Below are positions 1-64,000 of a stretch of 64,000 nt of DNA, in pieces. This stretch comes from Gemmatimonadota bacterium (GTDB taxonomy: Bacteria; JAAXHH01). The stretch covers positions 1 to 64,000 of the forward strand of contig VXTP01000005.1 of assembly GCA_009837395.1 (NCBI GenBank), given 5' to 3'. Position 1 is the stretch's first letter. Every line of letters begins with the position of its first letter. The notes under the pieces were generated by a model. The model ran no database searches and was not told where the DNA came from. It was given only the letters and a program-made list of their open reading frames with translations. Made by a program: the position numbers and the translations under genes.

Positions 1-2
1 AT

Positions 3-932
3 CATGCCCACGACGAAGTGGCGGACGACGACCACGAAGGGCACGCGCACGACGATGATTCAGACGATGGCCACACCCACGATGACGGACACGACCACGA
101 CGAGGATGCGGCCGACGACCACGCTAGTCACGATCACGAGACGGAGGCAGCTTCCACGGATGACGCCCATGACCACGATCACGAGGCGGAGGCGGCTTCC
201 ACGGATGACGCCCATGACCACGATCACGAGGCGGAAGTAGCCGCCGCGGACGACGAACACGGCCACGACGGACACGACCACGAAGAAACGGCAGCGGCCC
301 AGACTGACGACGGACACGATCACGAGGACGACGGTCACGCACACGTGGAAGCGGAATTATCGATTGAGGACGTCGAAGTCAACCAGGTGACGTCGTTCTT
401 CGTGGGCACGACCGACCGGCGGGACGTGCTCCAGCTTCAGCGCGAAATCAACGACTTCGAGGACGAGCCGATGATGGCCGTGATCCCCGGTGTCGCCCTG
501 AACGAGATGTGGCGCAGCCTGGGTTTCGCCGAGACCGGCCTCCGGCTGATCTCGATCTTCGTCGTGCTGGTAGGGTTGCTGGGTATGCTGGTTTCGCTCT
601 ACACTTCGCTTGATGAGCGTCGACGGGAAATGGCGATCCTGCGCGCTGTCGGTGCCGGACCCAAACGGATCGTTTCTCTGCTGGTGCTCGAGTCGGTTTG
701 CCTGGCCGCGGCGGGGGCACTCGCCGGATTCGTGCTGGTGTATGTGCTGCTCCTGGCCGGACAGTCCCTGGTCGAGGCGCAGGTAGGGCTCTTCATCCCG
801 ATCAGCCCCCCCGGCTCGATCGAGTTACTCTTCCTGGGTGCCGTGGTGACGGCCGGGTTCCTGATCGGTTTCGTGCCCGCCCTCAAGGCCTACCGCACCG
901 CACTCCACGACGGGCTGACGGTGCGGGTGTAG
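3..932 (+). CDS. FtsX/MacB-type ABC transporter permease with His/Asp-rich loop (5' cut by window)
   Basis: The gene starts before the window; the frame is open from base 3. The first ~110 visible residues are an extremely His/Asp/Glu/Ala-rich segment (many DHDH and DDAHDHDH runs) that includes a near-exact 15-residue tandem duplication. About 60 residues of soluble domain follow, then an FtsX-like C-terminal half: one membrane helix, the cytoplasmic motif ERRREMAILRAVGA, and two more helices. In this family the large loop between helices 1 and 2 is extracytoplasmic, so the His-rich part probably lies in the periplasm and could bind Zn or another transition metal. His-rich loops occur in zinc-related transport proteins, so metal handling is inferred, not shown. 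The partner ATPase must lie upstream of the window. Confidence 0.8.
   Translation, partial: HAHDEVADDDHEGHAHDDDSDDGHTHDDGHDHDEDAADDHASHDHETEAASTDDAHDHDHEAEAASTDDAHDHDHEAEVAAADDEHGHDGHDHEETAAAQTDDGHDHEDDGHAHVEAELSIEDVEVNQVTSFFVGTTDRRDVLQLQREINDFEDEPMMAVIPGVALNEMWRSLGFAETGLRLISIFVVLVGLLGMLVSLYTSLDERRREMAILRAVGAGPKRIVSLLVLESVCLAAAGALAGFVLVYVLLLAGQSLVEAQVGLFIPISPPGSIELLFLGAVVTAGFLIGFVPALKAYRTALHDGLTVRV
142..236 (+). repeat. 45-bp in-frame tandem repeat in the His-rich loop
   Basis: Two consecutive 45-bp units (151-195 and 196-240) are nearly identical. They encode EAASTDDAHDHDHEA twice, and more diverged DHDHE-type units lie on both sides. This suggests expansion of the metal-binding-like segment by unit duplication. 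Confidence 0.85.
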
Positions 933-1068
933 AGCCTCTCCGCTCGAAGTCGGCCGCCGGACTCGATTCCGGCGTTGGTTAGTGAATCAACCCACCTGTG
1001 CGGCAGGTTGACGACGTCTTCGTATGCCTGTCGTTACCCTGAAAATCTCAGCGTAATTTGTTTTCCTG

Positions 1069-1097
1069 TTGACATATACGTATTTATACTCTATATT
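1069..1097 (+). promoter_or_regulatory. Strong sigma-70-like promoter for the membrane protein/regulator pair
   Basis: TTGACA (1069-1074), a 17-bp spacer and TATATT (1092-1097) give a near-consensus promoter, about 45 bp before the start at 1144. The spacer holds the palindrome ATACGTAT (1077-1084), a plausible operator, perhaps for the winged-helix regulator encoded second in the operon (inference). Confidence 0.7.
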
Positions 1098-1143
1098 TCA
1101 GAGTAATCACTATATAATAGTTCTCATCAACAAGGAGTACATC

Positions 1144-1713
1144 ATGTCTGACATAGGAAAACTCAGGGAGGATCTGGCCTTTGTCCGTGACGCAGCACAC
1201 CGTTCGGACAGCGTCCCCTTCAGTTCCATCTATGTACTGTGGGCGGTCATCATACTCTTCGGTCTACCCATGTCCGATTTTGTCGACGACAAAAGTTGGA
1301 TAAGATGGTACTGGCGGGTCGCAGCTCCTGTCGGATTCCTCCTGTCCATGTGGCTCGGGTCACGGGCATGTGCACGCATCGGCCAGGCGGATATAGAAAG
1401 AGGGATGCGATGGGTGAAGCATTGGCTGGCATACATGGTCGCGGTCGTACTCATTGGGTTGTTGGTCACGGGAGGGAAGTTAACTGGCTCCGGCATTGGC
1501 GCCCTCTCGGTGCTTGTGCTCGCCCTGGCGTATTTTTATGCGGGCTTGCATCTGGACCGGCGTCTTATACCGGTCGGCATAGTGATAGGAATCTGTTTTC
1601 CCATAATTCTTTATCTGCCGGGGTATGGCTCGACCGCCTCGGGTGTCGTCATTGCAGGAGCTCTTTTGGTAGTAGCATATCTCGGTAAGGAAAAACCAGA
1701 TGCCGCCGACTGA
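1144..1713 (+). CDS. Integral membrane protein of unknown function
   Basis: This 189-residue protein has about six hydrophobic segments after a short charged N-terminus. The start at 1144 is chosen because AAGGAG (1132-1137) sits 6 bases upstream and the promoter lies at 1069-1097; a longer reading frame would begin inside the promoter. Its 3' end overlaps the next gene, a winged-helix regulator, by 14 bases, so the two are cotranscribed and translationally coupled. Small membrane proteins paired with a one-domain winged-helix regulator are common, and the regulator probably controls this operon. No enzymatic motif is visible. Confidence 0.75.
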   Translation: MSDIGKLREDLAFVRDAAHRSDSVPFSSIYVLWAVIILFGLPMSDFVDDKSWIRWYWRVAAPVGFLLSMWLGSRACARIGQADIERGMRWVKHWLAYMVAVVLIGLLVTGGKLTGSGIGALSVLVLALAYFYAGLHLDRRLIPVGIVIGICFPIILYLPGYGSTASGVVIAGALLVVAYLGKEKPDAAD

Positions 1714-2032
1714 TCCCGACATAACGTCTCTGAAGGAATTGGAGTCTCTCGCGGGCCTCCTCGAACACCGTGTTCGCCTTGCCATCTGCGTCCTGCTTTC
1801 GAAACACGAAATGATGTCCTTCAGCCGCCTGAAGCAGGTGCTCGATGAGAAGGACGGTAGTATCGGAACGCACCTCCGCAAACTCGAGGATGCCGGTTAC
1901 CTGTCGATCGAGAAGACGTTCAGGGACAGGCGGCCCGTGACCTGGTATCAGCTCACGGAGGAGGGCAGGCGCCGCCTGAGAAGCCACGTCTCGAACTTGA
2001 TGCGACTGATCGATAGAGCGGACCGAGGATGA
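1700..2032 (+). CDS. Winged-helix DNA-binding transcriptional regulator (MarR/ArsR-like)
   Basis: This 110-residue single-domain protein has a clear winged helix: helix region LEHRVRLAICVLLSKHEMMSF, recognition part SIGTHLRKLEDAGYL, then the wing FRDRRPVTWYQLTEEGRRRL. It looks like the stand-alone HTH_34-type family. No metal-binding Cys pair or ligand domain is seen. It overlaps the membrane-protein gene by 14 bases. Autoregulation through the ATACGTAT palindrome in the shared promoter is inferred. Confidence 0.85.
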   Translation: MPPTDPDITSLKELESLAGLLEHRVRLAICVLLSKHEMMSFSRLKQVLDEKDGSIGTHLRKLEDAGYLSIEKTFRDRRPVTWYQLTEEGRRRLRSHVSNLMRLIDRADRG

Positions 2033-2126
2033 GAGCCCGCATTCACCGGATTTGGGACTGAATTGGAGAGTAAGTAATCGGTGACGAGTAATCCTAAGAA
2101 GCCGCGTTTCCTCGTGGTCGATCGGA

Positions 2127-3437
2127 TCAGCGTAACCGCAGGATTCCTTTCCTGATGAACACCTCGCACTCCTCGGACCCGCATCGCATACGGTAGTCAT
2201 CCCTGTCGACATTCCTCCACTGCATCCCGAACTTCTGGTGCTTCAGATTGTAGGTGTTCTCGTCGCAGCACCGCCAGTAGGTACCGATCCTGGCGTCGAT
2301 GATCCATCCCAGGTCCCGTCCGTCGACGGACAGACGTCCCTGAATGTCGAAGTGATACAATCCTGAGTTGTGCTGTGCTCCGTCCAGCCTCCACACCTTT
2401 TCTGGGCGGTAGCGGATCTGGTCGCTGTAAGGATCACGCGTAAAGGTGATCGCGATTTCACCGACTTCAGTGCTCACGCCAAAGTCGCCGGAATGACTCC
2501 TCGGGACCGTCAGCACATGGATGAACGTCTCGGGACGCAAGCTGTTGAAAGCGGCCCTCCAGTCCGCCCGCGATGCCGGCACTTCGTTGTTGACGATCCG
2601 CAACGCGTGAATCCGGTCCGCCCGGCGCGCCAGTTCTTCCTCGATGGCCGGGACCAGCTTGTCTGAATTCGTTATCGCCACGGGAGACCAGGCAAGCCTG
2701 CAGATCTTGTTCACTTTTCGCTCGACGCCCGCAACGGTCACCTGGCTGTTGATGAAGTACAACGTCCTGAACAGCTTGTTCGAGTAAATCCCTTCGTTCC
2801 AATCACCGTCCGAATCCACGAAGCGCGAACTCCACGCTCGGAGCTTCGTATTTGTGCCGATGCGCCAGCTCGACGCCTTCTCCACGTTGATGAATTCCGC
2901 ATTGTTTTCGATGGTCGTCATCACACCGAGCAGGCCGTCCCTCGCTCCGTGCGCATAGTGACCGGCGTTTGTATCGCTGTTCCGGTCGTAGAGGAAGAAC
3001 GCGAACTCGTCGGCCACATTGATACCGACCGCGACGCCCAGGACGTTTGCTTCACCGCGAAAGTCCTGGATGAGCGAGAAATGTCCCTCGGCGCCGACGC
3101 CCTTTCTTCCGTCCACGATGCTCCAGTAGGACCGGTTCGGCCGGGTCGAATTCGGAAAGTACCGGACCGTCTCGATGCCCACGTACACGTCGCTGACTCG
3201 ACGATAATAGGGATACGTATCGATGTACTGGAAGACATGGCGGAACCGGTTGTTCTCGAGCTTTCCGCTCCCGTCCCCGAAGTCGATGGACGCGATCTCC
3301 ACGTAACAGTCCTCATCACCCGGCGCGCCAGCACCCGGTGCGGCATCACCCGGCGATGCGTAGTGGGAAGCCGGGGCCGGCACGATGAACAGGGAGCACA
3401 GCACATAACCGATGAGTCGCCAGATTCGCCCTTTCAT
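2127..3437 (-). CDS. Secreted protein of unknown function
   Basis: This 436-residue protein begins with a plausible Sec signal peptide (MKGRIWRLIGYVLCSLFIVPAPA). The mature part is polar, with alternating beta-type stretches and several Cys residues near the ends (CYVE; YWRCCDE; MRCGSEECEVF), suggesting disulfides in an exported protein. I recognise no catalytic motif or family. It stands alone: the convergent regulator ends 95 bases away and tRNA genes lie upstream. Confidence 0.7.
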   Translation of the reverse strand: MKGRIWRLIGYVLCSLFIVPAPASHYASPGDAAPGAGAPGDEDCYVEIASIDFGDGSGKLENNRFRHVFQYIDTYPYYRRVSDVYVGIETVRYFPNSTRPNRSYWSIVDGRKGVGAEGHFSLIQDFRGEANVLGVAVGINVADEFAFFLYDRNSDTNAGHYAHGARDGLLGVMTTIENNAEFINVEKASSWRIGTNTKLRAWSSRFVDSDGDWNEGIYSNKLFRTLYFINSQVTVAGVERKVNKICRLAWSPVAITNSDKLVPAIEEELARRADRIHALRIVNNEVPASRADWRAAFNSLRPETFIHVLTVPRSHSGDFGVSTEVGEIAITFTRDPYSDQIRYRPEKVWRLDGAQHNSGLYHFDIQGRLSVDGRDLGWIIDARIGTYWRCCDENTYNLKHQKFGMQWRNVDRDDYRMRCGSEECEVFIRKGILRLR

Positions 3438-3763
3438 GGAAATGGTCTCCAGTCACAGGAACTTTTTACGGGCACTTCTTACAGGCACTGTTTCACGGAC
3501 ACAGTATTGCAGTCTATTTGGACATCCCGCGGCGATCCCGAATCCAGGCCAGGTGGGGAGCTGCCCGGTGTTTGGTAATCGATGCTCCGCAGACAAGGGT
3601 TTTCAGCCATACTAATGGTTAAAAATGTAAACTAAATGGACCTTCAGATCAGGTCAAGTGCTCCGGGGAGTTGCAGGACGTTCCATTGGAGCCTCACAGG
3701 CCATGCTGACCGCCGTTTTCGTTTGACACCCACCGCTTGATCAGCCTATATTGCCGCCTGTCA
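3438..3763. other. Intergenic region, no gene seen
   Basis: This 326-base stretch between the secreted protein (minus) and the first tRNA-Ser (plus) should hold both promoters. I see no convincing ORF, RNA structure or repeat, apart from loosely repeated ACAGG/GGCAC words around 3450-3500. Confidence 0.5.
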
Positions 3764-3850
3764 GGTGGGGTGTCTGAGTGGCCGAAAGAGACGGTCTTGA
3801 AAACCGTTGTACCTTTGCGGGTACCGTGGGTTCGAATCCCACCCCCACCG
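3764..3850 (+). tRNA. tRNA-Ser (anticodon TGA)
   Basis: This 87-nt class II tRNA has acceptor GGTGGGG pairing with CCCCACC, an anticodon loop CTTGAAA (anticodon TGA), a long variable arm typical of tRNA-Ser, and a GGGTTCGAATCCC T-arm. No CCA is encoded. Confidence 0.95.
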
Positions 3851-3873
3851 TCCAGCGACGCGGAAATCCCTTG

Positions 3874-3961
3874 GGAGAGGTGCGAGAGTGGCTGAATCGG
3901 ATCGCCTGCTAAGCGATTGTGGGTCAAAAACCTACCGAGGGTTCGAATCCCTCCCTCTCCG
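3874..3961 (+). tRNA. tRNA-Ser (anticodon GCT)
   Basis: This 88-nt class II tRNA has acceptor GGAGAGG with CCTCTCC, anticodon loop CTGCTAA (anticodon GCT), a long variable arm and T-arm GGGTTCGAATCCC. It lies 23 bases after tRNA-Ser(TGA) on the same strand, so the two are probably cotranscribed. Confidence 0.95.
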
Positions 3962-4064
3962 TTCGTAGTTAGATCGCTGTTCTTGATCGGCAGCATGGCG
4001 GCCGCCGCCGGGTTCCGGGCCGGTCCGGGAACCCCTTCCACGTAATGCCACCGGGAGCACCACT

Positions 4065-4535
4065 ATGAGGTACCAGCTGAAGCGTATCGACCCATGGTCC
4101 GCGTGCAAAATTACCTTTCTCATCGCCGGCGCCGTGGGTTTCGTGGTCGGAGCGCTGTACGCCGTGATGATCACGTTGATGGCGAGTTTCATGGGCGTGA
4201 TGGGGATGTCCGAAGGCATGCCCGACGAGATGGGATATATCGTGGGAGCCACGGGCTTGATCGCGGTCATAGCGTGGATCGTGATTACCGTCCTGTACGC
4301 CGTGCTCGGCGCCCTGGTGATCTCTCTGGCGACCTGGTTGTACAACCTGCTGGCCGGCGCGATAGGCGGATTGAACCTGACCTTCGAAGCCTTACCGTCA
4401 GCCGTGCCAGAGGCCGCACCGGCGGCAACACCCGCACCGGCGGCAACACCCGCACCGGCGGACGCCACGCCTCCCGCCACCGATGCTTCGACCTCGGCGT
4501 CAGACGCCGGCGGTTCGGATCCCCAGGCATCCTGA
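4065..4535 (+). CDS. Small membrane protein with Ala/Pro-rich tail (DUF3566-like)
   Basis: This 156-residue protein has two or three strong membrane segments in residues 15-110 and a Gly-rich stretch between them, followed by a low-complexity tail made of APAATP units. The N-terminal RIDPWSACKITFLIAG resembles the DUF3566 transmembrane family, whose function is unknown. It ends 6 bases before gltX, so it may be cotranscribed with it. The tail is encoded by imperfect 18-bp direct repeats (~4420-4465) and is probably variable in length. Confidence 0.7.
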   Translation: MRYQLKRIDPWSACKITFLIAGAVGFVVGALYAVMITLMASFMGVMGMSEGMPDEMGYIVGATGLIAVIAWIVITVLYAVLGALVISLATWLYNLLAGAIGGLNLTFEALPSAVPEAAPAATPAPAATPAPADATPPATDASTSASDAGGSDPQAS

Positions 4536-4541
4536 CGACCC

Positions 4542-6050
4542 ATGTCCCGGCCCGTACGCGTTCGCTTCGCCCCCAGTCCCACCGGACTGCTCCACATAGG
4601 CAGTGCCCACACGGGCCTGTTCAACTGGCTCTTCGCCCGCAGGGAGAAGGGCCGCTTCCTCCTTCGCATTGAAGACACCGACACCGCCCGATCCCGGCCC
4701 GAGTGGGTCGATGCCATATTCGAGGTGCTGGAGTGGATGGGCATGGACTGGGACGAAGAGGTGGTCCACCAGTCCCAGCGGTTCGACCGGCACGTCGCCC
4801 GGGCCCGGGCCCTGGTCGATAGCGGCAAGGCCTACCGGTGCTACTATCTGCCCGAAGAGCTGGAAGCGAAAAAGAAGCAAGCCCTCGCCGAGGGCCGGTC
4901 CTGGCGGAACGACCGCCGCTATGCGGACATCACGGATGCCGAGGCCGAAGCCCTGGAGGCCGACGGCCGCAAGCCGGTCATCCGGCTCAAGATCCCTGAA
5001 GGGAAAACCGTGTTCCAGGACCGGATCCTGGGTGAGATCGCGGTGGAGAACGAGACCATCGACGATCTCGTCATCGTACGGTCCAACGGCACGCCTCTGT
5101 ACCACCTGGCCGTGGTGGCCGACGATGTGGACATGAACGTGTCTCACGTAATCCGCGGCATCGACCACGTCACCAACACCGCCAAGCATATCCACCTGTT
5201 CCAGGCCCTGGGCGCCGAACTGCCCGAGTTCGCCCATCTGCCCAGTATCCTTGGAGAAGACAAGAAGAAGCTGTCGAAGCGTCACGGTGCCGTGTCCGTC
5301 TCCGAGTACCGCGATGCCGGCTATCTGCCCGACGCCGTGGTCAACTTCCTCTCGCTGCTCGGGTGGCAGACCGGCGACGACCAGGAGTTCTTCACCCGCG
5401 CAGAGCTCATGGAGCGGTTCTCCCTGGACCAGGTCCACAAGCGGGACACTGTCTTCGACCTTCGCAAATTCGAGTGGCTCAACGGCCAGCACATCATGGC
5501 CCTGTCCAACGAGGAGCTGTGGGCGCTGTCGAAGCCCTTTCTGGTACGCGCGGGACTCATCGGCGGCGGGCAGCCAGGCGGACAGACCGATGTAGATTCG
5601 GACGGACGGCCCGTAGATCACGCCTATGCGATGGAAGTCGTCGGTCTGCTGCGGGAACGGTGCCGCACGCTGGCCGAGTTCGCGGTCCAGGGCAGGTTCT
5701 TCTTCACGGACGACTTCGACTACAATTCGAAGGCCGTCCGGAAGCACTGGTCGAAAGATCCCGATGGCGTGGTTGCGCGGATTGGCTGGCTTCGCGATGA
5801 GTTTGCCGCGCTTACGGAATTCGACACGGAAGCGGTGGAGGAGGTCGTTCGGGACTTGTCGGAACGGGAAGGACTGAAGGCAGCCCAGTTCATCCATCCC
5901 TGCCGCGTGGCGCTGACCGGGGAAATGGCCGGACCGTCCCTGTTTCATTTGATCGCCGTCCTGGGGAAGGAGGCGTGTGTCGACCGTTTGGAGAATGCAC
6001 GGGTGCGCCTTCCGAAGGTGGTCGAAAAGGCGGCGGTTGGCCAAGGGTAA
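4542..6050 (+). CDS. gltX: Glutamyl-tRNA synthetase
   Basis: GltX charges tRNA-Glu with glutamate in the cytoplasm. This 502-residue protein is the usual length. The class I HIGH motif is seen in RFAPSPTGLLHIGSAHTG (residues ~6-23), the KMSKS-type motif as KKLSKRHG (~245), and the C-terminal anticodon-binding helical domain follows. The start at 4542 matches the expected family N-terminus directly before RVRFAPSPTG. It follows the small membrane protein by 6 bases. Whether it is discriminating (tRNA-Glu only) or also charges tRNA-Gln cannot be told here. Confidence 0.97.
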   Translation: MSRPVRVRFAPSPTGLLHIGSAHTGLFNWLFARREKGRFLLRIEDTDTARSRPEWVDAIFEVLEWMGMDWDEEVVHQSQRFDRHVARARALVDSGKAYRCYYLPEELEAKKKQALAEGRSWRNDRRYADITDAEAEALEADGRKPVIRLKIPEGKTVFQDRILGEIAVENETIDDLVIVRSNGTPLYHLAVVADDVDMNVSHVIRGIDHVTNTAKHIHLFQALGAELPEFAHLPSILGEDKKKLSKRHGAVSVSEYRDAGYLPDAVVNFLSLLGWQTGDDQEFFTRAELMERFSLDQVHKRDTVFDLRKFEWLNGQHIMALSNEELWALSKPFLVRAGLIGGGQPGGQTDVDSDGRPVDHAYAMEVVGLLRERCRTLAEFAVQGRFFFTDDFDYNSKAVRKHWSKDPDGVVARIGWLRDEFAALTEFDTEAVEEVVRDLSEREGLKAAQFIHPCRVALTGEMAGPSLFHLIAVLGKEACVDRLENARVRLPKVVEKAAVGQG

Positions 6051-6115
6051 TGCCCATGGCACCAGGCGAAGCGAGACGTGATTGACGAAAACCGACCTGA
6101 GGAAGGGGTAAAACA

Positions 6116-6571
6116 ATGTCAGATCAGAACGCCACTGAAAAACTACGCTACTCGATTACGATAAACGCTTCGAGGGAACAGGTGTGGCAGGCCCTGTTCG
6201 AGGACGAATCTTTTCGAAGGTGGACGAGCCTTTTCGCCGAAGGGTCCTACTTTGTCGGGGACTGGAGCGAAGGCAGTGAAATCCGGTTCCTGAATGCGGG
6301 CACCGACGGCATGATCAGCATGATCGACGCAAACCGGCCCCACGAGTTCATGTCCATACGGCATCTCGGGTATATTGTCAATGGCGTGGAGGACACGGAA
6401 AGCGACGAGGTGAAAGCATGGACGCCGGCGTTCGAGAACTACACGCTGAAGGACGCGGATGGCGGCACCCACCTGACCGTTGAAACGGACACGTTCAACG
6501 ACTTCGTGGAGTACTTCAACGAGACCTGGCCCAAGGGGCTGGACGAGATCAAGCGGATCGCCGAAAGTTGA
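6116..6571 (+). CDS. SRPBCC/AHSA1-family protein
   Basis: This 151-residue protein has the typical SRPBCC start (YSITINASREQVWQALFEDESFRRWTSLFAEGS), then alternating strands and a C-terminal helix (FNETWPKGLDEIKRIAES). The fold makes a hydrophobic cavity used for lipid or small-molecule binding, or co-chaperone roles; its ligand cannot be predicted. AAGGGG lies ~9 bases before the ATG. It stands 65 bases after gltX on the same strand. Confidence 0.85.
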   Translation: MSDQNATEKLRYSITINASREQVWQALFEDESFRRWTSLFAEGSYFVGDWSEGSEIRFLNAGTDGMISMIDANRPHEFMSIRHLGYIVNGVEDTESDEVKAWTPAFENYTLKDADGGTHLTVETDTFNDFVEYFNETWPKGLDEIKRIAES

Positions 6572-6645
6572 CCAGCGTTTTCCATTGTCCTACTGCCCTT
6601 GGCGGCTCGTTGGTGGCCTACTCGAGGGTGGATGCTCGTGGACGA

Positions 6646-7185
6646 TCAAAGGTATTTCATCATACCGACTATCAGCGCGGACATGGTGATCATACATATC
6701 ATCATCTTGTTAACGGCGCTGCTGATCTGCTTTTCCAGGTCTGATTTCATCGCAGCCATCTCGGCCCTTATAACAACCAGATCTTCCTTCGTGGCGAATC
6801 GCTTCGATTCTTCCTTTGTCACGAAAAGCTCCATCTTCGCACTTAAGGAATCAACACGCGATTTAAGTTCCTCCAGATCCTCCTTCGTAGCGAATCGCTT
6901 CAGATCCTCCCTCGTCGCAAATCGCTCCAGGTCCTCCTTCGTCGCGAACTTTTCAAGATAGGCCTTCGTTGCGAATCGCTCCATCTTCGCGCTTATCGAA
7001 TCCAAACGAGATTTAAGTTCCTCCAGATCCTCTTTCTTCGCGAATCCCGCGAGATCCGTCTTCGTCACCAGGTCGTTCCGGCTCCACGACATCGCCTTGA
7101 CGATGGCTTCCGCCTGCTTCGTCTCGATGCCCGCGGCTTCGAATTCGCGAACTGTGGCGTGGGTATCAATGGGATAATAAGACAC
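6646..7185 (-). CDS. Coiled-coil membrane-anchored protein (DUF1640/CCDC90-like)
   Basis: This 179-residue protein is mostly coiled coil built from repeated units: FATKEDLERFATREDLKRFA recurs, and LEELKSRLDSISAKMERFATK appears twice. It ends in one hydrophobic C-terminal membrane helix (MMICMITMSALIVGMM). The N-terminal HATVREFEAAGIETKQAEAIV resembles the bacterial DUF1640 family related to CCDC90/MCUR1-type proteins. Its function is unknown. The repeats at DNA level suggest growth by duplication of 21-bp heptad units. Confidence 0.8.
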   Translation of the reverse strand: MSYYPIDTHATVREFEAAGIETKQAEAIVKAMSWSRNDLVTKTDLAGFAKKEDLEELKSRLDSISAKMERFATKAYLEKFATKEDLERFATREDLKRFATKEDLEELKSRVDSLSAKMELFVTKEESKRFATKEDLVVIRAEMAAMKSDLEKQISSAVNKMMICMITMSALIVGMMKYL

Positions 7186-7339
7186 GGCGTCTCCAGCATC
7201 GGGTGAATGCGGTAAATCGGACTGTTTACGGATTAGTCAGATTTGAGCGAAGACATCTCGGCATTTTATTGTCGGGGATCGCGATTGCGGCGTTCGAACA
7301 ATATCCAGCCCCTGATCCCAAAGCCCCTGATCCCGATCC

Positions 7340-8482
7340 CTAATCCCGCTTCCGGTACCACCGGTATTCGACAATCATTCCCGCGATCAGCACGATGCAG
7401 CAAAGCACGTAGGGCATGCGCAGTCCGATGAGCTGCGCCAGCAGGCCGCCTACCAGCGGTCCGGATACCATGCCCATGCCGACGATCATCTCGTTGCGCG
7501 CGCCCTTTTCCCCTTTGCGTTCCTCCTGGAAAAAGGAATAGAACTGGCTGGCCGAGAAGGCGGCGCCGACCAGCAACCCGACGGTCCCGAAGGCGAAGGC
7601 CAGTACCACGGTGGCATCCTGCGTCGCGACGACGATCATGCCGATCACGGCGGCGATCTGGGGTATGACGAGGGGCCTGAGCCGGAACTGCCACCACGTC
7701 GTGAACCGCGCGATGAGGAAGATCGCCATCTGCAGGAGACGCGGGATGGCGAGCAGTATACCGAGCGTATCGGGCCGGATGAGGAGCTCGGTGGCAAGCT
7801 TGGGGAACTGGTTATTGAGCATGCCGATCATGAAGAACGCCGTGAAATTGGCCGTCCAGGCGATCCAGCGGAAGCGGGCCGTGTCCTCGCGCGTGCGTCC
7901 CTGTGCCTCCTCTGCCGGATCCTCATCCTGCGTAGTGGCGGGCCGGAAGCGCAGTAAGACGATCGCCAGTGTAAGCAGGACCATGCCGATCGTGCCGGTG
8001 GCAAAGGGCACGGTTGGACCCACGAGGTAGAGATAGCCCCCCGCCAACGGGCCCAGCAAGAATCCCATGGTCCAGAACATGTTGAACGTGCCGAGGGTCT
8101 TGACCAGCTGGGTACGGCTGCGGCCCTCGGCCAGCATGGCCTGCACCGACGGCCAAAAGAGCGCCAGCAGTCCCCATCCCAGGGCCGTGCCCACGAGCAG
8201 CATCCAGTAGTTCACCGCCAGAAAGAGCATGCCGAACACCAGCGAGGTCAATCCGGCGGCGATGGCCAGAATCCGGCGCCGGTCGTAGCGGTCGGCCAGT
8301 TTGCCCGTGAAGGTACAGCCCAGGGTGAAGCTGAGGGAGCCCGCAGTGCCTATGAACCCGAGTTCCACCACGGAAGCGCCCATGTCGAGGGCCCTGAGGG
8401 GCACGGCGAAGGACACCAGGCCCGTGCAGAAGTCCATGACGAAGGCGGAAGTGAAGAGGAAGTAGTCGGAACGCTTGAGCAC
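7340..8482 (-). CDS. MFS transporter
   Basis: This 380-residue polytopic protein has ~11-12 hydrophobic helices. The MFS loop motif between helices 2 and 3 appears as GKLADRYDRRRIL. A hydrophilic central loop (RFRPATTQDEDPAEEAQGRTRED) separates the two halves. The substrate is unknown. It is the last gene of a minus-strand run that begins with a solute-binding protein at 12593. The 54-base gap to the permease upstream allows readthrough, so it may be a secondary transporter linked to the same nutrient. Confidence 0.88.
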   Translation of the reverse strand: MLKRSDYFLFTSAFVMDFCTGLVSFAVPLRALDMGASVVELGFIGTAGSLSFTLGCTFTGKLADRYDRRRILAIAAGLTSLVFGMLFLAVNYWMLLVGTALGWGLLALFWPSVQAMLAEGRSRTQLVKTLGTFNMFWTMGFLLGPLAGGYLYLVGPTVPFATGTIGMVLLTLAIVLLRFRPATTQDEDPAEEAQGRTREDTARFRWIAWTANFTAFFMIGMLNNQFPKLATELLIRPDTLGILLAIPRLLQMAIFLIARFTTWWQFRLRPLVIPQIAAVIGMIVVATQDATVVLAFAFGTVGLLVGAAFSASQFYSFFQEERKGEKGARNEMIVGMGMVSGPLVGGLLAQLIGLRMPYVLCCIVLIAGMIVEYRWYRKRD

Positions 8483-8536
8483 AGGTTACGTATGACTCCG
8501 GATGGCCTGGGTGGAGGGGGACGCTTGCACCTGGGT

Positions 8537-10231
8537 CTACGACAGGCTTCGCTGCGCCGTGCCGCGGGAGAAGTAGTTGGAACCCAGCAGCACGACGGAC
8601 ACGAGGAGTAGGAGCAGGACGGCGTAGGCCGCGGCGCTGCCGATGTTGAACTGGCGCAGGTGGGACAGGATCTCCATGGCGATGGGCCGGTTGTCGTAGA
8701 CGTAGAGCAGGATGGAGGCCACGAATTCACCCAGGGCGGTGACGAAGGCCAGCAGCGTGCCGGCGAGCACGCCCGGGCCGATGAGGGGCAGGGTGACCCG
8801 ACGGAAAGCGTAGAACCACCCGGCGCCCAGGTTGCGCGCCGCCTCCTCCAGGGAGTCGTCCAGCTGCCTGAAGGCCGCCGAGGACGCCCGGAACACGATG
8901 GGCAGGTGGCGGACGAAGTACGCGATGGGCAGGAGCCAGAAGGAACCCACCAGCACCTGTCCGAAGCTGAAGGGCGTGCCCTGGCTGAAGGCGACGATCA
9001 GGTTGATGGCCACCACCGTGCCGGGCAGGGCCCACGGCACCATCACGAGGGCATCGAGCAGCTTGCGCCCCCGGAACGTGCCCTTGACGACCAGGTAGGC
9101 CGCGGTGACGCCGATGGCCACGTCCGCCGCCGTGGATACCACCGCCATGTTCAGGCTGTTCCGGATCGGTTCCCAGAAGGTGGGATCCTGGAAGAGCCGG
9201 CCGTAGTTGTCCGATGTATACACCTGGGGCAGGATCTGGTGGGTCCACGTGCCGTCCTGGACGAAGGACAGCAGGAGGATGGTCAGGTGGGGCAGCAGGA
9301 GCACCACCACCATTACGATGCCGGCGGCGCCCGCGAGCAGGCGCGCCCAGCGTCCCCGGATTTCGCGCCGGACGTTCGCCGTGCCCTTGGTGCTCATGGC
9401 GTACTGCCGCCGCCCCTCGTACCGGCGCATCCAGAACAGGAAGGCGATGGAGAAGGCGGAGAGGACCACGGTCTGCGTGACGGCCATGGCCATGTCGCCG
9501 TTCAGCTTGGACGTATAGATGTTGAGGCTCAGGAACCGGAATCCACCCGCGAAGATGAAGGGCGCGCTGAAGGAGTTCATGGACGTCATGAAGACCAGGA
9601 GCGTCGCCCCCACCATGGCGGGCGTGAGCAGCGGCAGGGTGACGTTCCGGAAGCTGAACCACGACGACGCGCCCAGGTTGCGGGCTGCCTCCATGACCGC
9701 GGGATCCATGCCCCGGAGCGCCGCCGAAGTGAAGAGGTAGAAGAAGACATACATGGTGTAGCCGTGCACGAGCAGCACGGCCCACACCCCGTTCAGCGAG
9801 AAGGGCGGTCGCTCCAGTCCCAGGGCCGCCTGGATGAGGCGCGGGATCATGCCGCTTTCGCTGTAGAGAAACAGGAAGGCGAGCACGCCCACCAGGGGCG
9901 GGAGGACGATGGGCAGGATAGCCAGCGCGGAAAACACGGACCGTCCGGGAAACTCGTAGTGGGTAAAGATGAGGGCCAGGGGGACGCCGATGAGGGCCGA
10001 AAGAAGCACGCTGCCCACGGAGACCATGACGCTGTTGAAGAGGCCTTCCATGTAGGACGGACTGTCCGGGTCGAAGAACTCCCCGTAGTTGCCGAATCCG
10101 AACTGTCCGTCCCGGAACAGGCTTTCCCACAGGACGAGCGCGGCGGGATAGACGATGTAGCCGAGCAGGATGAACCCGAGGGGGATGAAGACGAGGGCGC
10201 GGGGTTGCCGGAGGAAGGCGTACAGGTTCAT
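8537..10231 (-). CDS. ABC transporter permease, fused two-domain (iron(III)/FbpB type)
   Basis: This 564-residue permease holds two consecutive six-helix halves. Each half has an EAA loop that contacts the ATPase: EAARNLGASSWFSFRNVTLPLL in the first and EAARNLGAGWFYAFRRVTLPLI in the second. Fusion of two permease domains is typical of FbpB/ThiP-like importers. It lies 8 bases after the ATPase gene and downstream of the solute-binding protein, making a complete importer. Ferric iron is the likeliest substrate from the overall architecture, with thiamine or a phosphonate as alternatives. Confidence 0.92.
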   Translation of the reverse strand: MNLYAFLRQPRALVFIPLGFILLGYIVYPAALVLWESLFRDGQFGFGNYGEFFDPDSPSYMEGLFNSVMVSVGSVLLSALIGVPLALIFTHYEFPGRSVFSALAILPIVLPPLVGVLAFLFLYSESGMIPRLIQAALGLERPPFSLNGVWAVLLVHGYTMYVFFYLFTSAALRGMDPAVMEAARNLGASSWFSFRNVTLPLLTPAMVGATLLVFMTSMNSFSAPFIFAGGFRFLSLNIYTSKLNGDMAMAVTQTVVLSAFSIAFLFWMRRYEGRRQYAMSTKGTANVRREIRGRWARLLAGAAGIVMVVVLLLPHLTILLLSFVQDGTWTHQILPQVYTSDNYGRLFQDPTFWEPIRNSLNMAVVSTAADVAIGVTAAYLVVKGTFRGRKLLDALVMVPWALPGTVVAINLIVAFSQGTPFSFGQVLVGSFWLLPIAYFVRHLPIVFRASSAAFRQLDDSLEEAARNLGAGWFYAFRRVTLPLIGPGVLAGTLLAFVTALGEFVASILLYVYDNRPIAMEILSHLRQFNIGSAAAYAVLLLLLVSVVLLGSNYFSRGTAQRSLS

Positions 10232-10239
10232 GATCCGGA

Positions 10240-11448
10240 TCAGTCCCTCAGGATGATCGCCTGGTCGCCGGGGATGCGGACGCGCACGGCATCGCCGGGT
10301 TGACGCGCGGCCATCGGGCCTTCCGCGTTCTCCACGACCTGGATGGAGACGCCGCCGGCATCGACGGTGAACTCGACGGTTGCACCCTTGAATCGCCGGG
10401 TGGTCACGACGCCGCCCACCGTACCTTCCGTATCCTCGTTGGTCAACTTCGCGGCCTGGGGATGGAGGGCCAGGTAGATGAGACCAGCGGGACCAGCCGC
10501 CTGCGCGTCATCGGCCGGCGCGGTGCTGTCGGCTGTCGCGGGGTCGGCCAGCGCGGCAGTGTCGGCCTGCGCGCTGTCGGTTGTCGCGGCCCGGTTGACC
10601 GGCGCGGCGTCATCGGCTTTTACGGTGTCGGCCGGCGCGGGTGACGAGGCTGACGGCAGCAAGACGACGGCCATTCCGCTCCCGTGCCGGAAAACCGTCC
10701 TTCCCCCGTCCGTCGTGAGCACGCCTTGCCAGAGGTTCATGTTGCCCATGAAGGCGGCCACGAACCGGTTGGCCGGCCTGCGGTATATCGCGTCGGGACG
10801 GTCCAGCTGCCGGCACTCGCCCTCCTCCATCACCGCGATCCGGTCGGAAACGGCCAGCGCCTCCTCCTGGTCGTGGGTGACGTAGATGGCCGTGATGCCC
10901 AGCTTGGTCTGCAACTCCCGGATCTGGTCCCGGGTTTCTTCACGCAGCTTGGCGTCCAAGTTGGACAGCGGCTCGTCGAGCAGCAACAGGTCGGGTTCGA
11001 TGACCACGGCCCGTGCGAGGGCCACCCGCTGCTGCTGTCCGCCGGACAACTGGGGCACGGGGCGTTGTTCCAGCCCGGCCAGTCCCACCAGGTCGAGGGC
11101 CCGTGCCACGCGATCCGAAGTCTCGGCCGCGGCCACCTTCCGCGTGCGCAGGCCGAAGGCCACGTTCTCGAAGACGGTCATGTGGGGGAAGAGGGCGTAG
11201 TTCTGGAATACCATCCCGGTATTCCGCCGGTTGGCGGGCACGTGGGTGACGTCCTGGTCGTTGAAGTGCACGGTGCCGGCGGTGGGGAAGATGAACCCGG
11301 CGATCATGCGGAGGATGGTCGTCTTTCCGCATCCGCTCGGTCCCAGGAGACTGAAGAACTCGCCGTCGGCCACCGTCAGGCTGATACCCTTCACGACCGG
11401 GGTGTCATCGAAGTGCTTGGTAAGGCGATTGAGGGTGACCTGGGCCAT
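10240..11448 (-). CDS. ABC transporter ATP-binding protein (FbpC/PotA-like) with low-complexity insert
   Basis: This 402-residue ATPase shows Walker A GPSGCGKT, signature LSGGQQQR, Walker [13 protein letters not shown] and the switch THDQEEAL. A C-terminal TOBE-type domain is expected for this class. Between the nucleotide-binding domain and the last part lies a ~50-residue insert almost wholly of Ala, Asp, Thr and Pro (residues ~275-325), made from repeated TADSA/ADPAT-like units; I do not know this from the family. It would energise the fused permease just downstream. Confidence 0.92.
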   Translation of the reverse strand: MAQVTLNRLTKHFDDTPVVKGISLTVADGEFFSLLGPSGCGKTTILRMIAGFIFPTAGTVHFNDQDVTHVPANRRNTGMVFQNYALFPHMTVFENVAFGLRTRKVAAAETSDRVARALDLVGLAGLEQRPVPQLSGGQQQRVALARAVVIEPDLLLLDEPLSNLDAKLREETRDQIRELQTKLGITAIYVTHDQEEALAVSDRIAVMEEGECRQLDRPDAIYRRPANRFVAAFMGNMNLWQGVLTTDGGRTVFRHGSGMAVVLLPSASSPAPADTVKADDAAPVNRAATTDSAQADTAALADPATADSTAPADDAQAAGPAGLIYLALHPQAAKLTNEDTEGTVGGVVTTRRFKGATVEFTVDAGGVSIQVVENAEGPMAARQPGDAVRVRIPGDQAIILRD

Positions 11449-11540
11449 GGGCGGAGATCAGAATGGGGCGCGGATCAGTATGAGGCTTAGATCAAAACGG
11501 GCCGAGGAACAGAACCGGCCGCAACGGCAGGCGAAATGAG

Positions 11541-12593
11541 CTATCCCCGGTCCTTGATGTTGTCGTCCCAGTACTTCATCCAGATGCTGGACTGTTCGGA
11601 GAAGACCTTCCAGTCGATGTCGAAGGGGGCGACGGAAAGATCGGCCATCCATGCGGGCAGGCGGTCTTTCGGGATATCGCCCCGGGTCGGGATCCGGTAG
11701 TACTCCGCGGCTTGCAGGACGGTGTGGTCCACATTGGTGACGAATTCGTAGAAGAGCCGGGCGTCGTCGGGGTTCTTGCCGTTTGCGATCAGCGCAATGC
11801 CGTCGGTCAGCACGGGTGCGCCGCTCCTCGGCACCACGAAATCGAAGGGATAGCCGTACCGGTCCACCTGCATCATGATGTCGCTCATCAGCCAGATGGA
11901 CACCAGTCCTTCCTTCCGGGCGAGCTTCTGGAACATCATGTTCGGATCGGCGGCGTAGTCCTTCGTGTTGGCATCGAGCCGCGTGAGCCACGCGTACCCC
12001 GCGTCGGGAACCCGGGTGTTCTGGTACGTCCGCCAGATCATCCCCGAGTAGACCGTCCTCATCGTGCCGGACGCGAGCGGGTACCGGATCACGATCAGGT
12101 CTCGCCACCGGGGGTCGAGAAGTTCGTCCCAGTCTGCGGGCGCCGTCTCCTTCGTCAGCTCGAGGTTGTTGAATGCGATGACCGGTATCAGTTGCGCCGT
12201 GCCGTACCACCTATCCTCTTCGTCCCTGAACTCCGGCAGCAGGGCGTCCGCCCAGGTCGGACGGTAGGGACTCAACAGGCCTTCGTCTGCGGCCTGGATG
12301 AAGTTGGTCGCCGGCGCGCCCCACCAGACGTCGCCCTGGGGATTGGACCGCTCCGACCGCACCCGGTCCAGCACGTCCTGCGAGCCCATGTCGAGCCAGC
12401 GGACGTCCACATCGGGATGGGTGGCCTCGAAGAGCTTCTCGAACTCGGGCAGGATCGGCTTGCCGTGGGGCGAATAGACCGTCACGACGCGTCGGTCCGA
12501 ATCGCCGCCGCCACAGCCCCAGGCGAGAATGACCGTGCACGCCGAAACGGCTGTGAACAGAATCAATGTTAAAAAACGCTTACCGGTCTTCAT
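11541..12593 (-). CDS. Extracellular solute-binding lipoprotein (iron-type ABC importer)
   Basis: This 350-residue protein starts with a signal peptide ending in the lipobox-like LAWGC (Cys ~24), so it is probably a lipoprotein. The body resembles the iron/FbpA-like binding-protein class: VVTVYSPHGKPILPEFEKLFEATHPDV at the start, DVWWGAPATNFIQAADEGLL, and PADWDELLDPRWRDLI. I chose the start at 12593 because GAGGA lies upstream and the signal peptide begins there; the frame remains open further upstream. It leads the ABC operon with the ATPase (92 bases on) and permease. Confidence 0.88.
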   Translation of the reverse strand: MKTGKRFLTLILFTAVSACTVILAWGCGGGDSDRRVVTVYSPHGKPILPEFEKLFEATHPDVDVRWLDMGSQDVLDRVRSERSNPQGDVWWGAPATNFIQAADEGLLSPYRPTWADALLPEFRDEEDRWYGTAQLIPVIAFNNLELTKETAPADWDELLDPRWRDLIVIRYPLASGTMRTVYSGMIWRTYQNTRVPDAGYAWLTRLDANTKDYAADPNMMFQKLARKEGLVSIWLMSDIMMQVDRYGYPFDFVVPRSGAPVLTDGIALIANGKNPDDARLFYEFVTNVDHTVLQAAEYYRIPTRGDIPKDRLPAWMADLSVAPFDIDWKVFSEQSSIWMKYWDDNIKDRG

Positions 12594-12852
12594 TTCGTTC
12601 CTCAGAAATCCATGGTAATCCTGCGTAACCTTCGCCGCGACGCTCCGTTTGTCCGCATCCGGAAAGCCCCGGGACGTGGCTAGAAAGTACCACGGCGGGC
12701 GTCGAGTGTCAACGCGGATTTGGCGGGATGCCGGGGCGCGCGAGGCCGCGAGGACACGGCTGTATTGGGTCATGCGTGACCGCGAAGACCCGACTACAAA
12801 GGATCGAACGAGGCCGAGCGGGCACACCTACGTCAGGGTCCCACGCGCAAGG

Positions 12853-13632
12853 TCAGGCCAGCCGAAACACCACCGCCCGCGACCGCTGTATATCTCCGCA
12901 GTAAACGCCTTCGAAAACCGAGTCGGGCACGGCAGCGACGATGCGCCGAGCCAGGTCCATGCTTTCCTCGTCGCCCGCACAGGACAGATACAGCGACAGC
13001 GGCACAGCCATCGGAAAGGCCCGCCGGTACGCCTCGGGATGACTGACGACGCCGGCAATGACTTCGGGCGTTACCGGTTCGCCCTGTCCCAACCCGGTCA
13101 AACGGCCCACGCGTTCCGGGCGGTGCACCTGCCGCTCGTCCAGTGGGATGCCGACGGCCCTCAGGGTGGCGACGACCACGCCCCGCGTCGTCCCCGCCGG
13201 CACCACGGGCTCGTGGTCCCCGGGCGCCTTGAACAGCCGGGCGCGGGCGCCGTCGGCCTTCATGAGCAGCAGGTCGGGCGCGCAAACCTCCCGCAACTTC
13301 TCCAGTTCCTCCGCGTCCAGTCCCTTGAGCTTGTCGGGCCGGGGCCGGGCGCCCAGGACGGTCACGTGGCGGCGCGTTTTCAGTTCAGGGGGAACAAGCG
13401 CCGGCCAGTCCGGCGTTTCGCTAGTCACGTAGAACCCGCGCGTCTGCTTCGACGTCGGCGGATGCAGGTGCGTGGTGGACGTCGTAATGACGGCGTCTCC
13501 CCGATCGACGGCCTCGCCGGCCAGCCGGTACATCAGCGTGGCCTTGCCGCCGCTGCCGACGATGGCCACGGCGTCCCCCCGGCGAATCCCGAGCGTGTCG
13601 AGAAAAGGTGTTTTCGCCGCAGGTCCGCTCAC
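12853..13632 (-). CDS. yqeC: YqeC-like selenium-dependent hydroxylase accessory protein
   Basis: This 259-residue protein resembles YqeC, a putative accessory protein for selenium-dependent molybdenum hydroxylases. A P-loop-like AIVGSGGKATLMYRLA sits near the N-terminus, followed by the TTSTTHLHPP and DLLLMKADGARARLFKAP blocks characteristic of the family. The GTG start at 13632 gives a 4-base overlap (GTGA) with the rhomboid gene stop, indicating translational coupling. No molybdenum hydroxylase, selD or selenophosphate gene is in this window, so its client is elsewhere. Confidence 0.8.
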   Translation of the reverse strand: MSGPAAKTPFLDTLGIRRGDAVAIVGSGGKATLMYRLAGEAVDRGDAVITTSTTHLHPPTSKQTRGFYVTSETPDWPALVPPELKTRRHVTVLGARPRPDKLKGLDAEELEKLREVCAPDLLLMKADGARARLFKAPGDHEPVVPAGTTRGVVVATLRAVGIPLDERQVHRPERVGRLTGLGQGEPVTPEVIAGVVSHPEAYRRAFPMAVPLSLYLSCAGDEESMDLARRIVAAVPDSVFEGVYCGDIQRSRAVVFRLA

Positions 13633-14351
13633 CACTCGCCCCCCGGGCGGATATGGATCGTTCGGGGCCGCCGCTGCAGGAAGCGACGCACGAGGGCCAT
13701 GCCGACGAGGAATCCCCCGATATGGGCGTACCAGGCCACGCCGTCGCTGCCGATGCCCAGGATCTGTCGCAGGAACCATATCCCGAGTACGATGATGGCG
13801 GGCACGTGGATGATCTGGATGAAGATGAACAGCAGGACGAAGGTCTTGATGTAGGCCCTGGGATACAGGATGAAGTAAGCGCCCAGGATGCCCGCGATCG
13901 CCCCGCTGGCGCCGATCATCGGGATGGCGGAATCGGGCTCGGATATCACGTGCACCATGGTGGCGCACAGGCCGGTCAGGAGGTAGAAGAGCAGGTAGCG
14001 GCCCGCCCCCATGGCGCTTTCCACGCTGTTGCCGAAGATCCACAGGTACAGCATGTTACCGGCGAGGTGCATGAACCCCCCGTGGACGAACATGGCCGTG
14101 AAAAGGGTCAGGGGGAAGGGCACGAAGGCGTCGGGGTAGAGCAAGGAGGTACCCGGTATGGGTATCTCGTTCCGGTCGATGAAATGGGTCAGTTCGAGGG
14201 GAATGGCCGCGGTCTTGAAGATGAAGATCTGCTCGCCCACCGGTCCCAGGACGAACTGGAACAGGAAAACGGCCACGTTGGCCGCGAGCAGCCCGTAGGT
14301 GATCACGGGCCTGCCATAGGACGGGCTTTCAGCCTGGAGAGGTAGGAGCAT
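13629..14351 (-). CDS. Rhomboid-family intramembrane serine protease
   Basis: This 240-residue protein has about six membrane helices with the rhomboid signatures: HGGFMHLAGNMLYLWIFG, catalytic Ser in GASGAIAG, and catalytic His in WYAHIGGFLVG. The two residues form the catalytic dyad that cleaves transmembrane substrates within the membrane. The start at 14351 (MLLPLQAESPSYG) is preferred over an upstream in-frame ATG because the extra 19 residues are Arg/Pro-rich and not family-like. It overlaps yqeC by 4 bases and follows uvrB on the same strand. Confidence 0.92.
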   Translation of the reverse strand: MLLPLQAESPSYGRPVITYGLLAANVAVFLFQFVLGPVGEQIFIFKTAAIPLELTHFIDRNEIPIPGTSLLYPDAFVPFPLTLFTAMFVHGGFMHLAGNMLYLWIFGNSVESAMGAGRYLLFYLLTGLCATMVHVISEPDSAIPMIGASGAIAGILGAYFILYPRAYIKTFVLLFIFIQIIHVPAIIVLGIWFLRQILGIGSDGVAWYAHIGGFLVGMALVRRFLQRRPRTIHIRPGGEW

Positions 14352-14417
14352 GGGCAGGTGGACGGGCCGCGGCCGGCCCGGGAGGGAGCGAACCGACCCG
14401 GCAGGCAACGGCCCGTC

Positions 14418-16400
14418 TCATTTCGTGGGTTGGGACTCCAGCCGGTTGATCTCGTTGCGCAGCCTGGCCGCCTTCTCGAACTCCAGGTTGGCGGCGGCCT
14501 CGTACATGGCGGTCTTGAGCTCCTCCACGACGGTGCTCTGGTCCATCTTCGCGATGGTATTCAGGATCGGCATGTCGTCGTCCACGGCTTTCACGTCGGC
14601 CACGGCCGTGGTCTTGATGATCTCCTCGATGGACTTGTACACGGTCTCGGGCTCGATCCCGTTCAGTTCGTTGAACTCCTGCTGCAGCACCCGCCGGCGG
14701 TTCGTCTCCTCCATGGCCCGCCGCATGGAGTCGGTGATGTTGTCGGCGTAGAAGATCACCTCGCCGCGCACGTTCCGCGCCGCCCGTCCCGCCGTCTGGA
14801 TGAGCGAGCGTTCCGAGCGCAGGAACCCCTCCTTGTCCGCGTCCAGGATGGCCACCAGGGAGACCTCGGGCAGGTCGAGTCCCTCCCGGAGGAGGTTGAT
14901 GCCCACGAGCACGTCGAACTTGCCGAGGCGCAGGTCGCGCAGGATCTCTACGCGCTCGATGGAATCGATGGTGGAATGGAGATAGCGCACCCGCACGTTC
15001 AGCTGCCGGAGATAATCGGTCAGGTCCTCGGCCATCCGCTTGGTCAGCGTCGTCACGAGCACCCGCTCCTGCCGGTCCGCGCGCTCCCTTATCCGGGTCA
15101 GGAGATCGTCCATCTGGTTTTCAACGGGCTGCACGCTGATCTCGGGGTCCATCAGCCCAGTGGGCCGGATGATCTGTTCGACCACGACGCCCTGGCACTG
15201 GCTCAGCTCGTAGTCGGCCGGCGTGGCCGACACGTAGATCACCTGGTTGACCATCGTCTCGAACTCCTCGAAGGTCAGCGGCCGGTTGTCCAGCGCCGAC
15301 GGCAGGCGGAACCCGTGCTCCACCAGCGTGGTCTTCCGCGACCGGTCGCCGTTGTACATGGCCCGGAGCTGGGGCAGGGAGACGTGGGACTCGTCGATGA
15401 CCAGCAGGAAATCGTTGGGGAAGAAGTCGAAGAGGCAGAAGGGACGCTCGCCCGGGGACCGCCCCGACAGGTGCATGGAGTAGTTCTCGATGCCGGCGCA
15501 GAACCCGATCTCCCGCATCATCTCCAGGTCGAAGCGCGTGCGCTGTTCCAGCCGCTGGGCCTCGAGCAGCTTGTTCTCGTCGTACAGCACCCGAAGCCGT
15601 TCGTCCAGTTCCTCCTCGATGGCCTTCATGGCCTGATCCAGGCGCGGCGCCGTGGTGACGAAGTGGCGGGCCGGGTAGACGGCGACGCGGTCCCGTTCGG
15701 CCAGCACCTCGCCCGTAAGGGGATCGAATTCGGTGATGCGGTCGACCTCGTCGCCGAACATCTCGATGCGGATGCCCTTCTCCTGGTCCGCAGGCAGGAT
15801 GTCGAGCGTGTCGCCCCGCACGCGGAACGTGCCCCGCGCGAAATCGTAATCGTTCCGGTTGTAGTGCATGTCGATCAGCTTGCGCATGATCATGTCCCGC
15901 TCGTACGCCTCGCCCCGGTCCACGAGGAGGATGAACTCCTTCCACTCGTCGGGGGACCCCAGACTGTAGATCGAGGAAACGGAGGCGACGATCACCACGT
16001 CCCGCCGTTCCAGCAGCGCGCTCGTCGCTCGCAACCGCAGCTTGTCCAGGTCCTCGTTGACGGACGAATCCTTCTCGATATAGGTATCCGTCACCGGCAT
16101 ATACGCTTCGGGCTGGTAGTAGTCGTAGTAGCTGATGAAGTATTCGACGGCGTTCTTCGGGAAGAACCCCTTGAACTCGCCGTAAAGCTGGGCGGCCAGG
16201 GTCTTGTTCGGCGAGATGACCAGGGTCGGCTTCTGCAACTCGGCAATGACCTGGGCCATGGTGTAGGTCTTGCCGCTGCCCGTGATGCCGAGGAGGCACT
16301 GATGCCTGTCGCCCCGGTGCACACCCTGGACGAGTTCCTCGATCGCCCTGGGTTGGTCACCCCGGGGTTCGTAATCGGAAACGACGGTGAAGGGAGGCAT
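14418..16400 (-). CDS. uvrB: Excinuclease ABC subunit B
   Basis: UvrB is the helicase-like damage-verification subunit of nucleotide excision repair and recruits UvrC. The 660 residues match the family length. Walker A is GITGSGKT near the N-terminus, the DEAD-like motif is DESH (in [11 protein letters not shown]), motif VI-type residues are in QTAGRAARN, and the C-terminal UVR domain is [20 protein letters not shown]. It lies 66 bases before the rhomboid gene. There is no uvrA or uvrC in the window. Confidence 0.97.
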
Positions 16401-16506
16401 TCGACAGTCCGTCGAGATAATCGGCCGTAAATTCGACTGGATAAATAGGCGCTAAGACCCATATAATATAAGCCGAAGTAGCCTTAAATGCAAAGGGGGA
16501 GTACCA

Positions 16507-17334
16507 ATGTCTCATCCATTATTCGACCTGAGCGGACGGGTGGCCCTGGTCTCCGGTGCGGCCGCCGGCATGGGCAGGGCGACGTCCATCGCCTATGCCG
16601 AAGCGGGCGCGGATCTCATGCTCGCCGATATCAATGTAGAGGGCATGCAGGATACGGTCCGGGAGATCGAGCGTCTGGGCCGCCGCGTCGAACCGGTGGT
16701 ATGCGACGTCTCCAACGGCGCGCAGATCCGCAAGATGTTCGCACAGCTGGACGAAGCCTACGGACGCATCGACGTACTGGCCAATATCGCCGGAGAGGGC
16801 GGTATCAACCAACTGCCGCTGGAGATCACCGAAGCCGGGCTCATACAGACCCTGAACACCCTGGTCGTCGGAAGATACGTCTGCTGCCAGGAAGGCGCGA
16901 AGCGCATGATCGAGGCCGGACGGGGCAGCATCATCAACATCGTGTCCATCGCCGGGCTGTCGGCCCTCGGCCGCGGCCACATGTCCTACAGCATCGCCAT
17001 GGGCGGCGTGGCCCAGATGACGCGGGAGATGAGCACGGAGTGGAGCAGCAAGGGCGTCCGCGTCAACGCCATCGTATGCGCCCAGATCATGAACGAAGGC
17101 CTGCGCAAGCGTATCGACGCCGACGCCAAGCTGGGCGACACCTACCTGCGGGGCATCCCCATCGGCCGCCTGGGGAAATCGGAAGACATTCAGGGGCTGG
17201 CCATCTTCCTCGCCTCAGACGCCTCCAGCTGGATCACCGGGGCGCTCATGCCGCTGGACGGCGGGAACACGGCCAAGAACGCGGGCGGATCCCATCCGGG
17301 CCAGCCGAACGCGCCGGATGAGCAGAAGTATTGA
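16507..17334 (+). CDS. SDR-family oxidoreductase lacking the catalytic lysine
   Basis: This 275-residue Rossmann protein has the SDR cofactor motif GAAAGMGRA (TGxxxGxG type), an NAG-like NIAG, and the active-site Ser in NIVSIAG. The YxxxK pair reads YSIAM (16989-17003), so Tyr is present but the catalytic Lys is Met; this is direct from the sequence. The C-terminal WITGALMPLDGG is typical. It may be a reduced-activity or non-canonical member. AAAGGGGGAG lies upstream of the start. It stands alone, diverging from uvrB. Confidence 0.88.
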   Translation: MSHPLFDLSGRVALVSGAAAGMGRATSIAYAEAGADLMLADINVEGMQDTVREIERLGRRVEPVVCDVSNGAQIRKMFAQLDEAYGRIDVLANIAGEGGINQLPLEITEAGLIQTLNTLVVGRYVCCQEGAKRMIEAGRGSIINIVSIAGLSALGRGHMSYSIAMGGVAQMTREMSTEWSSKGVRVNAIVCAQIMNEGLRKRIDADAKLGDTYLRGIPIGRLGKSEDIQGLAIFLASDASSWITGALMPLDGGNTAKNAGGSHPGQPNAPDEQKY

Positions 17335-17372
17335 GGGGATATCGCGCGGAGGTCGTTTAAGGGGAGGATGGG

Positions 17373-18080
17373 TCAATCTTCCAAAGCCTGGTAAAATCCC
17401 GCGTATAACCTGCCACCGGCCAACTCCAGAACGGCTTCTATATGTGAGGCCAGGCCGTCCTTTTTCCCGGTCTTGCAGTATCCGACAAGTTGCTCCAGAA
17501 ACCGGCCTGCTAGCGGGTGATCAATATCTTGAAGCGCCCGATACAACCATCGGCGTTCTCCGATCCAATGGCCGTGCAGGGCTACCATGAACTCTGCTGT
17601 CTTCACCGTCAGGTCGTGGGCGACCAAAATCGCCTGGTCGTACTGTGACGTATCCAGGAAATCGTCCAGCCAGTCTGTAATCACGTAGCGGTACGTATCG
17701 ATCTCCTGGTTTGTCAGTGGCGGTGGCCCTTCTTTCAGGATCGCGCGGGCTTTTCCCCGGAGTAACTTGGCGAAATCCTGCTCGTCCTTCAGAACGAGCC
17801 CCTCGGCGTAGGCAGTTAATGCGACCGGGTTTTGGTTACGATCAGGTCGGCGTACTGTTGCCTCAGCATACCGCCGGGAAACGACCCATACTTCGATAAA
17901 CCATCCGTACTCGGCGTACGATCTGCGATATGGTTGAACCTCATGGGGCATGAGCACGAGAAGATCCAGGTCAGAACGGGGTGACGCTTCGCCTCTCGCA
18001 ACGCTGCCGAATAGTACGACCGAGATGCAGTCTGGGTAGTAAACGTCCATAAAAGTTCTGGCAGCCTGTATACCGTCCAT
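17373..18080 (-). CDS. Nucleotidyltransferase-domain protein (MNT, HEPN-like C-terminus)
   Basis: This 235-residue protein has a minimal nucleotidyltransferase domain: GSVARG followed by DLDLLV (residues ~25-45), the metal-binding core of the polymerase-beta superfamily. The C-terminal ~120 residues are helical (YRYVITDWLDDFLDTSQYDQAILVAHDLTVKTAEFMVALHG), resembling a HEPN-like partner domain fused in cis. The start at 18080 is preferred because AAGAGG lies 8 bases upstream. Such proteins act as antitoxin-like or antibiotic-adenylylating enzymes; no separate toxin gene is next to it. Confidence 0.8.
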   Translation of the reverse strand: MDGIQAARTFMDVYYPDCISVVLFGSVARGEASPRSDLDLLVLMPHEVQPYRRSYAEYGWFIEVWVVSRRYAEATVRRPDRNQNPVALTAYAEGLVLKDEQDFAKLLRGKARAILKEGPPPLTNQEIDTYRYVITDWLDDFLDTSQYDQAILVAHDLTVKTAEFMVALHGHWIGERRWLYRALQDIDHPLAGRFLEQLVGYCKTGKKDGLASHIEAVLELAGGRLYAGFYQALED

Positions 18081-18137
18081 TACAGACCTCTTGTACACAC
18101 TGAAAAACTCCGCAGCGATGTTCGGACACGTGGCATT

Positions 18138-18641
18138 TTAAAACCCTGTCCGGTCTTTAATACGGGCGACGAAATCATCCGGCCTGTCCGGCGTGACCAC
18201 GACGGTCTGATCCTGAAACTTCAGAACGACGGACCGCTTTGGGTCTGTTGCGTAAGCGCGATAGGCGCCCAACTTTGTATTCCTGAAGCGGCCGCAGAAA
18301 CAGAACAACCCACCGTTCCCCCAAGTCCTGAGAGATTTATCCATCGCCTCCGGATCCGCCTCTGCGGACACCAATTCCGTCAAGTCCAGCTTCGATTGCC
18401 ATCCCAGGCGCTGGATCAACAGCGAATCGCCGGATAACACAAAGCCCCGGATCATCCAGCATGCCGACAAGACTAGTACCAAAGCAGGTAAAACGACAGT
18501 GAGCAGAGCAAGCAGGATGCTGGACCCGGATCCTATCTCCTCCACCTGGGATATCCCAAAGACCACCAGGATAGCCAGAAAAGTAACCGTTATTCCTGTA
18601 ATCCATTTTACAGACGTACTCCACGGTGCGCCGAATCTCAT
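18138..18641 (-). CDS. Small membrane protein with PH-like domain
   Basis: This 167-residue protein has two N-terminal membrane helices (VTFLAILVVFGISQV and LLALLTVVLPALVLVLSA), then a domain resembling bacterial PH modules (GDSLLIQRLGWQSKLDLTELVSAEADPEAM ... VVLKFQDQTVVVTPDRPDDFVARI). Start 18641 is chosen because GGGGAGG precedes it, and it overlaps the stop of the upstream gene by 4 bases (ATGA). The pair is an operon with the DUF1648-like gene. The role is unknown. Confidence 0.75.
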   Translation of the reverse strand: MRFGAPWSTSVKWITGITVTFLAILVVFGISQVEEIGSGSSILLALLTVVLPALVLVLSACWMIRGFVLSGDSLLIQRLGWQSKLDLTELVSAEADPEAMDKSLRTWGNGGLFCFCGRFRNTKLGAYRAYATDPKRSVVLKFQDQTVVVTPDRPDDFVARIKDRTGF

Positions 18642-19057
18642 TTTGACATCCTCCCCGCCATATCGACCACCAGGGTAATCAGACCCGATACGACGGCGAA
18701 TGTACCGATCCACATCCATTGGATGGGTGAATTACTCAGATTAAACGCCAGGACCTCCCAGAATACACCGATCACACCCCCGTAGAACAGAAAGAAAACG
18801 TAAACAACCACTGAAGTTAATGCGTCACCGACCTGGCTGACCATGCGATGGAAGATTCCGGCATCGACAGCGATCAACAGGACGGTTATCAATATAAACA
18901 TCTCGCGCCCCAGCCACAGGTTCGGATCGCCGTCCGTGCTGAACTGAATGGCCACGTCAGCCGGCAACTGGCTCCTGAGCATAAGGCAATAGATCAGCCA
19001 GCAACCTGCACAAGCCCATGCCAGTACTACCAATATGCGCCGTGATGTTGCCGTCAT
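18638..19057 (-). CDS. Small membrane protein, DUF1648-like
   Basis: This 139-residue protein has four hydrophobic segments. The early block LPADVAIQFSTDGDPNLWLGR resembles the DUF1648 signature (loop with IxxHxxxxGxPxxW-type spacing) found in bacterial membrane proteins of unknown function. Its last four bases overlap the start of the PH-like gene, so the two are coupled. Confidence 0.65.
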   Translation of the reverse strand: MTATSRRILVVLAWACAGCWLIYCLMLRSQLPADVAIQFSTDGDPNLWLGREMFILITVLLIAVDAGIFHRMVSQVGDALTSVVVYVFFLFYGGVIGVFWEVLAFNLSNSPIQWMWIGTFAVVSGLITLVVDMAGRMSK

Positions 19058-19126
19058 TTTTCACCTCGTGATTTCAAACCGGGATCAGAATACGTGCGAA
19101 AGAACGCCTGGCCGGGCTTCCCTGAT

Positions 19127-20275
19127 TTAAATATCAAGTGTCAACGACGTTCCGCTCTCCCCGTCGAACAGGTGAAGCTTCTCAGGATCGAAGAAGAGAT
19201 TCACGCTGTCGCCCCGGTCGAAACGAACATCCGGCCGGGTGCGCACCTTGACGTTGCTGCCCCCGACGGCAACCGTCAGATAGAGATCGCTACCCATGGG
19301 CTCGCGTACAACGACGGACGCACGAGCCACGGACCAGGAGTGATCCGACACAGAATCAGGCGCCTCGCTGGTCGACCGGTCTGACGTCGGTCCTGCACCG
19401 ACCTCGATATCCTCGGCCCGAACACCCAGAAATACCTCCTGCCCTTCCGGCGGTTCCATCCGTTCGATCATCGACGCCGCCACACCGCACGCGTATCCCT
19501 CAGCGACCACCCGCCAGGCGCCACCGGCCGATTGCTCCAGCGTGCCGTTCAGCAGGTTGATGGGCGGGCTCCCCACGAAACCCGCCACGAAGGTGTTGGC
19601 GGGACTGTCGTAGATGGACTCGGGGGTGCCGATCTGTTGGATCTGTCCATCCTTCATGACTACGATCCGGTCGGAGAGGATGAGCGATTCGGCCTGGTCG
19701 TGGGTGACGTAGACGAAAGTCATTTCGAGCTCGCCGTGGAGGCGCTTCAGTTCCGTGCGCATCACGACGCGTAGCTGCGCGTCCAGGTTGGACAGCGGTT
19801 CGTCGAGGAGGAACACCCCTGGATCGCGGACGATGGCGCGAGCCAGGGCGACCCGCTGCCGCTGCCCGCCGCTGAGCGCCCGGGGTTTGCGGTCCAGGAG
19901 GTGTTCGATCTCCATGGTCTTTGACGCTTCCAGCACGAGCCGCTTCCGATCCTCCGCGGGCACGCCGCGCATCTTGAGGCCGAAGGCGACGTTGTCGAAG
20001 ACGCTCATGTGGGGATAGAGGGCATAGGTCTGGAACACCATGGCGATGTCCCGCCGCTCGGGCGGCACGGCTGTGACATTCCGGTCGTCGAACCACACCT
20101 CGCCGGCCGTGGGCGATTCCAGCCCGGCGATCATGTTGAGCAGGGTGGTCTTGCCGCAACCCGAGGGACCCAGGAGCGTCAGGAACTCGCGGTCGGCGAT
20201 GTCCAGCGTAACATCGTCCACGGCCACCACGTCGCCGAAGTGTTTCGTAAGGTTTTTCAACCGGACTCGTGCCAA
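19127..20275 (-). CDS. ABC transporter ATP-binding protein (MalK/UgpC-like)
   Basis: This 382-residue protein has Walker A GPSGCGKT, signature LSGGQRQR, Walker [13 protein letters not shown], switch THDQAES and a C-terminal TOBE/OB-like region (residues ~240-380), as in sugar and glycerol-phosphate importers. It ends the minus-strand operon: binding protein, two permeases, ATPase. A ~90-base gap separates it from the second permease. The substrate is likely a carbohydrate or polyol from the family type, but is not determinable. Confidence 0.93.
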
Positions 20276-20365
20276 AGTATTTACTCCTTAACTAACGATG
20301 AACCGGACGCGTGATCATCGAACATCTGATTATCCAATCGCCAGCCTACCCGGTCACCGACTCTT

Positions 20366-21211
20366 CTACCCCGTCACCGATCCGCCGATGCCCTGGATGA
20401 TGAGCCGCTGGAAGAGGAAGGACAGGACCAGGGGCAGGAGGATGACCAGCACGCCGCCCGCGGCGATGACGGTGAAGGGCACCTGCAGTTCCTGGGCGAA
20501 ATCCGACGCCAGCACCGTCACCGGCCGGGAGGCTATGGTGGTGGTGAAGAGCAGGGCGAAGAGGAACTCCCCCCAGGACGCGATGAAGGCGAAGATGCCC
20601 ACGGCGACCAGCCCGGGCGTCGTTACCGGCAGAAACACCCTCAGCAGCGCGCCCAGCGGCGTGCAGCCGTCGACCCGCGCGGCCCGTTCCAGGTCCAGGG
20701 GCACGGTCTGGAAGTAGCCCTTCAGGATCCAGATGGTGAAGGGCAGGGTGAAGGTCGTGTGGGACAGGATCACCGACAAGTGTGTGTCCAGGAGCCCGTA
20801 GCTCCGCATCAGCAGGTACATGGGGATCATGATGGCCACGCCGGGCACGCTCCGCGATCCGAGAAAGAACAGCAGGAGCAGCAGGTTGCCCCGGAACGGC
20901 AGGCGTGACAGGGCGTAGGCCGCCAGGGAGCCGCAGGTCAGGTTCAGGAGCATCACCGCGCTGCCGATGATCAGGCTGTTGACGATAGCCCGGGGGAACT
21001 GCCGGGCGATGGCGGCACCCACGTCAGCTGACTGTCCCTCCACGTCGAAATAGAGGCTGTAGTTCCCGATGGTGGGCTCCTCGGGCCACCAGTGCTGCTG
21101 CGTCACCTCCCGTTCGGGCATGAAGCTGACGGCCGCCACCCAGGCGAAGGGCAGGGTCAGGTAGATCACGGCCACCAAAGCGTAGATGTAGAGCGAGGCG
21201 CGTCGCCACAT
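20366..21211 (-). CDS. Carbohydrate-type ABC permease (MalG-like)
   Basis: This 281-residue protein has six predicted helices and the EAA-type loop LERAARVDGCTPLGALLRVFLPVTTPGL (~190), the contact site for the ATPase. It is the MalG-like second permease, whose start follows its partner's stop by 9 bases. Length and topology are normal for the family. Confidence 0.93.
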   Translation of the reverse strand: MWRRASLYIYALVAVIYLTLPFAWVAAVSFMPEREVTQQHWWPEEPTIGNYSLYFDVEGQSADVGAAIARQFPRAIVNSLIIGSAVMLLNLTCGSLAAYALSRLPFRGNLLLLLFFLGSRSVPGVAIMIPMYLLMRSYGLLDTHLSVILSHTTFTLPFTIWILKGYFQTVPLDLERAARVDGCTPLGALLRVFLPVTTPGLVAVGIFAFIASWGEFLFALLFTTTIASRPVTVLASDFAQELQVPFTVIAAGGVLVILLPLVLSFLFQRLIIQGIGGSVTG

Positions 21212-21220
21212 GATGATCCC

Positions 21221-22150
21221 CTATCCTTGGACGAGTCCGCGGCGGTATAGCAGCCGGATGTAGATGATGGCCAGCGTCATGGTAATCAGCGTGATCAGGT
21301 AGGAATAGGCGTTGGCCCCGCCGAAATCGAGCCGGGCGAAGGCCTCCTTGTAGGTCTGCCAGGCGATCACGTGGGTCGCGTCGCCGGGGCCGCCGCCCGT
21401 GAGCGCGTAGATCAGGTCGAAGGCCCGGAAGCCGTTCATGGTCTCGAAGATAGCGACGACGAGTACGGCGTGGTACAGCCAGGGCAGCGTGATGAACCGG
21501 AAGCGGTTCCACGACGTAGCGCCGTCCACCCGGGCGGCCCGGTATTGTTCCGTCGGAATGGCCTGGATGGCCGCCAGGAATATGATGCAGGCGAAGGGCA
21601 CGCTCCGCCACACGTGGGCGCCGATGGCGGCGTTCAGCGCCACGAAGGGCGACGCCATGCCCGTATATACAATGTTTATACCGAACAGGTAGTTTACGGC
21701 GGCGACCGTGTCCTCCAGCATGGCGTTGAAGGCGCCGTAGTCCCCGAGCAGCCCAACCCACATCAGGCCGTTGACCACACCGGGAATGGCCCAGGGGATG
21801 AGCAACAGGGCGCGCACAACGCCGCGGCCGCGGAAGGACTCGTGAAGCAGCAGGGCGATGGCCATGGCGATCACGATGACGAGGAGGACGGCCATGAAGG
21901 TGAAGTACAGCGAGATCCACAGCGCGTTCCAGAACTCGGAACTCGCGAGGATGGTCGCGTAGTTCTCCAGGCCGTGGAAATACACCTGGTCGGGCCGTCG
22001 CAGGTTGTACCGGTGCAGGCTCATCCAGAAGGATATGCCGATGGGGTAGGCGATGAAGGCGAGGAGCAGGATCACCGCCGGCAGGTTCAGCACCAGGGGC
22101 AGGAAGTCCCGCGTCCGCGACATGAAAAAGGAGGGTCTCAGTACGGTCAT
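21221..22150 (-). CDS. Carbohydrate-type ABC permease (MalF/UgpA-like)
   Basis: This 309-residue protein has six main helices plus an N-terminal hydrophobic one, with the EAA loop EQYRAARVDGATSWNRFRFITLPWL (~210). It is the MalF-like permease of the operon. The binding-protein stop is 10 bases upstream. A shorter start at 22123 (MSRTRDF) is possible. Confidence 0.92.
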   Translation of the reverse strand: MTVLRPSFFMSRTRDFLPLVLNLPAVILLLAFIAYPIGISFWMSLHRYNLRRPDQVYFHGLENYATILASSEFWNALWISLYFTFMAVLLVIVIAMAIALLLHESFRGRGVVRALLLIPWAIPGVVNGLMWVGLLGDYGAFNAMLEDTVAAVNYLFGINIVYTGMASPFVALNAAIGAHVWRSVPFACIIFLAAIQAIPTEQYRAARVDGATSWNRFRFITLPWLYHAVLVVAIFETMNGFRAFDLIYALTGGGPGDATHVIAWQTYKEAFARLDFGGANAYSYLITLITMTLAIIYIRLLYRRGLVQG

Positions 22151-22160
22151 ATCTACGAGT

Positions 22161-23528
22161 TCAGCTCCAATCCGCGATCAACTGGCGGCAGCGCTGCGCG
22201 ATTTTGCCGAGTCCGTCGCGGGCGGATTGCTGTCCCAGGAGGATCTTCTGGATTTCCGGCTGGTAGTAGATCTTGAAGTCGGGGAACCACGGCGCCTTGA
22301 TGTTCTCCCGCGGTCGGACGTGGCGGGACTGCTCCCGGACCTTGTCGATCTCGCCCCACTGTTCGGTCTGGGCGACGATGTCCGGATCGTCCAGCAGCGA
22401 CCGGTAGGCGAAACCCAGTCCCCGCAGGCGGAACCAGCGCCGCGCCGTGTAGTACTCCCCTTCCGCGTCCCTCGCGCCCAGGAACTTCATCAGCGCCCAG
22501 GCGTCCTGCATCCGGTCTTCCCGGCATCTCGACGTCAGGCAGTACATGCGCGTCCAGCCCAGGGTGCCGTGCTGATCCGGCGAGATCGACGGCACCGGCG
22601 CCATCCGGTACACTTTCGCGTGCAGCGCGTCGGATCCCCGCCGCTTCAGCTCATCGTCAGCGGCTGCCGAGTTCCGGCGGTTGTTCACGTACTCCAGGTC
22701 GTACTTGTTGAGGATGCCGTAGACCTGGCGGCCGCTGGCGACGTGGTCGCGCATCTGGCCCGCGGTGAGCGACGAAGGTGAGATGATGCGGTGACGGTGG
22801 ATTCCGTCCGTGAGCCACTGCAGGATGGTCTCGGCCCGGCGGTCCTCGTCATCGGGAAACGTGGGGTTGAGGTCCTCGTCGAACAGCGTCGCCTCGCTGG
22901 CGTAGTTCAGCGTCCACCAGTCGAGGAATCCGAGCACGCTTTGGCGGAAGTTCAGCATGATCGGATACTCGATGACGTCCCCGGTGGGCGTGCGGACCCG
23001 CGCCTCCCGGACCTTTATGGCCTGCTCGGTCAGCTCGTCCAGCGTGCGGGCCGGGGTGTCGAACCCCGCCGCCTCGAGCATGGGCTCGTTGTAGATCCAG
23101 ATGTTGAAGTCGGTGTAGTACGGCAGCCCGTAGCGTTTGCCGCCGTAGGTCATGGACGAGAGGTTGTAGGGGAAGAGATCCGCGGTCGCCGCCGACGTAT
23201 CCGGATCCGCGGCCAGGAGGTCGTCGCAGGGACGAAGCCAGCCAGCCTCGACCCATTCGGCGAAGTCGTCGTCGCGGACGTAGCAGCATTCCATGGGCGC
23301 GCCGCCCACGTGCAGCGCCACCATCTTGTCGTGGTAGTTGCCCGACACCGCGTTGTAGTCCACCCGGATGCCGGTCTGCCGCTCGAAGTAGTCGAGGTTC
23401 TCCCGGACCAGGTCGGGTTCGTAGACCCAGCCTTTGAAGATGACGCCGGGCGGCGGAGCCGGGTTGCAGCCGGCCACAAGGCCCAGGCCCGCGGCGGTCG
23501 ACGACTGGAGGAATGCGCGGCGCGTCAT
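22161..23528 (-). CDS. Extracellular solute-binding protein, Tat-type lipoprotein
   Basis: About 455 residues. The N-terminus has a twin-arginine motif TRRAFLQSS, a hydrophobic stretch and the lipobox LVAGC, indicating Tat export and lipid anchoring. The body is of the sugar-binding class I/II type (VIFKGWVYEPDLVRENLDYFERQTGIRV). The start at 23528 lies 9 bases after the upstream stop; an earlier in-frame ATG at 23561 would overlap the MORN gene. It heads the carbohydrate importer operon. Confidence 0.9.
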   Translation of the reverse strand: MTRRAFLQSSTAAGLGLVAGCNPAPPPGVIFKGWVYEPDLVRENLDYFERQTGIRVDYNAVSGNYHDKMVALHVGGAPMECCYVRDDDFAEWVEAGWLRPCDDLLAADPDTSAATADLFPYNLSSMTYGGKRYGLPYYTDFNIWIYNEPMLEAAGFDTPARTLDELTEQAIKVREARVRTPTGDVIEYPIMLNFRQSVLGFLDWWTLNYASEATLFDEDLNPTFPDDEDRRAETILQWLTDGIHRHRIISPSSLTAGQMRDHVASGRQVYGILNKYDLEYVNNRRNSAAADDELKRRGSDALHAKVYRMAPVPSISPDQHGTLGWTRMYCLTSRCREDRMQDAWALMKFLGARDAEGEYYTARRWFRLRGLGFAYRSLLDDPDIVAQTEQWGEIDKVREQSRHVRPRENIKAPWFPDFKIYYQPEIQKILLGQQSARDGLGKIAQRCRQLIADWS

Positions 23529-23536
23529 CCGGGGTT

Positions 23537-23989
23537 TCACAGGCTGTCGCACACCGGACATCGATCGGTATCGAGATCGTGGATGGGATCTCCACATACG
23601 GAACACGGACCGAGAGGATGCTCGTCGGGTTTCGTACGCGTTCCGTGCTTGTATTCGATGGTGCGCCACACGGTCTCGCCGTCCTTCGCCGAGTAGCACA
23701 TCCACCGGTCCTCTTTCTTGCCGTCGTAGGACTTGCCCACGTGGGGACCGTAATCGCCTTCCCACTGCCTGGTTCCGTTCTCGTGCCAGCAGACGTACCA
23801 GCCCTCGTTGAGGCCGTCCTTGAACCGTCCTTCGCTCTTCTTGTTGCCGTTGCTGTAGTACTGGATCCAGTTCCCGTCCTTCACGCCCATGCGGTAGTTG
23901 CCTTCACTTCGCTTGTTACCGTTGGCGTAGTAGGTGATCCAGTAGCCGTCCTTCTTGCCGTTTACGGTCTTGCCTTCGGTAAGCGCCAT
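23537..23989 (-). CDS. MORN/YwqK-repeat protein with C-terminal zinc ribbon
   Basis: This 150-residue protein is made of repeats of the type GYWITYYANGNKRSEGNYRMGVKDGNW and GKSYDGKKEDRW, as in MORN/YwqK antitoxin-like families. It ends in a zinc-ribbon-like pair CSVCG ... CPVC. It lies 9 bases upstream of the solute-binding protein, so it may be part of that operon. The role is unknown; YwqK-like proteins are sometimes antitoxins, but no toxin is seen. Confidence 0.8.
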   Translation of the reverse strand: MALTEGKTVNGKKDGYWITYYANGNKRSEGNYRMGVKDGNWIQYYSNGNKKSEGRFKDGLNEGWYVCWHENGTRQWEGDYGPHVGKSYDGKKEDRWMCYSAKDGETVWRTIEYKHGTRTKPDEHPLGPCSVCGDPIHDLDTDRCPVCDSL

Positions 23990-24320
23990 CGTCTAATGAT
24001 CCTGTGATAGGTTGGCCGCGCTCAGGCTGGCCACACCGTGCAAGGCAGGCCGTGCAGGGGCAGGTCCCGCAACACTGGAGTAGGCCGCGTCGCACATGAG
24101 CAGGTGGTGCCGCGCTTGAGCCGGTCGCGCATCGACAGGTCGCGCCGCGCTGGAGTCGGTCGCGCCGCACTTGAGCAGGTCGCGCCGCGCTAGTTTCGTA
24201 TCCAGTTGAATTGGCCTTGCGGTTCGCAATGCACCCATGTTATTAAGGATACGGCTATTATTCAAGCCCTTCTTGCGACGTCACACGGCCACAAAACCAC
24301 CTTCAGGCAGGGATCCCGCC
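23990..24320. other. Intergenic region with tandem repeats
   Basis: 331 bases between the divergent MORN and PhyH genes. The part at 24103-24193 holds 20-bp imperfect tandem repeats (separate entry). The rest probably holds the two promoters; I see no clear gene. Confidence 0.6.
24103..24193. repeat. 20-bp imperfect tandem repeats
   Basis: Units of the form GGTCGCGCCGCGCTTGAGCC recur at 24103-24122, 24123-24137 (shortened), 24138-24157, 24158-24177 and 24178-24193 (partial). They are GC-rich and lie upstream of a PhyH gene. More diverged copies appear from ~24060. A minus-strand frame reads through them as Arg/Gly/Ala repeats, but I do not believe it is coding. Confidence 0.75.
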
Positions 24321-25109
24321 ATGCTGACAGAAGACCAGATCCATCATTTCAGGGTATTTGGATTTATCGTACTGAGGCAGGTGCTGAATAAAGCGGAAAC
24401 CGAAGAACTGGGACGCCTGGCGGATGTGATATGGACGGCGGAGCTGGGACATCAGCCCACGGAGGATGAGCACGTGTCCATCGCGCCGTTTCTGGAGTTA
24501 CACCCGGCCACCTTTCCGATGATCGAGGACGACCGTTTCTATACGCCCATGGTGCAACTGCTCGGCCAGGACATGATTTGGTCGGGGTCGGAAGGCGTAC
24601 AGGGTACCATGACCCGGCGGCCCTTTCACCACTGGCACGCGGACCGGCCCGGGCCGCAGGAACTCGGCTACCTGCGCATCAAGATCATGATGTACCTGGA
24701 TCCCATGCGGAAGGACGGGGGTGCGCTCCGCGTCATTCCCGGATCGCACCGGTCTCCCTTCCACGAGGATCTCGCGCCGTTCCAGCAGCGGCACGGACTC
24801 GACGATCCCGCCTTCTTCGGATCTCCGGGCAGCGAGGTGCCCTGTCACCCCGTCGAGACGGATCCGGGCGACGCGGTCGTATTCAACCAGAGTCTCTACC
24901 ATGCCGTCTACGGCAAGGCAGGTCGAAGGCGCTATGTCGCCCTCAAGTACGCGGCCCGTCCCACTTCGGATGCCCACCTGGCGTCCATCAAGCGGTTCAG
25001 TCCCTACACCCTGGAGCCCCATGAGCGGATCATGCAATCGGAAAGCCCGCGCCTGCGGGCCATGACAGAGGGTTTAGACGAACTCAGGGCGCAGGCCGAG
25101 GCGCTGTAG
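24321..25109 (+). CDS. Phytanoyl-CoA-dioxygenase-family protein
   Basis: This 262-residue Fe(II)/2-oxoglutarate oxygenase has the metal triad: WHAD (His/Asp of the HxD motif, ~110) and a distal His in YHAVYG (~200), with a following Arg-rich segment (KAGRRRYVALKY) that could bind 2-oxoglutarate. The start at 24321 (MLTEDQIHHFRVFGFIVL) is the family-typical beginning; upstream codons are Arg-rich and non-homologous. The substrate is unknown; PhyH members hydroxylate lipids and many secondary metabolites. Confidence 0.9.
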   Translation: MLTEDQIHHFRVFGFIVLRQVLNKAETEELGRLADVIWTAELGHQPTEDEHVSIAPFLELHPATFPMIEDDRFYTPMVQLLGQDMIWSGSEGVQGTMTRRPFHHWHADRPGPQELGYLRIKIMMYLDPMRKDGGALRVIPGSHRSPFHEDLAPFQQRHGLDDPAFFGSPGSEVPCHPVETDPGDAVVFNQSLYHAVYGKAGRRRYVALKYAARPTSDAHLASIKRFSPYTLEPHERIMQSESPRLRAMTEGLDELRAQAEAL

Positions 25110-25153
25110 GCCTAAATCGACCGAATGGTCTGATAAATCGCCGGAAAATCAGC

Positions 25154-25708
25154 ATGTCGAAACAGTTGCCACGACTTCTCTTGGCGCTCACCGCCTTTGC
25201 CTGGTCCTGCAGCAATCCGGTTTCGGAACCTGAACCCGTCCGGTCGCCCATTACATACAGCCACCCGCCTCCGAACCCTATTCCGACCGTAGGTGCTAAT
25301 GATGACCCCCCGATCGAGGTGGTACTCATCATTACCAGACGGAGCCTCGATGGATTCCCTTTCGTGGACTGGGGATTTCGCAACCAGATGGATCAGCCCA
25401 TCATCATGGTCTTGTTGGATTTCCAGTGTAATTCACGCAGTGACGGATTTACCGGCTGGAGCGCCGCCGTGGCGGAGGAGGAAGGTTACCAGTACATATT
25501 CGACCCCATCGAACCGAGCGGGACGTGGGTTTACCGTGATTTCCTGGTGGGTGATCCGTACAGGAATTCCCTGTTGCTGTTCGGCGACTGTGAGGACCGA
25601 AAGTTGGAGTTGATCGTGCTAAGGACGGATGAAGAAGAGCGGCCTTACACGGAGGGCGAGGTCTATCACCCGAACACCCACGTGCGGTTCGTGGACCAAG
25701 GGGGTTGA
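25154..25708 (+). CDS. Putative lipoprotein of unknown function
   Basis: This 184-residue protein begins with a signal peptide and lipobox FAWSC (Cys ~19), giving a lipid-anchored protein. The mature part is Pro-rich at first (SEPEPVRSP, HPPPNPIP), then a compact domain with two Cys (DFQCNSRS and FGDCEDRK) that could be disulfide-bonded. I recognise no family. It begins 44 bases after the PhyH gene and may be cotranscribed. Confidence 0.7.
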   Translation: MSKQLPRLLLALTAFAWSCSNPVSEPEPVRSPITYSHPPPNPIPTVGANDDPPIEVVLIITRRSLDGFPFVDWGFRNQMDQPIIMVLLDFQCNSRSDGFTGWSAAVAEEEGYQYIFDPIEPSGTWVYRDFLVGDPYRNSLLLFGDCEDRKLELIVLRTDEEERPYTEGEVYHPNTHVRFVDQGG

Positions 25709-25771
25709 GTCGGCCCCTGACAGGAAAACCGCCGGCCCGAAGTCAGGGAATGGCGTCGGCCGTTGTCAGAG

Positions 25772-25811
25772 AAGGAAAACCGCCGGCCGATTACGCCACC
25801 GGACCGGCGGT
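25772..25811 (-). terminator. Hairpin terminator for the amtB-glnB operon
   Basis: ACCGCCGG (25779-25786) pairs with CCGGCGGT (25804-25811) around a 17-base loop. On the minus strand the stem is followed by TTTTCC, just downstream of the P-II gene stop. A second copy of the AGGAAAACCGCCGGCC word lies at ~25719. Confidence 0.6.
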
Positions 25812-25871
25812 CATTACTTTCACACAAAAAATACCTCCACACCACTCACCAACACAGTAGGCAGGGCGCCC

Positions 25872-26216
25872 CTACACCGCGTCCTCGCCCCGTTCCCCGC
25901 TGCTGATGCGGACGCTTTCTTCCACGGGCACGACGAATATCTTCCCGTCTCCCGTCCGGTCGCCGCCCGATCTTGCGGCCTGCCAGATCAGGTCGACGAT
26001 TTCGTCCTTCTGATCGTTGGTGACTGCGATCTCCATGCGTATCTTGGCCGCGAGGGGAATGTCGATCTCCTGTCCCCGGTAGAGACCCGTGCGGTGGGCG
26101 GTGCGGCCATGCCCCGACACCCTGGACAGGGTCATGCCGGGGATGCCTTTCTCGACGAGCGCGTTCCGGACATCGTCGAGCTTCTCCGGTCTGATGATGG
26201 CTACGATTAGTTTCAT
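25872..26216 (-). CDS. P-II nitrogen-regulatory protein
   Basis: This 114-residue protein has the P-II fold: KLIVAIIRPEKLDDVRNALVEKGIPGMTLSRVSGHGR, LYRGQEIDIPLAAKIRMEIAV, and the B/C-loop block GDGKIFVVPVEESVRISSGERGE (the GDGKIFV hinge conserved). The T-loop keeps the LYRG Tyr but has Ile (QEIDIP) where GlnB-type proteins usually carry Tyr51, the uridylylation site. It therefore probably senses ATP/ADP/2-oxoglutarate without uridylylation. It follows amtB by 77 bases, so it controls the ammonium channel. Confidence 0.93.
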   Translation of the reverse strand: MKLIVAIIRPEKLDDVRNALVEKGIPGMTLSRVSGHGRTAHRTGLYRGQEIDIPLAAKIRMEIAVTNDQKDEIVDLIWQAARSGGDRTGDGKIFVVPVEESVRISSGERGEDAV

Positions 26217-26293
26217 GGGTCTGACGACTCCTGATGTAATGGTCTAATGATAGATTCGGGCCTGTTCCAGGCACGTGACCTCAGCGTGGTCGA

Positions 26294-27595
26294 CTACAGG
26301 TGCGTCAGTCCGTAACCATCCTCCCCGTGCTGGGAGTGGTCCAGGCCGACCAGCTGGTCCTCGTCCGTGGCACGAAGCCCGATCGTCCGATCGATCAACC
26401 ATACGAGGACGCCCGTACCGACGGCCGACAGCGCGATGGCGATGACCACGCCCTTGATCTGGATCAGGAATTGCGACCATCCGCCGACGTCGGTGGCGAC
26501 CAGGCCGACGAGCAGGGCGCCGAACATGCCGCCGATGCCGTGGATGGCGAAGACGTCGAGCGTATCGTCGTAACCCAGCTTGCCCTTGAGCTGCACCATC
26601 AGGAAGCAGACCACGGCTGCACCGAATCCGAACACCAGGGCCCAGGCCGGGGTCACGCTGCCTGCGGCCGGCGTGATGGCGACCAGGCCGGCCAGGATGC
26701 CGGAGACGATACCGAGGCTCGAGGCCCTGCCATGGTGGATCAGCTCCGTAACGATCCAGCCCACGGCGCCCGCTGCTGCGGAGATCTGGGTCACCGTCAG
26801 GGCCTGTACGGCCGTCTCACCCGCGGACACGGCGGAACCGGCGTTGAAGCCGAACCAGCCGATCCAGAGCAGGCCCGCGCCGATCAGGGTCATGGTCAGG
26901 TTGTTGGGCTTCATGGTCCGGGATGGATAACCGAGCCGGGGACCGAGTACCATGGCGGCCACCAGACCCGCCACGCCGGAAGATATGTGGACCACCGTGC
27001 CGCCGGCGAAGTCAATGGCGCCGTCCTTGAAGAGCAGACCGTCCGCGTTCCACACCATGTAGCACAGGGGTTCATACACCACGAAACCCCAGAGCAGGAT
27101 CAGCAGGCAATAGGCGCCGAACTTCACGCGTTCGGCGATGGCCCCGGCGATCAGGGCGGGGGTGATGATGGCGAACATGCCCTGGAACATGGCGAACAGG
27201 TACGTAGGGATGTTCGTCCCGTCCCAGATGGTTCCGGGATCGACACCGCCCAGCAGGAAATAGTCGGTGCTCCAACCGAGGACACCCGGTATGATCGCGC
27301 TCGCGCCGAAGGCCAGGGCGAATCCGAAGATCACCCATTGCACGCCCATGATGCCCATGGCCGCGAAACTGTGCATCATGGTGCCCAGTACGTTCCGGGT
27401 GCGCGTGAGCCCGCCGTAGAACATGGCCAGGCCGGGCAGCATGAGCAGCACCAGGGCGCAGCTGACGAGCATCCAGGCGGTGTCTCCGGAGTTCAGCACG
27501 GCCGCCGGAGCCGCCGCCTCTTCCTGCGCGAAGGCCGCGCCGGGAACGGCAAGCGCCAGGCACGCGGTGATACGTAATATGCCGCTAAGGGACAT
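26294..27595 (-). CDS. amt: Ammonium transporter
   Basis: This 433-residue protein has a cleavable signal peptide (ALAVPGAAFAQEE) and 11 membrane helices. Family signatures seen are DTAWMLVSCALVLLMLPGLAMFYGGL and the pore region FDFAGGTVVHISSGVAGLVAA. The gene order amt then P-II on the minus strand is the reverse of the usual glnK-amtB, but still supports their pairing. P-II blocks the channel when nitrogen is plentiful in characterised systems. Confidence 0.95.
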   Translation of the reverse strand: MSLSGILRITACLALAVPGAAFAQEEAAAPAAVLNSGDTAWMLVSCALVLLMLPGLAMFYGGLTRTRNVLGTMMHSFAAMGIMGVQWVIFGFALAFGASAIIPGVLGWSTDYFLLGGVDPGTIWDGTNIPTYLFAMFQGMFAIITPALIAGAIAERVKFGAYCLLILLWGFVVYEPLCYMVWNADGLLFKDGAIDFAGGTVVHISSGVAGLVAAMVLGPRLGYPSRTMKPNNLTMTLIGAGLLWIGWFGFNAGSAVSAGETAVQALTVTQISAAAGAVGWIVTELIHHGRASSLGIVSGILAGLVAITPAAGSVTPAWALVFGFGAAVVCFLMVQLKGKLGYDDTLDVFAIHGIGGMFGALLVGLVATDVGGWSQFLIQIKGVVIAIALSAVGTGVLVWLIDRTIGLRATDEDQLVGLDHSQHGEDGYGLTHL

Positions 27596-27915
27596 ACGGA
27601 AAACCTCCCTGTTGTGATGGATTGGAAACTTCCATGTGTAACTGAGCTTCCAATATAATCCCCATCTGTTACAGGGATATTTCCCGGAGGTTAAATCCTT
27701 GTAAACTGCGAAGGAATGTTGAAAAATCTGCGAATAAAACCGGTGTGTTGGCCGACGCGAATCAGGACGCCGACGTCGGGCGGCAGGATGACAACGCCAC
27801 AGGATGGCGGCGCGGCCAAAGTACCGGAGCGTTGACGGACCTCTTACCGGGTTCTATATTTGCCCATGCCGCCGGTATACATCCGACTTCCTCCGACATC
27901 TTCCAAGGATACAAC
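27596..27915. promoter_or_regulatory. Divergent intergenic region between amt and PhyH
   Basis: 320 bases between amt (minus) and the PhyH gene (plus). It contains an inverted repeat ATTGGAA (27621-27627) / TTCCAAT (27648-27654) close upstream of amt, a possible operator. I looked for a sigma-54 element on the amt side and found none. Confidence 0.4.
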
Positions 27916-28743
27916 ATGGAGTTCACACCCCTTACCTCCGAGCAGCGGGAACACTTCCGGGAACACGGCTACCTGATCGTCAAGAACGCCCTCGACGACG
28001 ATCTGCGGAACCGGGTCGTGTCCGTCGGCGACCGCTTCATGGAGACCGTCGGACCGATCCACAACTACTACGCCAACCGCTACATCGATCTCGCCCTGGA
28101 CGACGCCCTGGTAGAACTCACCACCAACTGCCGCACGGTACCCCTGGTCGTTCAGCTGCTGTCCTACAACATTCACCTCATGCGGGGACATCTCATTTAC
28201 AAGTACCCCCAGGCCGCCTCCGACGAGCCCCTCTATCCCGACGGCGATGGCCGCTCGTTCCGCAACTGGCACCGCGACCTGAACAACTTCACGCCCGACC
28301 ACCCTATCCGGGGCACTGTGGCAATCCGCGTGGGTTACTGCCTGACGGACTTCCCATCGCCCGACGCGGGGGTGACCATGCTCGTCCCCGGCAGCCACAG
28401 GCTGAACGAGGCCCTGCGCTTCAAGAAGGGCGCTCTCGACCCGCCGGAGTTCATCGAGCCGGCGCTCGAGGCGGGCGACGCCTACCTCTTCAGCACCAGC
28501 ACCTATCACACGCCCGCCGTCAACTTCACCCGCGATACCACCAAGGCCCTGCTCATCAGCTACGCTTACCGCTGGTGGGCCCAGCAGCATCCCACGCCGC
28601 CTGACACGATACTCGAAACCATGGATCCCATCACGGCGCAGCTATTCTGCCAGCCCCGGGAGGGCGACGACGTGCCCTTGCGCGCATGGGCGGCGGAACA
28701 CGGCCTGCCGGTGGAAGATCCGCCCATGCGGGTGTTCGAGTAG
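27916..28743 (+). CDS. Phytanoyl-CoA-dioxygenase-family protein
   Basis: This 275-residue protein has HxD in NWHRDLNN (~115) and the distal His in TYHTPAVN. The start at 27916 (MEFTPLTSEQREHFREHGYLIVKNAL) is the usual PhyH beginning; the frame remains open upstream but encodes non-homologous residues. It is followed 44 bases later by a methyltransferase, which suggests a small modification cluster of unknown product. Confidence 0.9.
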   Translation: MEFTPLTSEQREHFREHGYLIVKNALDDDLRNRVVSVGDRFMETVGPIHNYYANRYIDLALDDALVELTTNCRTVPLVVQLLSYNIHLMRGHLIYKYPQAASDEPLYPDGDGRSFRNWHRDLNNFTPDHPIRGTVAIRVGYCLTDFPSPDAGVTMLVPGSHRLNEALRFKKGALDPPEFIEPALEAGDAYLFSTSTYHTPAVNFTRDTTKALLISYAYRWWAQQHPTPPDTILETMDPITAQLFCQPREGDDVPLRAWAAEHGLPVEDPPMRVFE

Positions 28744-28787
28744 CGGGCCGTGCGTTAATCAGCGCGTGACCGCAGAAAGGAGCCAAC

Positions 28788-29624
28788 ATGCCCACGTCAG
28801 ACTGGCCGGAACTGGCCGAGGACGCGCAGAGCAGATGGAACCTGAACGCCGGGTTCTGGGACGACTACATGGGCGAACACAGCAACGATTTCCACAACCT
28901 GCTGGTGCGGCCGGCCATGGAACCGCTGCTGGATGTTAAGGCTGGCGACAACGTGCTTGATATCGCCTGTGGAAACGGGAACTTCTCGCGATTTCTCGCC
29001 GAACTGGGCGCACGGGTCACGGCGATCGACGGAAGCGCCGGGATGATCGAAAAAGCGCGGAATCGTTCGGAAGGCCATGGGACCGGCGCATCAGAAAACG
29101 AAACCGCGGGTGAAATTGACTACCGTGTGATTGACGTGACGGATACGAAGGAGTTGGAAAGACTGGGGACGAATTGTTTCGATGCGGTGGTATCCAACAT
29201 GGCCGTCATGGACATGGCCGAGGTCGGACCGATGTTCGGCGCCGTTCACGGCCTTCTCAAACCTGCCGGCGTTTTCGTCTTCAGCCTCACGCACCCGTGC
29301 TTCCAGGCGCCGTACGCCGTTCGGTATGCGGAACAAGTGGATCAGGATGGGAGAATGATTCAGAAAGTCGGAATCAAGATCGACCGTTATCTGACGCCGC
29401 AGCCCTTCGAGGGACTGGCCATCGTGGGTCAGCCCGTGCCCAACCTGATCTTTCACCGGCCCCTGTCCGCACTGCTGGCCATGTGCTTCGAAGCGGGGTT
29501 CGTGCTGGACGGCCTGGAGGAACGCGCCTTCGACGCAAGCGTGGAAGCCGACCGCGAGTTGTCCTGGGCGAACTTCAGGGAAACACCGCCCATGATGGCC
29601 GTGCGGCTGCGGCGGATGGACTGA
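28788..29624 (+). CDS. Class I SAM-dependent methyltransferase
   Basis: This 278-residue protein has motif I VLDIACGNGNFSRFLA (~50), the acidic motif II VTAIDGSAGMIEKAR, and VVSNMAVMDMAEVGP (motif post II). The body is a standard Rossmann-like methyltransferase. The C-terminal third does not identify a substrate. It is close downstream of a PhyH enzyme on the same strand and probably cotranscribed. Confidence 0.9.
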   Translation: MPTSDWPELAEDAQSRWNLNAGFWDDYMGEHSNDFHNLLVRPAMEPLLDVKAGDNVLDIACGNGNFSRFLAELGARVTAIDGSAGMIEKARNRSEGHGTGASENETAGEIDYRVIDVTDTKELERLGTNCFDAVVSNMAVMDMAEVGPMFGAVHGLLKPAGVFVFSLTHPCFQAPYAVRYAEQVDQDGRMIQKVGIKIDRYLTPQPFEGLAIVGQPVPNLIFHRPLSALLAMCFEAGFVLDGLEERAFDASVEADRELSWANFRETPPMMAVRLRRMD

Positions 29625-29727
29625 AAAGCGGGGGCGCGGCTGCGGCAGCTTCAATGAGTCCGGAGACGCGGTTATCCGGTCCGTTCGGCTGAAACAGGGC
29701 CGTGTCGGTCCCGGCTTTCCGACTCAC

Positions 29728-30414
29728 CTACAACTGGACCGATTCGCCCGGCTTCAGCACGACGCAGCGGGCCAGATCGCCCACCTTGTCGACGAACTCG
29801 TTCGGATCCTGCTCGATCACCGGGAAGGTATTGTAGTGGACCGGGATCACGGTGCCGGCGCCGATCATCCGCACCGCTTCCACGGCGTCGTCGATCCCCA
29901 TGGTGTAGTTGTCCCCGATGGGCATGATCACCACGTCCGGCTTCTCCAGGCGGCCGATCAGGGCCATGTCGCCAAAGAGCCCCGTGTCGCCCGTGTTGTA
30001 GATCGTCTTACCGTCGAAACGCACGATGATGCCCGCCGGATTGCCCAGGTACACGATGGTCCCGTCGTCCGTGGTGATCGACGAACTGTGGGTCGCCTGC
30101 GTGAGCTTGACCCGCCCGAAGGGAAAGGTGTACGAACCGCCGATCCCCAGGTCGTGGGTCTCGGCGCCCTGGGCCTCGCAGTAATTGGCGAGTTCGTAGG
30201 AGGCGATGATCGTCGCCCCGCTGCGCCGGGCGATGGGCACCGCGTCGCCGATATGGTCGCCGTGCCCGTGGGTCAGCAGGATGTAGTCGGGATTCAGGTC
30301 GTCCGCTGAAATCGTCGCCAGTGGATTGCCCGTGATGAAGGGATCGAACAGCAGGTCGTGGCGGCTGTCCGACAGCGAGTAACTGGCGTGGGCGTGATAG
30401 GTGAGTTCTGCCAT
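29728..30414 (-). CDS. Metal-dependent hydrolase, metallo-beta-lactamase fold (UPF0173)
   Basis: This 228-residue protein has the metal motif LTHGHGDHIGDA (HxHxDH), an additional His in THSS, and NTGDTGLFGDM (Asp ligand). Length and the start AELTYHAHASYSL match the UPF0173 family, which is uncharacterised. It stands alone between convergent genes. Confidence 0.92.
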   Translation of the reverse strand: MAELTYHAHASYSLSDSRHDLLFDPFITGNPLATISADDLNPDYILLTHGHGDHIGDAVPIARRSGATIIASYELANYCEAQGAETHDLGIGGSYTFPFGRVKLTQATHSSSITTDDGTIVYLGNPAGIIVRFDGKTIYNTGDTGLFGDMALIGRLEKPDVVIMPIGDNYTMGIDDAVEAVRMIGAGTVIPVHYNTFPVIEQDPNEFVDKVGDLARCVVLKPGESVQL

Positions 30415-30535
30415 GAATTCGTACCTCGTCTGGAAATGAGAAACGGCCGGGGTGGTGTATCATCCCCGGCCGCTTCTTAGGATTGGATCGCAGTTTACCG
30501 GTCGGTCTGGCCGGATCGCGCTGACTGTTCCGTAC

Positions 30536-31054
30536 TCAGACGGCGGCGCGGGCGGCCGCCAGGGCGGCGTCGTAATCCGGTTCCTCGGTGATTTCCGTCA
30601 CGTACTCCGCGTACCGCACGGTGTTGGAAGCGTCGATGACGAAGACGGCGCGCGAAAGCAGGCGCAGTTCCTTGATCACGGCGCCGTAGGCCACGCCCAG
30701 GGAAGTGTCGCGGTGGTCGGACAGCGCCGTCACGTTGTTGGCGCCCGCGTCGCCGCACCAGCGTTTCTGGGCGAAGGGCAGGTCCGTGCTGACCGCCAGC
30801 ACCGCGACGTTGTCGCCCAGCCCTGAGGCTTCCTGGTTGAAGCGGCGGATTTCGGTGTCGCAGACCGGGGTATCGAGGGACGGCACGAGGCAGATGACTT
30901 TCACCTTGCCTGCGTAATTCGCCAGCGTGACGGCGGAAAGATCGTCGGCCAGCACGGAAAAGTCCGGCGCCGCGTCTCCCACCTTCACCTCGTCGCCCAC
31001 CAGGGTCAAACCATTGCCTTGAAAAGTAGCCGCACCGGCTCTTTCAGTCGCCAT
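30536..31054 (-). CDS. tpx: Thiol peroxidase
   Basis: This 172-residue peroxiredoxin reduces lipid and other hydroperoxides using thioredoxin. The peroxidatic Cys lies in PSLDTPVCDTEIRRFN, and the second conserved Cys, which resolves it in E. coli Tpx, in RWCGDAGANNV. The thioredoxin-fold start GDAAPDFSVL is as expected. Confidence 0.95.
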   Translation of the reverse strand: MATERAGAATFQGNGLTLVGDEVKVGDAAPDFSVLADDLSAVTLANYAGKVKVICLVPSLDTPVCDTEIRRFNQEASGLGDNVAVLAVSTDLPFAQKRWCGDAGANNVTALSDHRDTSLGVAYGAVIKELRLLSRAVFVIDASNTVRYAEYVTEITEEPDYDAALAAARAAV

Positions 31055-31137
31055 GATGTCTGTTCTCCTTGTTCTATTCGATTGGTGAAAACGGCTTGCT
31101 CAACACCGGCGCAACCTACGCGCCGACCCCCATGCTG

Positions 31138-32451
31138 TCAAGGGATTATCCCGTCCCGTCTAAGCAGCGAAATCGCGCCGTCAAAGGCCTCGGCCGTGCG
31201 CTCCACGTCCTCAGTGGTATGGACCGAAGAAGTGAGCCCGTCGACCCCCATGCAGTCCACGCCGTTCAGGAGCAAAGCCTGGCGTATGGCGTGCAGCAGG
31301 TCCGCGTCGCCCCGGCGGTCCGCGGTGGCCGTTCCCGCCGACAGGATCTTGAACCCGGAGAAGGAGCCGTAGACCCGCCAGCCGTCCAGCCCGTTGGCGG
31401 CCAGCACCTCCGACATGCGCTTTCGCAGCTCCGCTGCCCGTTCGTTGGCCACGGCGATGTCGCGGCCGTCGGCGATGCGCCTGAGCATGGCAATGCCCGC
31501 CGCCGCGGAAAGGGGGTTCGCATTGAAGGTCCCGTAATGCAGCATCTTCTTGTCCGTCTGCCACTCGGCGTCGTCCCGAAGCTCCAGCAACTGCATGATG
31601 TCCGCGCGACCCACCAGGGCGCCGCCGTTCAGCCCCGCGGCCACGATCTTGGCCAGCGTGCTCAGGTCCGGCCGGACCCCGTAGTACTCCTGTGCCCCAC
31701 CCGGCGCGCACCGGAACCCCGTGACCACCTCGTCCATGACGAAGATCACGCCGTGCCGCTCGGTGAGCTCCCGCAGGCCCGGGACGATGTCGTCGGACAG
31801 TTCGACGCCGCCGAACATGGCGCCCGTCGGTTCCAGGATGAGGCAGGCGACGTCGTTGTCGCGCCTGAGGATGTCCGCCACGCGGTCCAGGTTGACCTCC
31901 GGCAGGCTGATCAGCGTATCGAACACCTCCCGCAGCACACCCGGCATGGGCTGCTTGTTCCCCGGTCCGACCCCGTCCAGCACCTGGTCGTGCCAGCCGT
32001 GGTAATGACCGCGGAACTTGATGACCTTGCGCCGCCCCGTGAAGGTCCGCGCCAGCCGGATGGCCATGAGCGTGGCTTCCGTGCCAGAAGAAACGAAGCG
32101 GACCGTCTCCGCGGAGGGCATGAGCTTCCGGATCATGTCCGCCCATTCGATCTCGAGTTCGTGGCAGGCGCCGTAGTGGGTGCCCCGGGCTGTCTGCTCC
32201 GCGATCGCCTCGACGATCACCGGATGACTGTGGCCCAGGATCAGGGATCCGTGCCCCATCCAGTAGTCGATAATCTCCCGGCCCTCCACCGACCACTTGC
32301 GCGACCCCTGGGCGCGGTCGATGTATACCGGAAAGGGGCGCATGAACCGGCCGTCGTGGGTCACCCCGTTGGGGAACCGCTCGAGCGCGCGCTCATACAG
32401 CGCAGCCGACTGGCCGAAGGCTTGCCGATAAGTTGTTTCGAGCATCGTCAT
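31138..32451 (-). CDS. Class III aminotransferase (glutamate-1-semialdehyde aminomutase-like)
   Basis: This 437-residue PLP enzyme has the class III layout: VRFVSSGTEATLMAIRLAR (phosphate-binding), FVMDEVVTGFR (Asp contacting the PLP ring), and LAKIVAAGLNGGALVG, the expected Schiff-base Lys. It resembles HemL but could be another aspartate-family aminotransferase, since HemL-type genes have many paralogues. No other haem genes lie here, so a specific role in tetrapyrrole synthesis is not supported. Confidence 0.88.
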   Translation of the reverse strand: MTMLETTYRQAFGQSAALYERALERFPNGVTHDGRFMRPFPVYIDRAQGSRKWSVEGREIIDYWMGHGSLILGHSHPVIVEAIAEQTARGTHYGACHELEIEWADMIRKLMPSAETVRFVSSGTEATLMAIRLARTFTGRRKVIKFRGHYHGWHDQVLDGVGPGNKQPMPGVLREVFDTLISLPEVNLDRVADILRRDNDVACLILEPTGAMFGGVELSDDIVPGLRELTERHGVIFVMDEVVTGFRCAPGGAQEYYGVRPDLSTLAKIVAAGLNGGALVGRADIMQLLELRDDAEWQTDKKMLHYGTFNANPLSAAAGIAMLRRIADGRDIAVANERAAELRKRMSEVLAANGLDGWRVYGSFSGFKILSAGTATADRRGDADLLHAIRQALLLNGVDCMGVDGLTSSVHTTEDVERTAEAFDGAISLLRRDGIIP

Positions 32452-32738
32452 GGACGTCGTCCCGCGGAAACCGCCCTACACCGAAAATGCCGGAAATTTC
32501 GAATATACCGGGGTTTCGGAAGTGCGTTGATTACGCTGCAACTGAATGGCAATCTGCACGCATTGAAGACTGCCGAATCCCTACAATATGGAGGAAGGGG
32601 AAGGGGATGACAAGGCCTATCTATACGGGGCGGCGCGGGGGTTTCGGCTTGACTTTCGGCGTGGAAACGGTAGGTTAAACGAAAAGGTAAATCCAGAATG
32701 CGAGACGATCACGACTTGCCCAATCGGGAAACAGGTTC

Positions 32739-33341
32739 ATGCCGTCCAAGCAATCAGTAGTAATCGAAACGCGGTCCATGAGAAGATGCACAGAACGACG
32801 GCCAGGTACCACCCTTGCGGTCTTCGTCGCGGCCATATTCTGCATGGCGATCTGTGCCGGTGCGACCATCGGTGTTCCGGTCGCCACGGCTGGTGAAGTC
32901 AATGAGAAAAAGCCGGCCGAACCCGACTGGCAACGGCTCGACAAGGCCCTGGCGATGGCCAAGGATTCCGGCAAGCTCATCATCGTCAACTTCTACACCG
33001 ACTGGTGTCCCAACTGCAGAAGGATGAACGAGAAAACTTACCGCGACGAGGCTGTCCTGAAGCACCTGAGTAAATCCTTCATCTCCGTGAAACTGAACGC
33101 GGAGTCCTCCCGACCGCTGATCATCGAAGGACAGACCGTAACGGAATACCAGGTGGCCCTGATGTTCCGGGTGGGCAGCTATCCCACCACGTGGTTTCTC
33201 ACCTCGGAAGGCCGCCCCCTCTTGCCCGTCATGGGATACTACGGTCCCGATCTCTTCGCGCCCATGTTGCGTTTCGTCGAAGGCGGATGGTACGAGAAAA
33301 TGGACTTCGACATGTACATGGAGCGGGAGAAGAAGAACTAA
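32739..33341 (+). CDS. Secreted thioredoxin-fold protein
   Basis: This 200-residue protein has a signal peptide or N-terminal anchor (LAVFVAAIFCMAICAGATIG), then a thioredoxin-like fold with active site DWCPNCRRM (CPNC) and a cis-Pro-like SYPTTWFLT. CPNC is an oxidoreductase pair of the SoxW/thioredoxin-related type. It is exported to the envelope, where it probably reduces or isomerises disulfides. A start at 32778 is possible. Confidence 0.82.
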   Translation: MPSKQSVVIETRSMRRCTERRPGTTLAVFVAAIFCMAICAGATIGVPVATAGEVNEKKPAEPDWQRLDKALAMAKDSGKLIIVNFYTDWCPNCRRMNEKTYRDEAVLKHLSKSFISVKLNAESSRPLIIEGQTVTEYQVALMFRVGSYPTTWFLTSEGRPLLPVMGYYGPDLFAPMLRFVEGGWYEKMDFDMYMEREKKN

Positions 33342-33437
33342 ACACCCCATTGGATTCCTAACTCAACTTACACTGTGCTCCGGGAATCATGACTCGGACC
33401 CACCGTATGGTTTTGATTCCTCAACTTAGAGATACCC

Positions 33438-34487
33438 ATGCCACTTTACAAAGTACAGGACCGACAAATCGTTCGACTTGACGAGACCACATTTGAGAAT
33501 GAGGGACTGAAAGAGTTCGATTTGCAGCAGATGTTGAAGTCTCAAATCGATGCAATATCACCTGATACCCTGATCGTGAGTGAGGAATTCGGCGACTGGG
33601 AGGACAGGAAGAACCGGATTGATCTTTTGGGCATCGACAAAAACGCAGATCTGGTCGTGGTCGAACTCAAACGTACAACCGATGGCGGATACATGGATCT
33701 ACAGGCATTGAGATATGCAGCGATGATTTCTACGCTGACATTCGACAAGCTTGTGGATACGTATGAATCTTACCTGAGAAAGAACGAAAGTGAGATCAAT
33801 CCTGAAGAGAGTCTGTTGGAGTTTCTGGGTTGGGAAGAACCCAAAGATGAATTCGCCCAGGATGTTAAAATCGTACTGGCGTCTGCAGAATTCTCCAAGG
33901 AACTTTGTACTTCTGTCATGTGGTTAAACAATTTCGGCTTGGACATTCGTTGTGTTAGAATGAATCCGTACCTGAGCCAAGACGGCTTGTTTCTTGATAT
34001 CCAGACGCTCATTCCTTTGCCGGAAGCCGAGGAATATCAGGTGAGGATTCGAGAGAAAACGATGAAAGAGCGGGAGGCGAGAAAGAGGTCGAGAGATACG
34101 GTACGTTTTGAGGTGACAACGGAAGGAAATCAACAGCCAAACCTAAGCAGTCGTAAGATGATACATCATATCACACGATACGTGATTTCAAAGGGAAAGC
34201 CCATTGGAGAGGTGGTTTCTACGATAGAAAAAGTGAAACCCAATCCATTTCACGTAATCGAAAGAATCGTCAGTTCGGGAGAGTTCAGGCGTGAACTGCG
34301 CAAAATAACTAAAGACAGACCGAGACGGTTCTTCATTGACAAAGGTGAGTTGTTCGAAGTAGAAGGAAAAACATACGCTTTAACTAATCAGTGGACAACA
34401 GAAGGCGCAATAAACACTGCTGAGGCCCTGACATCGAGATACCCAGACCTGGAAATCCAGATCAATCGATCCGATTCTCCCGCATAA
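33438..34487 (+). CDS. Predicted endonuclease, NucS/DUF91-like PD-(D/E)XK
   Basis: This 349-residue protein carries a PD-(D/E)XK-like core: acidic residues in EFGDWEDRKNRIDLLGI, then VVVELKR (E-x-K), then helix QALRYAAMIS, as in DUF91/NucS nucleases. The C-terminal ~180 residues are a separate, Arg/Lys-rich domain of unknown role. Its composition is AT-richer and its codons differ from the neighbours, suggesting horizontal transfer. NucS-type enzymes act in mismatch repair, but stand-alone ones may be defence or repair nucleases. Confidence 0.75.
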   Translation: MPLYKVQDRQIVRLDETTFENEGLKEFDLQQMLKSQIDAISPDTLIVSEEFGDWEDRKNRIDLLGIDKNADLVVVELKRTTDGGYMDLQALRYAAMISTLTFDKLVDTYESYLRKNESEINPEESLLEFLGWEEPKDEFAQDVKIVLASAEFSKELCTSVMWLNNFGLDIRCVRMNPYLSQDGLFLDIQTLIPLPEAEEYQVRIREKTMKEREARKRSRDTVRFEVTTEGNQQPNLSSRKMIHHITRYVISKGKPIGEVVSTIEKVKPNPFHVIERIVSSGEFRRELRKITKDRPRRFFIDKGELFEVEGKTYALTNQWTTEGAINTAEALTSRYPDLEIQINRSDSPA

Positions 34488-34739
34488 CACTGCAATCTAC
34501 CTGGAAGACCAATACCTGTTACTTCGGAAGACGCAAAAAACACGGCGCCGGTAAACTCCCGCCGGGGCAATGGCAGACGGATCTTGTCAGGTCCGTTCAA
34601 GAGTTCACGCGACGCCGCAGTTTCTTTGCAGTCGACCGCTATGTCTGTCGCCGGTCGGCCCGGCCAGCCCGGTCGGCCATAAACCGAGCCCACCGGACCA
34701 TTCCTGCTTAACTCCTTCGCTGCACCTTCGTAGCGCTTT

Positions 34740-35606
34740 TTAGTCCGCGTAGGCGGCCAGGCGGCTGCCGTGGCGGGTATGGCGCAGCTTGTTGATGGCC
34801 TTCTGCTTGATCTGGCGGATCCGTTCCCGCGTCAGGCCGAATCGCACCCCGATCTCTTCCAGCGTGTACGCCCGGTCCGAGTTCAGACCGAAGTACAGGT
34901 TCAATACTTCGCTCTCGCGATCGGACAGGTTCGAAACCGCACGCCTCACTTCGGTCCGCAGCAACTCTTCCTGCAGTGCATCGTCCGGCATCTTGCTGTC
35001 CTGGTCCCGGAGCCGGTCCATCAGGGTATAGGCATCCTGGTCGCCGACCGGCGCGTCCAGCGAAAGCGGCGTGCTCGCCCATTCCGGCAGGGCGGGATGG
35101 CGTCCCTTTCCGTAACTCCGCTCTTCGCCCTCGTCGCCGCCGTCACCCGAGGCGTCCCCGGCCTGGGCCATTTCGGCTTCGCGCTTCTTGATGGAACGCT
35201 CGATCCGGCGCAGTTCCTCGATCTTGTTGACGGGCAGCCGGATCAGCCGGGCCTGCTCGGCCAGCGCGTGGAGGATCGCCTGCCGGATCCACCAGACCGC
35301 GTAGGAGATGAACTTGAACCCCTTCTTCTCGTCGAATCGGCGCGCGGCTTTCATCAGGCCGATGTTCCCTTCGCTGATCAGATCGGAAAGGGCAAGGCCC
35401 TGGTTCTGGTACTGCTTGGCCACCACGACGACGAAACGCAGGTTCGCGTGAATCATGGTCTCCAGCGCCTTCTCGTCTCCGTCCCGGATGCGGCGGGCCA
35501 GTTCCTCCTCATCCTCGGGCGTGAGCAGTTCCGTATCGCCGATCTCTTTCAGGTACAAATCGAGTGACTCGTCATCCCTGACCTGAACCTTTGTGGTCAG
35601 TTTCAT
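34740..35606 (-). CDS. Sigma-70-family RNA polymerase sigma factor (group 1/2 type)
   Basis: This 288-residue factor has region 1.2 (DSLDLYLKEIG...LLTPEDEEELARRIRDGD), region 2 (DLISEGNIGLMKAARRFD, FKFISYAVWWIRQAI), a region 3 with an unusual Gly/Asp/Glu-rich insert (residues ~150-190), and region 4 (TLEEIGVRFGLTRERIRQIKQKAINKLR). It lacks region 1.1, so it may be an RpoD-like alternative or stress sigma. It is transcribed away from hsp20-dnaK, and their shared intergenic region has a sigma-54 promoter on the hsp20 side. Confidence 0.93.
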   Translation of the reverse strand: MKLTTKVQVRDDESLDLYLKEIGDTELLTPEDEEELARRIRDGDEKALETMIHANLRFVVVVAKQYQNQGLALSDLISEGNIGLMKAARRFDEKKGFKFISYAVWWIRQAILHALAEQARLIRLPVNKIEELRRIERSIKKREAEMAQAGDASGDGGDEGEERSYGKGRHPALPEWASTPLSLDAPVGDQDAYTLMDRLRDQDSKMPDDALQEELLRTEVRRAVSNLSDRESEVLNLYFGLNSDRAYTLEEIGVRFGLTRERIRQIKQKAINKLRHTRHGSRLAAYAD

Positions 35607-35646
35607 TCCTAATCACCTCCCTGCCAGCCTTGTTGAACTTAAATTG

Positions 35647-35695
35647 TTGGCAGTCACGATATGCCATTTTGTCATGTTCTGCCAATTTGGCATAT
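35647..35695. promoter_or_regulatory. Dyad: candidate enhancer site upstream of hsp20
   Basis: Nested inverted repeats: TTGGCAG (35647-35653) with CTGCCAA (35679-35685), and ATATGCCA (35659-35666) with TGGCATAT (35688-35695). It lies ~160-205 bp upstream of the expected start from the sigma-54 promoter, the usual place for an enhancer-binding protein. Confidence 0.5.
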
Positions 35696-35827
35696 CCAAT
35701 ATGCGCTTACTCAGATTAGTCAGTATTCATCGTACAAATCTTGCGCTTTTTTTATTCAAACTAACCGGATCAAATTCAACGACTTACGCTACTCCCCTTA
35801 CTTTCTTTCGGATGCATCCATTCGAAC

Positions 35828-35843
35828 TGGCACGCTCTTTGCG
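35828..35843 (+). promoter_or_regulatory. Sigma-54 promoter (-24/-12) for hsp20-dnaK
   Basis: TGGCACG CTCT TTGC matches the sigma-54 consensus (TGGCACG-N4-TTGC) at every fixed position, with GG at 35829-35830 and GC at 35841-35842. It lies ~165 bp before the hsp20 start, leaving a 5' UTR of about 150 bases. No sigma-54 gene or enhancer-binding protein is in the window. Confidence 0.65.
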
Positions 35844-36004
35844 CTAACTAAGTGGCAGATGACGGAACGGCCGCATCACCCGCGATTCTAAACTAATGTA
35901 CGCCGGGGATGGCCATTGGGTTCCGAAAGGCGGCAAAGAGATTGAGAAGAGACTGCAAAGAAAGTGTGTAGAGGTTAGTTGGAAACTTTAAAAGGAGGAG
36001 CATC

Positions 36005-36427
36005 ATGAGAGCGACGACCATTTTCCCGCTGGCGAACCTGCACAACCTGCGGACCGAACTCGACGGCCTGTTCCGGCCGTTCCAGCTGCGGTCCGGATTC
36101 CCGGCCCGCTGGTCGCCTCGCGTGGACACCCACGAGACCGAGGACGCCTTCCTGGTCGCGGTCGACCTTCCGGGCGTGGCTTCGGAGGACGTGTCGGTCA
36201 ACCTGGAAAAGGGCGTGCTCACCGTAAGCGGCGAGCGCAAGAGTTCCTTCGGTCTCAACGGCGACGCGGAGCAACGGTCCCACGGGAAGTTCGAGCACGC
36301 GTTTCCGGTGCCGGACGCGGTGGATACCGAATCGATCGACGCCACGTACAAGGACGGCGTCATGACCCTCACGCTGCGGAAGTCGAAGGAGTCGCAGCCC
36401 CGGCAGATTCCGATCACCGTTGGTTAA
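36005..36427 (+). CDS. Hsp20/alpha-crystallin small heat-shock protein
   Basis: This 140-residue protein has the alpha-crystallin domain: RVDTHETEDAFLVAVDLPGVASEDVSVNLEKGVLTVSGERK, then the C-terminal beta strands and the IPI-type tail (QIPITVG) used for oligomer assembly. It binds unfolding proteins as an ATP-independent holdase. AAAGGAGG sits upstream of the start. It precedes dnaK by ~160 bases on the same strand. Confidence 0.95.
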   Translation: MRATTIFPLANLHNLRTELDGLFRPFQLRSGFPARWSPRVDTHETEDAFLVAVDLPGVASEDVSVNLEKGVLTVSGERKSSFGLNGDAEQRSHGKFEHAFPVPDAVDTESIDATYKDGVMTLTLRKSKESQPRQIPITVG

Positions 36428-36585
36428 GATCCGGACAAGCCCGGCCGGTCCTCCAACCGGGGGACTGGACGGGTCCAGGCGGGTCCGGTAGAATCAGGGG
36501 CGGGAGCACCCGCCTCATCACGCAAGCGGGCACGGCTCGTCTCCAGGGGGAGGCGGGCTTTACCCGTTTCTAAGGAGCGTAACAC

Positions 36586-38553
<1,968 letters not shown>

Positions 38554-38596
38554 GGGAAGGCCCGAGGTCGGGCCGAAGTTCATTTGCTGGAAAAAC

Positions 38597-38632
38597 CAAA
38601 ACGCGGGGCTCGAGGTGAGTCCCGCGTTTTTT
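38597..38632 (+). terminator. Rho-independent terminator after dnaK
   Basis: ACGCGGGGCT (38601-38610) pairs with AGTCCCGCGT (38619-38628; one mismatch), followed by a TTTTTT run. Confidence 0.85.
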
Positions 38633-38695
38633 GATGTAGGAGGCACACGATGGCAGCACACAACTGCAGCAGCGTACCAGAACCTCGCCAGTCAA

Positions 38696-39259
38696 TCATT
38701 CCCTGAAACGATACGATACCCCCAGATTTGCATATCTCCACAGATCCGTGCTCAAACCGAGCGATGCGACCAGGGCCAGTCTCGAGGAAACGGTGAATCC
38801 GGCGCCTACCGTCAGCACTGGATGGATCGTGAAAGTCTCGTCCTTACCATCGAAGTGGTCCAGGTCACCCAGCTTGCCTTCCAGGCCTAAATGTCCTTCG
38901 GTGTAAAACCGCCGGTCCTGATCGTAATACAGCCTGGCGCCCGCAGTGATCGGAATGCCCCGGTACACCGAGTCGACGATCATCACGGCTTCGCGTCGCT
39001 CAACCTCGCCCAACTTGGTGCCATAATGATTGAAGCCTGCCTTGCCGATGATATTCAACATAGCCGAAGGCTGAACCGGATACACAACCGTCACAAGTGC
39101 TCCGACCCCCTGTCCGTCCGCGAGCCTGCTCAGTTCTTCCAGGGCGAAAGTCGCATGGCCCTCGATTTCAACTGAAACCTGGGCTTCGGCTTTGTCGGCC
39201 GTCAAAAAGGGCATTGCCAGCATGCAGGGCATCGCCAGCAGGAAGAATAAACGTCGCAT
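38696..39259 (-). CDS. Outer-membrane beta-barrel protein
   Basis: This 187-residue protein begins with a signal peptide (MRRLFFLLAMPCMLAMPFL...EA). The rest is alternating beta-strand-like segments ending with Phe-containing YANLGVSYRFRE, the C-terminal barrel strand pattern for BAM-inserted proteins. It is an OmpW/OmpA-like barrel of unknown role. Confidence 0.75.
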   Translation of the reverse strand: MRRLFFLLAMPCMLAMPFLTADKAEAQVSVEIEGHATFALEELSRLADGQGVGALVTVVYPVQPSAMLNIIGKAGFNHYGTKLGEVERREAVMIVDSVYRGIPITAGARLYYDQDRRFYTEGHLGLEGKLGDLDHFDGKDETFTIHPVLTVGAGFTVSSRLALVASLGLSTDLWRYANLGVSYRFRE

Positions 39260-39464
39260 GGTGGTTTCCTTTATTGGACATGGGGCACACCAGACATACC
39301 GATTGGGTTTGTAGAAGTTATCCCATTAGTAATGAAGTGTCAACTTGATAGAGCGTTCCTAAAAAGTGAGAGTTCACGTGGACATTCGAGAAATCCAGTG
39401 AGGTTTCCTACTATGGATTGTAACGATTTCAAACTCACCTTCAATCCACAAAGGAAACCTTCAA

Positions 39465-39686
39465 ATGGTTGAAATCTTAGTCTGGGTTCCTGACAGCCTC
39501 CTCGAAGCACTGGATTCTGCCGCTGCGGAACTCGATACAACCCGAGCTGACCTGATTCGCCAGGCGCTTCAGCGATACGTAGAAGACGTTCAAGATCTCA
39601 ATCTGGCCGTCGAGCGTCTGCAAGACCCCGCGGACAGTATCATGGACTGGCAAAAGGTCCGGAACGCGTTACTCGATACCGGTTGA
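39465..39686 (+). CDS. Ribbon-helix-helix antitoxin-like protein
   Basis: This 73-residue protein shows the RHH pattern: basic/hydrophobic start VEILVWVPDSLLEALDSAAAELDTTRADLIRQALQRYV, then a C-terminal region ending DWQKVRNALLDTG, as in RelB/ParD-like antitoxins. No RelE/ParE-like toxin gene lies next to it: downstream is a GCS2 ligase. It is therefore an orphan antitoxin or a stand-alone repressor. Confidence 0.75.
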   Translation: MVEILVWVPDSLLEALDSAAAELDTTRADLIRQALQRYVEDVQDLNLAVERLQDPADSIMDWQKVRNALLDTG

Positions 39687-39739
39687 CTATGTCTTGCCCG
39701 CCATGTAAAATCTTCCCGGAATCCAGCCCGGGAGGAACC

Positions 39740-40909
39740 ATGGCAAAAGGCAGCATCGCAGATCCCTTCTCCATCACCCTCGGCGTCGAGGAAGAGTTCT
39801 TCCTGGTCGACCCGGAAACGCGCGACCTGCTGCCCGACCCCGATCCGCGCATCTTCGAGTATTGCAACAAAAACCGCGGGGACCACAAGGTCGTGGCCGA
39901 GTTCCTCCGGTCCCAGATCGAGACCACCACCCGGGTCTGCTCGTCCGTGGCAGAGGTCCATTCGGCCCTCATCGAGACCCGCCGCCTCGTCATCGACGCG
40001 GCCGCGCAGCACGGCGCCGCGGTGCTGGCCGCCTCCACCCATCCCTTCGCGGCCTGGCACAACCAGGTCGTCACGGCGGGGCGTCGCTACGAACAGTTCG
40101 CCATGACCTACCAGCAGGCCGTACGGGAACTGCTCGTGGGCGGGATGCACATCCACGCGGGTTTCGGCGACGGCGGCAGCCGCGTCCGGGTGATGACGGC
40201 CATGCGCCGCTACCTGCCCCTGCTTCACGCGCTCTCGGCATCCTCGCCCTTCAGCAGCGGGCGGGAGACCGGGTTCAAATCCTATCGCCTGACCCTCTTC
40301 GGCAGCATGCCGCGCACGGGACTGCCCGGGCCGCTGCACTCCTGGGAGGAATTCGAGAACCTGGTCGAAGACTACCAGCGGATGGAGTTCATCAAGGACA
40401 GCAGCGAGCTCTGGTGGGACATCCGGCCCTCCCGGGCTTTCCCCACCCTGGAACTGCGGATCTGCGACATCTGCCAAACCGTGGACGACGCCATGTGCGT
40501 CGTAGCGCTTTACACCTGTCTCGTGCGGTATCTGCTTCGCCTGGACATGGAAGGCCGGCTGCCGACGGAACCGCCGACGGAACTGATCAAGGAGAACTGC
40601 TGGCTCGCCCAGCGGTACGGCGTGGTCGCGTTCCTGGGGGATACGGAGGGATCGGGCCGGCTCGATATCGACGAGTACGCCGAAGCCCTGGTCGAAACAC
40701 TGTCTGAAGACGCGCGCGCCCTGGGTTGCGAGGACGAGCTGCGCCACATTCTCGACCTCATCCGGTACGGCACCGGATCGGATCGCCAGATTGACCACTA
40801 CCGGTTGCGCCGCCTCGAAGGGGACACGGAAGCGGAAGCCCTGCGGGCCGTTGTGGATCTCGTGGTCGAGGAAACGGGAAGCGGCCTGGATGCGCCGACC
40901 GCGGCGTAA
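39740..40909 (+). CDS. Carboxylate-amine ligase / glutamate-cysteine ligase (GCS2, YbdK-like)
   Basis: This 389-residue protein belongs to the GCS2 family, which includes YbdK, a weak gamma-glutamylcysteine ligase. The signatures are LGVEEEFFLVDPET, FLRSQIETTTRVC, and VGGMHIHAGFGD. The start at 39740 is preferred because GGGAGG lies directly upstream; the frame is open further back. It follows the antitoxin gene by ~50 bases, but the two are probably unrelated. Confidence 0.9.
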   Translation: MAKGSIADPFSITLGVEEEFFLVDPETRDLLPDPDPRIFEYCNKNRGDHKVVAEFLRSQIETTTRVCSSVAEVHSALIETRRLVIDAAAQHGAAVLAASTHPFAAWHNQVVTAGRRYEQFAMTYQQAVRELLVGGMHIHAGFGDGGSRVRVMTAMRRYLPLLHALSASSPFSSGRETGFKSYRLTLFGSMPRTGLPGPLHSWEEFENLVEDYQRMEFIKDSSELWWDIRPSRAFPTLELRICDICQTVDDAMCVVALYTCLVRYLLRLDMEGRLPTEPPTELIKENCWLAQRYGVVAFLGDTEGSGRLDIDEYAEALVETLSEDARALGCEDELRHILDLIRYGTGSDRQIDHYRLRRLEGDTEAEALRAVVDLVVEETGSGLDAPTAA

Positions 40910-41054
40910 CGGTGGGACAACTGCGTAATTCGCGACCGGACCGGAGCACGCCGCTTCAACCAGAGCGCACTACTTCTGCAGAAGAGCGCCTCCTCAACCG
41001 GAGAGCATGTCTTCATCCGGGGATCCTCTCCCCGAATCAAAAGGAGTCCGCATC

Positions 41055-42011
41055 ATGACACACAGAATCGGGGTTTTGACCCTGTGCCTGATCGTAGTGG
41101 CCGTCACCGGACGGGCGGCGGCACAGACCGCCGCACAGATGTCCGCACAGACCTCAACTTCGGCATCGGCGCAGGCCTTGTCACAGAACGGCTGGTACCT
41201 GCGGACCAACCTGGGTTTCGCGGTGGCCCCGGGCCTCACCGTCCATGCCAGGGACAATGACTGGGGGACCCGTTGCGACAAGCTTTCCAATCCGGGGCTC
41301 GCCGAGACGACTCCGGAAGAATGCGCGAGCCCGCCGCCGCCTGCGGAGTGGACGCACGAAGTCGGAGCGGGCGATGGCGTGCAGAGCGTGCTGGCCCTGG
41401 GATATACCTGGAACAGCCTGCGATTCGAGGGTGAATACCTCTACCGGACCACGACCTACACACGCGGCGAGGGCGAAGGCCAGATCCTGGATGCCGTGAC
41501 CCAGGAAAAGCAGCAACAGGAACTCGAAATCATCGACGGCGGCTTGGAGGACTTACTGGCGCACAGCGTCTTCGCCAACGTGTATTACGAGCTCAAGACC
41601 AACTCGCCATACACGCCCTACATCGGGGTCGGCGTGGGGCTTTCCAGCACTTCACTCGACTATTACGGACGATTCAAGCGCAATGACGACCCGGCCGCAA
41701 TCTCGACCTTCCTCCATCCGGAACGAAAAGCGCGGCTCGCGGGGACCACGACCATCGGCCGCCACAAGATGAACGATCTGCTCACCGCTTACCAGGCGGT
41801 CGTGGGTGTGGATTACGCCCTCAGCGGAAACCTGGGAATCGGGGCGAAGGTCCGCTGGTCAAAATTCAGCGAATTCGACGACGAGGAATTATGGACGCAG
41901 CTTCGAAGCCACGCCTCGTCCGTGGGCCGGGGATTCGACGTCATGTACGGCATTTCGACCGACGAGCTTTCGATGGTCGGCGTCAGTCTGAACATGATGT
42001 ATAGTTTCTGA
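41055..42011 (+). CDS. Secreted/outer-membrane beta-barrel protein
   Basis: This 318-residue protein has a signal peptide ending ...TGRAAAQ and Ala/Thr/Gln-rich mature start, then a beta-rich body with aromatic strands (FVTFxxxxYGRF-type, ALGYTWNSLRFEGEYLYRTTTYTRGE, PYIGVGVGLSSTSLDYY), ending MVGVSLNMMYSF, a C-terminal barrel signature. It looks like a porin-like or OmpA-like surface protein. AAAGGAG sits upstream of the start at 41055. Confidence 0.8.
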   Translation: MTHRIGVLTLCLIVVAVTGRAAAQTAAQMSAQTSTSASAQALSQNGWYLRTNLGFAVAPGLTVHARDNDWGTRCDKLSNPGLAETTPEECASPPPPAEWTHEVGAGDGVQSVLALGYTWNSLRFEGEYLYRTTTYTRGEGEGQILDAVTQEKQQQELEIIDGGLEDLLAHSVFANVYYELKTNSPYTPYIGVGVGLSSTSLDYYGRFKRNDDPAAISTFLHPERKARLAGTTTIGRHKMNDLLTAYQAVVGVDYALSGNLGIGAKVRWSKFSEFDDEELWTQLRSHASSVGRGFDVMYGISTDELSMVGVSLNMMYSF

Positions 42012-42151
42012 TGTGTGCGTGTAGGCGATCGGGGTACAGCTTGTGATTCGTGGGACGTAGAGCAGCTTACATACCGCTTGACACAAAGGCTTCTGCGCGC
42101 TATATTCCGTTGCTGTTGTGACCGCCATTTTCGCATTGCGGGACAGCATTA

Positions 42152-42223
42152 TCCTCGGTAGCTCAATGGCAGAGCGGGTGGCTGTTAACCACTAGGTTGT
42201 TGGTTCGAATCCAACCCGAGGAG
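42152..42223 (+). tRNA. tRNA-Asn (anticodon GTT), site of integration
   Basis: This 72-nt tRNA has acceptor TCCTCGG / CCGAGGA, anticodon loop CTGTTAA (GTT), and T-arm TTGGTTCGAATCCAA. Its 3' end is the left attachment site of the following mobile element. Confidence 0.95.
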
Positions 42224-42224
42224 T
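42213..42224 (+). repeat. attL core, tRNA-Asn 3' end
   Basis: AACCCGAGGAGT, exact 12-bp match to 51408-51419. It overlaps the acceptor stem of tRNA-Asn, so insertion preserved the tRNA. Confidence 0.8.
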
Positions 42225-42230
42225 TTATTA

Positions 42231-42252
42231 ACCGACGCAAGTCGGTATTTTT
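42231..42252 (+). terminator. Terminator after tRNA-Asn, brought by the element
   Basis: ACCGAC GCAA GTCGGT (GNRA loop) then ATTTTTATT. It replaces the original tRNA terminator, now 9.2 kb away at 51463-51502. Confidence 0.75.
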
Positions 42253-42346
42253 ATTGAACTTACGATAACAAGAAAAAGTCGTTACAACATTCAATATAAC
42301 GAACAATTATCGGGGTTTTTCGAGATCCACGACGACCCGAAAAAAA

Positions 42347-42375
42347 TTGACATACTAGTTCTTTACGGGTATGAT
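42347..42375 (+). promoter_or_regulatory. Promoter for the AlpA-like gene
   Basis: TTGACA (42347-42352), 17-bp spacer, TATGAT (42370-42375): near-perfect sigma-70. The transcript would begin ~42382, leaving a ~130-base leader containing the hairpin at 42423-42485. Confidence 0.75.
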
Positions 42376-42422
42376 TAGGACAGAAAGGGACTAACCGAAC
42401 CCTACATCGAGTTATCCGGCGG

Positions 42423-42491
42423 CGGTCCGCCGGTATACCCTCAAAGAAAGGCGCCCATTGTGGGCAAAGGTATACTGGCGGACCGTTTTTT
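42423..42491 (+). promoter_or_regulatory. Nested hairpin with T6 tail in the alpA leader (attenuator-like)
   Basis: The 15-base arm 42423-42437 pairs with 42471-42485 (14 of 15), followed by TTTTTT (42486-42491). An inner stem GCCCA/TGGGC (42453-42465) sits in the loop. It lies ~22 bases before the alpA start, so it would terminate most transcripts unless overcome. Confidence 0.65.
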
Positions 42492-42512
42492 GTTTTCCGC
42501 CGGAGGTTCGAC

Positions 42513-42704
42513 ATGAGTAACGACCGGTTTGTTACAGTCCGTGACGTCCTCCAAATGACCCATTTGTCGAGGACGACAATATACCGTCTTATGGCGGAGG
42601 GGATATTCCCGAAACCGATCAAGGTCGGGTTACGAGCGGTACGGTGGAAAGAGAGTGAGGTTCAACGGTACATCGAAAGGTGTCCACGCGCCGAGGTCGG
42701 ATAG
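42513..42704 (+). CDS. AlpA-family DNA-binding protein (excisionase/regulator)
   Basis: This 63-residue protein is a MerR-like HTH: RFVTVRDVLQMTHLSRTTIYRLMAEGIFPKPIKVG...AVRWKESEVQRYI, the classic AlpA pattern. In phage satellites AlpA acts as an activator or excisionase that controls integrase and excision. It is the first gene on the plus strand, after a strong promoter and an attenuator-like hairpin. CGGAGG lies 8 bases upstream. Confidence 0.93.
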   Translation: MSNDRFVTVRDVLQMTHLSRTTIYRLMAEGIFPKPIKVGLRAVRWKESEVQRYIERCPRAEVG

Positions 42705-43409
42705 TTGTCCGGGTCTCCGACGTATCATTACCTCCCCTCGTTCGGTCGAGGTCGTCGCAACGATTACGCCGGGGCGATAGGCGGCTACATCTACGCCCGT
42801 CATCGGGACGGCGCGTCTCTTGATGAACCTTTCCGACTGTCGCCGAGGGACCTCGCCCGGAACTACGAGACGGACTCCGAGTCGATACGAACGGCGTTGA
42901 AACGTCTGTGTACCGAGACGGTGCGTTTCAAGCCCCTGCTCGAGAAAACAGGGCGATCCGAGTACCGTCTCACCCCAGAGGGCGTTTGTATCGTCGAGAA
43001 CGAAAAGTCACAGTCGTTCAGCGTCGTCGACCTCGTGTTCGGATTGACCCCGAGAGAGTCCGCAATAAAGAACACGAAAGCGAAGTATCCAGCAGTGGCC
43101 GCGAGGTGGTGGGGAGTGAAACTCCGTCAATGGTACAACATGAAAAAGCGGATACAGGTTACACTGGAAAAAGCGGATACAGGTTACACACAACAACCGG
43201 ATACAGGTTACACAGAAAGCGGACACAGGTTGCACCCGAGAGCGGACACAGGTTGCACCCAGACCCAGAAAGAGGGTTGTAGTATTTTGCCAGAGAAAAA
43301 CAGCCTTACGCCCGCGTACGCGTGCGGAGAAAGACCGGTTTCTCACGAAACGGGGAAAGACGAAATACGACTCTCGGACGACGCCTTGAGTCACCTCGGG
43401 GCGTTGTAG
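42705..43409 (+). CDS. Replication-initiator-like winged-helix protein containing iterons
   Basis: This 234-residue protein starts at a TTG directly after the alpA stop. Residues ~15-85 look like a winged-helix (LSPRDLARNYETDSESIRTALKRLCTE...EYRLTPEG), as in replication initiators of plasmids and satellites. I know no closer family. Bases 43148-43258 contain five iteron-like direct repeats within the coding sequence (separate entry). It is the most likely replication gene of the element, because no primase or polymerase is present. Confidence 0.7.
   Translation: MSGSPTYHYLPSFGRGRRNDYAGAIGGYIYARHRDGASLDEPFRLSPRDLARNYETDSESIRTALKRLCTETVRFKPLLEKTGRSEYRLTPEGVCIVENEKSQSFSVVDLVFGLTPRESAIKNTKAKYPAVAARWWGVKLRQWYNMKKRIQVTLEKADTGYTQQPDTGYTESGHRLHPRADTGCTQTQKEGCSILPEKNSLTPAYACGERPVSHETGKDEIRLSDDALSHLGAL
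43148..43258 (+). repeat. Five direct repeats (iteron-like) inside the rep-like gene
   Basis: GCGGAYACAGGTTRCAC at 43148-43164, 43173-43189, 43197-43213 (CCGG start), 43219-43235 and 43242-43258. Start-to-start spacings are 25, 24, 22 and 23, so they are read in three different frames (KRIQVTL, KADTGYT, SGHRLHP ...). That argues for selection on DNA, not protein: an origin bound by the initiator. Confidence 0.8.
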
Positions 43410-43512
43410 GGGACGAACCATGAAATACCGTGAATTCAGACGACGCGTCCTTTATATTCTCGATTGGGCACTTCAATTCACTTTGTAACCAATCCACAAG
43501 AAAGGCGGAACG

Positions 43513-43713
43513 ATGAGCGAAAGGCGCGAGACGTTAAACGAACGGTACTTCCGTAATGGACCGATCCGGCAGGGTAAATTTACTGACAGCGTTGTTTTTT
43601 GCGGTCGATATTGCGAACCGGAAATACTGGAAGTCATCAACGAATTGACGTTGACCGGTGATACGTTAGTGTGGACAGACAACCGGTCGCCCTACGTAGA
43701 CCATAAACCGTAA
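43513..43713 (+). CDS. Small satellite protein of unknown function
   Basis: 66 residues, MSERRETLNERYFRNGPIRQ... with two Cys (VFCGRYCEPE), no family recognised. It is preceded by an exact copy of the same leader (43496-43516, with AAAGGCGG) that stands before the gene at 43921, so both are probably translated from shared regulated starts. Confidence 0.6.
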   Translation: MSERRETLNERYFRNGPIRQGKFTDSVVFCGRYCEPEILEVINELTLTGDTLVWTDNRSPYVDHKP

Positions 43714-43727
43714 TTGGAGGCGGATCG

Positions 43728-43904
43728 ATGATGAGCAATGAAGAGCTCGAAAAAGGCATAGACGCCATGAGAAAAACGGGTCATGTCATGTCCATGCAAT
43801 TTGACGATGCCGTTGATTTGATAATTCAGGAACTTCGAGAGATACGTAAGTCTGTCGAAGATTTGCGGCAGGTGGTAGAGAGAAACCTGGATAACAAACC
43901 GTAA
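43728..43904 (+). CDS. Short helical protein (58 residues)
   Basis: Begins MMSNEELEKGIDAMRKTG (ATG 43728 or 43731) after GGAGGCGG; ends ERNLDNKP. It is almost all helical with heptad-like residues (IIQELREIRKSVEDLRQVVER), probably a coiled-coil. It ends 16 bases before the next gene. Its function is unknown. Confidence 0.6.
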   Translation: MMSNEELEKGIDAMRKTGHVMSMQFDDAVDLIIQELREIRKSVEDLRQVVERNLDNKP

Positions 43905-43920
43905 CAAGAAAGGCGGAACG

Positions 43921-44145
43921 ATGATTAAGTTATTGGTTTTCCTAAGTGACGGGGCCGGTGTCACGGTCCAGGTAGGACAACCCATGCCGGGCGGTGGGTC
44001 ACCGGTTGCGGCAATTACGAGGATGAACGACGGGACGAGTGCTTACCGTATCCAGCTCGAAAACCACGATGAGATCATAGTTGAAACGGGTGAGTATTCA
44101 GTAGCACCATACCAACAGGCTAACGTGGCGACGTCAGTGTATTAA
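43921..44145 (+). CDS. Small satellite protein of unknown function
   Basis: 74 residues, beta-rich (MIKLLVFLSDGAGVTVQVGQPMPGG...YRIQLENHDEIIVE). Preceded by the repeated AAAGGCGG leader (43904-43924). No domain recognised. Confidence 0.6.
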   Translation: MIKLLVFLSDGAGVTVQVGQPMPGGGSPVAAITRMNDGTSAYRIQLENHDEIIVETGEYSVAPYQQANVATSVY

Positions 44146-44148
44146 CCC

Positions 44149-44177
44149 TTGACCTAGCAGGAAACAGCGCTTAACTT
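44149..44177 (+). promoter_or_regulatory. Promoter upstream of the zinc protein/terminase genes
   Basis: TTGACC (44149-44154), 17-bp spacer, TAACTT (44172-44177): plausible start of the late-type packaging operon. Confidence 0.5.
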
Positions 44178-44227
44178 ACGTTTTGTAGTTCAAAATCACG
44201 GAGTATAGAAGTAGAGGCGGATTTGAT

Positions 44228-44270
44228 GGCGGTCCGGATAATCCCGGAGTGTCGTCTGTCCGCCTTTTTT
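44228..44270 (+). terminator. Weak hairpin with T6 tail near the start of the zinc protein gene
   Basis: GGCGG (44228-44232) pairs with CCGCC (44260-44264), with an inner CCGG/CCGG, followed by TTTTTT (44265-44270). The stem is short, so it may be a weak terminator or attenuator. It resembles the alpA-leader hairpin in position and T6 tail. Confidence 0.4.
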
Positions 44271-44512
44271 GTTGCCCGGAGGTCGAGGTCAACTACTACC
44301 GTTTCGATATTTGTTCCGACTGTGGTATCCGGTACAAGAAAACGAAGTACAGCGTCCGCGAGGTCTGTACGTCATGCTCGGCAAAGAGGCGTAGGGACCG
44401 CGAGCGTCAATGGGCTTACAAAAAAGGTCGGAAGTGTTCGGACTGCGGAATCGCCATAACTAACACGGCTAACCGGTGTAACAAGTGTAAGGGAAACATC
44501 TGCCAACGCTAA
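44249..44512 (+). CDS. Zinc-ribbon protein, start uncertain
   Basis: About 87 residues with four CxxC pairs (CSDCG, CTSCS, CSDCG, CNKCK), typical of paired zinc ribbons or a DNA-packaging or transcription accessory. The GTG at 44249 has a poor ribosome site. A well-placed ATG (44226, after GAGGCGG) is in a different frame and would need a -1 shift near the T6 run at 44265-44270 to reach the Cys-rich frame. Frameshift is only a possibility. It lies just before terminase, where a small terminase is often found, but nothing else shows that role. Confidence 0.55.
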   Translation: MSSVRLFCCPEVEVNYYRFDICSDCGIRYKKTKYSVREVCTSCSAKRRRDRERQWAYKKGRKCSDCGIAITNTANRCNKCKGNICQR

Positions 44513-44600
44513 CCGTATAGAGAGTGGGGTGGGTCCTCGCACTGCGCCGGCCCCTGAGGGCGGGAGAGCGTTGGGGGGTTATCTGCCTGTGTGTACGACC

Positions 44601-46157
44601 ATGAATCTATCCAAAGACAACGAACGCAACCTCCCGGACAACCTGCTCGAGTTCATACGGGTGCTTTCGATCACGTCCGGGGATCACCTCGGGGAAAAGG
44701 TCGAGGTCCTTCCGTATCAAGAACGGTTTATCCGGGGGACGTTCCGACCGGGGATTCAAACCGCGGCGTTGTCCATTGCCCGGGGGAACGGCAAGTCGAC
44801 GCTTGTCGGGTGGCTTGCCGATTCGGTCCTACTCCCTACGGGTCCCCTTCATCATCGAAACGCGGTCGTTATCGTTGCCGCGTCTTCCTTCGAACAAGGC
44901 GCGATCATCCACAAGGCCGTTGTCGATCAATTGCCGGACAAGGACAATCGCGAACGGTGGTCAATATGGGATTCGAACCGGTTGAGGATACGTTGCAAGG
45001 AATCCGGGGCGGAATTACGGGTCCTGTCTTTTAGTCCCGGATCAGCCCACGGCGTTATGGGCGGGAAACTGTTGCTTGCCGACGAGGTGGCGCAATGGCC
45101 GCGAAGTCAACGGGATAGAATGTGGACGGCCCTTGAATCGACGCTCGGGAAGACGCCGGGTTGTCGTCTCATTGCCATTTCGACCCGTCCCGACGACAAG
45201 GACAATCCGTTGTCCAAGTTACTGGACGGCGCGGCCGACTATGCCCTTGAGTTCCGGTCCCGAGCTGGTAAGGGGTGGGACAAGGATTCGGCGATCAGGA
45301 CGGCAAATCCCGCCCTTGACCATTTTCCCGCGCTTCGGGCCGCTATCGAACGCGATCGACGAATCGCCAAAGAGGACCCCGCGAAAATCCCCGCGTTCCG
45401 TGCTTACCGGCTCAATCAAGGGACGCCGGAGGGGGATACCCGCGACGTGGTTCTTACCGCCCATCAATACGCCGGGTTGGAAGATGAGACCGTAGACGTG
45501 GGAGACTACGTACTCGGGCTTGACCTTGCAGGCGGTCACGCTCAAAACGGAGTTGCCGCCGTGTCCCTCGACGCGGACCCGGACGGGCGCCACCACGTCG
45601 ACGCTTTCGCGGTATGGCCGGAAACGGTCAAGGTCAAGGAACGGTCCAAACGCGACGACCAGAATTATGCGGCCATGATAGCCGTCGACGATTTGATACA
45701 GGTCTCGGGACCTACGGTCGACGTCGACCAGGTGATAACCGAGGCAATGGCGCGTTGGGGACGTCCCGCTTGTGTCGTAACGGACTATTTCCGTATCAGC
45801 GAATCCCGCCACGTCTTGGAATCTCACGGGTATATCGAGGACGACGAGACGCTCATTTACCGCCGTTTCGGTTGGGGGGACGGGTCCGAGGACCTGCGGG
45901 GTTTTCGCCGTATGGTAGCGTCTAAATCGCTACGTTTCAGACGGTCGTTATTGCTACGGGCGTCCTTTTCGGTGGCGAGGACCATTTCCGACGCGTCCGG
46001 CAACGAGAAGATGGCAAAACTAACCGAGCGCGGGGGCCGGGGCGTCGACGATTGCGCGGCGGCGGCTGTGATTGCCGTTGCCGAGGTCAACAGACGATAC
46101 ACGACGCCGGTTACGGATCACGTTTATGTTGAGGATGTACCGGAGTATGCCTGGTGA
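44601..46157 (+). CDS. Phage terminase large subunit
   Basis: About 518 residues. The N-terminal ATPase has a terminase-type Walker A (ARGNGKST), Walker B LLLADE, and the C-terminal nuclease shows acidic residues in VLGLDLAGGHA, VVTDYFR and VDDCAAAAV (RNase H-like). It cuts and translocates DNA into procapsids. The ATG at 44601 is used here; a GTG at 44589 after GGGGGG (44573-44579) is a good alternative. It is the first head gene and is overlapped by the HNH gene. Confidence 0.92.
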   Translation: MNLSKDNERNLPDNLLEFIRVLSITSGDHLGEKVEVLPYQERFIRGTFRPGIQTAALSIARGNGKSTLVGWLADSVLLPTGPLHHRNAVVIVAASSFEQGAIIHKAVVDQLPDKDNRERWSIWDSNRLRIRCKESGAELRVLSFSPGSAHGVMGGKLLLADEVAQWPRSQRDRMWTALESTLGKTPGCRLIAISTRPDDKDNPLSKLLDGAADYALEFRSRAGKGWDKDSAIRTANPALDHFPALRAAIERDRRIAKEDPAKIPAFRAYRLNQGTPEGDTRDVVLTAHQYAGLEDETVDVGDYVLGLDLAGGHAQNGVAAVSLDADPDGRHHVDAFAVWPETVKVKERSKRDDQNYAAMIAVDDLIQVSGPTVDVDQVITEAMARWGRPACVVTDYFRISESRHVLESHGYIEDDETLIYRRFGWGDGSEDLRGFRRMVASKSLRFRRSLLLRASFSVARTISDASGNEKMAKLTERGGRGVDDCAAAAVIAVAEVNRRYTTPVTDHVYVEDVPEYAW

Positions 46158-46449
46158 CCCTTCGAGGTGGCCGTACAACACGGAACGATGGAAACAATTA
46201 CGCGACCGGAAACTTGCCCTTTCTCCTGTCTGTGAACGGTGCGAATCATGGCAGGATTTACACGTCCACCACAGGAAACCGCTTACGATGGACGAGCGAA
46301 TAAGCAAGGACATAGAGGCGTGTTTCCCTTCGGTCAGCGGGTTGGAAACCCTTTGCCGTTACTGTCACAGTCAGGAAACCAACAGTCCCGATAAAACCGG
46401 GTTCAAGGAACGCGCCGAATGGCGCAAATTTGCAGGGGGTACAAGTTGA
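46147..46449 (+). CDS. HNH endonuclease
   Basis: About 100 residues with the HNH pattern: CERCE, LHVHHRKPL (His core), and CRYCHSQE. In phages and capsid-forming satellites it helps terminase cut cos sites. Earlier in-frame ATGs (46126, 46135) exist; 46147 is chosen because it begins at the terminase stop. It overlaps the terminase by 11 bases, and its stop overlaps the capsid TTG start. Confidence 0.85.
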   Translation: MPGDPSRWPYNTERWKQLRDRKLALSPVCERCESWQDLHVHHRKPLTMDERISKDIEACFPSVSGLETLCRYCHSQETNSPDKTGFKERAEWRKFAGGTS

Positions 46450-47756
46450 AAAGGTCAGACAACATCAAGATCGAAATGAGCAAGGCGCGGGAACGTCTTG
46501 CGGTCCTGTCCGCGAAGGACGACGCGACCGACGAGGAAAAGGGGGAAATGAAGACCCTTACGGAGTCCTACGCGGATCTCGAGGCCCGATACCAAGCGGC
46601 GATTATCGCCGAGGACGAGGAATCGGCGGCGGCGGCCAAAGAGGAACCGGACGGACATCTCGACGCCGAGTCCCGCGAGTTTCACGAGAAGATCGTCCCC
46701 GAGGTCAACGCGGCCGACTACTTCACGGCGGCCGTCGATCAGACGCCGCTTGACGGCGCAACCAAAGAGTTCAGCGAGGCGCTGGGCGTCGACACTTCGA
46801 TAAAACACGTCGACGGCAAGATCGGCGTTTCGTTCCCGCTCTATATGCTCGACCCTCCGGGCGGCAAGGACGAGGAATACGCGGCAACGTCGCTCACAAT
46901 CGACACGATCCGGCGCGGCAACGCGTGGCTTGCCCGCGTCTTCCTCGACAAAGCGTCCGAGTATCTTGGGGTGACCCGCCGTATGGTTCCGAAGGGTGAA
47001 GCGACTTACCCCGTCATTTCGTCCGGCGCGAGTCCCGCGACGACGGCCGTCGGAACCGCGAAGGATGAGGAAACCTTGAACGCCGACGCGTCCGTCCTCG
47101 AACCGCGTTCGATCCGGTCGGGTTATCAGGTCTCGAACCGGGATTTGTACCGGCTCGGGGATGAGTACGAGGCTGCGCTCCGGCGCGACCTTAGAGACGC
47201 CCTCTCCGAGAGTATGGACTCCGAGATCGTCAACGGCGTTTCCGGCGAGATCAACGGGTTTCTGAACGATACCGACATCAGTAAACTCAAGTTGGACGGA
47301 ACCTCCGACGGCGCACAGGCGACCGAATCGACGGCCGCTCAATTCGTCGAGGCGATCACCGCGCAGATCGACGGCCGGTACGCCGGAGACACGGACGACG
47401 TGAAAGTCCTTGTCGCTCCCGAAGTCTTGCGGTGGTTGTGGAAGGTGGTCCGGGAACTCGGGACGACCGACTCCGTTCAGTTGTACAGTTTCATCAAGAA
47501 TCAAATGAACGTCATGGTCCGGGCGTCGGACCATATCGGGGCGGTCACCGGTAGTCAGTTTTACGCCCTCTACTGCAAGGCGCGCGGCAGTATGGGCGCG
47601 GCGATTCACGCAGTATGGAATGACGGAATGATTCTGGTCGACCCCTACGGGACGAACAAGACGCAGGGGTACACGTCTTTCTACATTTCCGGGTTTCACG
47701 ATTTTGCACTTGTCCGTCATCAGAACTGGGCGGTCCGGCGAGTGACGACCACTTAA
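46446..47756 (+). CDS. HK97-type major capsid protein with N-terminal delta domain
   Basis: About 436 residues from a TTG at 46446 behind GGGGG (46436-46440); ATG 46476 is a close alternative. Residues ~5-70 are a charged coiled coil (SKARERLAVLSAKDDATDEEKGEMKTL...), the delta domain cleaved by the prohead protease. The rest fits the HK97 fold: EVNAADYFTAAVDQTPLDGATKEFSEALGV, then VSNRDLYRLGDEYEAALRRDLRDALSESMDSEIVNG. This makes the shell. Confidence 0.9.
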   Translation: MKRSDNIKIEMSKARERLAVLSAKDDATDEEKGEMKTLTESYADLEARYQAAIIAEDEESAAAAKEEPDGHLDAESREFHEKIVPEVNAADYFTAAVDQTPLDGATKEFSEALGVDTSIKHVDGKIGVSFPLYMLDPPGGKDEEYAATSLTIDTIRRGNAWLARVFLDKASEYLGVTRRMVPKGEATYPVISSGASPATTAVGTAKDEETLNADASVLEPRSIRSGYQVSNRDLYRLGDEYEAALRRDLRDALSESMDSEIVNGVSGEINGFLNDTDISKLKLDGTSDGAQATESTAAQFVEAITAQIDGRYAGDTDDVKVLVAPEVLRWLWKVVRELGTTDSVQLYSFIKNQMNVMVRASDHIGAVTGSQFYALYCKARGSMGAAIHAVWNDGMILVDPYGTNKTQGYTSFYISGFHDFALVRHQNWAVRRVTTT

Positions 47757-47767
47757 GAGGTGTTGTA

Positions 47768-48748
47768 ATGTCCGAACACCTTTATTTCGACGTTGAATAC
47801 GCCAAAGGCGGACGCGCGGTCGAGGGAACCGCCGTCCGCTACGGCGACAAGGCCGCAAGGCGAACAGGGGGCGGGGTATACTACGACACAATCCGTCCCG
47901 GTTCGCTCAAAATCGACGACGCGACCTTGAACATCCAGCATGACCGTAAACGTCTATTGGGGCGGACGAACGGGGGCGGGTTGTCCTTTCAGGATGGACC
48001 GGACCGCCTCCGGGTCCGCGCCGAGTTTGCCGAACCCTTGACGCGGGACGCGGCCGACGCGCTCCAAATGCTCGAAAAGCGTATCTTGAGGGCGTGGTCC
48101 CTCGAGTTGTCGATCAGGGACTACAAGATCGACGACGCGGAACGGACCCGCGTCATAACCGGGGCGGACGTTACGGGGATTGCCCTTGTCGACCGTCCGG
48201 GTTTTACAGGGTCGGCCGCCGTGTTGCGCGAGTTTTCCGACTATCAGGACGGGGCGTTTGAAGGGTCCTACAAGTACAACCAGGACGAAACCATTTCCGA
48301 CGAACCGGGCCGGGCGGTCGTCCGCAAACGAAAGTTCCGACCGGGGGCGTTCCGGCAGTCGATACAGGACCCCGGACACGAGGTCGGGCTATTGACGTCC
48401 CGGAATCCCAACGACGCGGTGGCAAGCAAGAGGTCCGGGACACTGTTCCTCGAGGATGATGACGAAACGCTCAACGTCACCGCTTCGAGCGTCGCGGATA
48501 CGGCCGCATGGCGCGACCTGCTCGCCAAACGCGACGCAGGCCTTGCCCTTGCCCTTCAACCCGTCATCAAGGCTGATAGCGGAGAATATGAGGACATACC
48601 GGAAAACCCCGGTGACGGGACCGCGCTTGTCCGAACGTACTCGGCCGTTAAACTGCTTGGATTCATGGTCACCCCGAGGCCGACAAAGGGAAGTGAAAGC
48701 GAGGTTAACTTGTGGGCGCAATCTCCACTTGGATTAACGGTGCATTAG
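47768..48748 (+). CDS. HK97-family prohead protease with duplicated, degenerate second domain
   Basis: This 326-residue protein matches the prohead protease fold. The first domain has NIQHDRKRLLGRT (His) and RAWSLELSI (Ser). The second half repeats the same plan: FRPGAFRQSI, LLTSRNPNDAVAS, and AGLALALQPVI, but the His and Ser positions are changed, so it looks catalytically dead. The second domain could scaffold or bind the capsid. Its last 37 bases overlap the portal start. Confidence 0.8.
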   Translation: MSEHLYFDVEYAKGGRAVEGTAVRYGDKAARRTGGGVYYDTIRPGSLKIDDATLNIQHDRKRLLGRTNGGGLSFQDGPDRLRVRAEFAEPLTRDAADALQMLEKRILRAWSLELSIRDYKIDDAERTRVITGADVTGIALVDRPGFTGSAAVLREFSDYQDGAFEGSYKYNQDETISDEPGRAVVRKRKFRPGAFRQSIQDPGHEVGLLTSRNPNDAVASKRSGTLFLEDDDETLNVTASSVADTAAWRDLLAKRDAGLALALQPVIKADSGEYEDIPENPGDGTALVRTYSAVKLLGFMVTPRPTKGSESEVNLWAQSPLGLTVH

Positions 48749-49761
48749 CATGGTTTCGCGGGGGCGGTTATTACCTCGTGTCGAACGCCGGGTCTTTCGA
48801 CGGTACGGTGTCCGTTCCGGCGATTGATTCGGCTACGAGGATGACTGCGTATACGATCAGTCGCGGCAAGGTGACCGTGACCGGGGACGCGGCCGAATAC
48901 TTGGCCATCCTTCAGCGCTCGCGGTTCATCCAGTTGCTTGTCCAAGACCTGCTTTTGTACGGCAACGCGGTTTACGAGATCGACACGTCGGAAATGCCGA
49001 CGATCAATCTACGCCGGGCTGCGTCGTATGAGATACGGGGAAAGAACAAGGTCCGGTACAAGTTGGAAATATCCATGCCGGACGGTCAGACGACCCGGAA
49101 CGTATCGGCCGACGGGGTGTTACACGTCCGAATCGGGGAACTTTCAACGAGTCCGTGGCACGGCGTTTCTCCGTTCGCGGGTTGCGAGTTGGTTCGGATT
49201 CTCGAACGTCAATTGAGGATTCAAGGGTCTTGGCCGTCTCAACGTCTTTTCACCATGCCGGGGCCTGAATACGCGAGCGCGAGACCGTACAAGAGCGGAC
49301 AACCCTCGGCCGAACCCGTCGTCAAAGGCGACTCCGAGGTGTCAAACGACACTTTCGGGAAACCCGGACAACGGGTCGTAAGAAACCTCAACAGTCGCGG
49401 GGGTCCTATCCCCGTCCCGAAGGTCGACGCGACATTCGAACCGTCGCAATGGGCAACGGTCATGCGGGGCGATCTTGTCGACGAAGTTTACGACTGCGTC
49501 GGTATCCCGCCAGTCCTTCGAGGTGACGCGACGCCGGGTATGGCGTACAAGACCGCCCTTAGCGAATGGATAGACGGACACTTACAACCGCTATGCAACG
49601 GAATTGCCGAGCAATTGTCGGAGGACCTCGAGGTCGACGTTAAGATCGACCTGGCGCCGGCGAAGATCCCGAGCGTCAACGATCAGTCGAAAGCGTTGTC
49701 GGAGTTAGTCAGCGCGGGGGTTTCTTTAGAGGACGCGAAACGGGTTGTGGGTCTGTCATAA
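48712..49761 (+). CDS. Phage portal protein
   Basis: 349 residues of the HK97 portal type: RSRFIQLLVQDLLLYGNAVYEI, VLHVRIGELSTSPWHGVSPFAGCELV, and VYDCVGIPPVLRGDATPG. The portal is the dodecameric ring for DNA entry and tail attachment. It starts at GTG 48712, inside the protease gene. It is shorter than many portals, as in satellites, and is placed after the capsid and protease, an unusual order. Confidence 0.88.
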   Translation: MGAISTWINGALAWFRGGGYYLVSNAGSFDGTVSVPAIDSATRMTAYTISRGKVTVTGDAAEYLAILQRSRFIQLLVQDLLLYGNAVYEIDTSEMPTINLRRAASYEIRGKNKVRYKLEISMPDGQTTRNVSADGVLHVRIGELSTSPWHGVSPFAGCELVRILERQLRIQGSWPSQRLFTMPGPEYASARPYKSGQPSAEPVVKGDSEVSNDTFGKPGQRVVRNLNSRGGPIPVPKVDATFEPSQWATVMRGDLVDEVYDCVGIPPVLRGDATPGMAYKTALSEWIDGHLQPLCNGIAEQLSEDLEVDVKIDLAPAKIPSVNDQSKALSELVSAGVSLEDAKRVVGLS

Positions 49762-49819
49762 AGGCGCGTTGAGTTTGGAAAAACTCAATAAAAACACAAA
49801 AAAAGTGAAAAAGATATAC

Positions 49820-49846
49820 AAAAGATACACAAAATACGTATCTTTT
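49820..49846. promoter_or_regulatory. Operator-like inverted repeat
   Basis: AAAAGATAC (49820-49828) pairs with GTATCTTTT (49838-49846), 9-bp arms directly before the -35 box at 49848. A shorter direct relative (AAAGATATAC) precedes it. It may be the binding site of a regulator or integrase. Confidence 0.5.
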
Positions 49847-49847
49847 G

Positions 49848-49877
49848 TTGACAACGTCTGTTAGTGGGGATTAGTGT
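49848..49877 (+). promoter_or_regulatory. Promoter of the satellite RNA candidate
   Basis: TTGACA (49848-49853) and TTAGTG/TAGTGT (49871-49877) with a ~17-18 bp spacer. Start ~49884. The -10 is poor. Confidence 0.45.
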
Positions 49878-49883
49878 TAAGGT

Positions 49884-50022
49884 AGGTATCGCGGGAACGA
49901 CGCGGCAAGACACAGGTTATTAAGCCTGGCCTTCAAGGGGCAACGTCTTACCCTCCCAAGCATCGTTCCCGCTATTTCGGGATGGTTATACGATCGGCGT
50001 CCCGGTCGTGCCATCCCTCTTT
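49884..50022 (+). ncRNA. Candidate structured noncoding RNA of the satellite
   Basis: A 10-bp perfect stem GCGGGAACGA (49891-49900) / TCGTTCCCGC (49963-49972) closes a multi-branch region: AAGAC/GTCTT (49907-49911 with 49945-49949), CAGG/CCTG (49913-49916 with 49925-49928), and GCCTT/GGGGC. A long terminator hairpin follows. No ORF covers it. I recognise no known RNA family. Confidence 0.6.
49979..50022 (+). terminator. Strong terminator closing the RNA candidate
   Basis: GGGATGG (49979-49985) pairs with CCATCCC (50011-50017), with inner CGATCGG/CCGGTCG, followed by TCTTTT. It faces the converging integrase gene. Confidence 0.8.
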
Positions 50023-50079
50023 TCATTCCTACACCCTATGTTTTAAGGCGCTGATTGTCAACTCTTTTCCTTCCTGATT

Positions 50080-51219
50080 TCAAACATTCCTCAAGAACTC
50101 GTCCCATTGAACCATAAGTGACGTGCGTTTCTCGAGCAGGTCCGACCGGGAGTACGCTTGTTCGACCGCGTTACCGACCGTATGAGCGAGGGCCATTTCG
50201 CAAACCTCGCGGGGAATATCGGTACGCTCGCTCGCCCACGTGCGGAATGATGTACGGAAACCGTGTACGGTCGTCTTATCGGCAAGGCCCAATTCCTCAA
50301 GGTTCTTAACCAACGCCCTGCTCGACATAGGATGGCGGGGTTTCATCAGCGAGGGGAAAATGAGATTCGAGTCGTTGCGGAGCGGTCTGGCGTCCTTGAG
50401 GACTTCGAGGGCGGACTTCGAGAGGGGTACGCGGTGGGGTTTCCCGTTTTTCATTCTCTCGCCCGGAATCTCCCATGTCGACGACGCCTCGTCTATCTCG
50501 TCCCAGGTCGCCTCCCTCACCTCGTTCGAACGCGCGGCCGTGTATACCGCGAACAACATACACAGTCGGGCCGGTAACGAGGACACCGACCGTATACGAT
50601 TCACGGCGTCGGGCATTTCCCGGAAATCGAGCGCCCGGAAATTCTCTTTGACCTTCGGCATGGAAGGTAGGGCGGGATTGAGACGGTCGTCCGCGACGTT
50701 CTCTCGGACGTGACCGTCGACCCTGCAATGGTCAAGGACGGTTTTGATTCGTTGACGGACCCGCCGGGCGGTTTCTGTTTTCGTGGTCCATATCGGTTTG
50801 AGTAGGTCCATGACATGTTGTTGTTTGATACGGTCGACCGGAACGTTCTCGATTGCCGGGTACGCGTGTTTCTTTAGTATCCTCATCCAATCGCGGGTAT
50901 GTTGTTCGGACCGGAACGACGGAGCGAGAGCGACGTGTACCTTTTCGGCCGCCTCTCGGAACGTCGGGACCGACCCTCGCAACGGGTTGACCCCGTCTGA
51001 TATCTTGACGCGGTTTTCGAACGCCCGGCGTTTCGCCTTGTCGAGAGAGACAACCGGAAACGACCCGAGACCGAGGTTGTGACGCCGGCCGTCGATGACG
51101 ACCCGTTGAACCCATGACTTACGGCCAGAGGGTTTCACGTACAGGTACAACGTATCGTCGACCCGGTAGAAACCGGGTTTTGTCGTTGACCTACATTCTC
51201 GGGCGTTTAATTTTCTCAT
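50080..51219 (-). CDS. int: Tyrosine-type site-specific integrase
   Basis: 379 residues of the P4-like integrase class: an N-terminal arm-binding part (KSWVQRVVIDGRRHNLGLG), core-binding helices, and the catalytic domain with LPARLCMLFAVYTAARSNEVREATWDEID (Arg I), HRVPLSK, HGFRTSFRTWASER (His-x-x-Arg) and QAYSRSDLLEKR with the nucleophilic Tyr. It inserts the element into tRNA-Asn. ATG 51219 is chosen because GGGGA lies upstream; a longer frame to 51327 would overlap the arm sites. Confidence 0.95.
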   Translation of the reverse strand: MRKLNARECRSTTKPGFYRVDDTLYLYVKPSGRKSWVQRVVIDGRRHNLGLGSFPVVSLDKAKRRAFENRVKISDGVNPLRGSVPTFREAAEKVHVALAPSFRSEQHTRDWMRILKKHAYPAIENVPVDRIKQQHVMDLLKPIWTTKTETARRVRQRIKTVLDHCRVDGHVRENVADDRLNPALPSMPKVKENFRALDFREMPDAVNRIRSVSSLPARLCMLFAVYTAARSNEVREATWDEIDEASSTWEIPGERMKNGKPHRVPLSKSALEVLKDARPLRNDSNLIFPSLMKPRHPMSSRALVKNLEELGLADKTTVHGFRTSFRTWASERTDIPREVCEMALAHTVGNAVEQAYSRSDLLEKRTSLMVQWDEFLRNV

Positions 51220-51407
51220 AGCGAGTCCCCATTTTGGGGTACGACTCCCGGTCAAGGATTCGAACCCATAACCATTTGTTATAACATCATGTACGGTATT
51301 ATACGTTACAATACGGTACAAGCGCAACAGGAAAAATCACCCGATACGCCTATGGGGTAGGGGTTTTGTTACAATCCGGTACAGGGCGGTACTCGGATGA
51401 TTAAAGA
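51220..51407. other. Integrase leader and att-proximal region
   Basis: Between int and attR. It holds two 16-bp arm-type repeats (51305-51320, 51368-51383) and, on the minus strand, a T-arm-like GGTTCGAATCC (around 51256-51266) that resembles a tRNA 3' end but is not a full tRNA. Confidence 0.5.
51305..51383. repeat. Two 16-bp direct repeats, candidate integrase arm sites
   Basis: GTTACAATACGGTACA (51305-51320) and GTTACAATCCGGTACA (51368-51383), 15 of 16 identical, 63 bp apart, between int and attR. Tyrosine integrases bind such arm sites. Confidence 0.6.
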
Positions 51408-51419
51408 AACCCGAGGAGT
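51408..51419 (+). repeat. attR core
   Basis: AACCCGAGGAGT, exact copy of the tRNA-Asn 3' end core at 42213-42224. Confidence 0.8.
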
Positions 51420-51462
51420 CCTAGCCTCCTCCGCACGATTACGTAAGATTCGAGTTTGGCTT

Positions 51463-51502
51463 AGACCCTATGGTTTGTTCCTCATAGGGTCTTGTCATTT
51501 TT
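51463..51502 (+). terminator. Original terminator of tRNA-Asn
   Basis: AGACCCTAT (51463-51471) pairs with ATAGGGTCT (51484-51492), then a T-rich tail. It sits 44 bases after attR, so before insertion it would have followed tRNA-Asn; it was displaced by 9.2 kb. Confidence 0.75.
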
Positions 51503-51603
51503 GCTTCATTCGCTGACTTACGTCGCATGTAGCAGGTATCTATACGAAATTCTGCCAAAAACGAAAATTTCAAAGACCAATTCCAGCACGAGGAATCCCG
51601 GCC

Positions 51604-52809
51604 TTGCCTTCAACTTTAACGTGGATTGATCACGATCCTGCAGCTCGTGAACAGGCAATGCGCGTACTTGCGCTTTTCCAAGAAAGAGAAAGCCGAGACG
51701 AACTCGGGTTAGGTGCGGTCAGGGATTCCTTCTCGGACGCGCTGTTCCCCGGTACAAGTACGCTTCAAACCCGCATAAGGTATATGCTCTTTATTCCCTG
51801 GGTTTACAAGGCTCTTGAAGACAAGTGCATAGGTCCGCCGGAATTCGCCGCAAAGGCACGCCAATCGGAATTGGAACTCATCGATCCGCTTTTAGCAAAT
51901 TCAGACCATGACGGCGTTTTCGGAAGGATTGCCAGCAAAGCGTTGCAACGATTACCCAGCTCGGTCTACTGGTACGGCCTTGAAGCCTGGGGGATCCGGA
52001 AAATCAAGTGTTCTCAGTATCAATATCATAGATACATAGATCAGGTATACAATGCTCGCGATGTCTCTCGTCACCGTATAGAGAAGGATGACATTCCGGA
52101 AAGCGAGACCCAGACCTGGCATTCTCGCCTGCCCGACCCACCTGCTGGTTTTCCTCAAGATATCGGTTTTGAACTGGAACCCGAAGAAGCGAAGTTTCTG
52201 CAGGATCGGTTGGTACAATCTCAAAAGGGCAGCCTGCTGGCTCATCTGGCACTCAATCACCAACCCGTTCATTGCGATTACATCTGGGAACATCCGGATT
52301 TACACCTATTTCCTCCGGAACAAAGTAAGCTTGTTGGATACGCCGAGTTTTTCTCAACACTCATGCAAGGTGCCGCGTTTCTATATAACCTTATGCTGGC
52401 GGAGCTTGCGGGGCGCGACGTTCTAATAGACGAACACCGAAAAAACCTGGATGAATGGCAAGAACGACTTCAAAGCGCTCCTGCGAGTAATCTATCCCTT
52501 GTAGACTTGTGGGCACTGACCGCCGGAAGGGGACACAAGATCACAAAGAGGACAAAGGGCTTCGTCTCTGACTGGAATCAGCGTGTAGTGGCAACGTGCG
52601 GTGATGTTGGTGATGATACCGAATGTAGAACGCTTATCAAGACCCGTGAACGGTTCCTCAAAGGAGTTCGATCTCGTTTCACGAATCCAAGAGCGAGGGA
52701 CCAGTGGACAGGTTACGCGGGCGTCAGCCGAATGACCTACCGGTGGCCAAATGTAAGAACGCTGCTCGCGGACCTACACGATGGATTGGCCGAAAACAAT
52801 CATGCTTAA
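51604..52809 (+). CDS. DUF6361-family protein, first gene of an Azaca-like defence operon
   Basis: 401 residues beginning at a TTG (51604) behind GAGGA. The N-terminus (LTWIDHDPAAREQAMRVLALFQERESRDELGLGAVRDSFSDALFPGTSTLQTRIRY) is the typical DUF6361 beginning. The rest is helical with no catalytic motif. DUF6361, PLD and helicase genes occur together in defence islands. By my memory the three-gene Azaca (ZacABC) system has this layout, so it is probably ZacA-like; I could not verify this. Confidence 0.8.
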   Translation: MPSTLTWIDHDPAAREQAMRVLALFQERESRDELGLGAVRDSFSDALFPGTSTLQTRIRYMLFIPWVYKALEDKCIGPPEFAAKARQSELELIDPLLANSDHDGVFGRIASKALQRLPSSVYWYGLEAWGIRKIKCSQYQYHRYIDQVYNARDVSRHRIEKDDIPESETQTWHSRLPDPPAGFPQDIGFELEPEEAKFLQDRLVQSQKGSLLAHLALNHQPVHCDYIWEHPDLHLFPPEQSKLVGYAEFFSTLMQGAAFLYNLMLAELAGRDVLIDEHRKNLDEWQERLQSAPASNLSLVDLWALTAGRGHKITKRTKGFVSDWNQRVVATCGDVGDDTECRTLIKTRERFLKGVRSRFTNPRARDQWTGYAGVSRMTYRWPNVRTLLADLHDGLAENNHA

Positions 52810-54604
52810 TCCAGATGCCCGTAGCCTCTACACCGAAGCTGTAACGTCACCTCCGGGTTATGTGTTTGACCAGGCCATAGCGACAACATACAGCCTGGAT
52901 CCTGCCACGGTTCTTTCACTTCCCGCACATATCGCACTCGCAGAACGTTCATCTTCGACTGACATAGACCCGATAAAGCTCCTCGAATCGCTGCGCCGGC
53001 TATCCAATCGATTCAGTATATTCGTTGACCATGCGCACATATTGCCGCCCTCGGGTGGCAATGTCCTTTTTGGTCTGTTGGAATCCATGGTTCTACCGAC
53101 CAGGGCACCGCGAGGAGGGGAGTTTCACCCCAAGATCTGGGTACTGCGCTTCGTTCAACCGGATACGGATGAATCGCCTTTGATCCGGCTGCTCGTTATG
53201 TCCCGCAACATCACGTATGACCGATCATGGGACATCTCGCTGCAATTGGAGGGACGACCTGGACGACGATTCTTTGCTGCCAATCGGCCGTTGGGAGAGT
53301 TTCTCAGCGCGCTACCGTCGTATAGCACGCAACCGGTGGGATCAGAGAGAATAGATCAGATAACCCGGCTTGCGGAGGAAATAAGAAAGACGAAATGGGA
53401 GTTACCACAGGGATATGAGCGTGTTTCGTTTCACGTCTTGGGTACCAGAAAAACGCCTTGGTACCCTTCGCAGTCAGACCGGATGGCAGTAATCTCTCCA
53501 TTCATTACCGATGGCGCGCTGTCCTGGCTAAGCGACCGGACGGCGAAGCTGGTCGCTGTCGTATCCAGGCCAGACGAATTGGAGAAACTAAGTTCAGAAA
53601 CTCTTCAATTGACGGGCAAATGGTTTACGCTTGACGAAGCGGCAGAGACGGAAGATGGAGAGGAACCAGAAAAGCTCGACACGGTTGGGCTGCACGCTAA
53701 GGCGTATGTGACTGAGAAGGGCTGGTGGACAACACTCTATACTGGTTCAGCCAATGCGACATCCGCCGCGCTTCTGCATCGCAGCAACACCGAGATTTTG
53801 GTCGAAATGTCCGGAAAAACGAGTCAGGTAGGCGGGATCGATACGTTGCTAGGTGAGAACGGCCTGAACAACATTTTGAACGAATACGTGCAACCGGATG
53901 AAGTACCAGATATTGACGAAGAGGTATTCACGGCCCAGCAGGCTCTTGAAAATGCAAGAAGATCACTTACAAAAGCGGGACTTAAACTCAGATGTGAGGC
54001 CGATGGTGAGACCTGGAAACTCTCACTTATCGCTACCGAGCCTTTGTCTCTTTCGGGTATCTCCAGTTTCAAAGCGTGGCCCATTACGGTATCGGAGGAC
54101 CTAGGCTCGGACGTGTTTGGCCTGACACATTTCGGGGATGCCGAGATTGGTAACTTTGCCACCGAATCGGTGACCGGACTTATTGCCTTCGAATTCGTAT
54201 CTGATATCAAGAAGTTGTCCTTAAGGATGGTTCTGAACCTGCCCGTGGAGGGACTGCCGGAGAATCGGGACAATGCCATCTTCAGGCTTGTCTTAAAGAA
54301 CCGGGAAGGATTTCTGAGGTACATCCTTCTAATTCTTGGGGAATACACAGGTGAGGTCCTCAATAAAGGTGGTCTTTTCCTTTTCGGGAATGGTACCAGC
54401 CCCTGGGCAGAAGGCTTTACAGGCGAAGTACCCATCCTCGAGGAACTGGCAAGGGCGTTCAGCCGAGATCCCGACAAGCTCAAGGACATCGCTGAAGTTG
54501 TTGAGCGTTTACTCCGTGATGATGCACACAATCAGATCATCCCGGAGCAATTTACCAAGATGTGGAAGGTGTTCGAAACCGCTATGGAGGAAGCTGATAA
54601 GTGA
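52802..54604 (+). CDS. Phospholipase-D-like nuclease of the defence operon
   Basis: 600 residues with two HKD-type motifs: FHPKIWVLRF ... MSRN (residues ~110-145) and GLHAKAYVTEKG ... GSAN (~295-320). These are the two halves of a PLD active site; in defence systems PLD domains usually act as nucleases. The start at 52802 (MLNPDARSLYTEAV) overlaps the upstream stop; the earlier ATG at 52781 is also possible. The C-terminus (~400-600) is of unknown fold. Its stop overlaps the helicase start by 4 bases. Confidence 0.85.
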   Translation: MLNPDARSLYTEAVTSPPGYVFDQAIATTYSLDPATVLSLPAHIALAERSSSTDIDPIKLLESLRRLSNRFSIFVDHAHILPPSGGNVLFGLLESMVLPTRAPRGGEFHPKIWVLRFVQPDTDESPLIRLLVMSRNITYDRSWDISLQLEGRPGRRFFAANRPLGEFLSALPSYSTQPVGSERIDQITRLAEEIRKTKWELPQGYERVSFHVLGTRKTPWYPSQSDRMAVISPFITDGALSWLSDRTAKLVAVVSRPDELEKLSSETLQLTGKWFTLDEAAETEDGEEPEKLDTVGLHAKAYVTEKGWWTTLYTGSANATSAALLHRSNTEILVEMSGKTSQVGGIDTLLGENGLNNILNEYVQPDEVPDIDEEVFTAQQALENARRSLTKAGLKLRCEADGETWKLSLIATEPLSLSGISSFKAWPITVSEDLGSDVFGLTHFGDAEIGNFATESVTGLIAFEFVSDIKKLSLRMVLNLPVEGLPENRDNAIFRLVLKNREGFLRYILLILGEYTGEVLNKGGLFLFGNGTSPWAEGFTGEVPILEELARAFSRDPDKLKDIAEVVERLLRDDAHNQIIPEQFTKMWKVFETAMEEADK

Positions 54605-57600
54605 CAACGTGGTCGAAAGACACCGAACGTGTCCTTGCCAGATTAAAGGATTTCCAACGTCGCACTGCCGAATACGTATCCCGACGATTCTATCTGGATA
54701 CAGACACCACCGATCGTTTTCTCGTAGCTGATGAGGTCGGTCTGGGAAAGACGCTTGTAGCGCGGGGTATTATCGCTCAAACAATCGAGCACCTTAAGCA
54801 GATAGAAGATCGAATCGACATCATATACATCTGTTCCAATACCAGTATAGCGTCACAGAACGTACATCGTTTAAATGTCAGTGGTTTCCAGGAGTTTATA
54901 CAGCCCACACGACTTTCACTACTGCCTTTACGTATAAAAGGCATACGGAAGAATCCAGAGAATTACGTAAGCCTCACGCCGGGCACAAGTTTCGATCTTA
55001 AATCACGAGAAGGTAGAGTCGAAGAGCGAGCACTGATACATCAATTACTGAAAGGAAAGCTTAAAAAGTCAGGTGTCAGTCCTGCCGGGTTTAGACGTTT
55101 GCTTCAATGCCGAGTGCGCGACGACAGTTGGAGCCGGCGGATAAAAGAACGCATACAACCTGATGAAGAGTTAGCCAAGAAGTTTGAGCATAGCGTCATC
55201 AATGATTCGGAGTTCCTACGGCGAATCGCTGAGTTTTGTTCGAAATCGAGAAGACGTGTATTGTGGAACAACCCGGAAAGGTTAAAACTTGTCGCCGAAT
55301 TACGATACCGTCTCGCCGAGATCAGTATCGATGTGCTGGAACCTGATCTAATCATCCTGGATGAGTTTCAGCGGTTCAAGAACCTACTCGACAAAAACAA
55401 CCCGGAATCTCGACTTGCTCAGAAGTTGTTTGGGTACCCTCGGGTAAAGGTTCTACTATTGTCAGCCACACCCTATAAAATGTTATCACTTGATCACGAA
55501 CAGGATGACGATCATTACCCGGACTTTTTGAAAACATTGGGATTTCTGTTCAATGATTCCGAATCGATCTTGGACGTTATCAAAGGGGAAATCCAGGCTT
55601 TCAGGCAATCTTTGTTTCAGATTGGATCCGTCAACGATTCTGCGATATCAAATGCGCGAGATGACCTTCAATCAAGACTCTTGCGAGTAATGTGTCGAAC
55701 CGAAAGGGTGGGGAAAACTCATTCCCTGGATGCAATGCTCTCTGAATCCCGTGATAAGCCGGCATTGCGCCCCGATGATTTGCACGAGGCGGTCCTGTCC
55801 GACAAAATCGCTTCAGTCATAGGAGCACGCGACATCATCGAGTATTGGAAATCAAGTCCATATCTCATCAACTTTCTCAGGCGCTATGAATTCCGGCACA
55901 AGCTGGAGGAGCAGTGTCTGGATCCAGGCGATGAACTCATTTCCGCATTGAACGCGAACACCAATCGCCTGCTGCGAAAAGACGATATTCAATCATATAA
56001 CAAGGTATCACCGTCGAACCCGAGAATGAGGCGACTTTTCTCTCTCACGATTGACCAGGGACTGTGGAAAATCCTCTGGATCCCACCGTCCATGCCATAC
56101 AGCACACCCGAAGGACCCTATGCCGATGTCAAAGAGGTCACAAAGTACCTGACCTTTTCCGCGTGGAACGTTGTGCCGGATGCCATTGCAACGCTCTGCT
56201 CCTACGAGGCGGAGCGGAAGATGCTCTCCGAGTTACCCAAAAAGTTTTATCATGACAAGCTCTATGAAGAGTTGCGTCCATTACTGCGATACGCACGTAA
56301 CGCGGACGGACGATTGGCCGGGATGTCAGTTCTGATACTGCTGTACCCAAGTCCCACTCTGGCCGACCTGGTAGATCCTTTGCTCCTCTCTATGATCCAT
56401 GGTGAAAAAGGCCCTATTCCATCCGACGTATTAATCGAGAAAACCGAGAAAATACTGAAGCCGCACCTGGACACATTAACCGAAGGGACCCCGGATACCG
56501 GACCGGAAGACCAACGATGGTATTGGGCCGCTCCGGCGCTTCTTGATGGGAATCGGTTTCCGAACGTGTTGAACTGGCTGGTCGATGAGACCAACGGCTG
56601 GCGCACTATATCGATAGAAGGACACGCAGAAAGAGGCGACCGATTCGCGGAGCACCTGGAGCTTTTCGCGAAGGCGATGAACAAGGATTTCGAACCACCA
56701 CTGGGACGCCCACCCGCCAACCTCGTCAAGATAATCAGCAAGGTGGCCGTGTCGGCACCTGGGGTATGCGCTCTACGGGCATTAAGGAGACAGGCTCCAA
56801 CCCTCGAATGGGACACGGAAGCGCTTCTTCACGGGGCGGCAAGTATATCAGAGGGATTCAGAACCCTGTTCAATCTTCCAACAAGCATCGCACTCCTTCG
56901 AGGAGACCAAACTGATTCTCCTTACTGGCAACTCGCATTACAGCATTGCTTCGAAGGCAATATCCAATCCCTGCTCGATGAACAAGGTCATTGTCTCGTC
57001 GAATCGCTAGGTGTCATCGACGAATCAGCGAGCGAGCGGGTAATTGCTATAGGTGATGCCATCGGATCTTCGTTATCTATCAGAACCTCGCAGTTGCATT
57101 TGGATGAAGTGCGTGTAAATCCGGAAGAAAGAAAGATTGAGCTTGAACCTTACAGCACGCGCTGTCGTTTCGCCCTGCGTTTTGCCGAATTGAAAGACGA
57201 AAGAGGAGAAACCTTCGCCCGGGCGGACATGGTCAGGGACGCGTTTAACTCTCCATTCAGGCCGTTCGTCCTTGCGTCGACATCAATCGGACAGGAGGGT
57301 CTGGATTTTCACACATGGTGTCATTCGGTGATCCACTGGAATCTGCCCAGTAACCCGGTGGATCTGGAACAGCGGGAAGGCCGGATTCACCGTTACAAAG
57401 GACACGCGGTCAGGAAGAACATTGCGCTATCCTATGGTCTGAACGAGCTGAGGAATAAGTGGAATCGAAAGGGCGATCCATGGCAGTTCATGTTTGAATC
57501 GGCCAGATCGGATCGGCAACCTGAAGCGGACGATTTGATTCCATATTGGCTTTATGAAGTCGAGGGGGGCGCGAGAATCGAGCGACGTGTCCCGGTTCTC

Positions 57601-57783
57601 GCGTATAGCAAGGACGAGGCGCGATTTCACCGCCTTAAGAAGATGCTTGCGGTTTACCGCCTGGTCTTCGGTCAGCCGAGGCAGGAAGATCTACTTGAGT
57701 ACCTGGCAGGCAGGATGGACGAAGAGCAACTTGAAAGCAGTGATCTGGATAAGTGGCGCGTGGTGCTGGAACCTCCATCTTAG
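54601..57783 (+). CDS. SF2 helicase of the defence operon
   Basis: 1060 residues. Walker A is DEVGLGKT (residue ~43), Walker B LDEFQRF, motif III SATPYKM, and motif VI QREGRIHRYKGHAVRK, a SNF2/DEAD-like SF2 helicase. The middle ~500 residues lack recognised domains. GTG start within TGA of the PLD gene indicates tight coupling. It is large for a helicase alone and presumably senses or remodels foreign DNA for the PLD nuclease. Confidence 0.9.
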   Translation: MTTWSKDTERVLARLKDFQRRTAEYVSRRFYLDTDTTDRFLVADEVGLGKTLVARGIIAQTIEHLKQIEDRIDIIYICSNTSIASQNVHRLNVSGFQEFIQPTRLSLLPLRIKGIRKNPENYVSLTPGTSFDLKSREGRVEERALIHQLLKGKLKKSGVSPAGFRRLLQCRVRDDSWSRRIKERIQPDEELAKKFEHSVINDSEFLRRIAEFCSKSRRRVLWNNPERLKLVAELRYRLAEISIDVLEPDLIILDEFQRFKNLLDKNNPESRLAQKLFGYPRVKVLLLSATPYKMLSLDHEQDDDHYPDFLKTLGFLFNDSESILDVIKGEIQAFRQSLFQIGSVNDSAISNARDDLQSRLLRVMCRTERVGKTHSLDAMLSESRDKPALRPDDLHEAVLSDKIASVIGARDIIEYWKSSPYLINFLRRYEFRHKLEEQCLDPGDELISALNANTNRLLRKDDIQSYNKVSPSNPRMRRLFSLTIDQGLWKILWIPPSMPYSTPEGPYADVKEVTKYLTFSAWNVVPDAIATLCSYEAERKMLSELPKKFYHDKLYEELRPLLRYARNADGRLAGMSVLILLYPSPTLADLVDPLLLSMIHGEKGPIPSDVLIEKTEKILKPHLDTLTEGTPDTGPEDQRWYWAAPALLDGNRFPNVLNWLVDETNGWRTISIEGHAERGDRFAEHLELFAKAMNKDFEPPLGRPPANLVKIISKVAVSAPGVCALRALRRQAPTLEWDTEALLHGAASISEGFRTLFNLPTSIALLRGDQTDSPYWQLALQHCFEGNIQSLLDEQGHCLVESLGVIDESASERVIAIGDAIGSSLSIRTSQLHLDEVRVNPEERKIELEPYSTRCRFALRFAELKDERGETFARADMVRDAFNSPFRPFVLASTSIGQEGLDFHTWCHSVIHWNLPSNPVDLEQREGRIHRYKGHAVRKNIALSYGLNELRNKWNRKGDPWQFMFESARSDRQPEADDLIPYWLYEVEGGARIERRVPVLAYSKDEARFHRLKKMLAVYRLVFGQPRQEDLLEYLAGRMDEEQLESSDLDKWRVVLEPPS

Positions 57784-57977
57784 CATTACCCGGCCCGCGA
57801 CAACAACATCTACTGCTTAGTCCTGTCTAGGCGACCGACTTCGACCTCTGGCCAACGCCCTTCGTGCTTCCCACCTTCGCACAGTGCCTCGCCGGTCCAA
57901 CCCGTTAGCGCCAGATCCTCCATAGAAACAATCAACAGTACCTTACGGCTCATGTCGTCCGGAATATGAACGAGCAC
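57784..57977 (-). pseudogene. Decayed 3' fragment of a duplicated gene
   Basis: This stretch, immediately after the helicase stop, is similar over ~190 bases to the 3' part of the intact gene at 59043-59756 (shared words CAGTGCCTCGCCGGTCCA / CAGTGACTCGCCGGTCCA, GCGCCAGATC, CGTCCGGAAT). It has no usable frame and ends at the dehydrogenase gene. It is in the same orientation as the intact gene. It is probably the relic of a duplicated chromosomal gene truncated when the defence operon inserted. Confidence 0.8.
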
Positions 57978-58928
57978 CTACCAGGCAAACACCGTCCCCA
58001 TCAGTTGATCAGGGGCATCCCGCAAGGTGTCGTAGATCCTTTTGGCTTCGCTGACCGGGACGACATCGCGGATCAGCGGTCCGATCTTTATCGACCCCCT
58101 GGCGACCAGGCGGCACGTATTGTGTAAGTCGTCTCGATCGAAATGACTGTTCTGCCTGATCCGGACCTCAAGACCCTGTCCCAGATTGAAGGTATAGGTC
58201 ACTTTGTCCCGGCCGGCGATGAATAGTATCCTGCCTCGAGGACGCAACGCGGAGATCAGCTGGTCTTCCATTCCCGGAACGCCGGCAAAATCGATCACGA
58301 CGTCAAATGAGACCTCACCGACTTTCTGCGTCCATTGCTCCCCCGAAACATCCAGCACGGATTCCGCCGCGCCGATCTCCCTCGCGATCGCCAGCCGCCC
58401 TCCATCGATGTCGCAGATCGTAGCGCGCGCGCCCATGCTGGCGGCGACCTGCATGGCGACTTGCCCGAGGATACCCGCGCCTACGATCAACACGCGCTCG
58501 CCCACGCTGAATTCCGCGTTGCGGCAGGTACGCATCGCAACACTGCTTATGCCCAGCAGGGCGGCCTCTGTAAGATCCATCGAATCGGGCAGCCTCACGA
58601 GCAGGCCGTCTTCCGGCATCACGGCATACTCGGCGTGGACCGCGCTCATATACAGCACGTCGCCGATCTTCAGTTCGCGGACGTCCGGCCCGACCTCGAT
58701 GACTTTCCCCACGTTCTGGTAGCCGTTGCCCCCGGTGGGCAGTTCGCTGTCGGCGGGGGCGTAATTGCCGCCCGTCAGCTGATTGCGTTCCGTTCCGTTC
58801 GTCACGCCCGTGTACATCGTTCTGGTCTTTACTTCGTTGCCCGATGGCCCTTCCGGGTCCGGCCAATCCGGCACGAGGACCTTCTGCCTTCTCTTGTCAG
58901 GCAAGCCCTGAAGACTCAGTGAACGCAA
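57978..58928 (-). CDS. Zinc-type alcohol dehydrogenase-like (MDR) protein
   Basis: 316 residues: GroES-like N-terminal half (EVGPDVRELKIGDVLYM), and Rossmann half with VLIVGAGILGQVAMQVAASMGAR. The usual catalytic and structural zinc Cys clusters are absent, as in quinone-reductase-like MDR proteins. It probably reduces a carbonyl or enone, using NAD(P)H. It lies between a gene relic and its intact paralogue. Confidence 0.85.
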   Translation of the reverse strand: MRSLSLQGLPDKRRQKVLVPDWPDPEGPSGNEVKTRTMYTGVTNGTERNQLTGGNYAPADSELPTGGNGYQNVGKVIEVGPDVRELKIGDVLYMSAVHAEYAVMPEDGLLVRLPDSMDLTEAALLGISSVAMRTCRNAEFSVGERVLIVGAGILGQVAMQVAASMGARATICDIDGGRLAIAREIGAAESVLDVSGEQWTQKVGEVSFDVVIDFAGVPGMEDQLISALRPRGRILFIAGRDKVTYTFNLGQGLEVRIRQNSHFDRDDLHNTCRLVARGSIKIGPLIRDVVPVSEAKRIYDTLRDAPDQLMGTVFAW

Positions 58929-59042
58929 AGTCTGGCTCCTTCCTGAATCAATACTGTATATACCGCCTTATTGACCGCCTTCAGACGTTGACTTTATTAC
59001 TCAAAGCAAAAGCTTAGAATGCAGCACTTGTACACTTCAGCA

Positions 59043-59756
59043 TTACCCGGGCCGCGTCAGCGACATCACCCGCTGGATCCGGTCAAGATGAGCGGCCTCG
59101 ACCTCGGGCCAGCGTTCTTCGTTTTCCCCACCCTCGCGCAGTGACTCGCCGGTCCAGCCCGTTGGCGCCAGATCTTCCATGAAGATGATGAGCAGTTCCT
59201 TGCGGCTGGCGTCGTCCGGAATGTGGACGAGCCGCGCGTAGGCGTAGTCGTCCGGCATGGTATAGCCTTTGTCGGCCGCGAACTTGCGGGCGAGATAGCC
59301 GTCGGTACCCGGCCAACCGAGTCGCATTAATCGATTTGATGTACCGGCTGCGGTGTCGGTATAGAAGTCAAATTCCCCGATCTGCAACCGCAACGGAGAC
59401 CCGGAATAGTCGTAGGTGTAGTCGTTGTCGGGCAGGAAGCCTTCGAACTGGATCCAGACAAAGCTCTTCAGCGTTCCGTCCGGATGCTCTTCGACATAGA
59501 AATGTTGCTCGACGTCGGCTGTGCCGTAAAGAATGAACTTATGTCCCCCGATGTACTCGAACTGCTCGTCGAATGTCATTTGCACCGGTGGATCGTTTTG
59601 CGAGAATAGCATATTCCCGGAAACGGTTCGGCTCAATCCCGTGAATTCCGGCTCGGTCGTGCGCCGCGCCGGATCGGACCAGAACAAGACGGTGTAGGCA
59701 AGCACAAGTACTGCCAGTACTGCGCCGCCTGCCCACCATATCCACTTTCTCTTCAT
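59043..59756 (-). CDS. Membrane-anchored protein of unknown function
   Basis: 237 residues with an N-terminal helix (WIWWAGGAVLAVLVLAYTVLFW) anchoring a periplasmic domain rich in aromatic strands (EFIGGHKFILYGTAD-type, FVWIQFEGFL). I recognise no family. A decayed partial copy stands at 57784-57977, so this gene was duplicated with its neighbourhood. Confidence 0.75.
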   Translation of the reverse strand: MKRKWIWWAGGAVLAVLVLAYTVLFWSDPARRTTEPEFTGLSRTVSGNMLFSQNDPPVQMTFDEQFEYIGGHKFILYGTADVEQHFYVEEHPDGTLKSFVWIQFEGFLPDNDYTYDYSGSPLRLQIGEFDFYTDTAAGTSNRLMRLGWPGTDGYLARKFAADKGYTMPDDYAYARLVHIPDDASRKELLIIFMEDLAPTGWTGESLREGGENEERWPEVEAAHLDRIQRVMSLTRPG

Positions 59757-59960
59757 CGGCCGGACCTTTTTCTTCGTACTGCATCACCATATCAAATACA
59801 TCATTATCAGAGAACTTGGTATTGTGGTCAAAACCGATAGGTGGTTATTGGAGGTCGTCAGGACTGCATGTTGCTGCAGAATGGTTGGATTTAGGTAGGT
59901 TCTTAGTTTCGGAGATGGTTGGCTTATGAAATGTCTGAGAGGACAAACGGAAGCTACAAC

Positions 59961-62468
59961 TCAGGCCTCGATCTCGACTTCTGAAGCGACGACGTTCGCG
60001 ACCTCTGTATACAGATCCACATCAACTTCCGGTGCCTTTATACTGACGACCAAAGCATATCTGGCAGACTGATCGTAACGTTCCAACGCCGGACGGGTCT
60101 TCCACCACCCTGAAGTAGGATAAACACCGATAACTTCCCTGCTTGCTAGATCCGCCGCAGTACCTTGCCAGATGTCACCGTGCAACGAACCTCGGTGACG
60201 AGCCTGTGTTCCAATCAGCCAGGCCGGATCGTTGCCACTATTGCGTTGGATACCTTCATCCTCGTCTCGAGCTGCCAAGTTGATCCGCCTGCGAAACTCA
60301 TCAGTGGACTCTGTTGGTCGCTTCACGTCAAAACGCAGACCGTGAGATTCATAACGGTATCGCGAACGGACACCGCGACGTGATGGGTTGGGCTCGATAA
60401 AGTAAGACAGAGTGACCCGCATCTCGACCCGAGTCTCTCCCAGACTTCCAAGCACATCGATTGGCCATGGCAAGCTGTGGAGATGCATATCACGAAGTGT
60501 GGGCTGCTTGCCCGTTTCCCGCTTGAATGGACTAAGGCTTTCCTCAACTACCATCGTCAGTGAGTTGTTGACGCTCCAAAGCGCCCGGTTGACGTCCGGC
60601 ACTCCAAATCCACATCGACGTAATAGATTGTGATGATCATTCTTCGATGGATTGCCGGTAGTAGGTAGAAACTGTCGCTTCATTTCGCTTGTCCATTCTG
60701 CCGAGTGGACGATCAAGGCGCGGACCGTTTCCGGCCACAATTCGGGATAGACGGACATGACTCGGGCCGCGAATCGGGAGGCAAGGGCATTCGCGGCACT
60801 GGTGGCATTAGCCGTTGTGAAGTGCCGCACCGATGGAAGGTGATGAGTCGTGAGAAGACTTAGGCTGGGCATCCAAACTGCACTAAGTGAGTCTCTAGCG
60901 GCATTTCCACCTTCAAAAACGACATCGGGTTTCAGTGGCCAATGCCGTTCCCACGTCAACGAAGTGGTACTGAACGGGCTTAGTCCGCCTACCGGAGCAA
61001 TCGGTGTATAGCCTCCTGCATCTTCATCCGTAATACGTACTAGATCGGTACATGCACCGACAGTAAGTGCATTCCACGCTTGCGCCGGGTCATGCACGCC
61101 ATCCGTTTCATTGGAGTCAGGATAATTGGACCATGCATTGAGATTTTCGATATTGCCGGCCGACACGATCAGCAAACGTGGATGGGCTCCATAACCATCG
61201 ACGTCCGAGGCCAGGGCATCGATCGCAGAAGACCAGGCGGAAGGACGCCCTCGATCGCGATTGTCCCTTGCTGTAATTGTCATTCCGAAGACGCGAAGCC
61301 TCGACGGATCGGTAATCTCCGGCCGTGCTACTGCTTCCACCGTAAGATAACCATGGAGGTGGGGATCGGTACCGGTCGCATCATCCTTTGGCAGCAACTT
61401 CACCGATTCGAGGCGATGCGAGAGTTCCAATAGCCCATTACCTGCGAGTAGATCGGTCAAGTTACCAGCGAGAGCCAACCCCGCCATTCCGGTTCCGTGA
61501 CCGTCCTCATCGTCCGTACCCCAGCTAGGCTCTACAGTGTGGAGATCGTCTGAAGCAAGGGCGGGATCAATCAAAGGGTGTCCTCGATTGACTCCCGTAT
61601 CGAGCAAGCAGACATATGGACATTGTTCGGTACCCGTTACGAATCGAGTCCGACTCAACAAATCATCAAGCCACTCGGATTGTTCGTTGGCAGGAGATGA
61701 ATCGAAAAACTCCGCGGTTTCCTTTGGGCGGCGCAGTTCGGCTATGTTGTTGAGCGTTACCATGGAATGCTGCATTTGTTCAAGCGAAGCACGTGCCAGA
61801 AGTACAGTGCGTTCCGGAAATCTCAACTCACCTGGAGCAACGTCCATATCCTGAGCGTCGGCTCGCACACGAAAGAACTCTGTTGTCGCACGCCGGTCGC
61901 GACGCACGGGTAGCCAAACTTCCCACCACACCGGACCTTCGCCGGGTGTCGGGTATGTCCCGGAATCGTCGGTCCAAAGTGCGCGCAGACTTGCAGCGCG
62001 GATCTGACGTATGGTATCAACCAGGCGCCGATTGTCTCGCAGATTACCGGCTTTATCGCGTTTCTCCGCCAGGTAATCGCGGATCAGGTTTTCAAAATGG
62101 TCAAGCTTTCCGTCAGGCACGAATACGGTGGCCAGGCTTCGACTCTCTTCCTGGCGGACGTTCAACAGTTCGATACCCGATCGCTCGCGTGCCAGACTTT
62201 CAAATGCTAATTCAATCCCTGGAAAGCTTTCGAATTCCACCTGCAGGCCCAGCCCATCTTCCATCCCGGCCTCGCGCTGGACTGCCCGGGCGTTCTCTGC
62301 CACGTCTCGAAGCCGGTTAATCTGACCCCGCAACGCTTCACCGTGGCGAATCCGATCCTGTTCGGGAATCGAGGAACCGTCACCACCTCCTCCCGGATAG
62401 CGATACGCCTCTGTCTCTGTGAAGCCCGCGAGGACAAAATGCCGATGTCGTCCTGTTGTTTCCGTCAT
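59961..62468 (-). CDS. Subtilisin-like serine protease, IetS-like defence component
   Basis: 835 residues with an S8 catalytic triad: Asp in LLDTGVNRGHP, His in DGHGTGMAGLA, and Ser in NATSAANALASR (A-T-S in place of G-T-S). The N-terminal ~260 residues are a non-catalytic extension (HFVLAGFTETEAYRYPGGGG), and a ~200-residue C-terminal beta domain follows. Next to an AAA+ ATPase it matches the two-gene IetAS antiphage system as I recall it; the protease is the likely effector. No signal peptide is seen, so it is probably intracellular. Confidence 0.82.
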   Translation of the reverse strand: MTETTGRHRHFVLAGFTETEAYRYPGGGGDGSSIPEQDRIRHGEALRGQINRLRDVAENARAVQREAGMEDGLGLQVEFESFPGIELAFESLARERSGIELLNVRQEESRSLATVFVPDGKLDHFENLIRDYLAEKRDKAGNLRDNRRLVDTIRQIRAASLRALWTDDSGTYPTPGEGPVWWEVWLPVRRDRRATTEFFRVRADAQDMDVAPGELRFPERTVLLARASLEQMQHSMVTLNNIAELRRPKETAEFFDSSPANEQSEWLDDLLSRTRFVTGTEQCPYVCLLDTGVNRGHPLIDPALASDDLHTVEPSWGTDDEDGHGTGMAGLALAGNLTDLLAGNGLLELSHRLESVKLLPKDDATGTDPHLHGYLTVEAVARPEITDPSRLRVFGMTITARDNRDRGRPSAWSSAIDALASDVDGYGAHPRLLIVSAGNIENLNAWSNYPDSNETDGVHDPAQAWNALTVGACTDLVRITDEDAGGYTPIAPVGGLSPFSTTSLTWERHWPLKPDVVFEGGNAARDSLSAVWMPSLSLLTTHHLPSVRHFTTANATSAANALASRFAARVMSVYPELWPETVRALIVHSAEWTSEMKRQFLPTTGNPSKNDHHNLLRRCGFGVPDVNRALWSVNNSLTMVVEESLSPFKRETGKQPTLRDMHLHSLPWPIDVLGSLGETRVEMRVTLSYFIEPNPSRRGVRSRYRYESHGLRFDVKRPTESTDEFRRRINLAARDEDEGIQRNSGNDPAWLIGTQARHRGSLHGDIWQGTAADLASREVIGVYPTSGWWKTRPALERYDQSARYALVVSIKAPEVDVDLYTEVANVVASEVEIEA

Positions 62469-62507
62469 TTGAGATTGGATAGGTTACAGAGAGTTAAAAA
62501 CGGTAAG

Positions 62508-63503
62508 TCAGGGTTTCTGGGTCAGCTTTTCTGCAATGTGCTTTCGTTCGTAGAGCATCGCGTGGATGTTATTCTCCTGAATTTGTGTACGATTGTGTAT
62601 TAGTGCATCTTTCAGTGCTTCATTGGCAGCGCGGGTTATTTCAGCATAGCTCAGTCCCGTTGCTAAATCGGCTAAGCGCTCCCACTCGGTGTTTTCCGCG
62701 ACGGATCCTGCAAGGTGTGTCTGCAGAAGTATGGAAATCTGCATCTTGTCTGGTAATTCGTAATGTAGAATGTCGTCAAAACGCCGGAATAGTGCAGAAT
62801 CGAGAATTCCGGGGTGATTCGTTGCCGCCACCACGAGGCTGTGAGAGTGGTCTTGTTCGATCATTTGTAGAAAGCTGTTCAACACTCTGCGAATCTCACC
62901 CACATCGTTTGTCAACCCACGCTGTGACCCGATGGCGTCGAACTCATCGAAGAAATAAACACCGCGAGTTCGGCTCGTCGCATCGAATACCTGCCGTAGT
63001 TTCGCAGCGGTCTCACCCATGTATTTAGTGATGAGACCGTCCAGTCGAACCTGGAAAAGAGGAAGGCCGAGTTCACCGGCCAAGACGAAGCCCGACATGG
63101 TTTTACCCGTACCGGGAGGTCCGGTTAGTAGCAACTTGCGCCTCGGAGCCAGGCCATGTTCAACTATCCGACTGGCTTGACGTTGTTCGCGTATGACGCG
63201 CTTTATCTGATCACTGAGCGCATCGCTCAGTACCATGTTTACCAACCGAGCCTTCGGGTATGATGCTTCCAGAAGTTCTGCTAGCTCGCCGGAAGGGCGG
63301 CTGATTGGGACCACGGAATCAGCGCCACGCCGTCTTTTGGCTTCGTCGATCAGGTTTCGTAGTTCTTCGGCAAGCTTGCCATGGCCCGACCTTGCTTCAT
63401 GGGCAGCGACTTGCATGGCGACAGAGTAAAATTGGTCGTCGTCACCTTCCAAATGCGACCGCAGCAATGCCTTTAGTTGATCGGCGCTGGCCATGGAATC
63501 CAT
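62508..63503 (-). CDS. AAA+ ATPase, IetA-like defence component
   Basis: 331 residues with Walker A GPPGTGKT, Walker B YFFDEFDAIG, sensor 1 AATNHPG and the arginine-finger-type LFRRFD. An N-terminal helical part and C-terminal helical lid are present. It is 39 bases upstream of the protease gene on the same strand. In IetAS the ATPase pairs with the protease; what it senses is unknown. An ATG at 63494 is an alternative start. Confidence 0.85.
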   Translation of the reverse strand: MDSMASADQLKALLRSHLEGDDDQFYSVAMQVAAHEARSGHGKLAEELRNLIDEAKRRRGADSVVPISRPSGELAELLEASYPKARLVNMVLSDALSDQIKRVIREQRQASRIVEHGLAPRRKLLLTGPPGTGKTMSGFVLAGELGLPLFQVRLDGLITKYMGETAAKLRQVFDATSRTRGVYFFDEFDAIGSQRGLTNDVGEIRRVLNSFLQMIEQDHSHSLVVAATNHPGILDSALFRRFDDILHYELPDKMQISILLQTHLAGSVAENTEWERLADLATGLSYAEITRAANEALKDALIHNRTQIQENNIHAMLYERKHIAEKLTQKP

Positions 63504-64000
63504 CCAGTTTTATAAAGTTAAAGTCTTTTCAACACTCTTTAACGTTACAACCAAGTATCGTCGCCACGCGCAAAACTCATTCCCTCGTACTTCCAATGTC
63601 TGGCTCGTTCTGTTCATCAGATGTAGAATGCCACACTCCTTTCGATTTCCGGATGCATTTAATGTAAACCTTATTCTGTTTCAGGACATCTCGTCATGGT
63701 GTCATCACGATAAGCAGAAGCGTTCGATTGACTTCCTTCATCGTAGGTCATCTTCATGGTAAATCCACCGTAGAGAGCTTCCTATGGTATTTTCCGATAC
63801 GAATGTTCTGTCGTCTGGATCTTCCCGCGTACATCTACAGTCATTACGTTCCATCCTTCGGCAATGAAATCCTCGTAACGGGTTGTCCTACCTTCGACAT
63901 GTCCTTCTTGACCTTCGCGATCTTTTTCAGTATGGCCTCTGCAGATTCCTCTTTAGAATCGAACCGGGTTGTTCGCTTGATCGTAAGACGGTCCCCACGG
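63504..64000. other. Window end: no clear gene; possible end of a minus-strand gene
   Basis: Minus-strand frames from 64000 down to ~63844 and from ~63953 to 63783 are both open and protein-like (e.g. RYEDFIAEGWNVMTVDVRGK). They could be one gene broken by a frameshift, entering from beyond the window. I cannot decide. The IetAS promoter must lie in 63504-63600; I see no clear box. Confidence 0.35.

Follow-up and report, generated by a model that had tools for sequence, protein, structure and literature searches.

The 318-bp gap between two convergent genes of a 9.2-kb integrated element, portal (+, ending at 49761) and integrase (−, ending at 50080), holds a strongly folding segment that we regard, with confidence about evenly balanced, as a structured 3′-end region where two convergent transcripts meet. 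Stems, two back-to-back terminator-like elements and convergent genes are all present, and a hairpin with a U- or T-rich tail after each of the two genes, within 318 bp, argues for this reading. From the sequence we infer termination and RNA accumulation in the following manner. The rightward portal transcript, or a shorter one starting near 49884, would end at the hairpin and U-tail at 50017–50024, and the leftward integrase transcript would cross the segment and end at the AT-rich hairpin 49848–49818 and its T-rich tail (about 49818–49808). The branched core would then sit in a roughly 215-nt overlap and could form in both RNAs, where it would most likely separate the opposed transcripts and protect their 3′ ends, with a stable plus-strand RNA of about 140 nt as a likely by-product.

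The features used below, by position in the window (the whole stretch of DNA analysed, 64,000 nt), are the following.

42213–51419, no strand: integrated element, 9.2 kb, with the 12-nt direct repeat AACCCGAGGAGT at both ends
48712–49761, plus strand: portal gene, with Pfam and PHROG portal matches, upstream of the segment and convergent with the integrase gene
49808–49848, minus strand: AT-rich hairpin resembling a terminator, followed by a T-rich tail, where the integrase transcript would end (terminator scan, fold); the same DNA is an 11-bp dyad
49809–49848, no strand: three copies of AAAAGATAY, those at 49809 and 49820 direct and 11 bp apart, the third inverted (motif count)
49848–49877, plus strand: weak promoter candidate, TTGACA (49848–49853), 18 nt and TAGTGT (49872–49877), below the promoter-scan threshold
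49877–50026, minus strand: 49-aa ATG ORF spanning the segment, probably non-coding (codon score, shuffles)
49884–50024, plus strand: candidate structured RNA made up of the branched core and the terminator-like hairpin, with a predicted 5′ end (MFE; no Rfam match)
49891–49900, plus strand: 5′ arm of the perfect 10-bp outer stem (fold, inverted-repeat count)
49907–49949, plus strand: inner 5-bp stem (49907–49911/49945–49949) holding hairpins 49913–49928 and 49929–49941 (fold)
49909–49919, plus strand: a sixth exact occurrence of GAYACAGGTTR, the iteron core, which is otherwise found five times at 43151–43255
49963–49972, plus strand: 3′ arm of the outer stem, which together with 49961–49962 is complementary to GCGGAACGATG, present where ORFs 43513 and 43921 start
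49979–50023, plus strand: terminator-like hairpin (49979–50017, 16 bp, bulged) with UCUUUU tail (folding energy)
50080–51327, minus strand: tyrosine integrase gene, with a likely start near 51219, convergent with the portal gene

Structure of the portal–integrase gap

From left to right the gap consists of an A-rich stretch, the AAAAGATAY repeats and dyad, TTGACA, the branched core and the terminator-like hairpin. The 139-nt segment folds with an MFE of −64.1 kcal/mol, shuffled sequences averaging −42.7 (z −5.73), and none of 200 dinucleotide shuffles was as good; structure so far beyond shuffles favours a structured 3′-end region. On the plus strand the core and the distal hairpin each beat their own shuffles (z −4.9 and −5.5, respectively), and of the five places in the 64 kb with perfect inverted repeats of at least 10 bp and a loop of at most 70, two are inside this gap. 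An earlier note, made from the sequence alone, had described a perfect 10-bp outer stem enclosing a multi-branch structure and followed by a strong terminator. The stem is there, 49891–49900 pairing with 49963–49972, and in the predicted fold it encloses the 5-bp inner stem and two small hairpins. Also present is the hairpin 49979–50017 with its UCUUUU tail (−25.9 kcal/mol, z −5.5), a G+C-rich hairpin with a U tract at once after it, as in intrinsic terminators, where plus-strand transcription would be expected to stop. A strict terminator scan listed the minus-strand hairpin 49848–49818 and left the plus-strand one unlisted, its stem being bulged. Two points count against a meeting point of two transcripts: the other two terminator-like hairpins of the element carry T6 tracts, stronger tails than UCUUUU, and termination by itself could do without a branched core of 91 nt closed by a perfect 10-bp stem.

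Folding leaves the strand of the RNA ambiguous, because the branched core is stabler on the minus strand (−44.3 kcal/mol with a 13-bp outer stem, versus −38.2 kcal/mol with a 10-bp outer stem on the plus strand), whereas the distal hairpin is stabler on the plus strand (−25.9 versus −20.5 kcal/mol). Two halves favouring different strands are what would be expected where two convergent transcripts overlap, and a core that folds on both strands, better on the minus, beside a distal hairpin that folds better on the plus, supports the proposed junction of portal and integrase transcripts. In having hairpins with U-rich tails in both orientations between convergent genes, the region also resembles bidirectional intrinsic terminators; the 82-nt branched core between its two terminator-like hairpins is additional.

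The minus-strand structure could instead belong to the integrase mRNA and limit integrase by 3′-end processing, a reading that we consider quite unlikely. Lambda sib/tI, likewise structured and sited directly beyond the 3′ end of an integrase gene, is a known precedent (PMC5300877). The position agrees, the minus-strand core (49974–49888) lying about 105 nt past the int stop, and the core is stabler on that strand; however, the stem of the segment is 13 bp long and branched, and int stands alone, facing portal; a second promoter from which transcription would run through the site, such as lambda has, is not known here. A stem of 13 bp is short for RNase III, and the int relatives in the same genus lack the structure.

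The earlier note had also stated that no ORF covers the segment, which is not strictly so, since the 49-aa minus-strand ORF (49877–50026) spans it, though this ORF is not codon-like. Its codon score is −0.12, compared with 0.25 ± 0.17 for the element genes, such an ORF is present in 18% of shuffles, and no Pfam match was found for it. That the segment is a minus-strand gene for a small protein (49 aa, or less from a shorter start at 49963) with an incidental fold appears highly improbable: the ATG ORF does cover the whole segment, and on the minus strand GCGGGAACGATG looks similar to the sequence at which ORFs 43513 and 43921 start, but the coding statistics speak against it and a chance fold at z −5.7 is unlikely.

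Upstream repeats, promoter candidate and possible targets

The shorter motif AAAGATAY occurs three times in the 64 kb, all three in this gap, and the AAAAGATAY cluster is possibly a protein-binding site. The second direct repeat and the inverted third copy form a perfect dyad. What had been described as a 9-bp operator dyad is thus real as a dyad and longer than stated, with arms of 11 bp (49818–49828/49838–49848), and read on the minus strand this DNA gives the AT-rich terminator-like hairpin and its T-rich tail. The promoter-like sequence noted beside it fared similarly: the −35 is a perfect TTGACA at 49848 on the plus strand, but the −10 matches at best three of six positions. It may be a weak promoter for the segment, independent of portal and integrase. 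The want of a good independent promoter argues for transcripts arriving from the two flanking genes; on the other side, a perfect −35 with phased repeats next to it has the look of a regulated promoter.

The stretch 49961–49972 (CAUCGUUCCCGC), which takes in the 3′ arm of the outer stem, could form 11 base pairs, one C bulging out, with GCGGAACGATG; the latter belongs to a 21-nt repeat that covers the start codons of both ORF 43513 and ORF 43921. The match has a p of 0.005–0.045 individually and of about 0.07 family-wise after correction for 12 start regions, and the full-length RNA duplex against 150-nt windows of the element did not rise above controls. Antisense pairing with early ORF starts, as predicted from sequence complementarity, is suggestive only. 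These observations bear on a dedicated small RNA, in which the promoter and an upstream operator (49809–49853) would give a 140-nt plus-strand RNA ending at 50023 that represses the early small ORFs through 49961–49972, the foremost alternative, which we rate as possible yet rather improbable. It gains from the perfect TTGACA beside three phased copies of a motif confined, within the 64 kb, to this spot, from a start, body and terminator that fit together, and from the pairing with both start codons through their common repeat, the ORF 43513 start window ranking 4th of 525 windows by binding energy. Its difficulties are the −10, the corrected p value, the cost of about 16 kcal/mol of exposing an arm locked in the outer stem, and the start of ORF 43921, bound no better than others once folding is counted; no homologue of the RNA was found either. 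The bolder version, a new family of satellite small RNAs with an operator-controlled promoter, silencing early small ORFs through the start-region repeat as an immunity or timing switch, we consider rather unlikely.

The segment might otherwise act as DNA, for example as a second site for replication control or for binding a protein, in which case its dyads would be RNA stems in appearance only. The replication origin of P4 is such a two-part arrangement, with ori and crr. Here, an exact sixth copy of the iteron core lies at 49909–49919, and the AT-rich stretch carries the phased repeats (49809–49848). The resemblance to the iterons is, however, limited to the 11-nt core of a single copy, a chance match at the percent level after the fact; relatives examined for lone iteron copies showed no comparable one, adding little either way; and the distal hairpin has G-U pairs and a U-tail, as suits an RNA. 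We judge a DNA site very unlikely. The borderline antisense match and the lone 11-nt iteron core are the only functional leads, and the roles in helper exploitation, packaging or copy number that the earlier note had proposed for the RNA find no direct support.

Searches for homologues

As the earlier note had anticipated in recognising no known family, the Rfam search that it proposed gave no match in the segment with covariance models at the gathering threshold and up to E = 5, and thus no family match that would refute it; the permissive search returned only a chance match to mir-981 (12.7 bits against a cut-off of 51). DNA homologues of the segment were absent from 95 other genomes, the same genus included, and from phages and plasmids. 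One weak genome match (G083) fell within a coding gene resembling a dihydrolipoamide acyltransferase and was set aside as chance. A single-sequence covariance model run on 288 genomes found the window itself only, beyond weak chance matches, and on about 150 loci gathered by TerL or integrase similarity it found nothing convincing; such a model is weak, so that distant relatives of the RNA may be missed. The exact stem-pair pattern had no occurrence in IMG/VR, and the inner-hairpin pattern occurred in 79 IMG/VR contigs, as expected by chance for a short palindrome in so large a collection. With no homologue in 287 other genomes, about 150 loci, phages and plasmids, there is nothing to compare for compensatory changes.

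A tRNA or tmRNA was rejected, ARAGORN and Rfam giving no match in the segment, and so was a MITE, the segment being single copy in its own genome. The segment has no known family, but its kind (structured intergenic RNA or satellite terminator region) is already known, and it should not be labelled a new RNA family without expression, conservation or covariation.

The host element and its relatives

The copies of AACCCGAGGAGT that bound the element lie at the 3′ end of tRNA-Asn (42213–42224) and at 51408–51419. Between them are genes for AlpA (42513), small ORFs, TerL (44529), HNH (46072), capsid (46419), S78 protease (47768), portal (48712) and integrase (50080–51327, −); no tail genes were recognised in the element. 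The gene at 42705–43409 has no family match and contains five internal 23-nt iterons (43142–43258). It is a putative replication protein gene, a function suggested by the repeats, and the iterons within this putative initiator gene are a probable replication origin. An identical 21-nt repeat, ACAAGAAAGGCGGAACGATGA, lies at 43496–43516 and 43904–43924 (+), over the start codons of two small ORFs, and ORF 43728 is preceded by a related start region.

In the fold scan of the 64 kb the portal–integrase segment was among the strongest, yet it was beaten by the alpA leader at 42421, which ranked top. This leader (42347–42500, +) has a strong promoter, TTGACA-17-TATGAT at 42347, and an 18-bp stem hairpin (42422–42486) with a T6 tract directly before alpA; it looks like an attenuator or a P4-type immunity leader. 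A second terminator-like hairpin (44213–44267, +, z −5.6) with a T6 tract (to 44273) precedes the packaging genes, and the two together (44213–44273) are a possible early/late switch.

Judged by its genes, the element resembles a capsid-encoding, satellite-like island. With cf-PICIs it shares the form of a small integrated island with an integrase, AlpA and its own TerL, HNH, capsid, protease and portal genes and no tail genes, that is, the gene content by which these islands are recognised. At 9.2 kb it is smaller than cf-PICIs, which average 14 kb (PMC10803314), and it differs from them in its order (TerL-HNH-capsid-protease-portal), in the integrase inverted at the far end, and in a host from a small, poorly sampled phylum, represented by 16 genomes in the collection searched. 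Beyond attR, proteins matching the PADLOC models ZacA, ZacB and ZacC are encoded at 51604–57783 (+), followed by a protease matching IetS at 59961–62468 (−); by these matches, the genes at 51604–62468 appear to be a defence island adjoining the element.

The same packaging genes in the same order, 25–41% identical, were found in one same-genus contig (L017) and in IMG/VR contigs such as L022, which ends beside tRNA-Asn. The gene set is shared by L022, L027 and L030; TerL in L030 and the capsid gene in L027 are each divided between the two ends of the contig, which points to circular free forms. Gaps after portal in L022, L025 and L027–L030 had no structured counterpart recognisable, as judged by eye only. 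Same-genus integrases (about 45–53% identical) sit in other layouts, in L255 and L256 with the integrase followed by a co-directional ORF, and no such structure was present at the loci of these integrase relatives. That relatives with other gene orders lack the structure counts in favour of two convergent transcripts meeting here. At 9474–10616 (−) of L256, next to alpA and tRNA-Leu, lies a same-genus integrase that has decayed, being broken by several stop codons; by its sequence it appears to be a degraded relative of the integrase module.

Discussion

Two known satellite RNAs invite comparison with the segment. The PLE IIR transcript of Vibrio cholerae phage satellites is a non-coding RNA between inverted repeats with antisense similarity to the leaders of several of the element's own ORFs (PMC7567579), and the segment is a candidate for a similar arrangement. 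It differs in lying at a convergent portal/integrase junction, and its antisense signal is borderline (family-wise p about 0.07). The P4 CI RNA is processed from a replication-operon leader and causes premature termination (PMC4825925); like this and other C4-type immunity RNAs, which are short, structured and pair with complementary early sequences, the segment is short and structured, and its pairing is predicted. As a positional analogue of P4 CI RNA, the alpA leader (42347–42500) is better than the segment.

If the segment is a shared 3′ end only, it would represent ordinary gene punctuation in a compact element. If it is a regulator, it would add further RNA control in phage satellites beside P4 CI RNA and PLE IIR, in a lineage with almost no experimental data. 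More solid is the placing of a compact capsid-encoding, satellite-like island, with a divergent same-genus relative and distant IMG/VR relatives that include contigs about 10 kb long.
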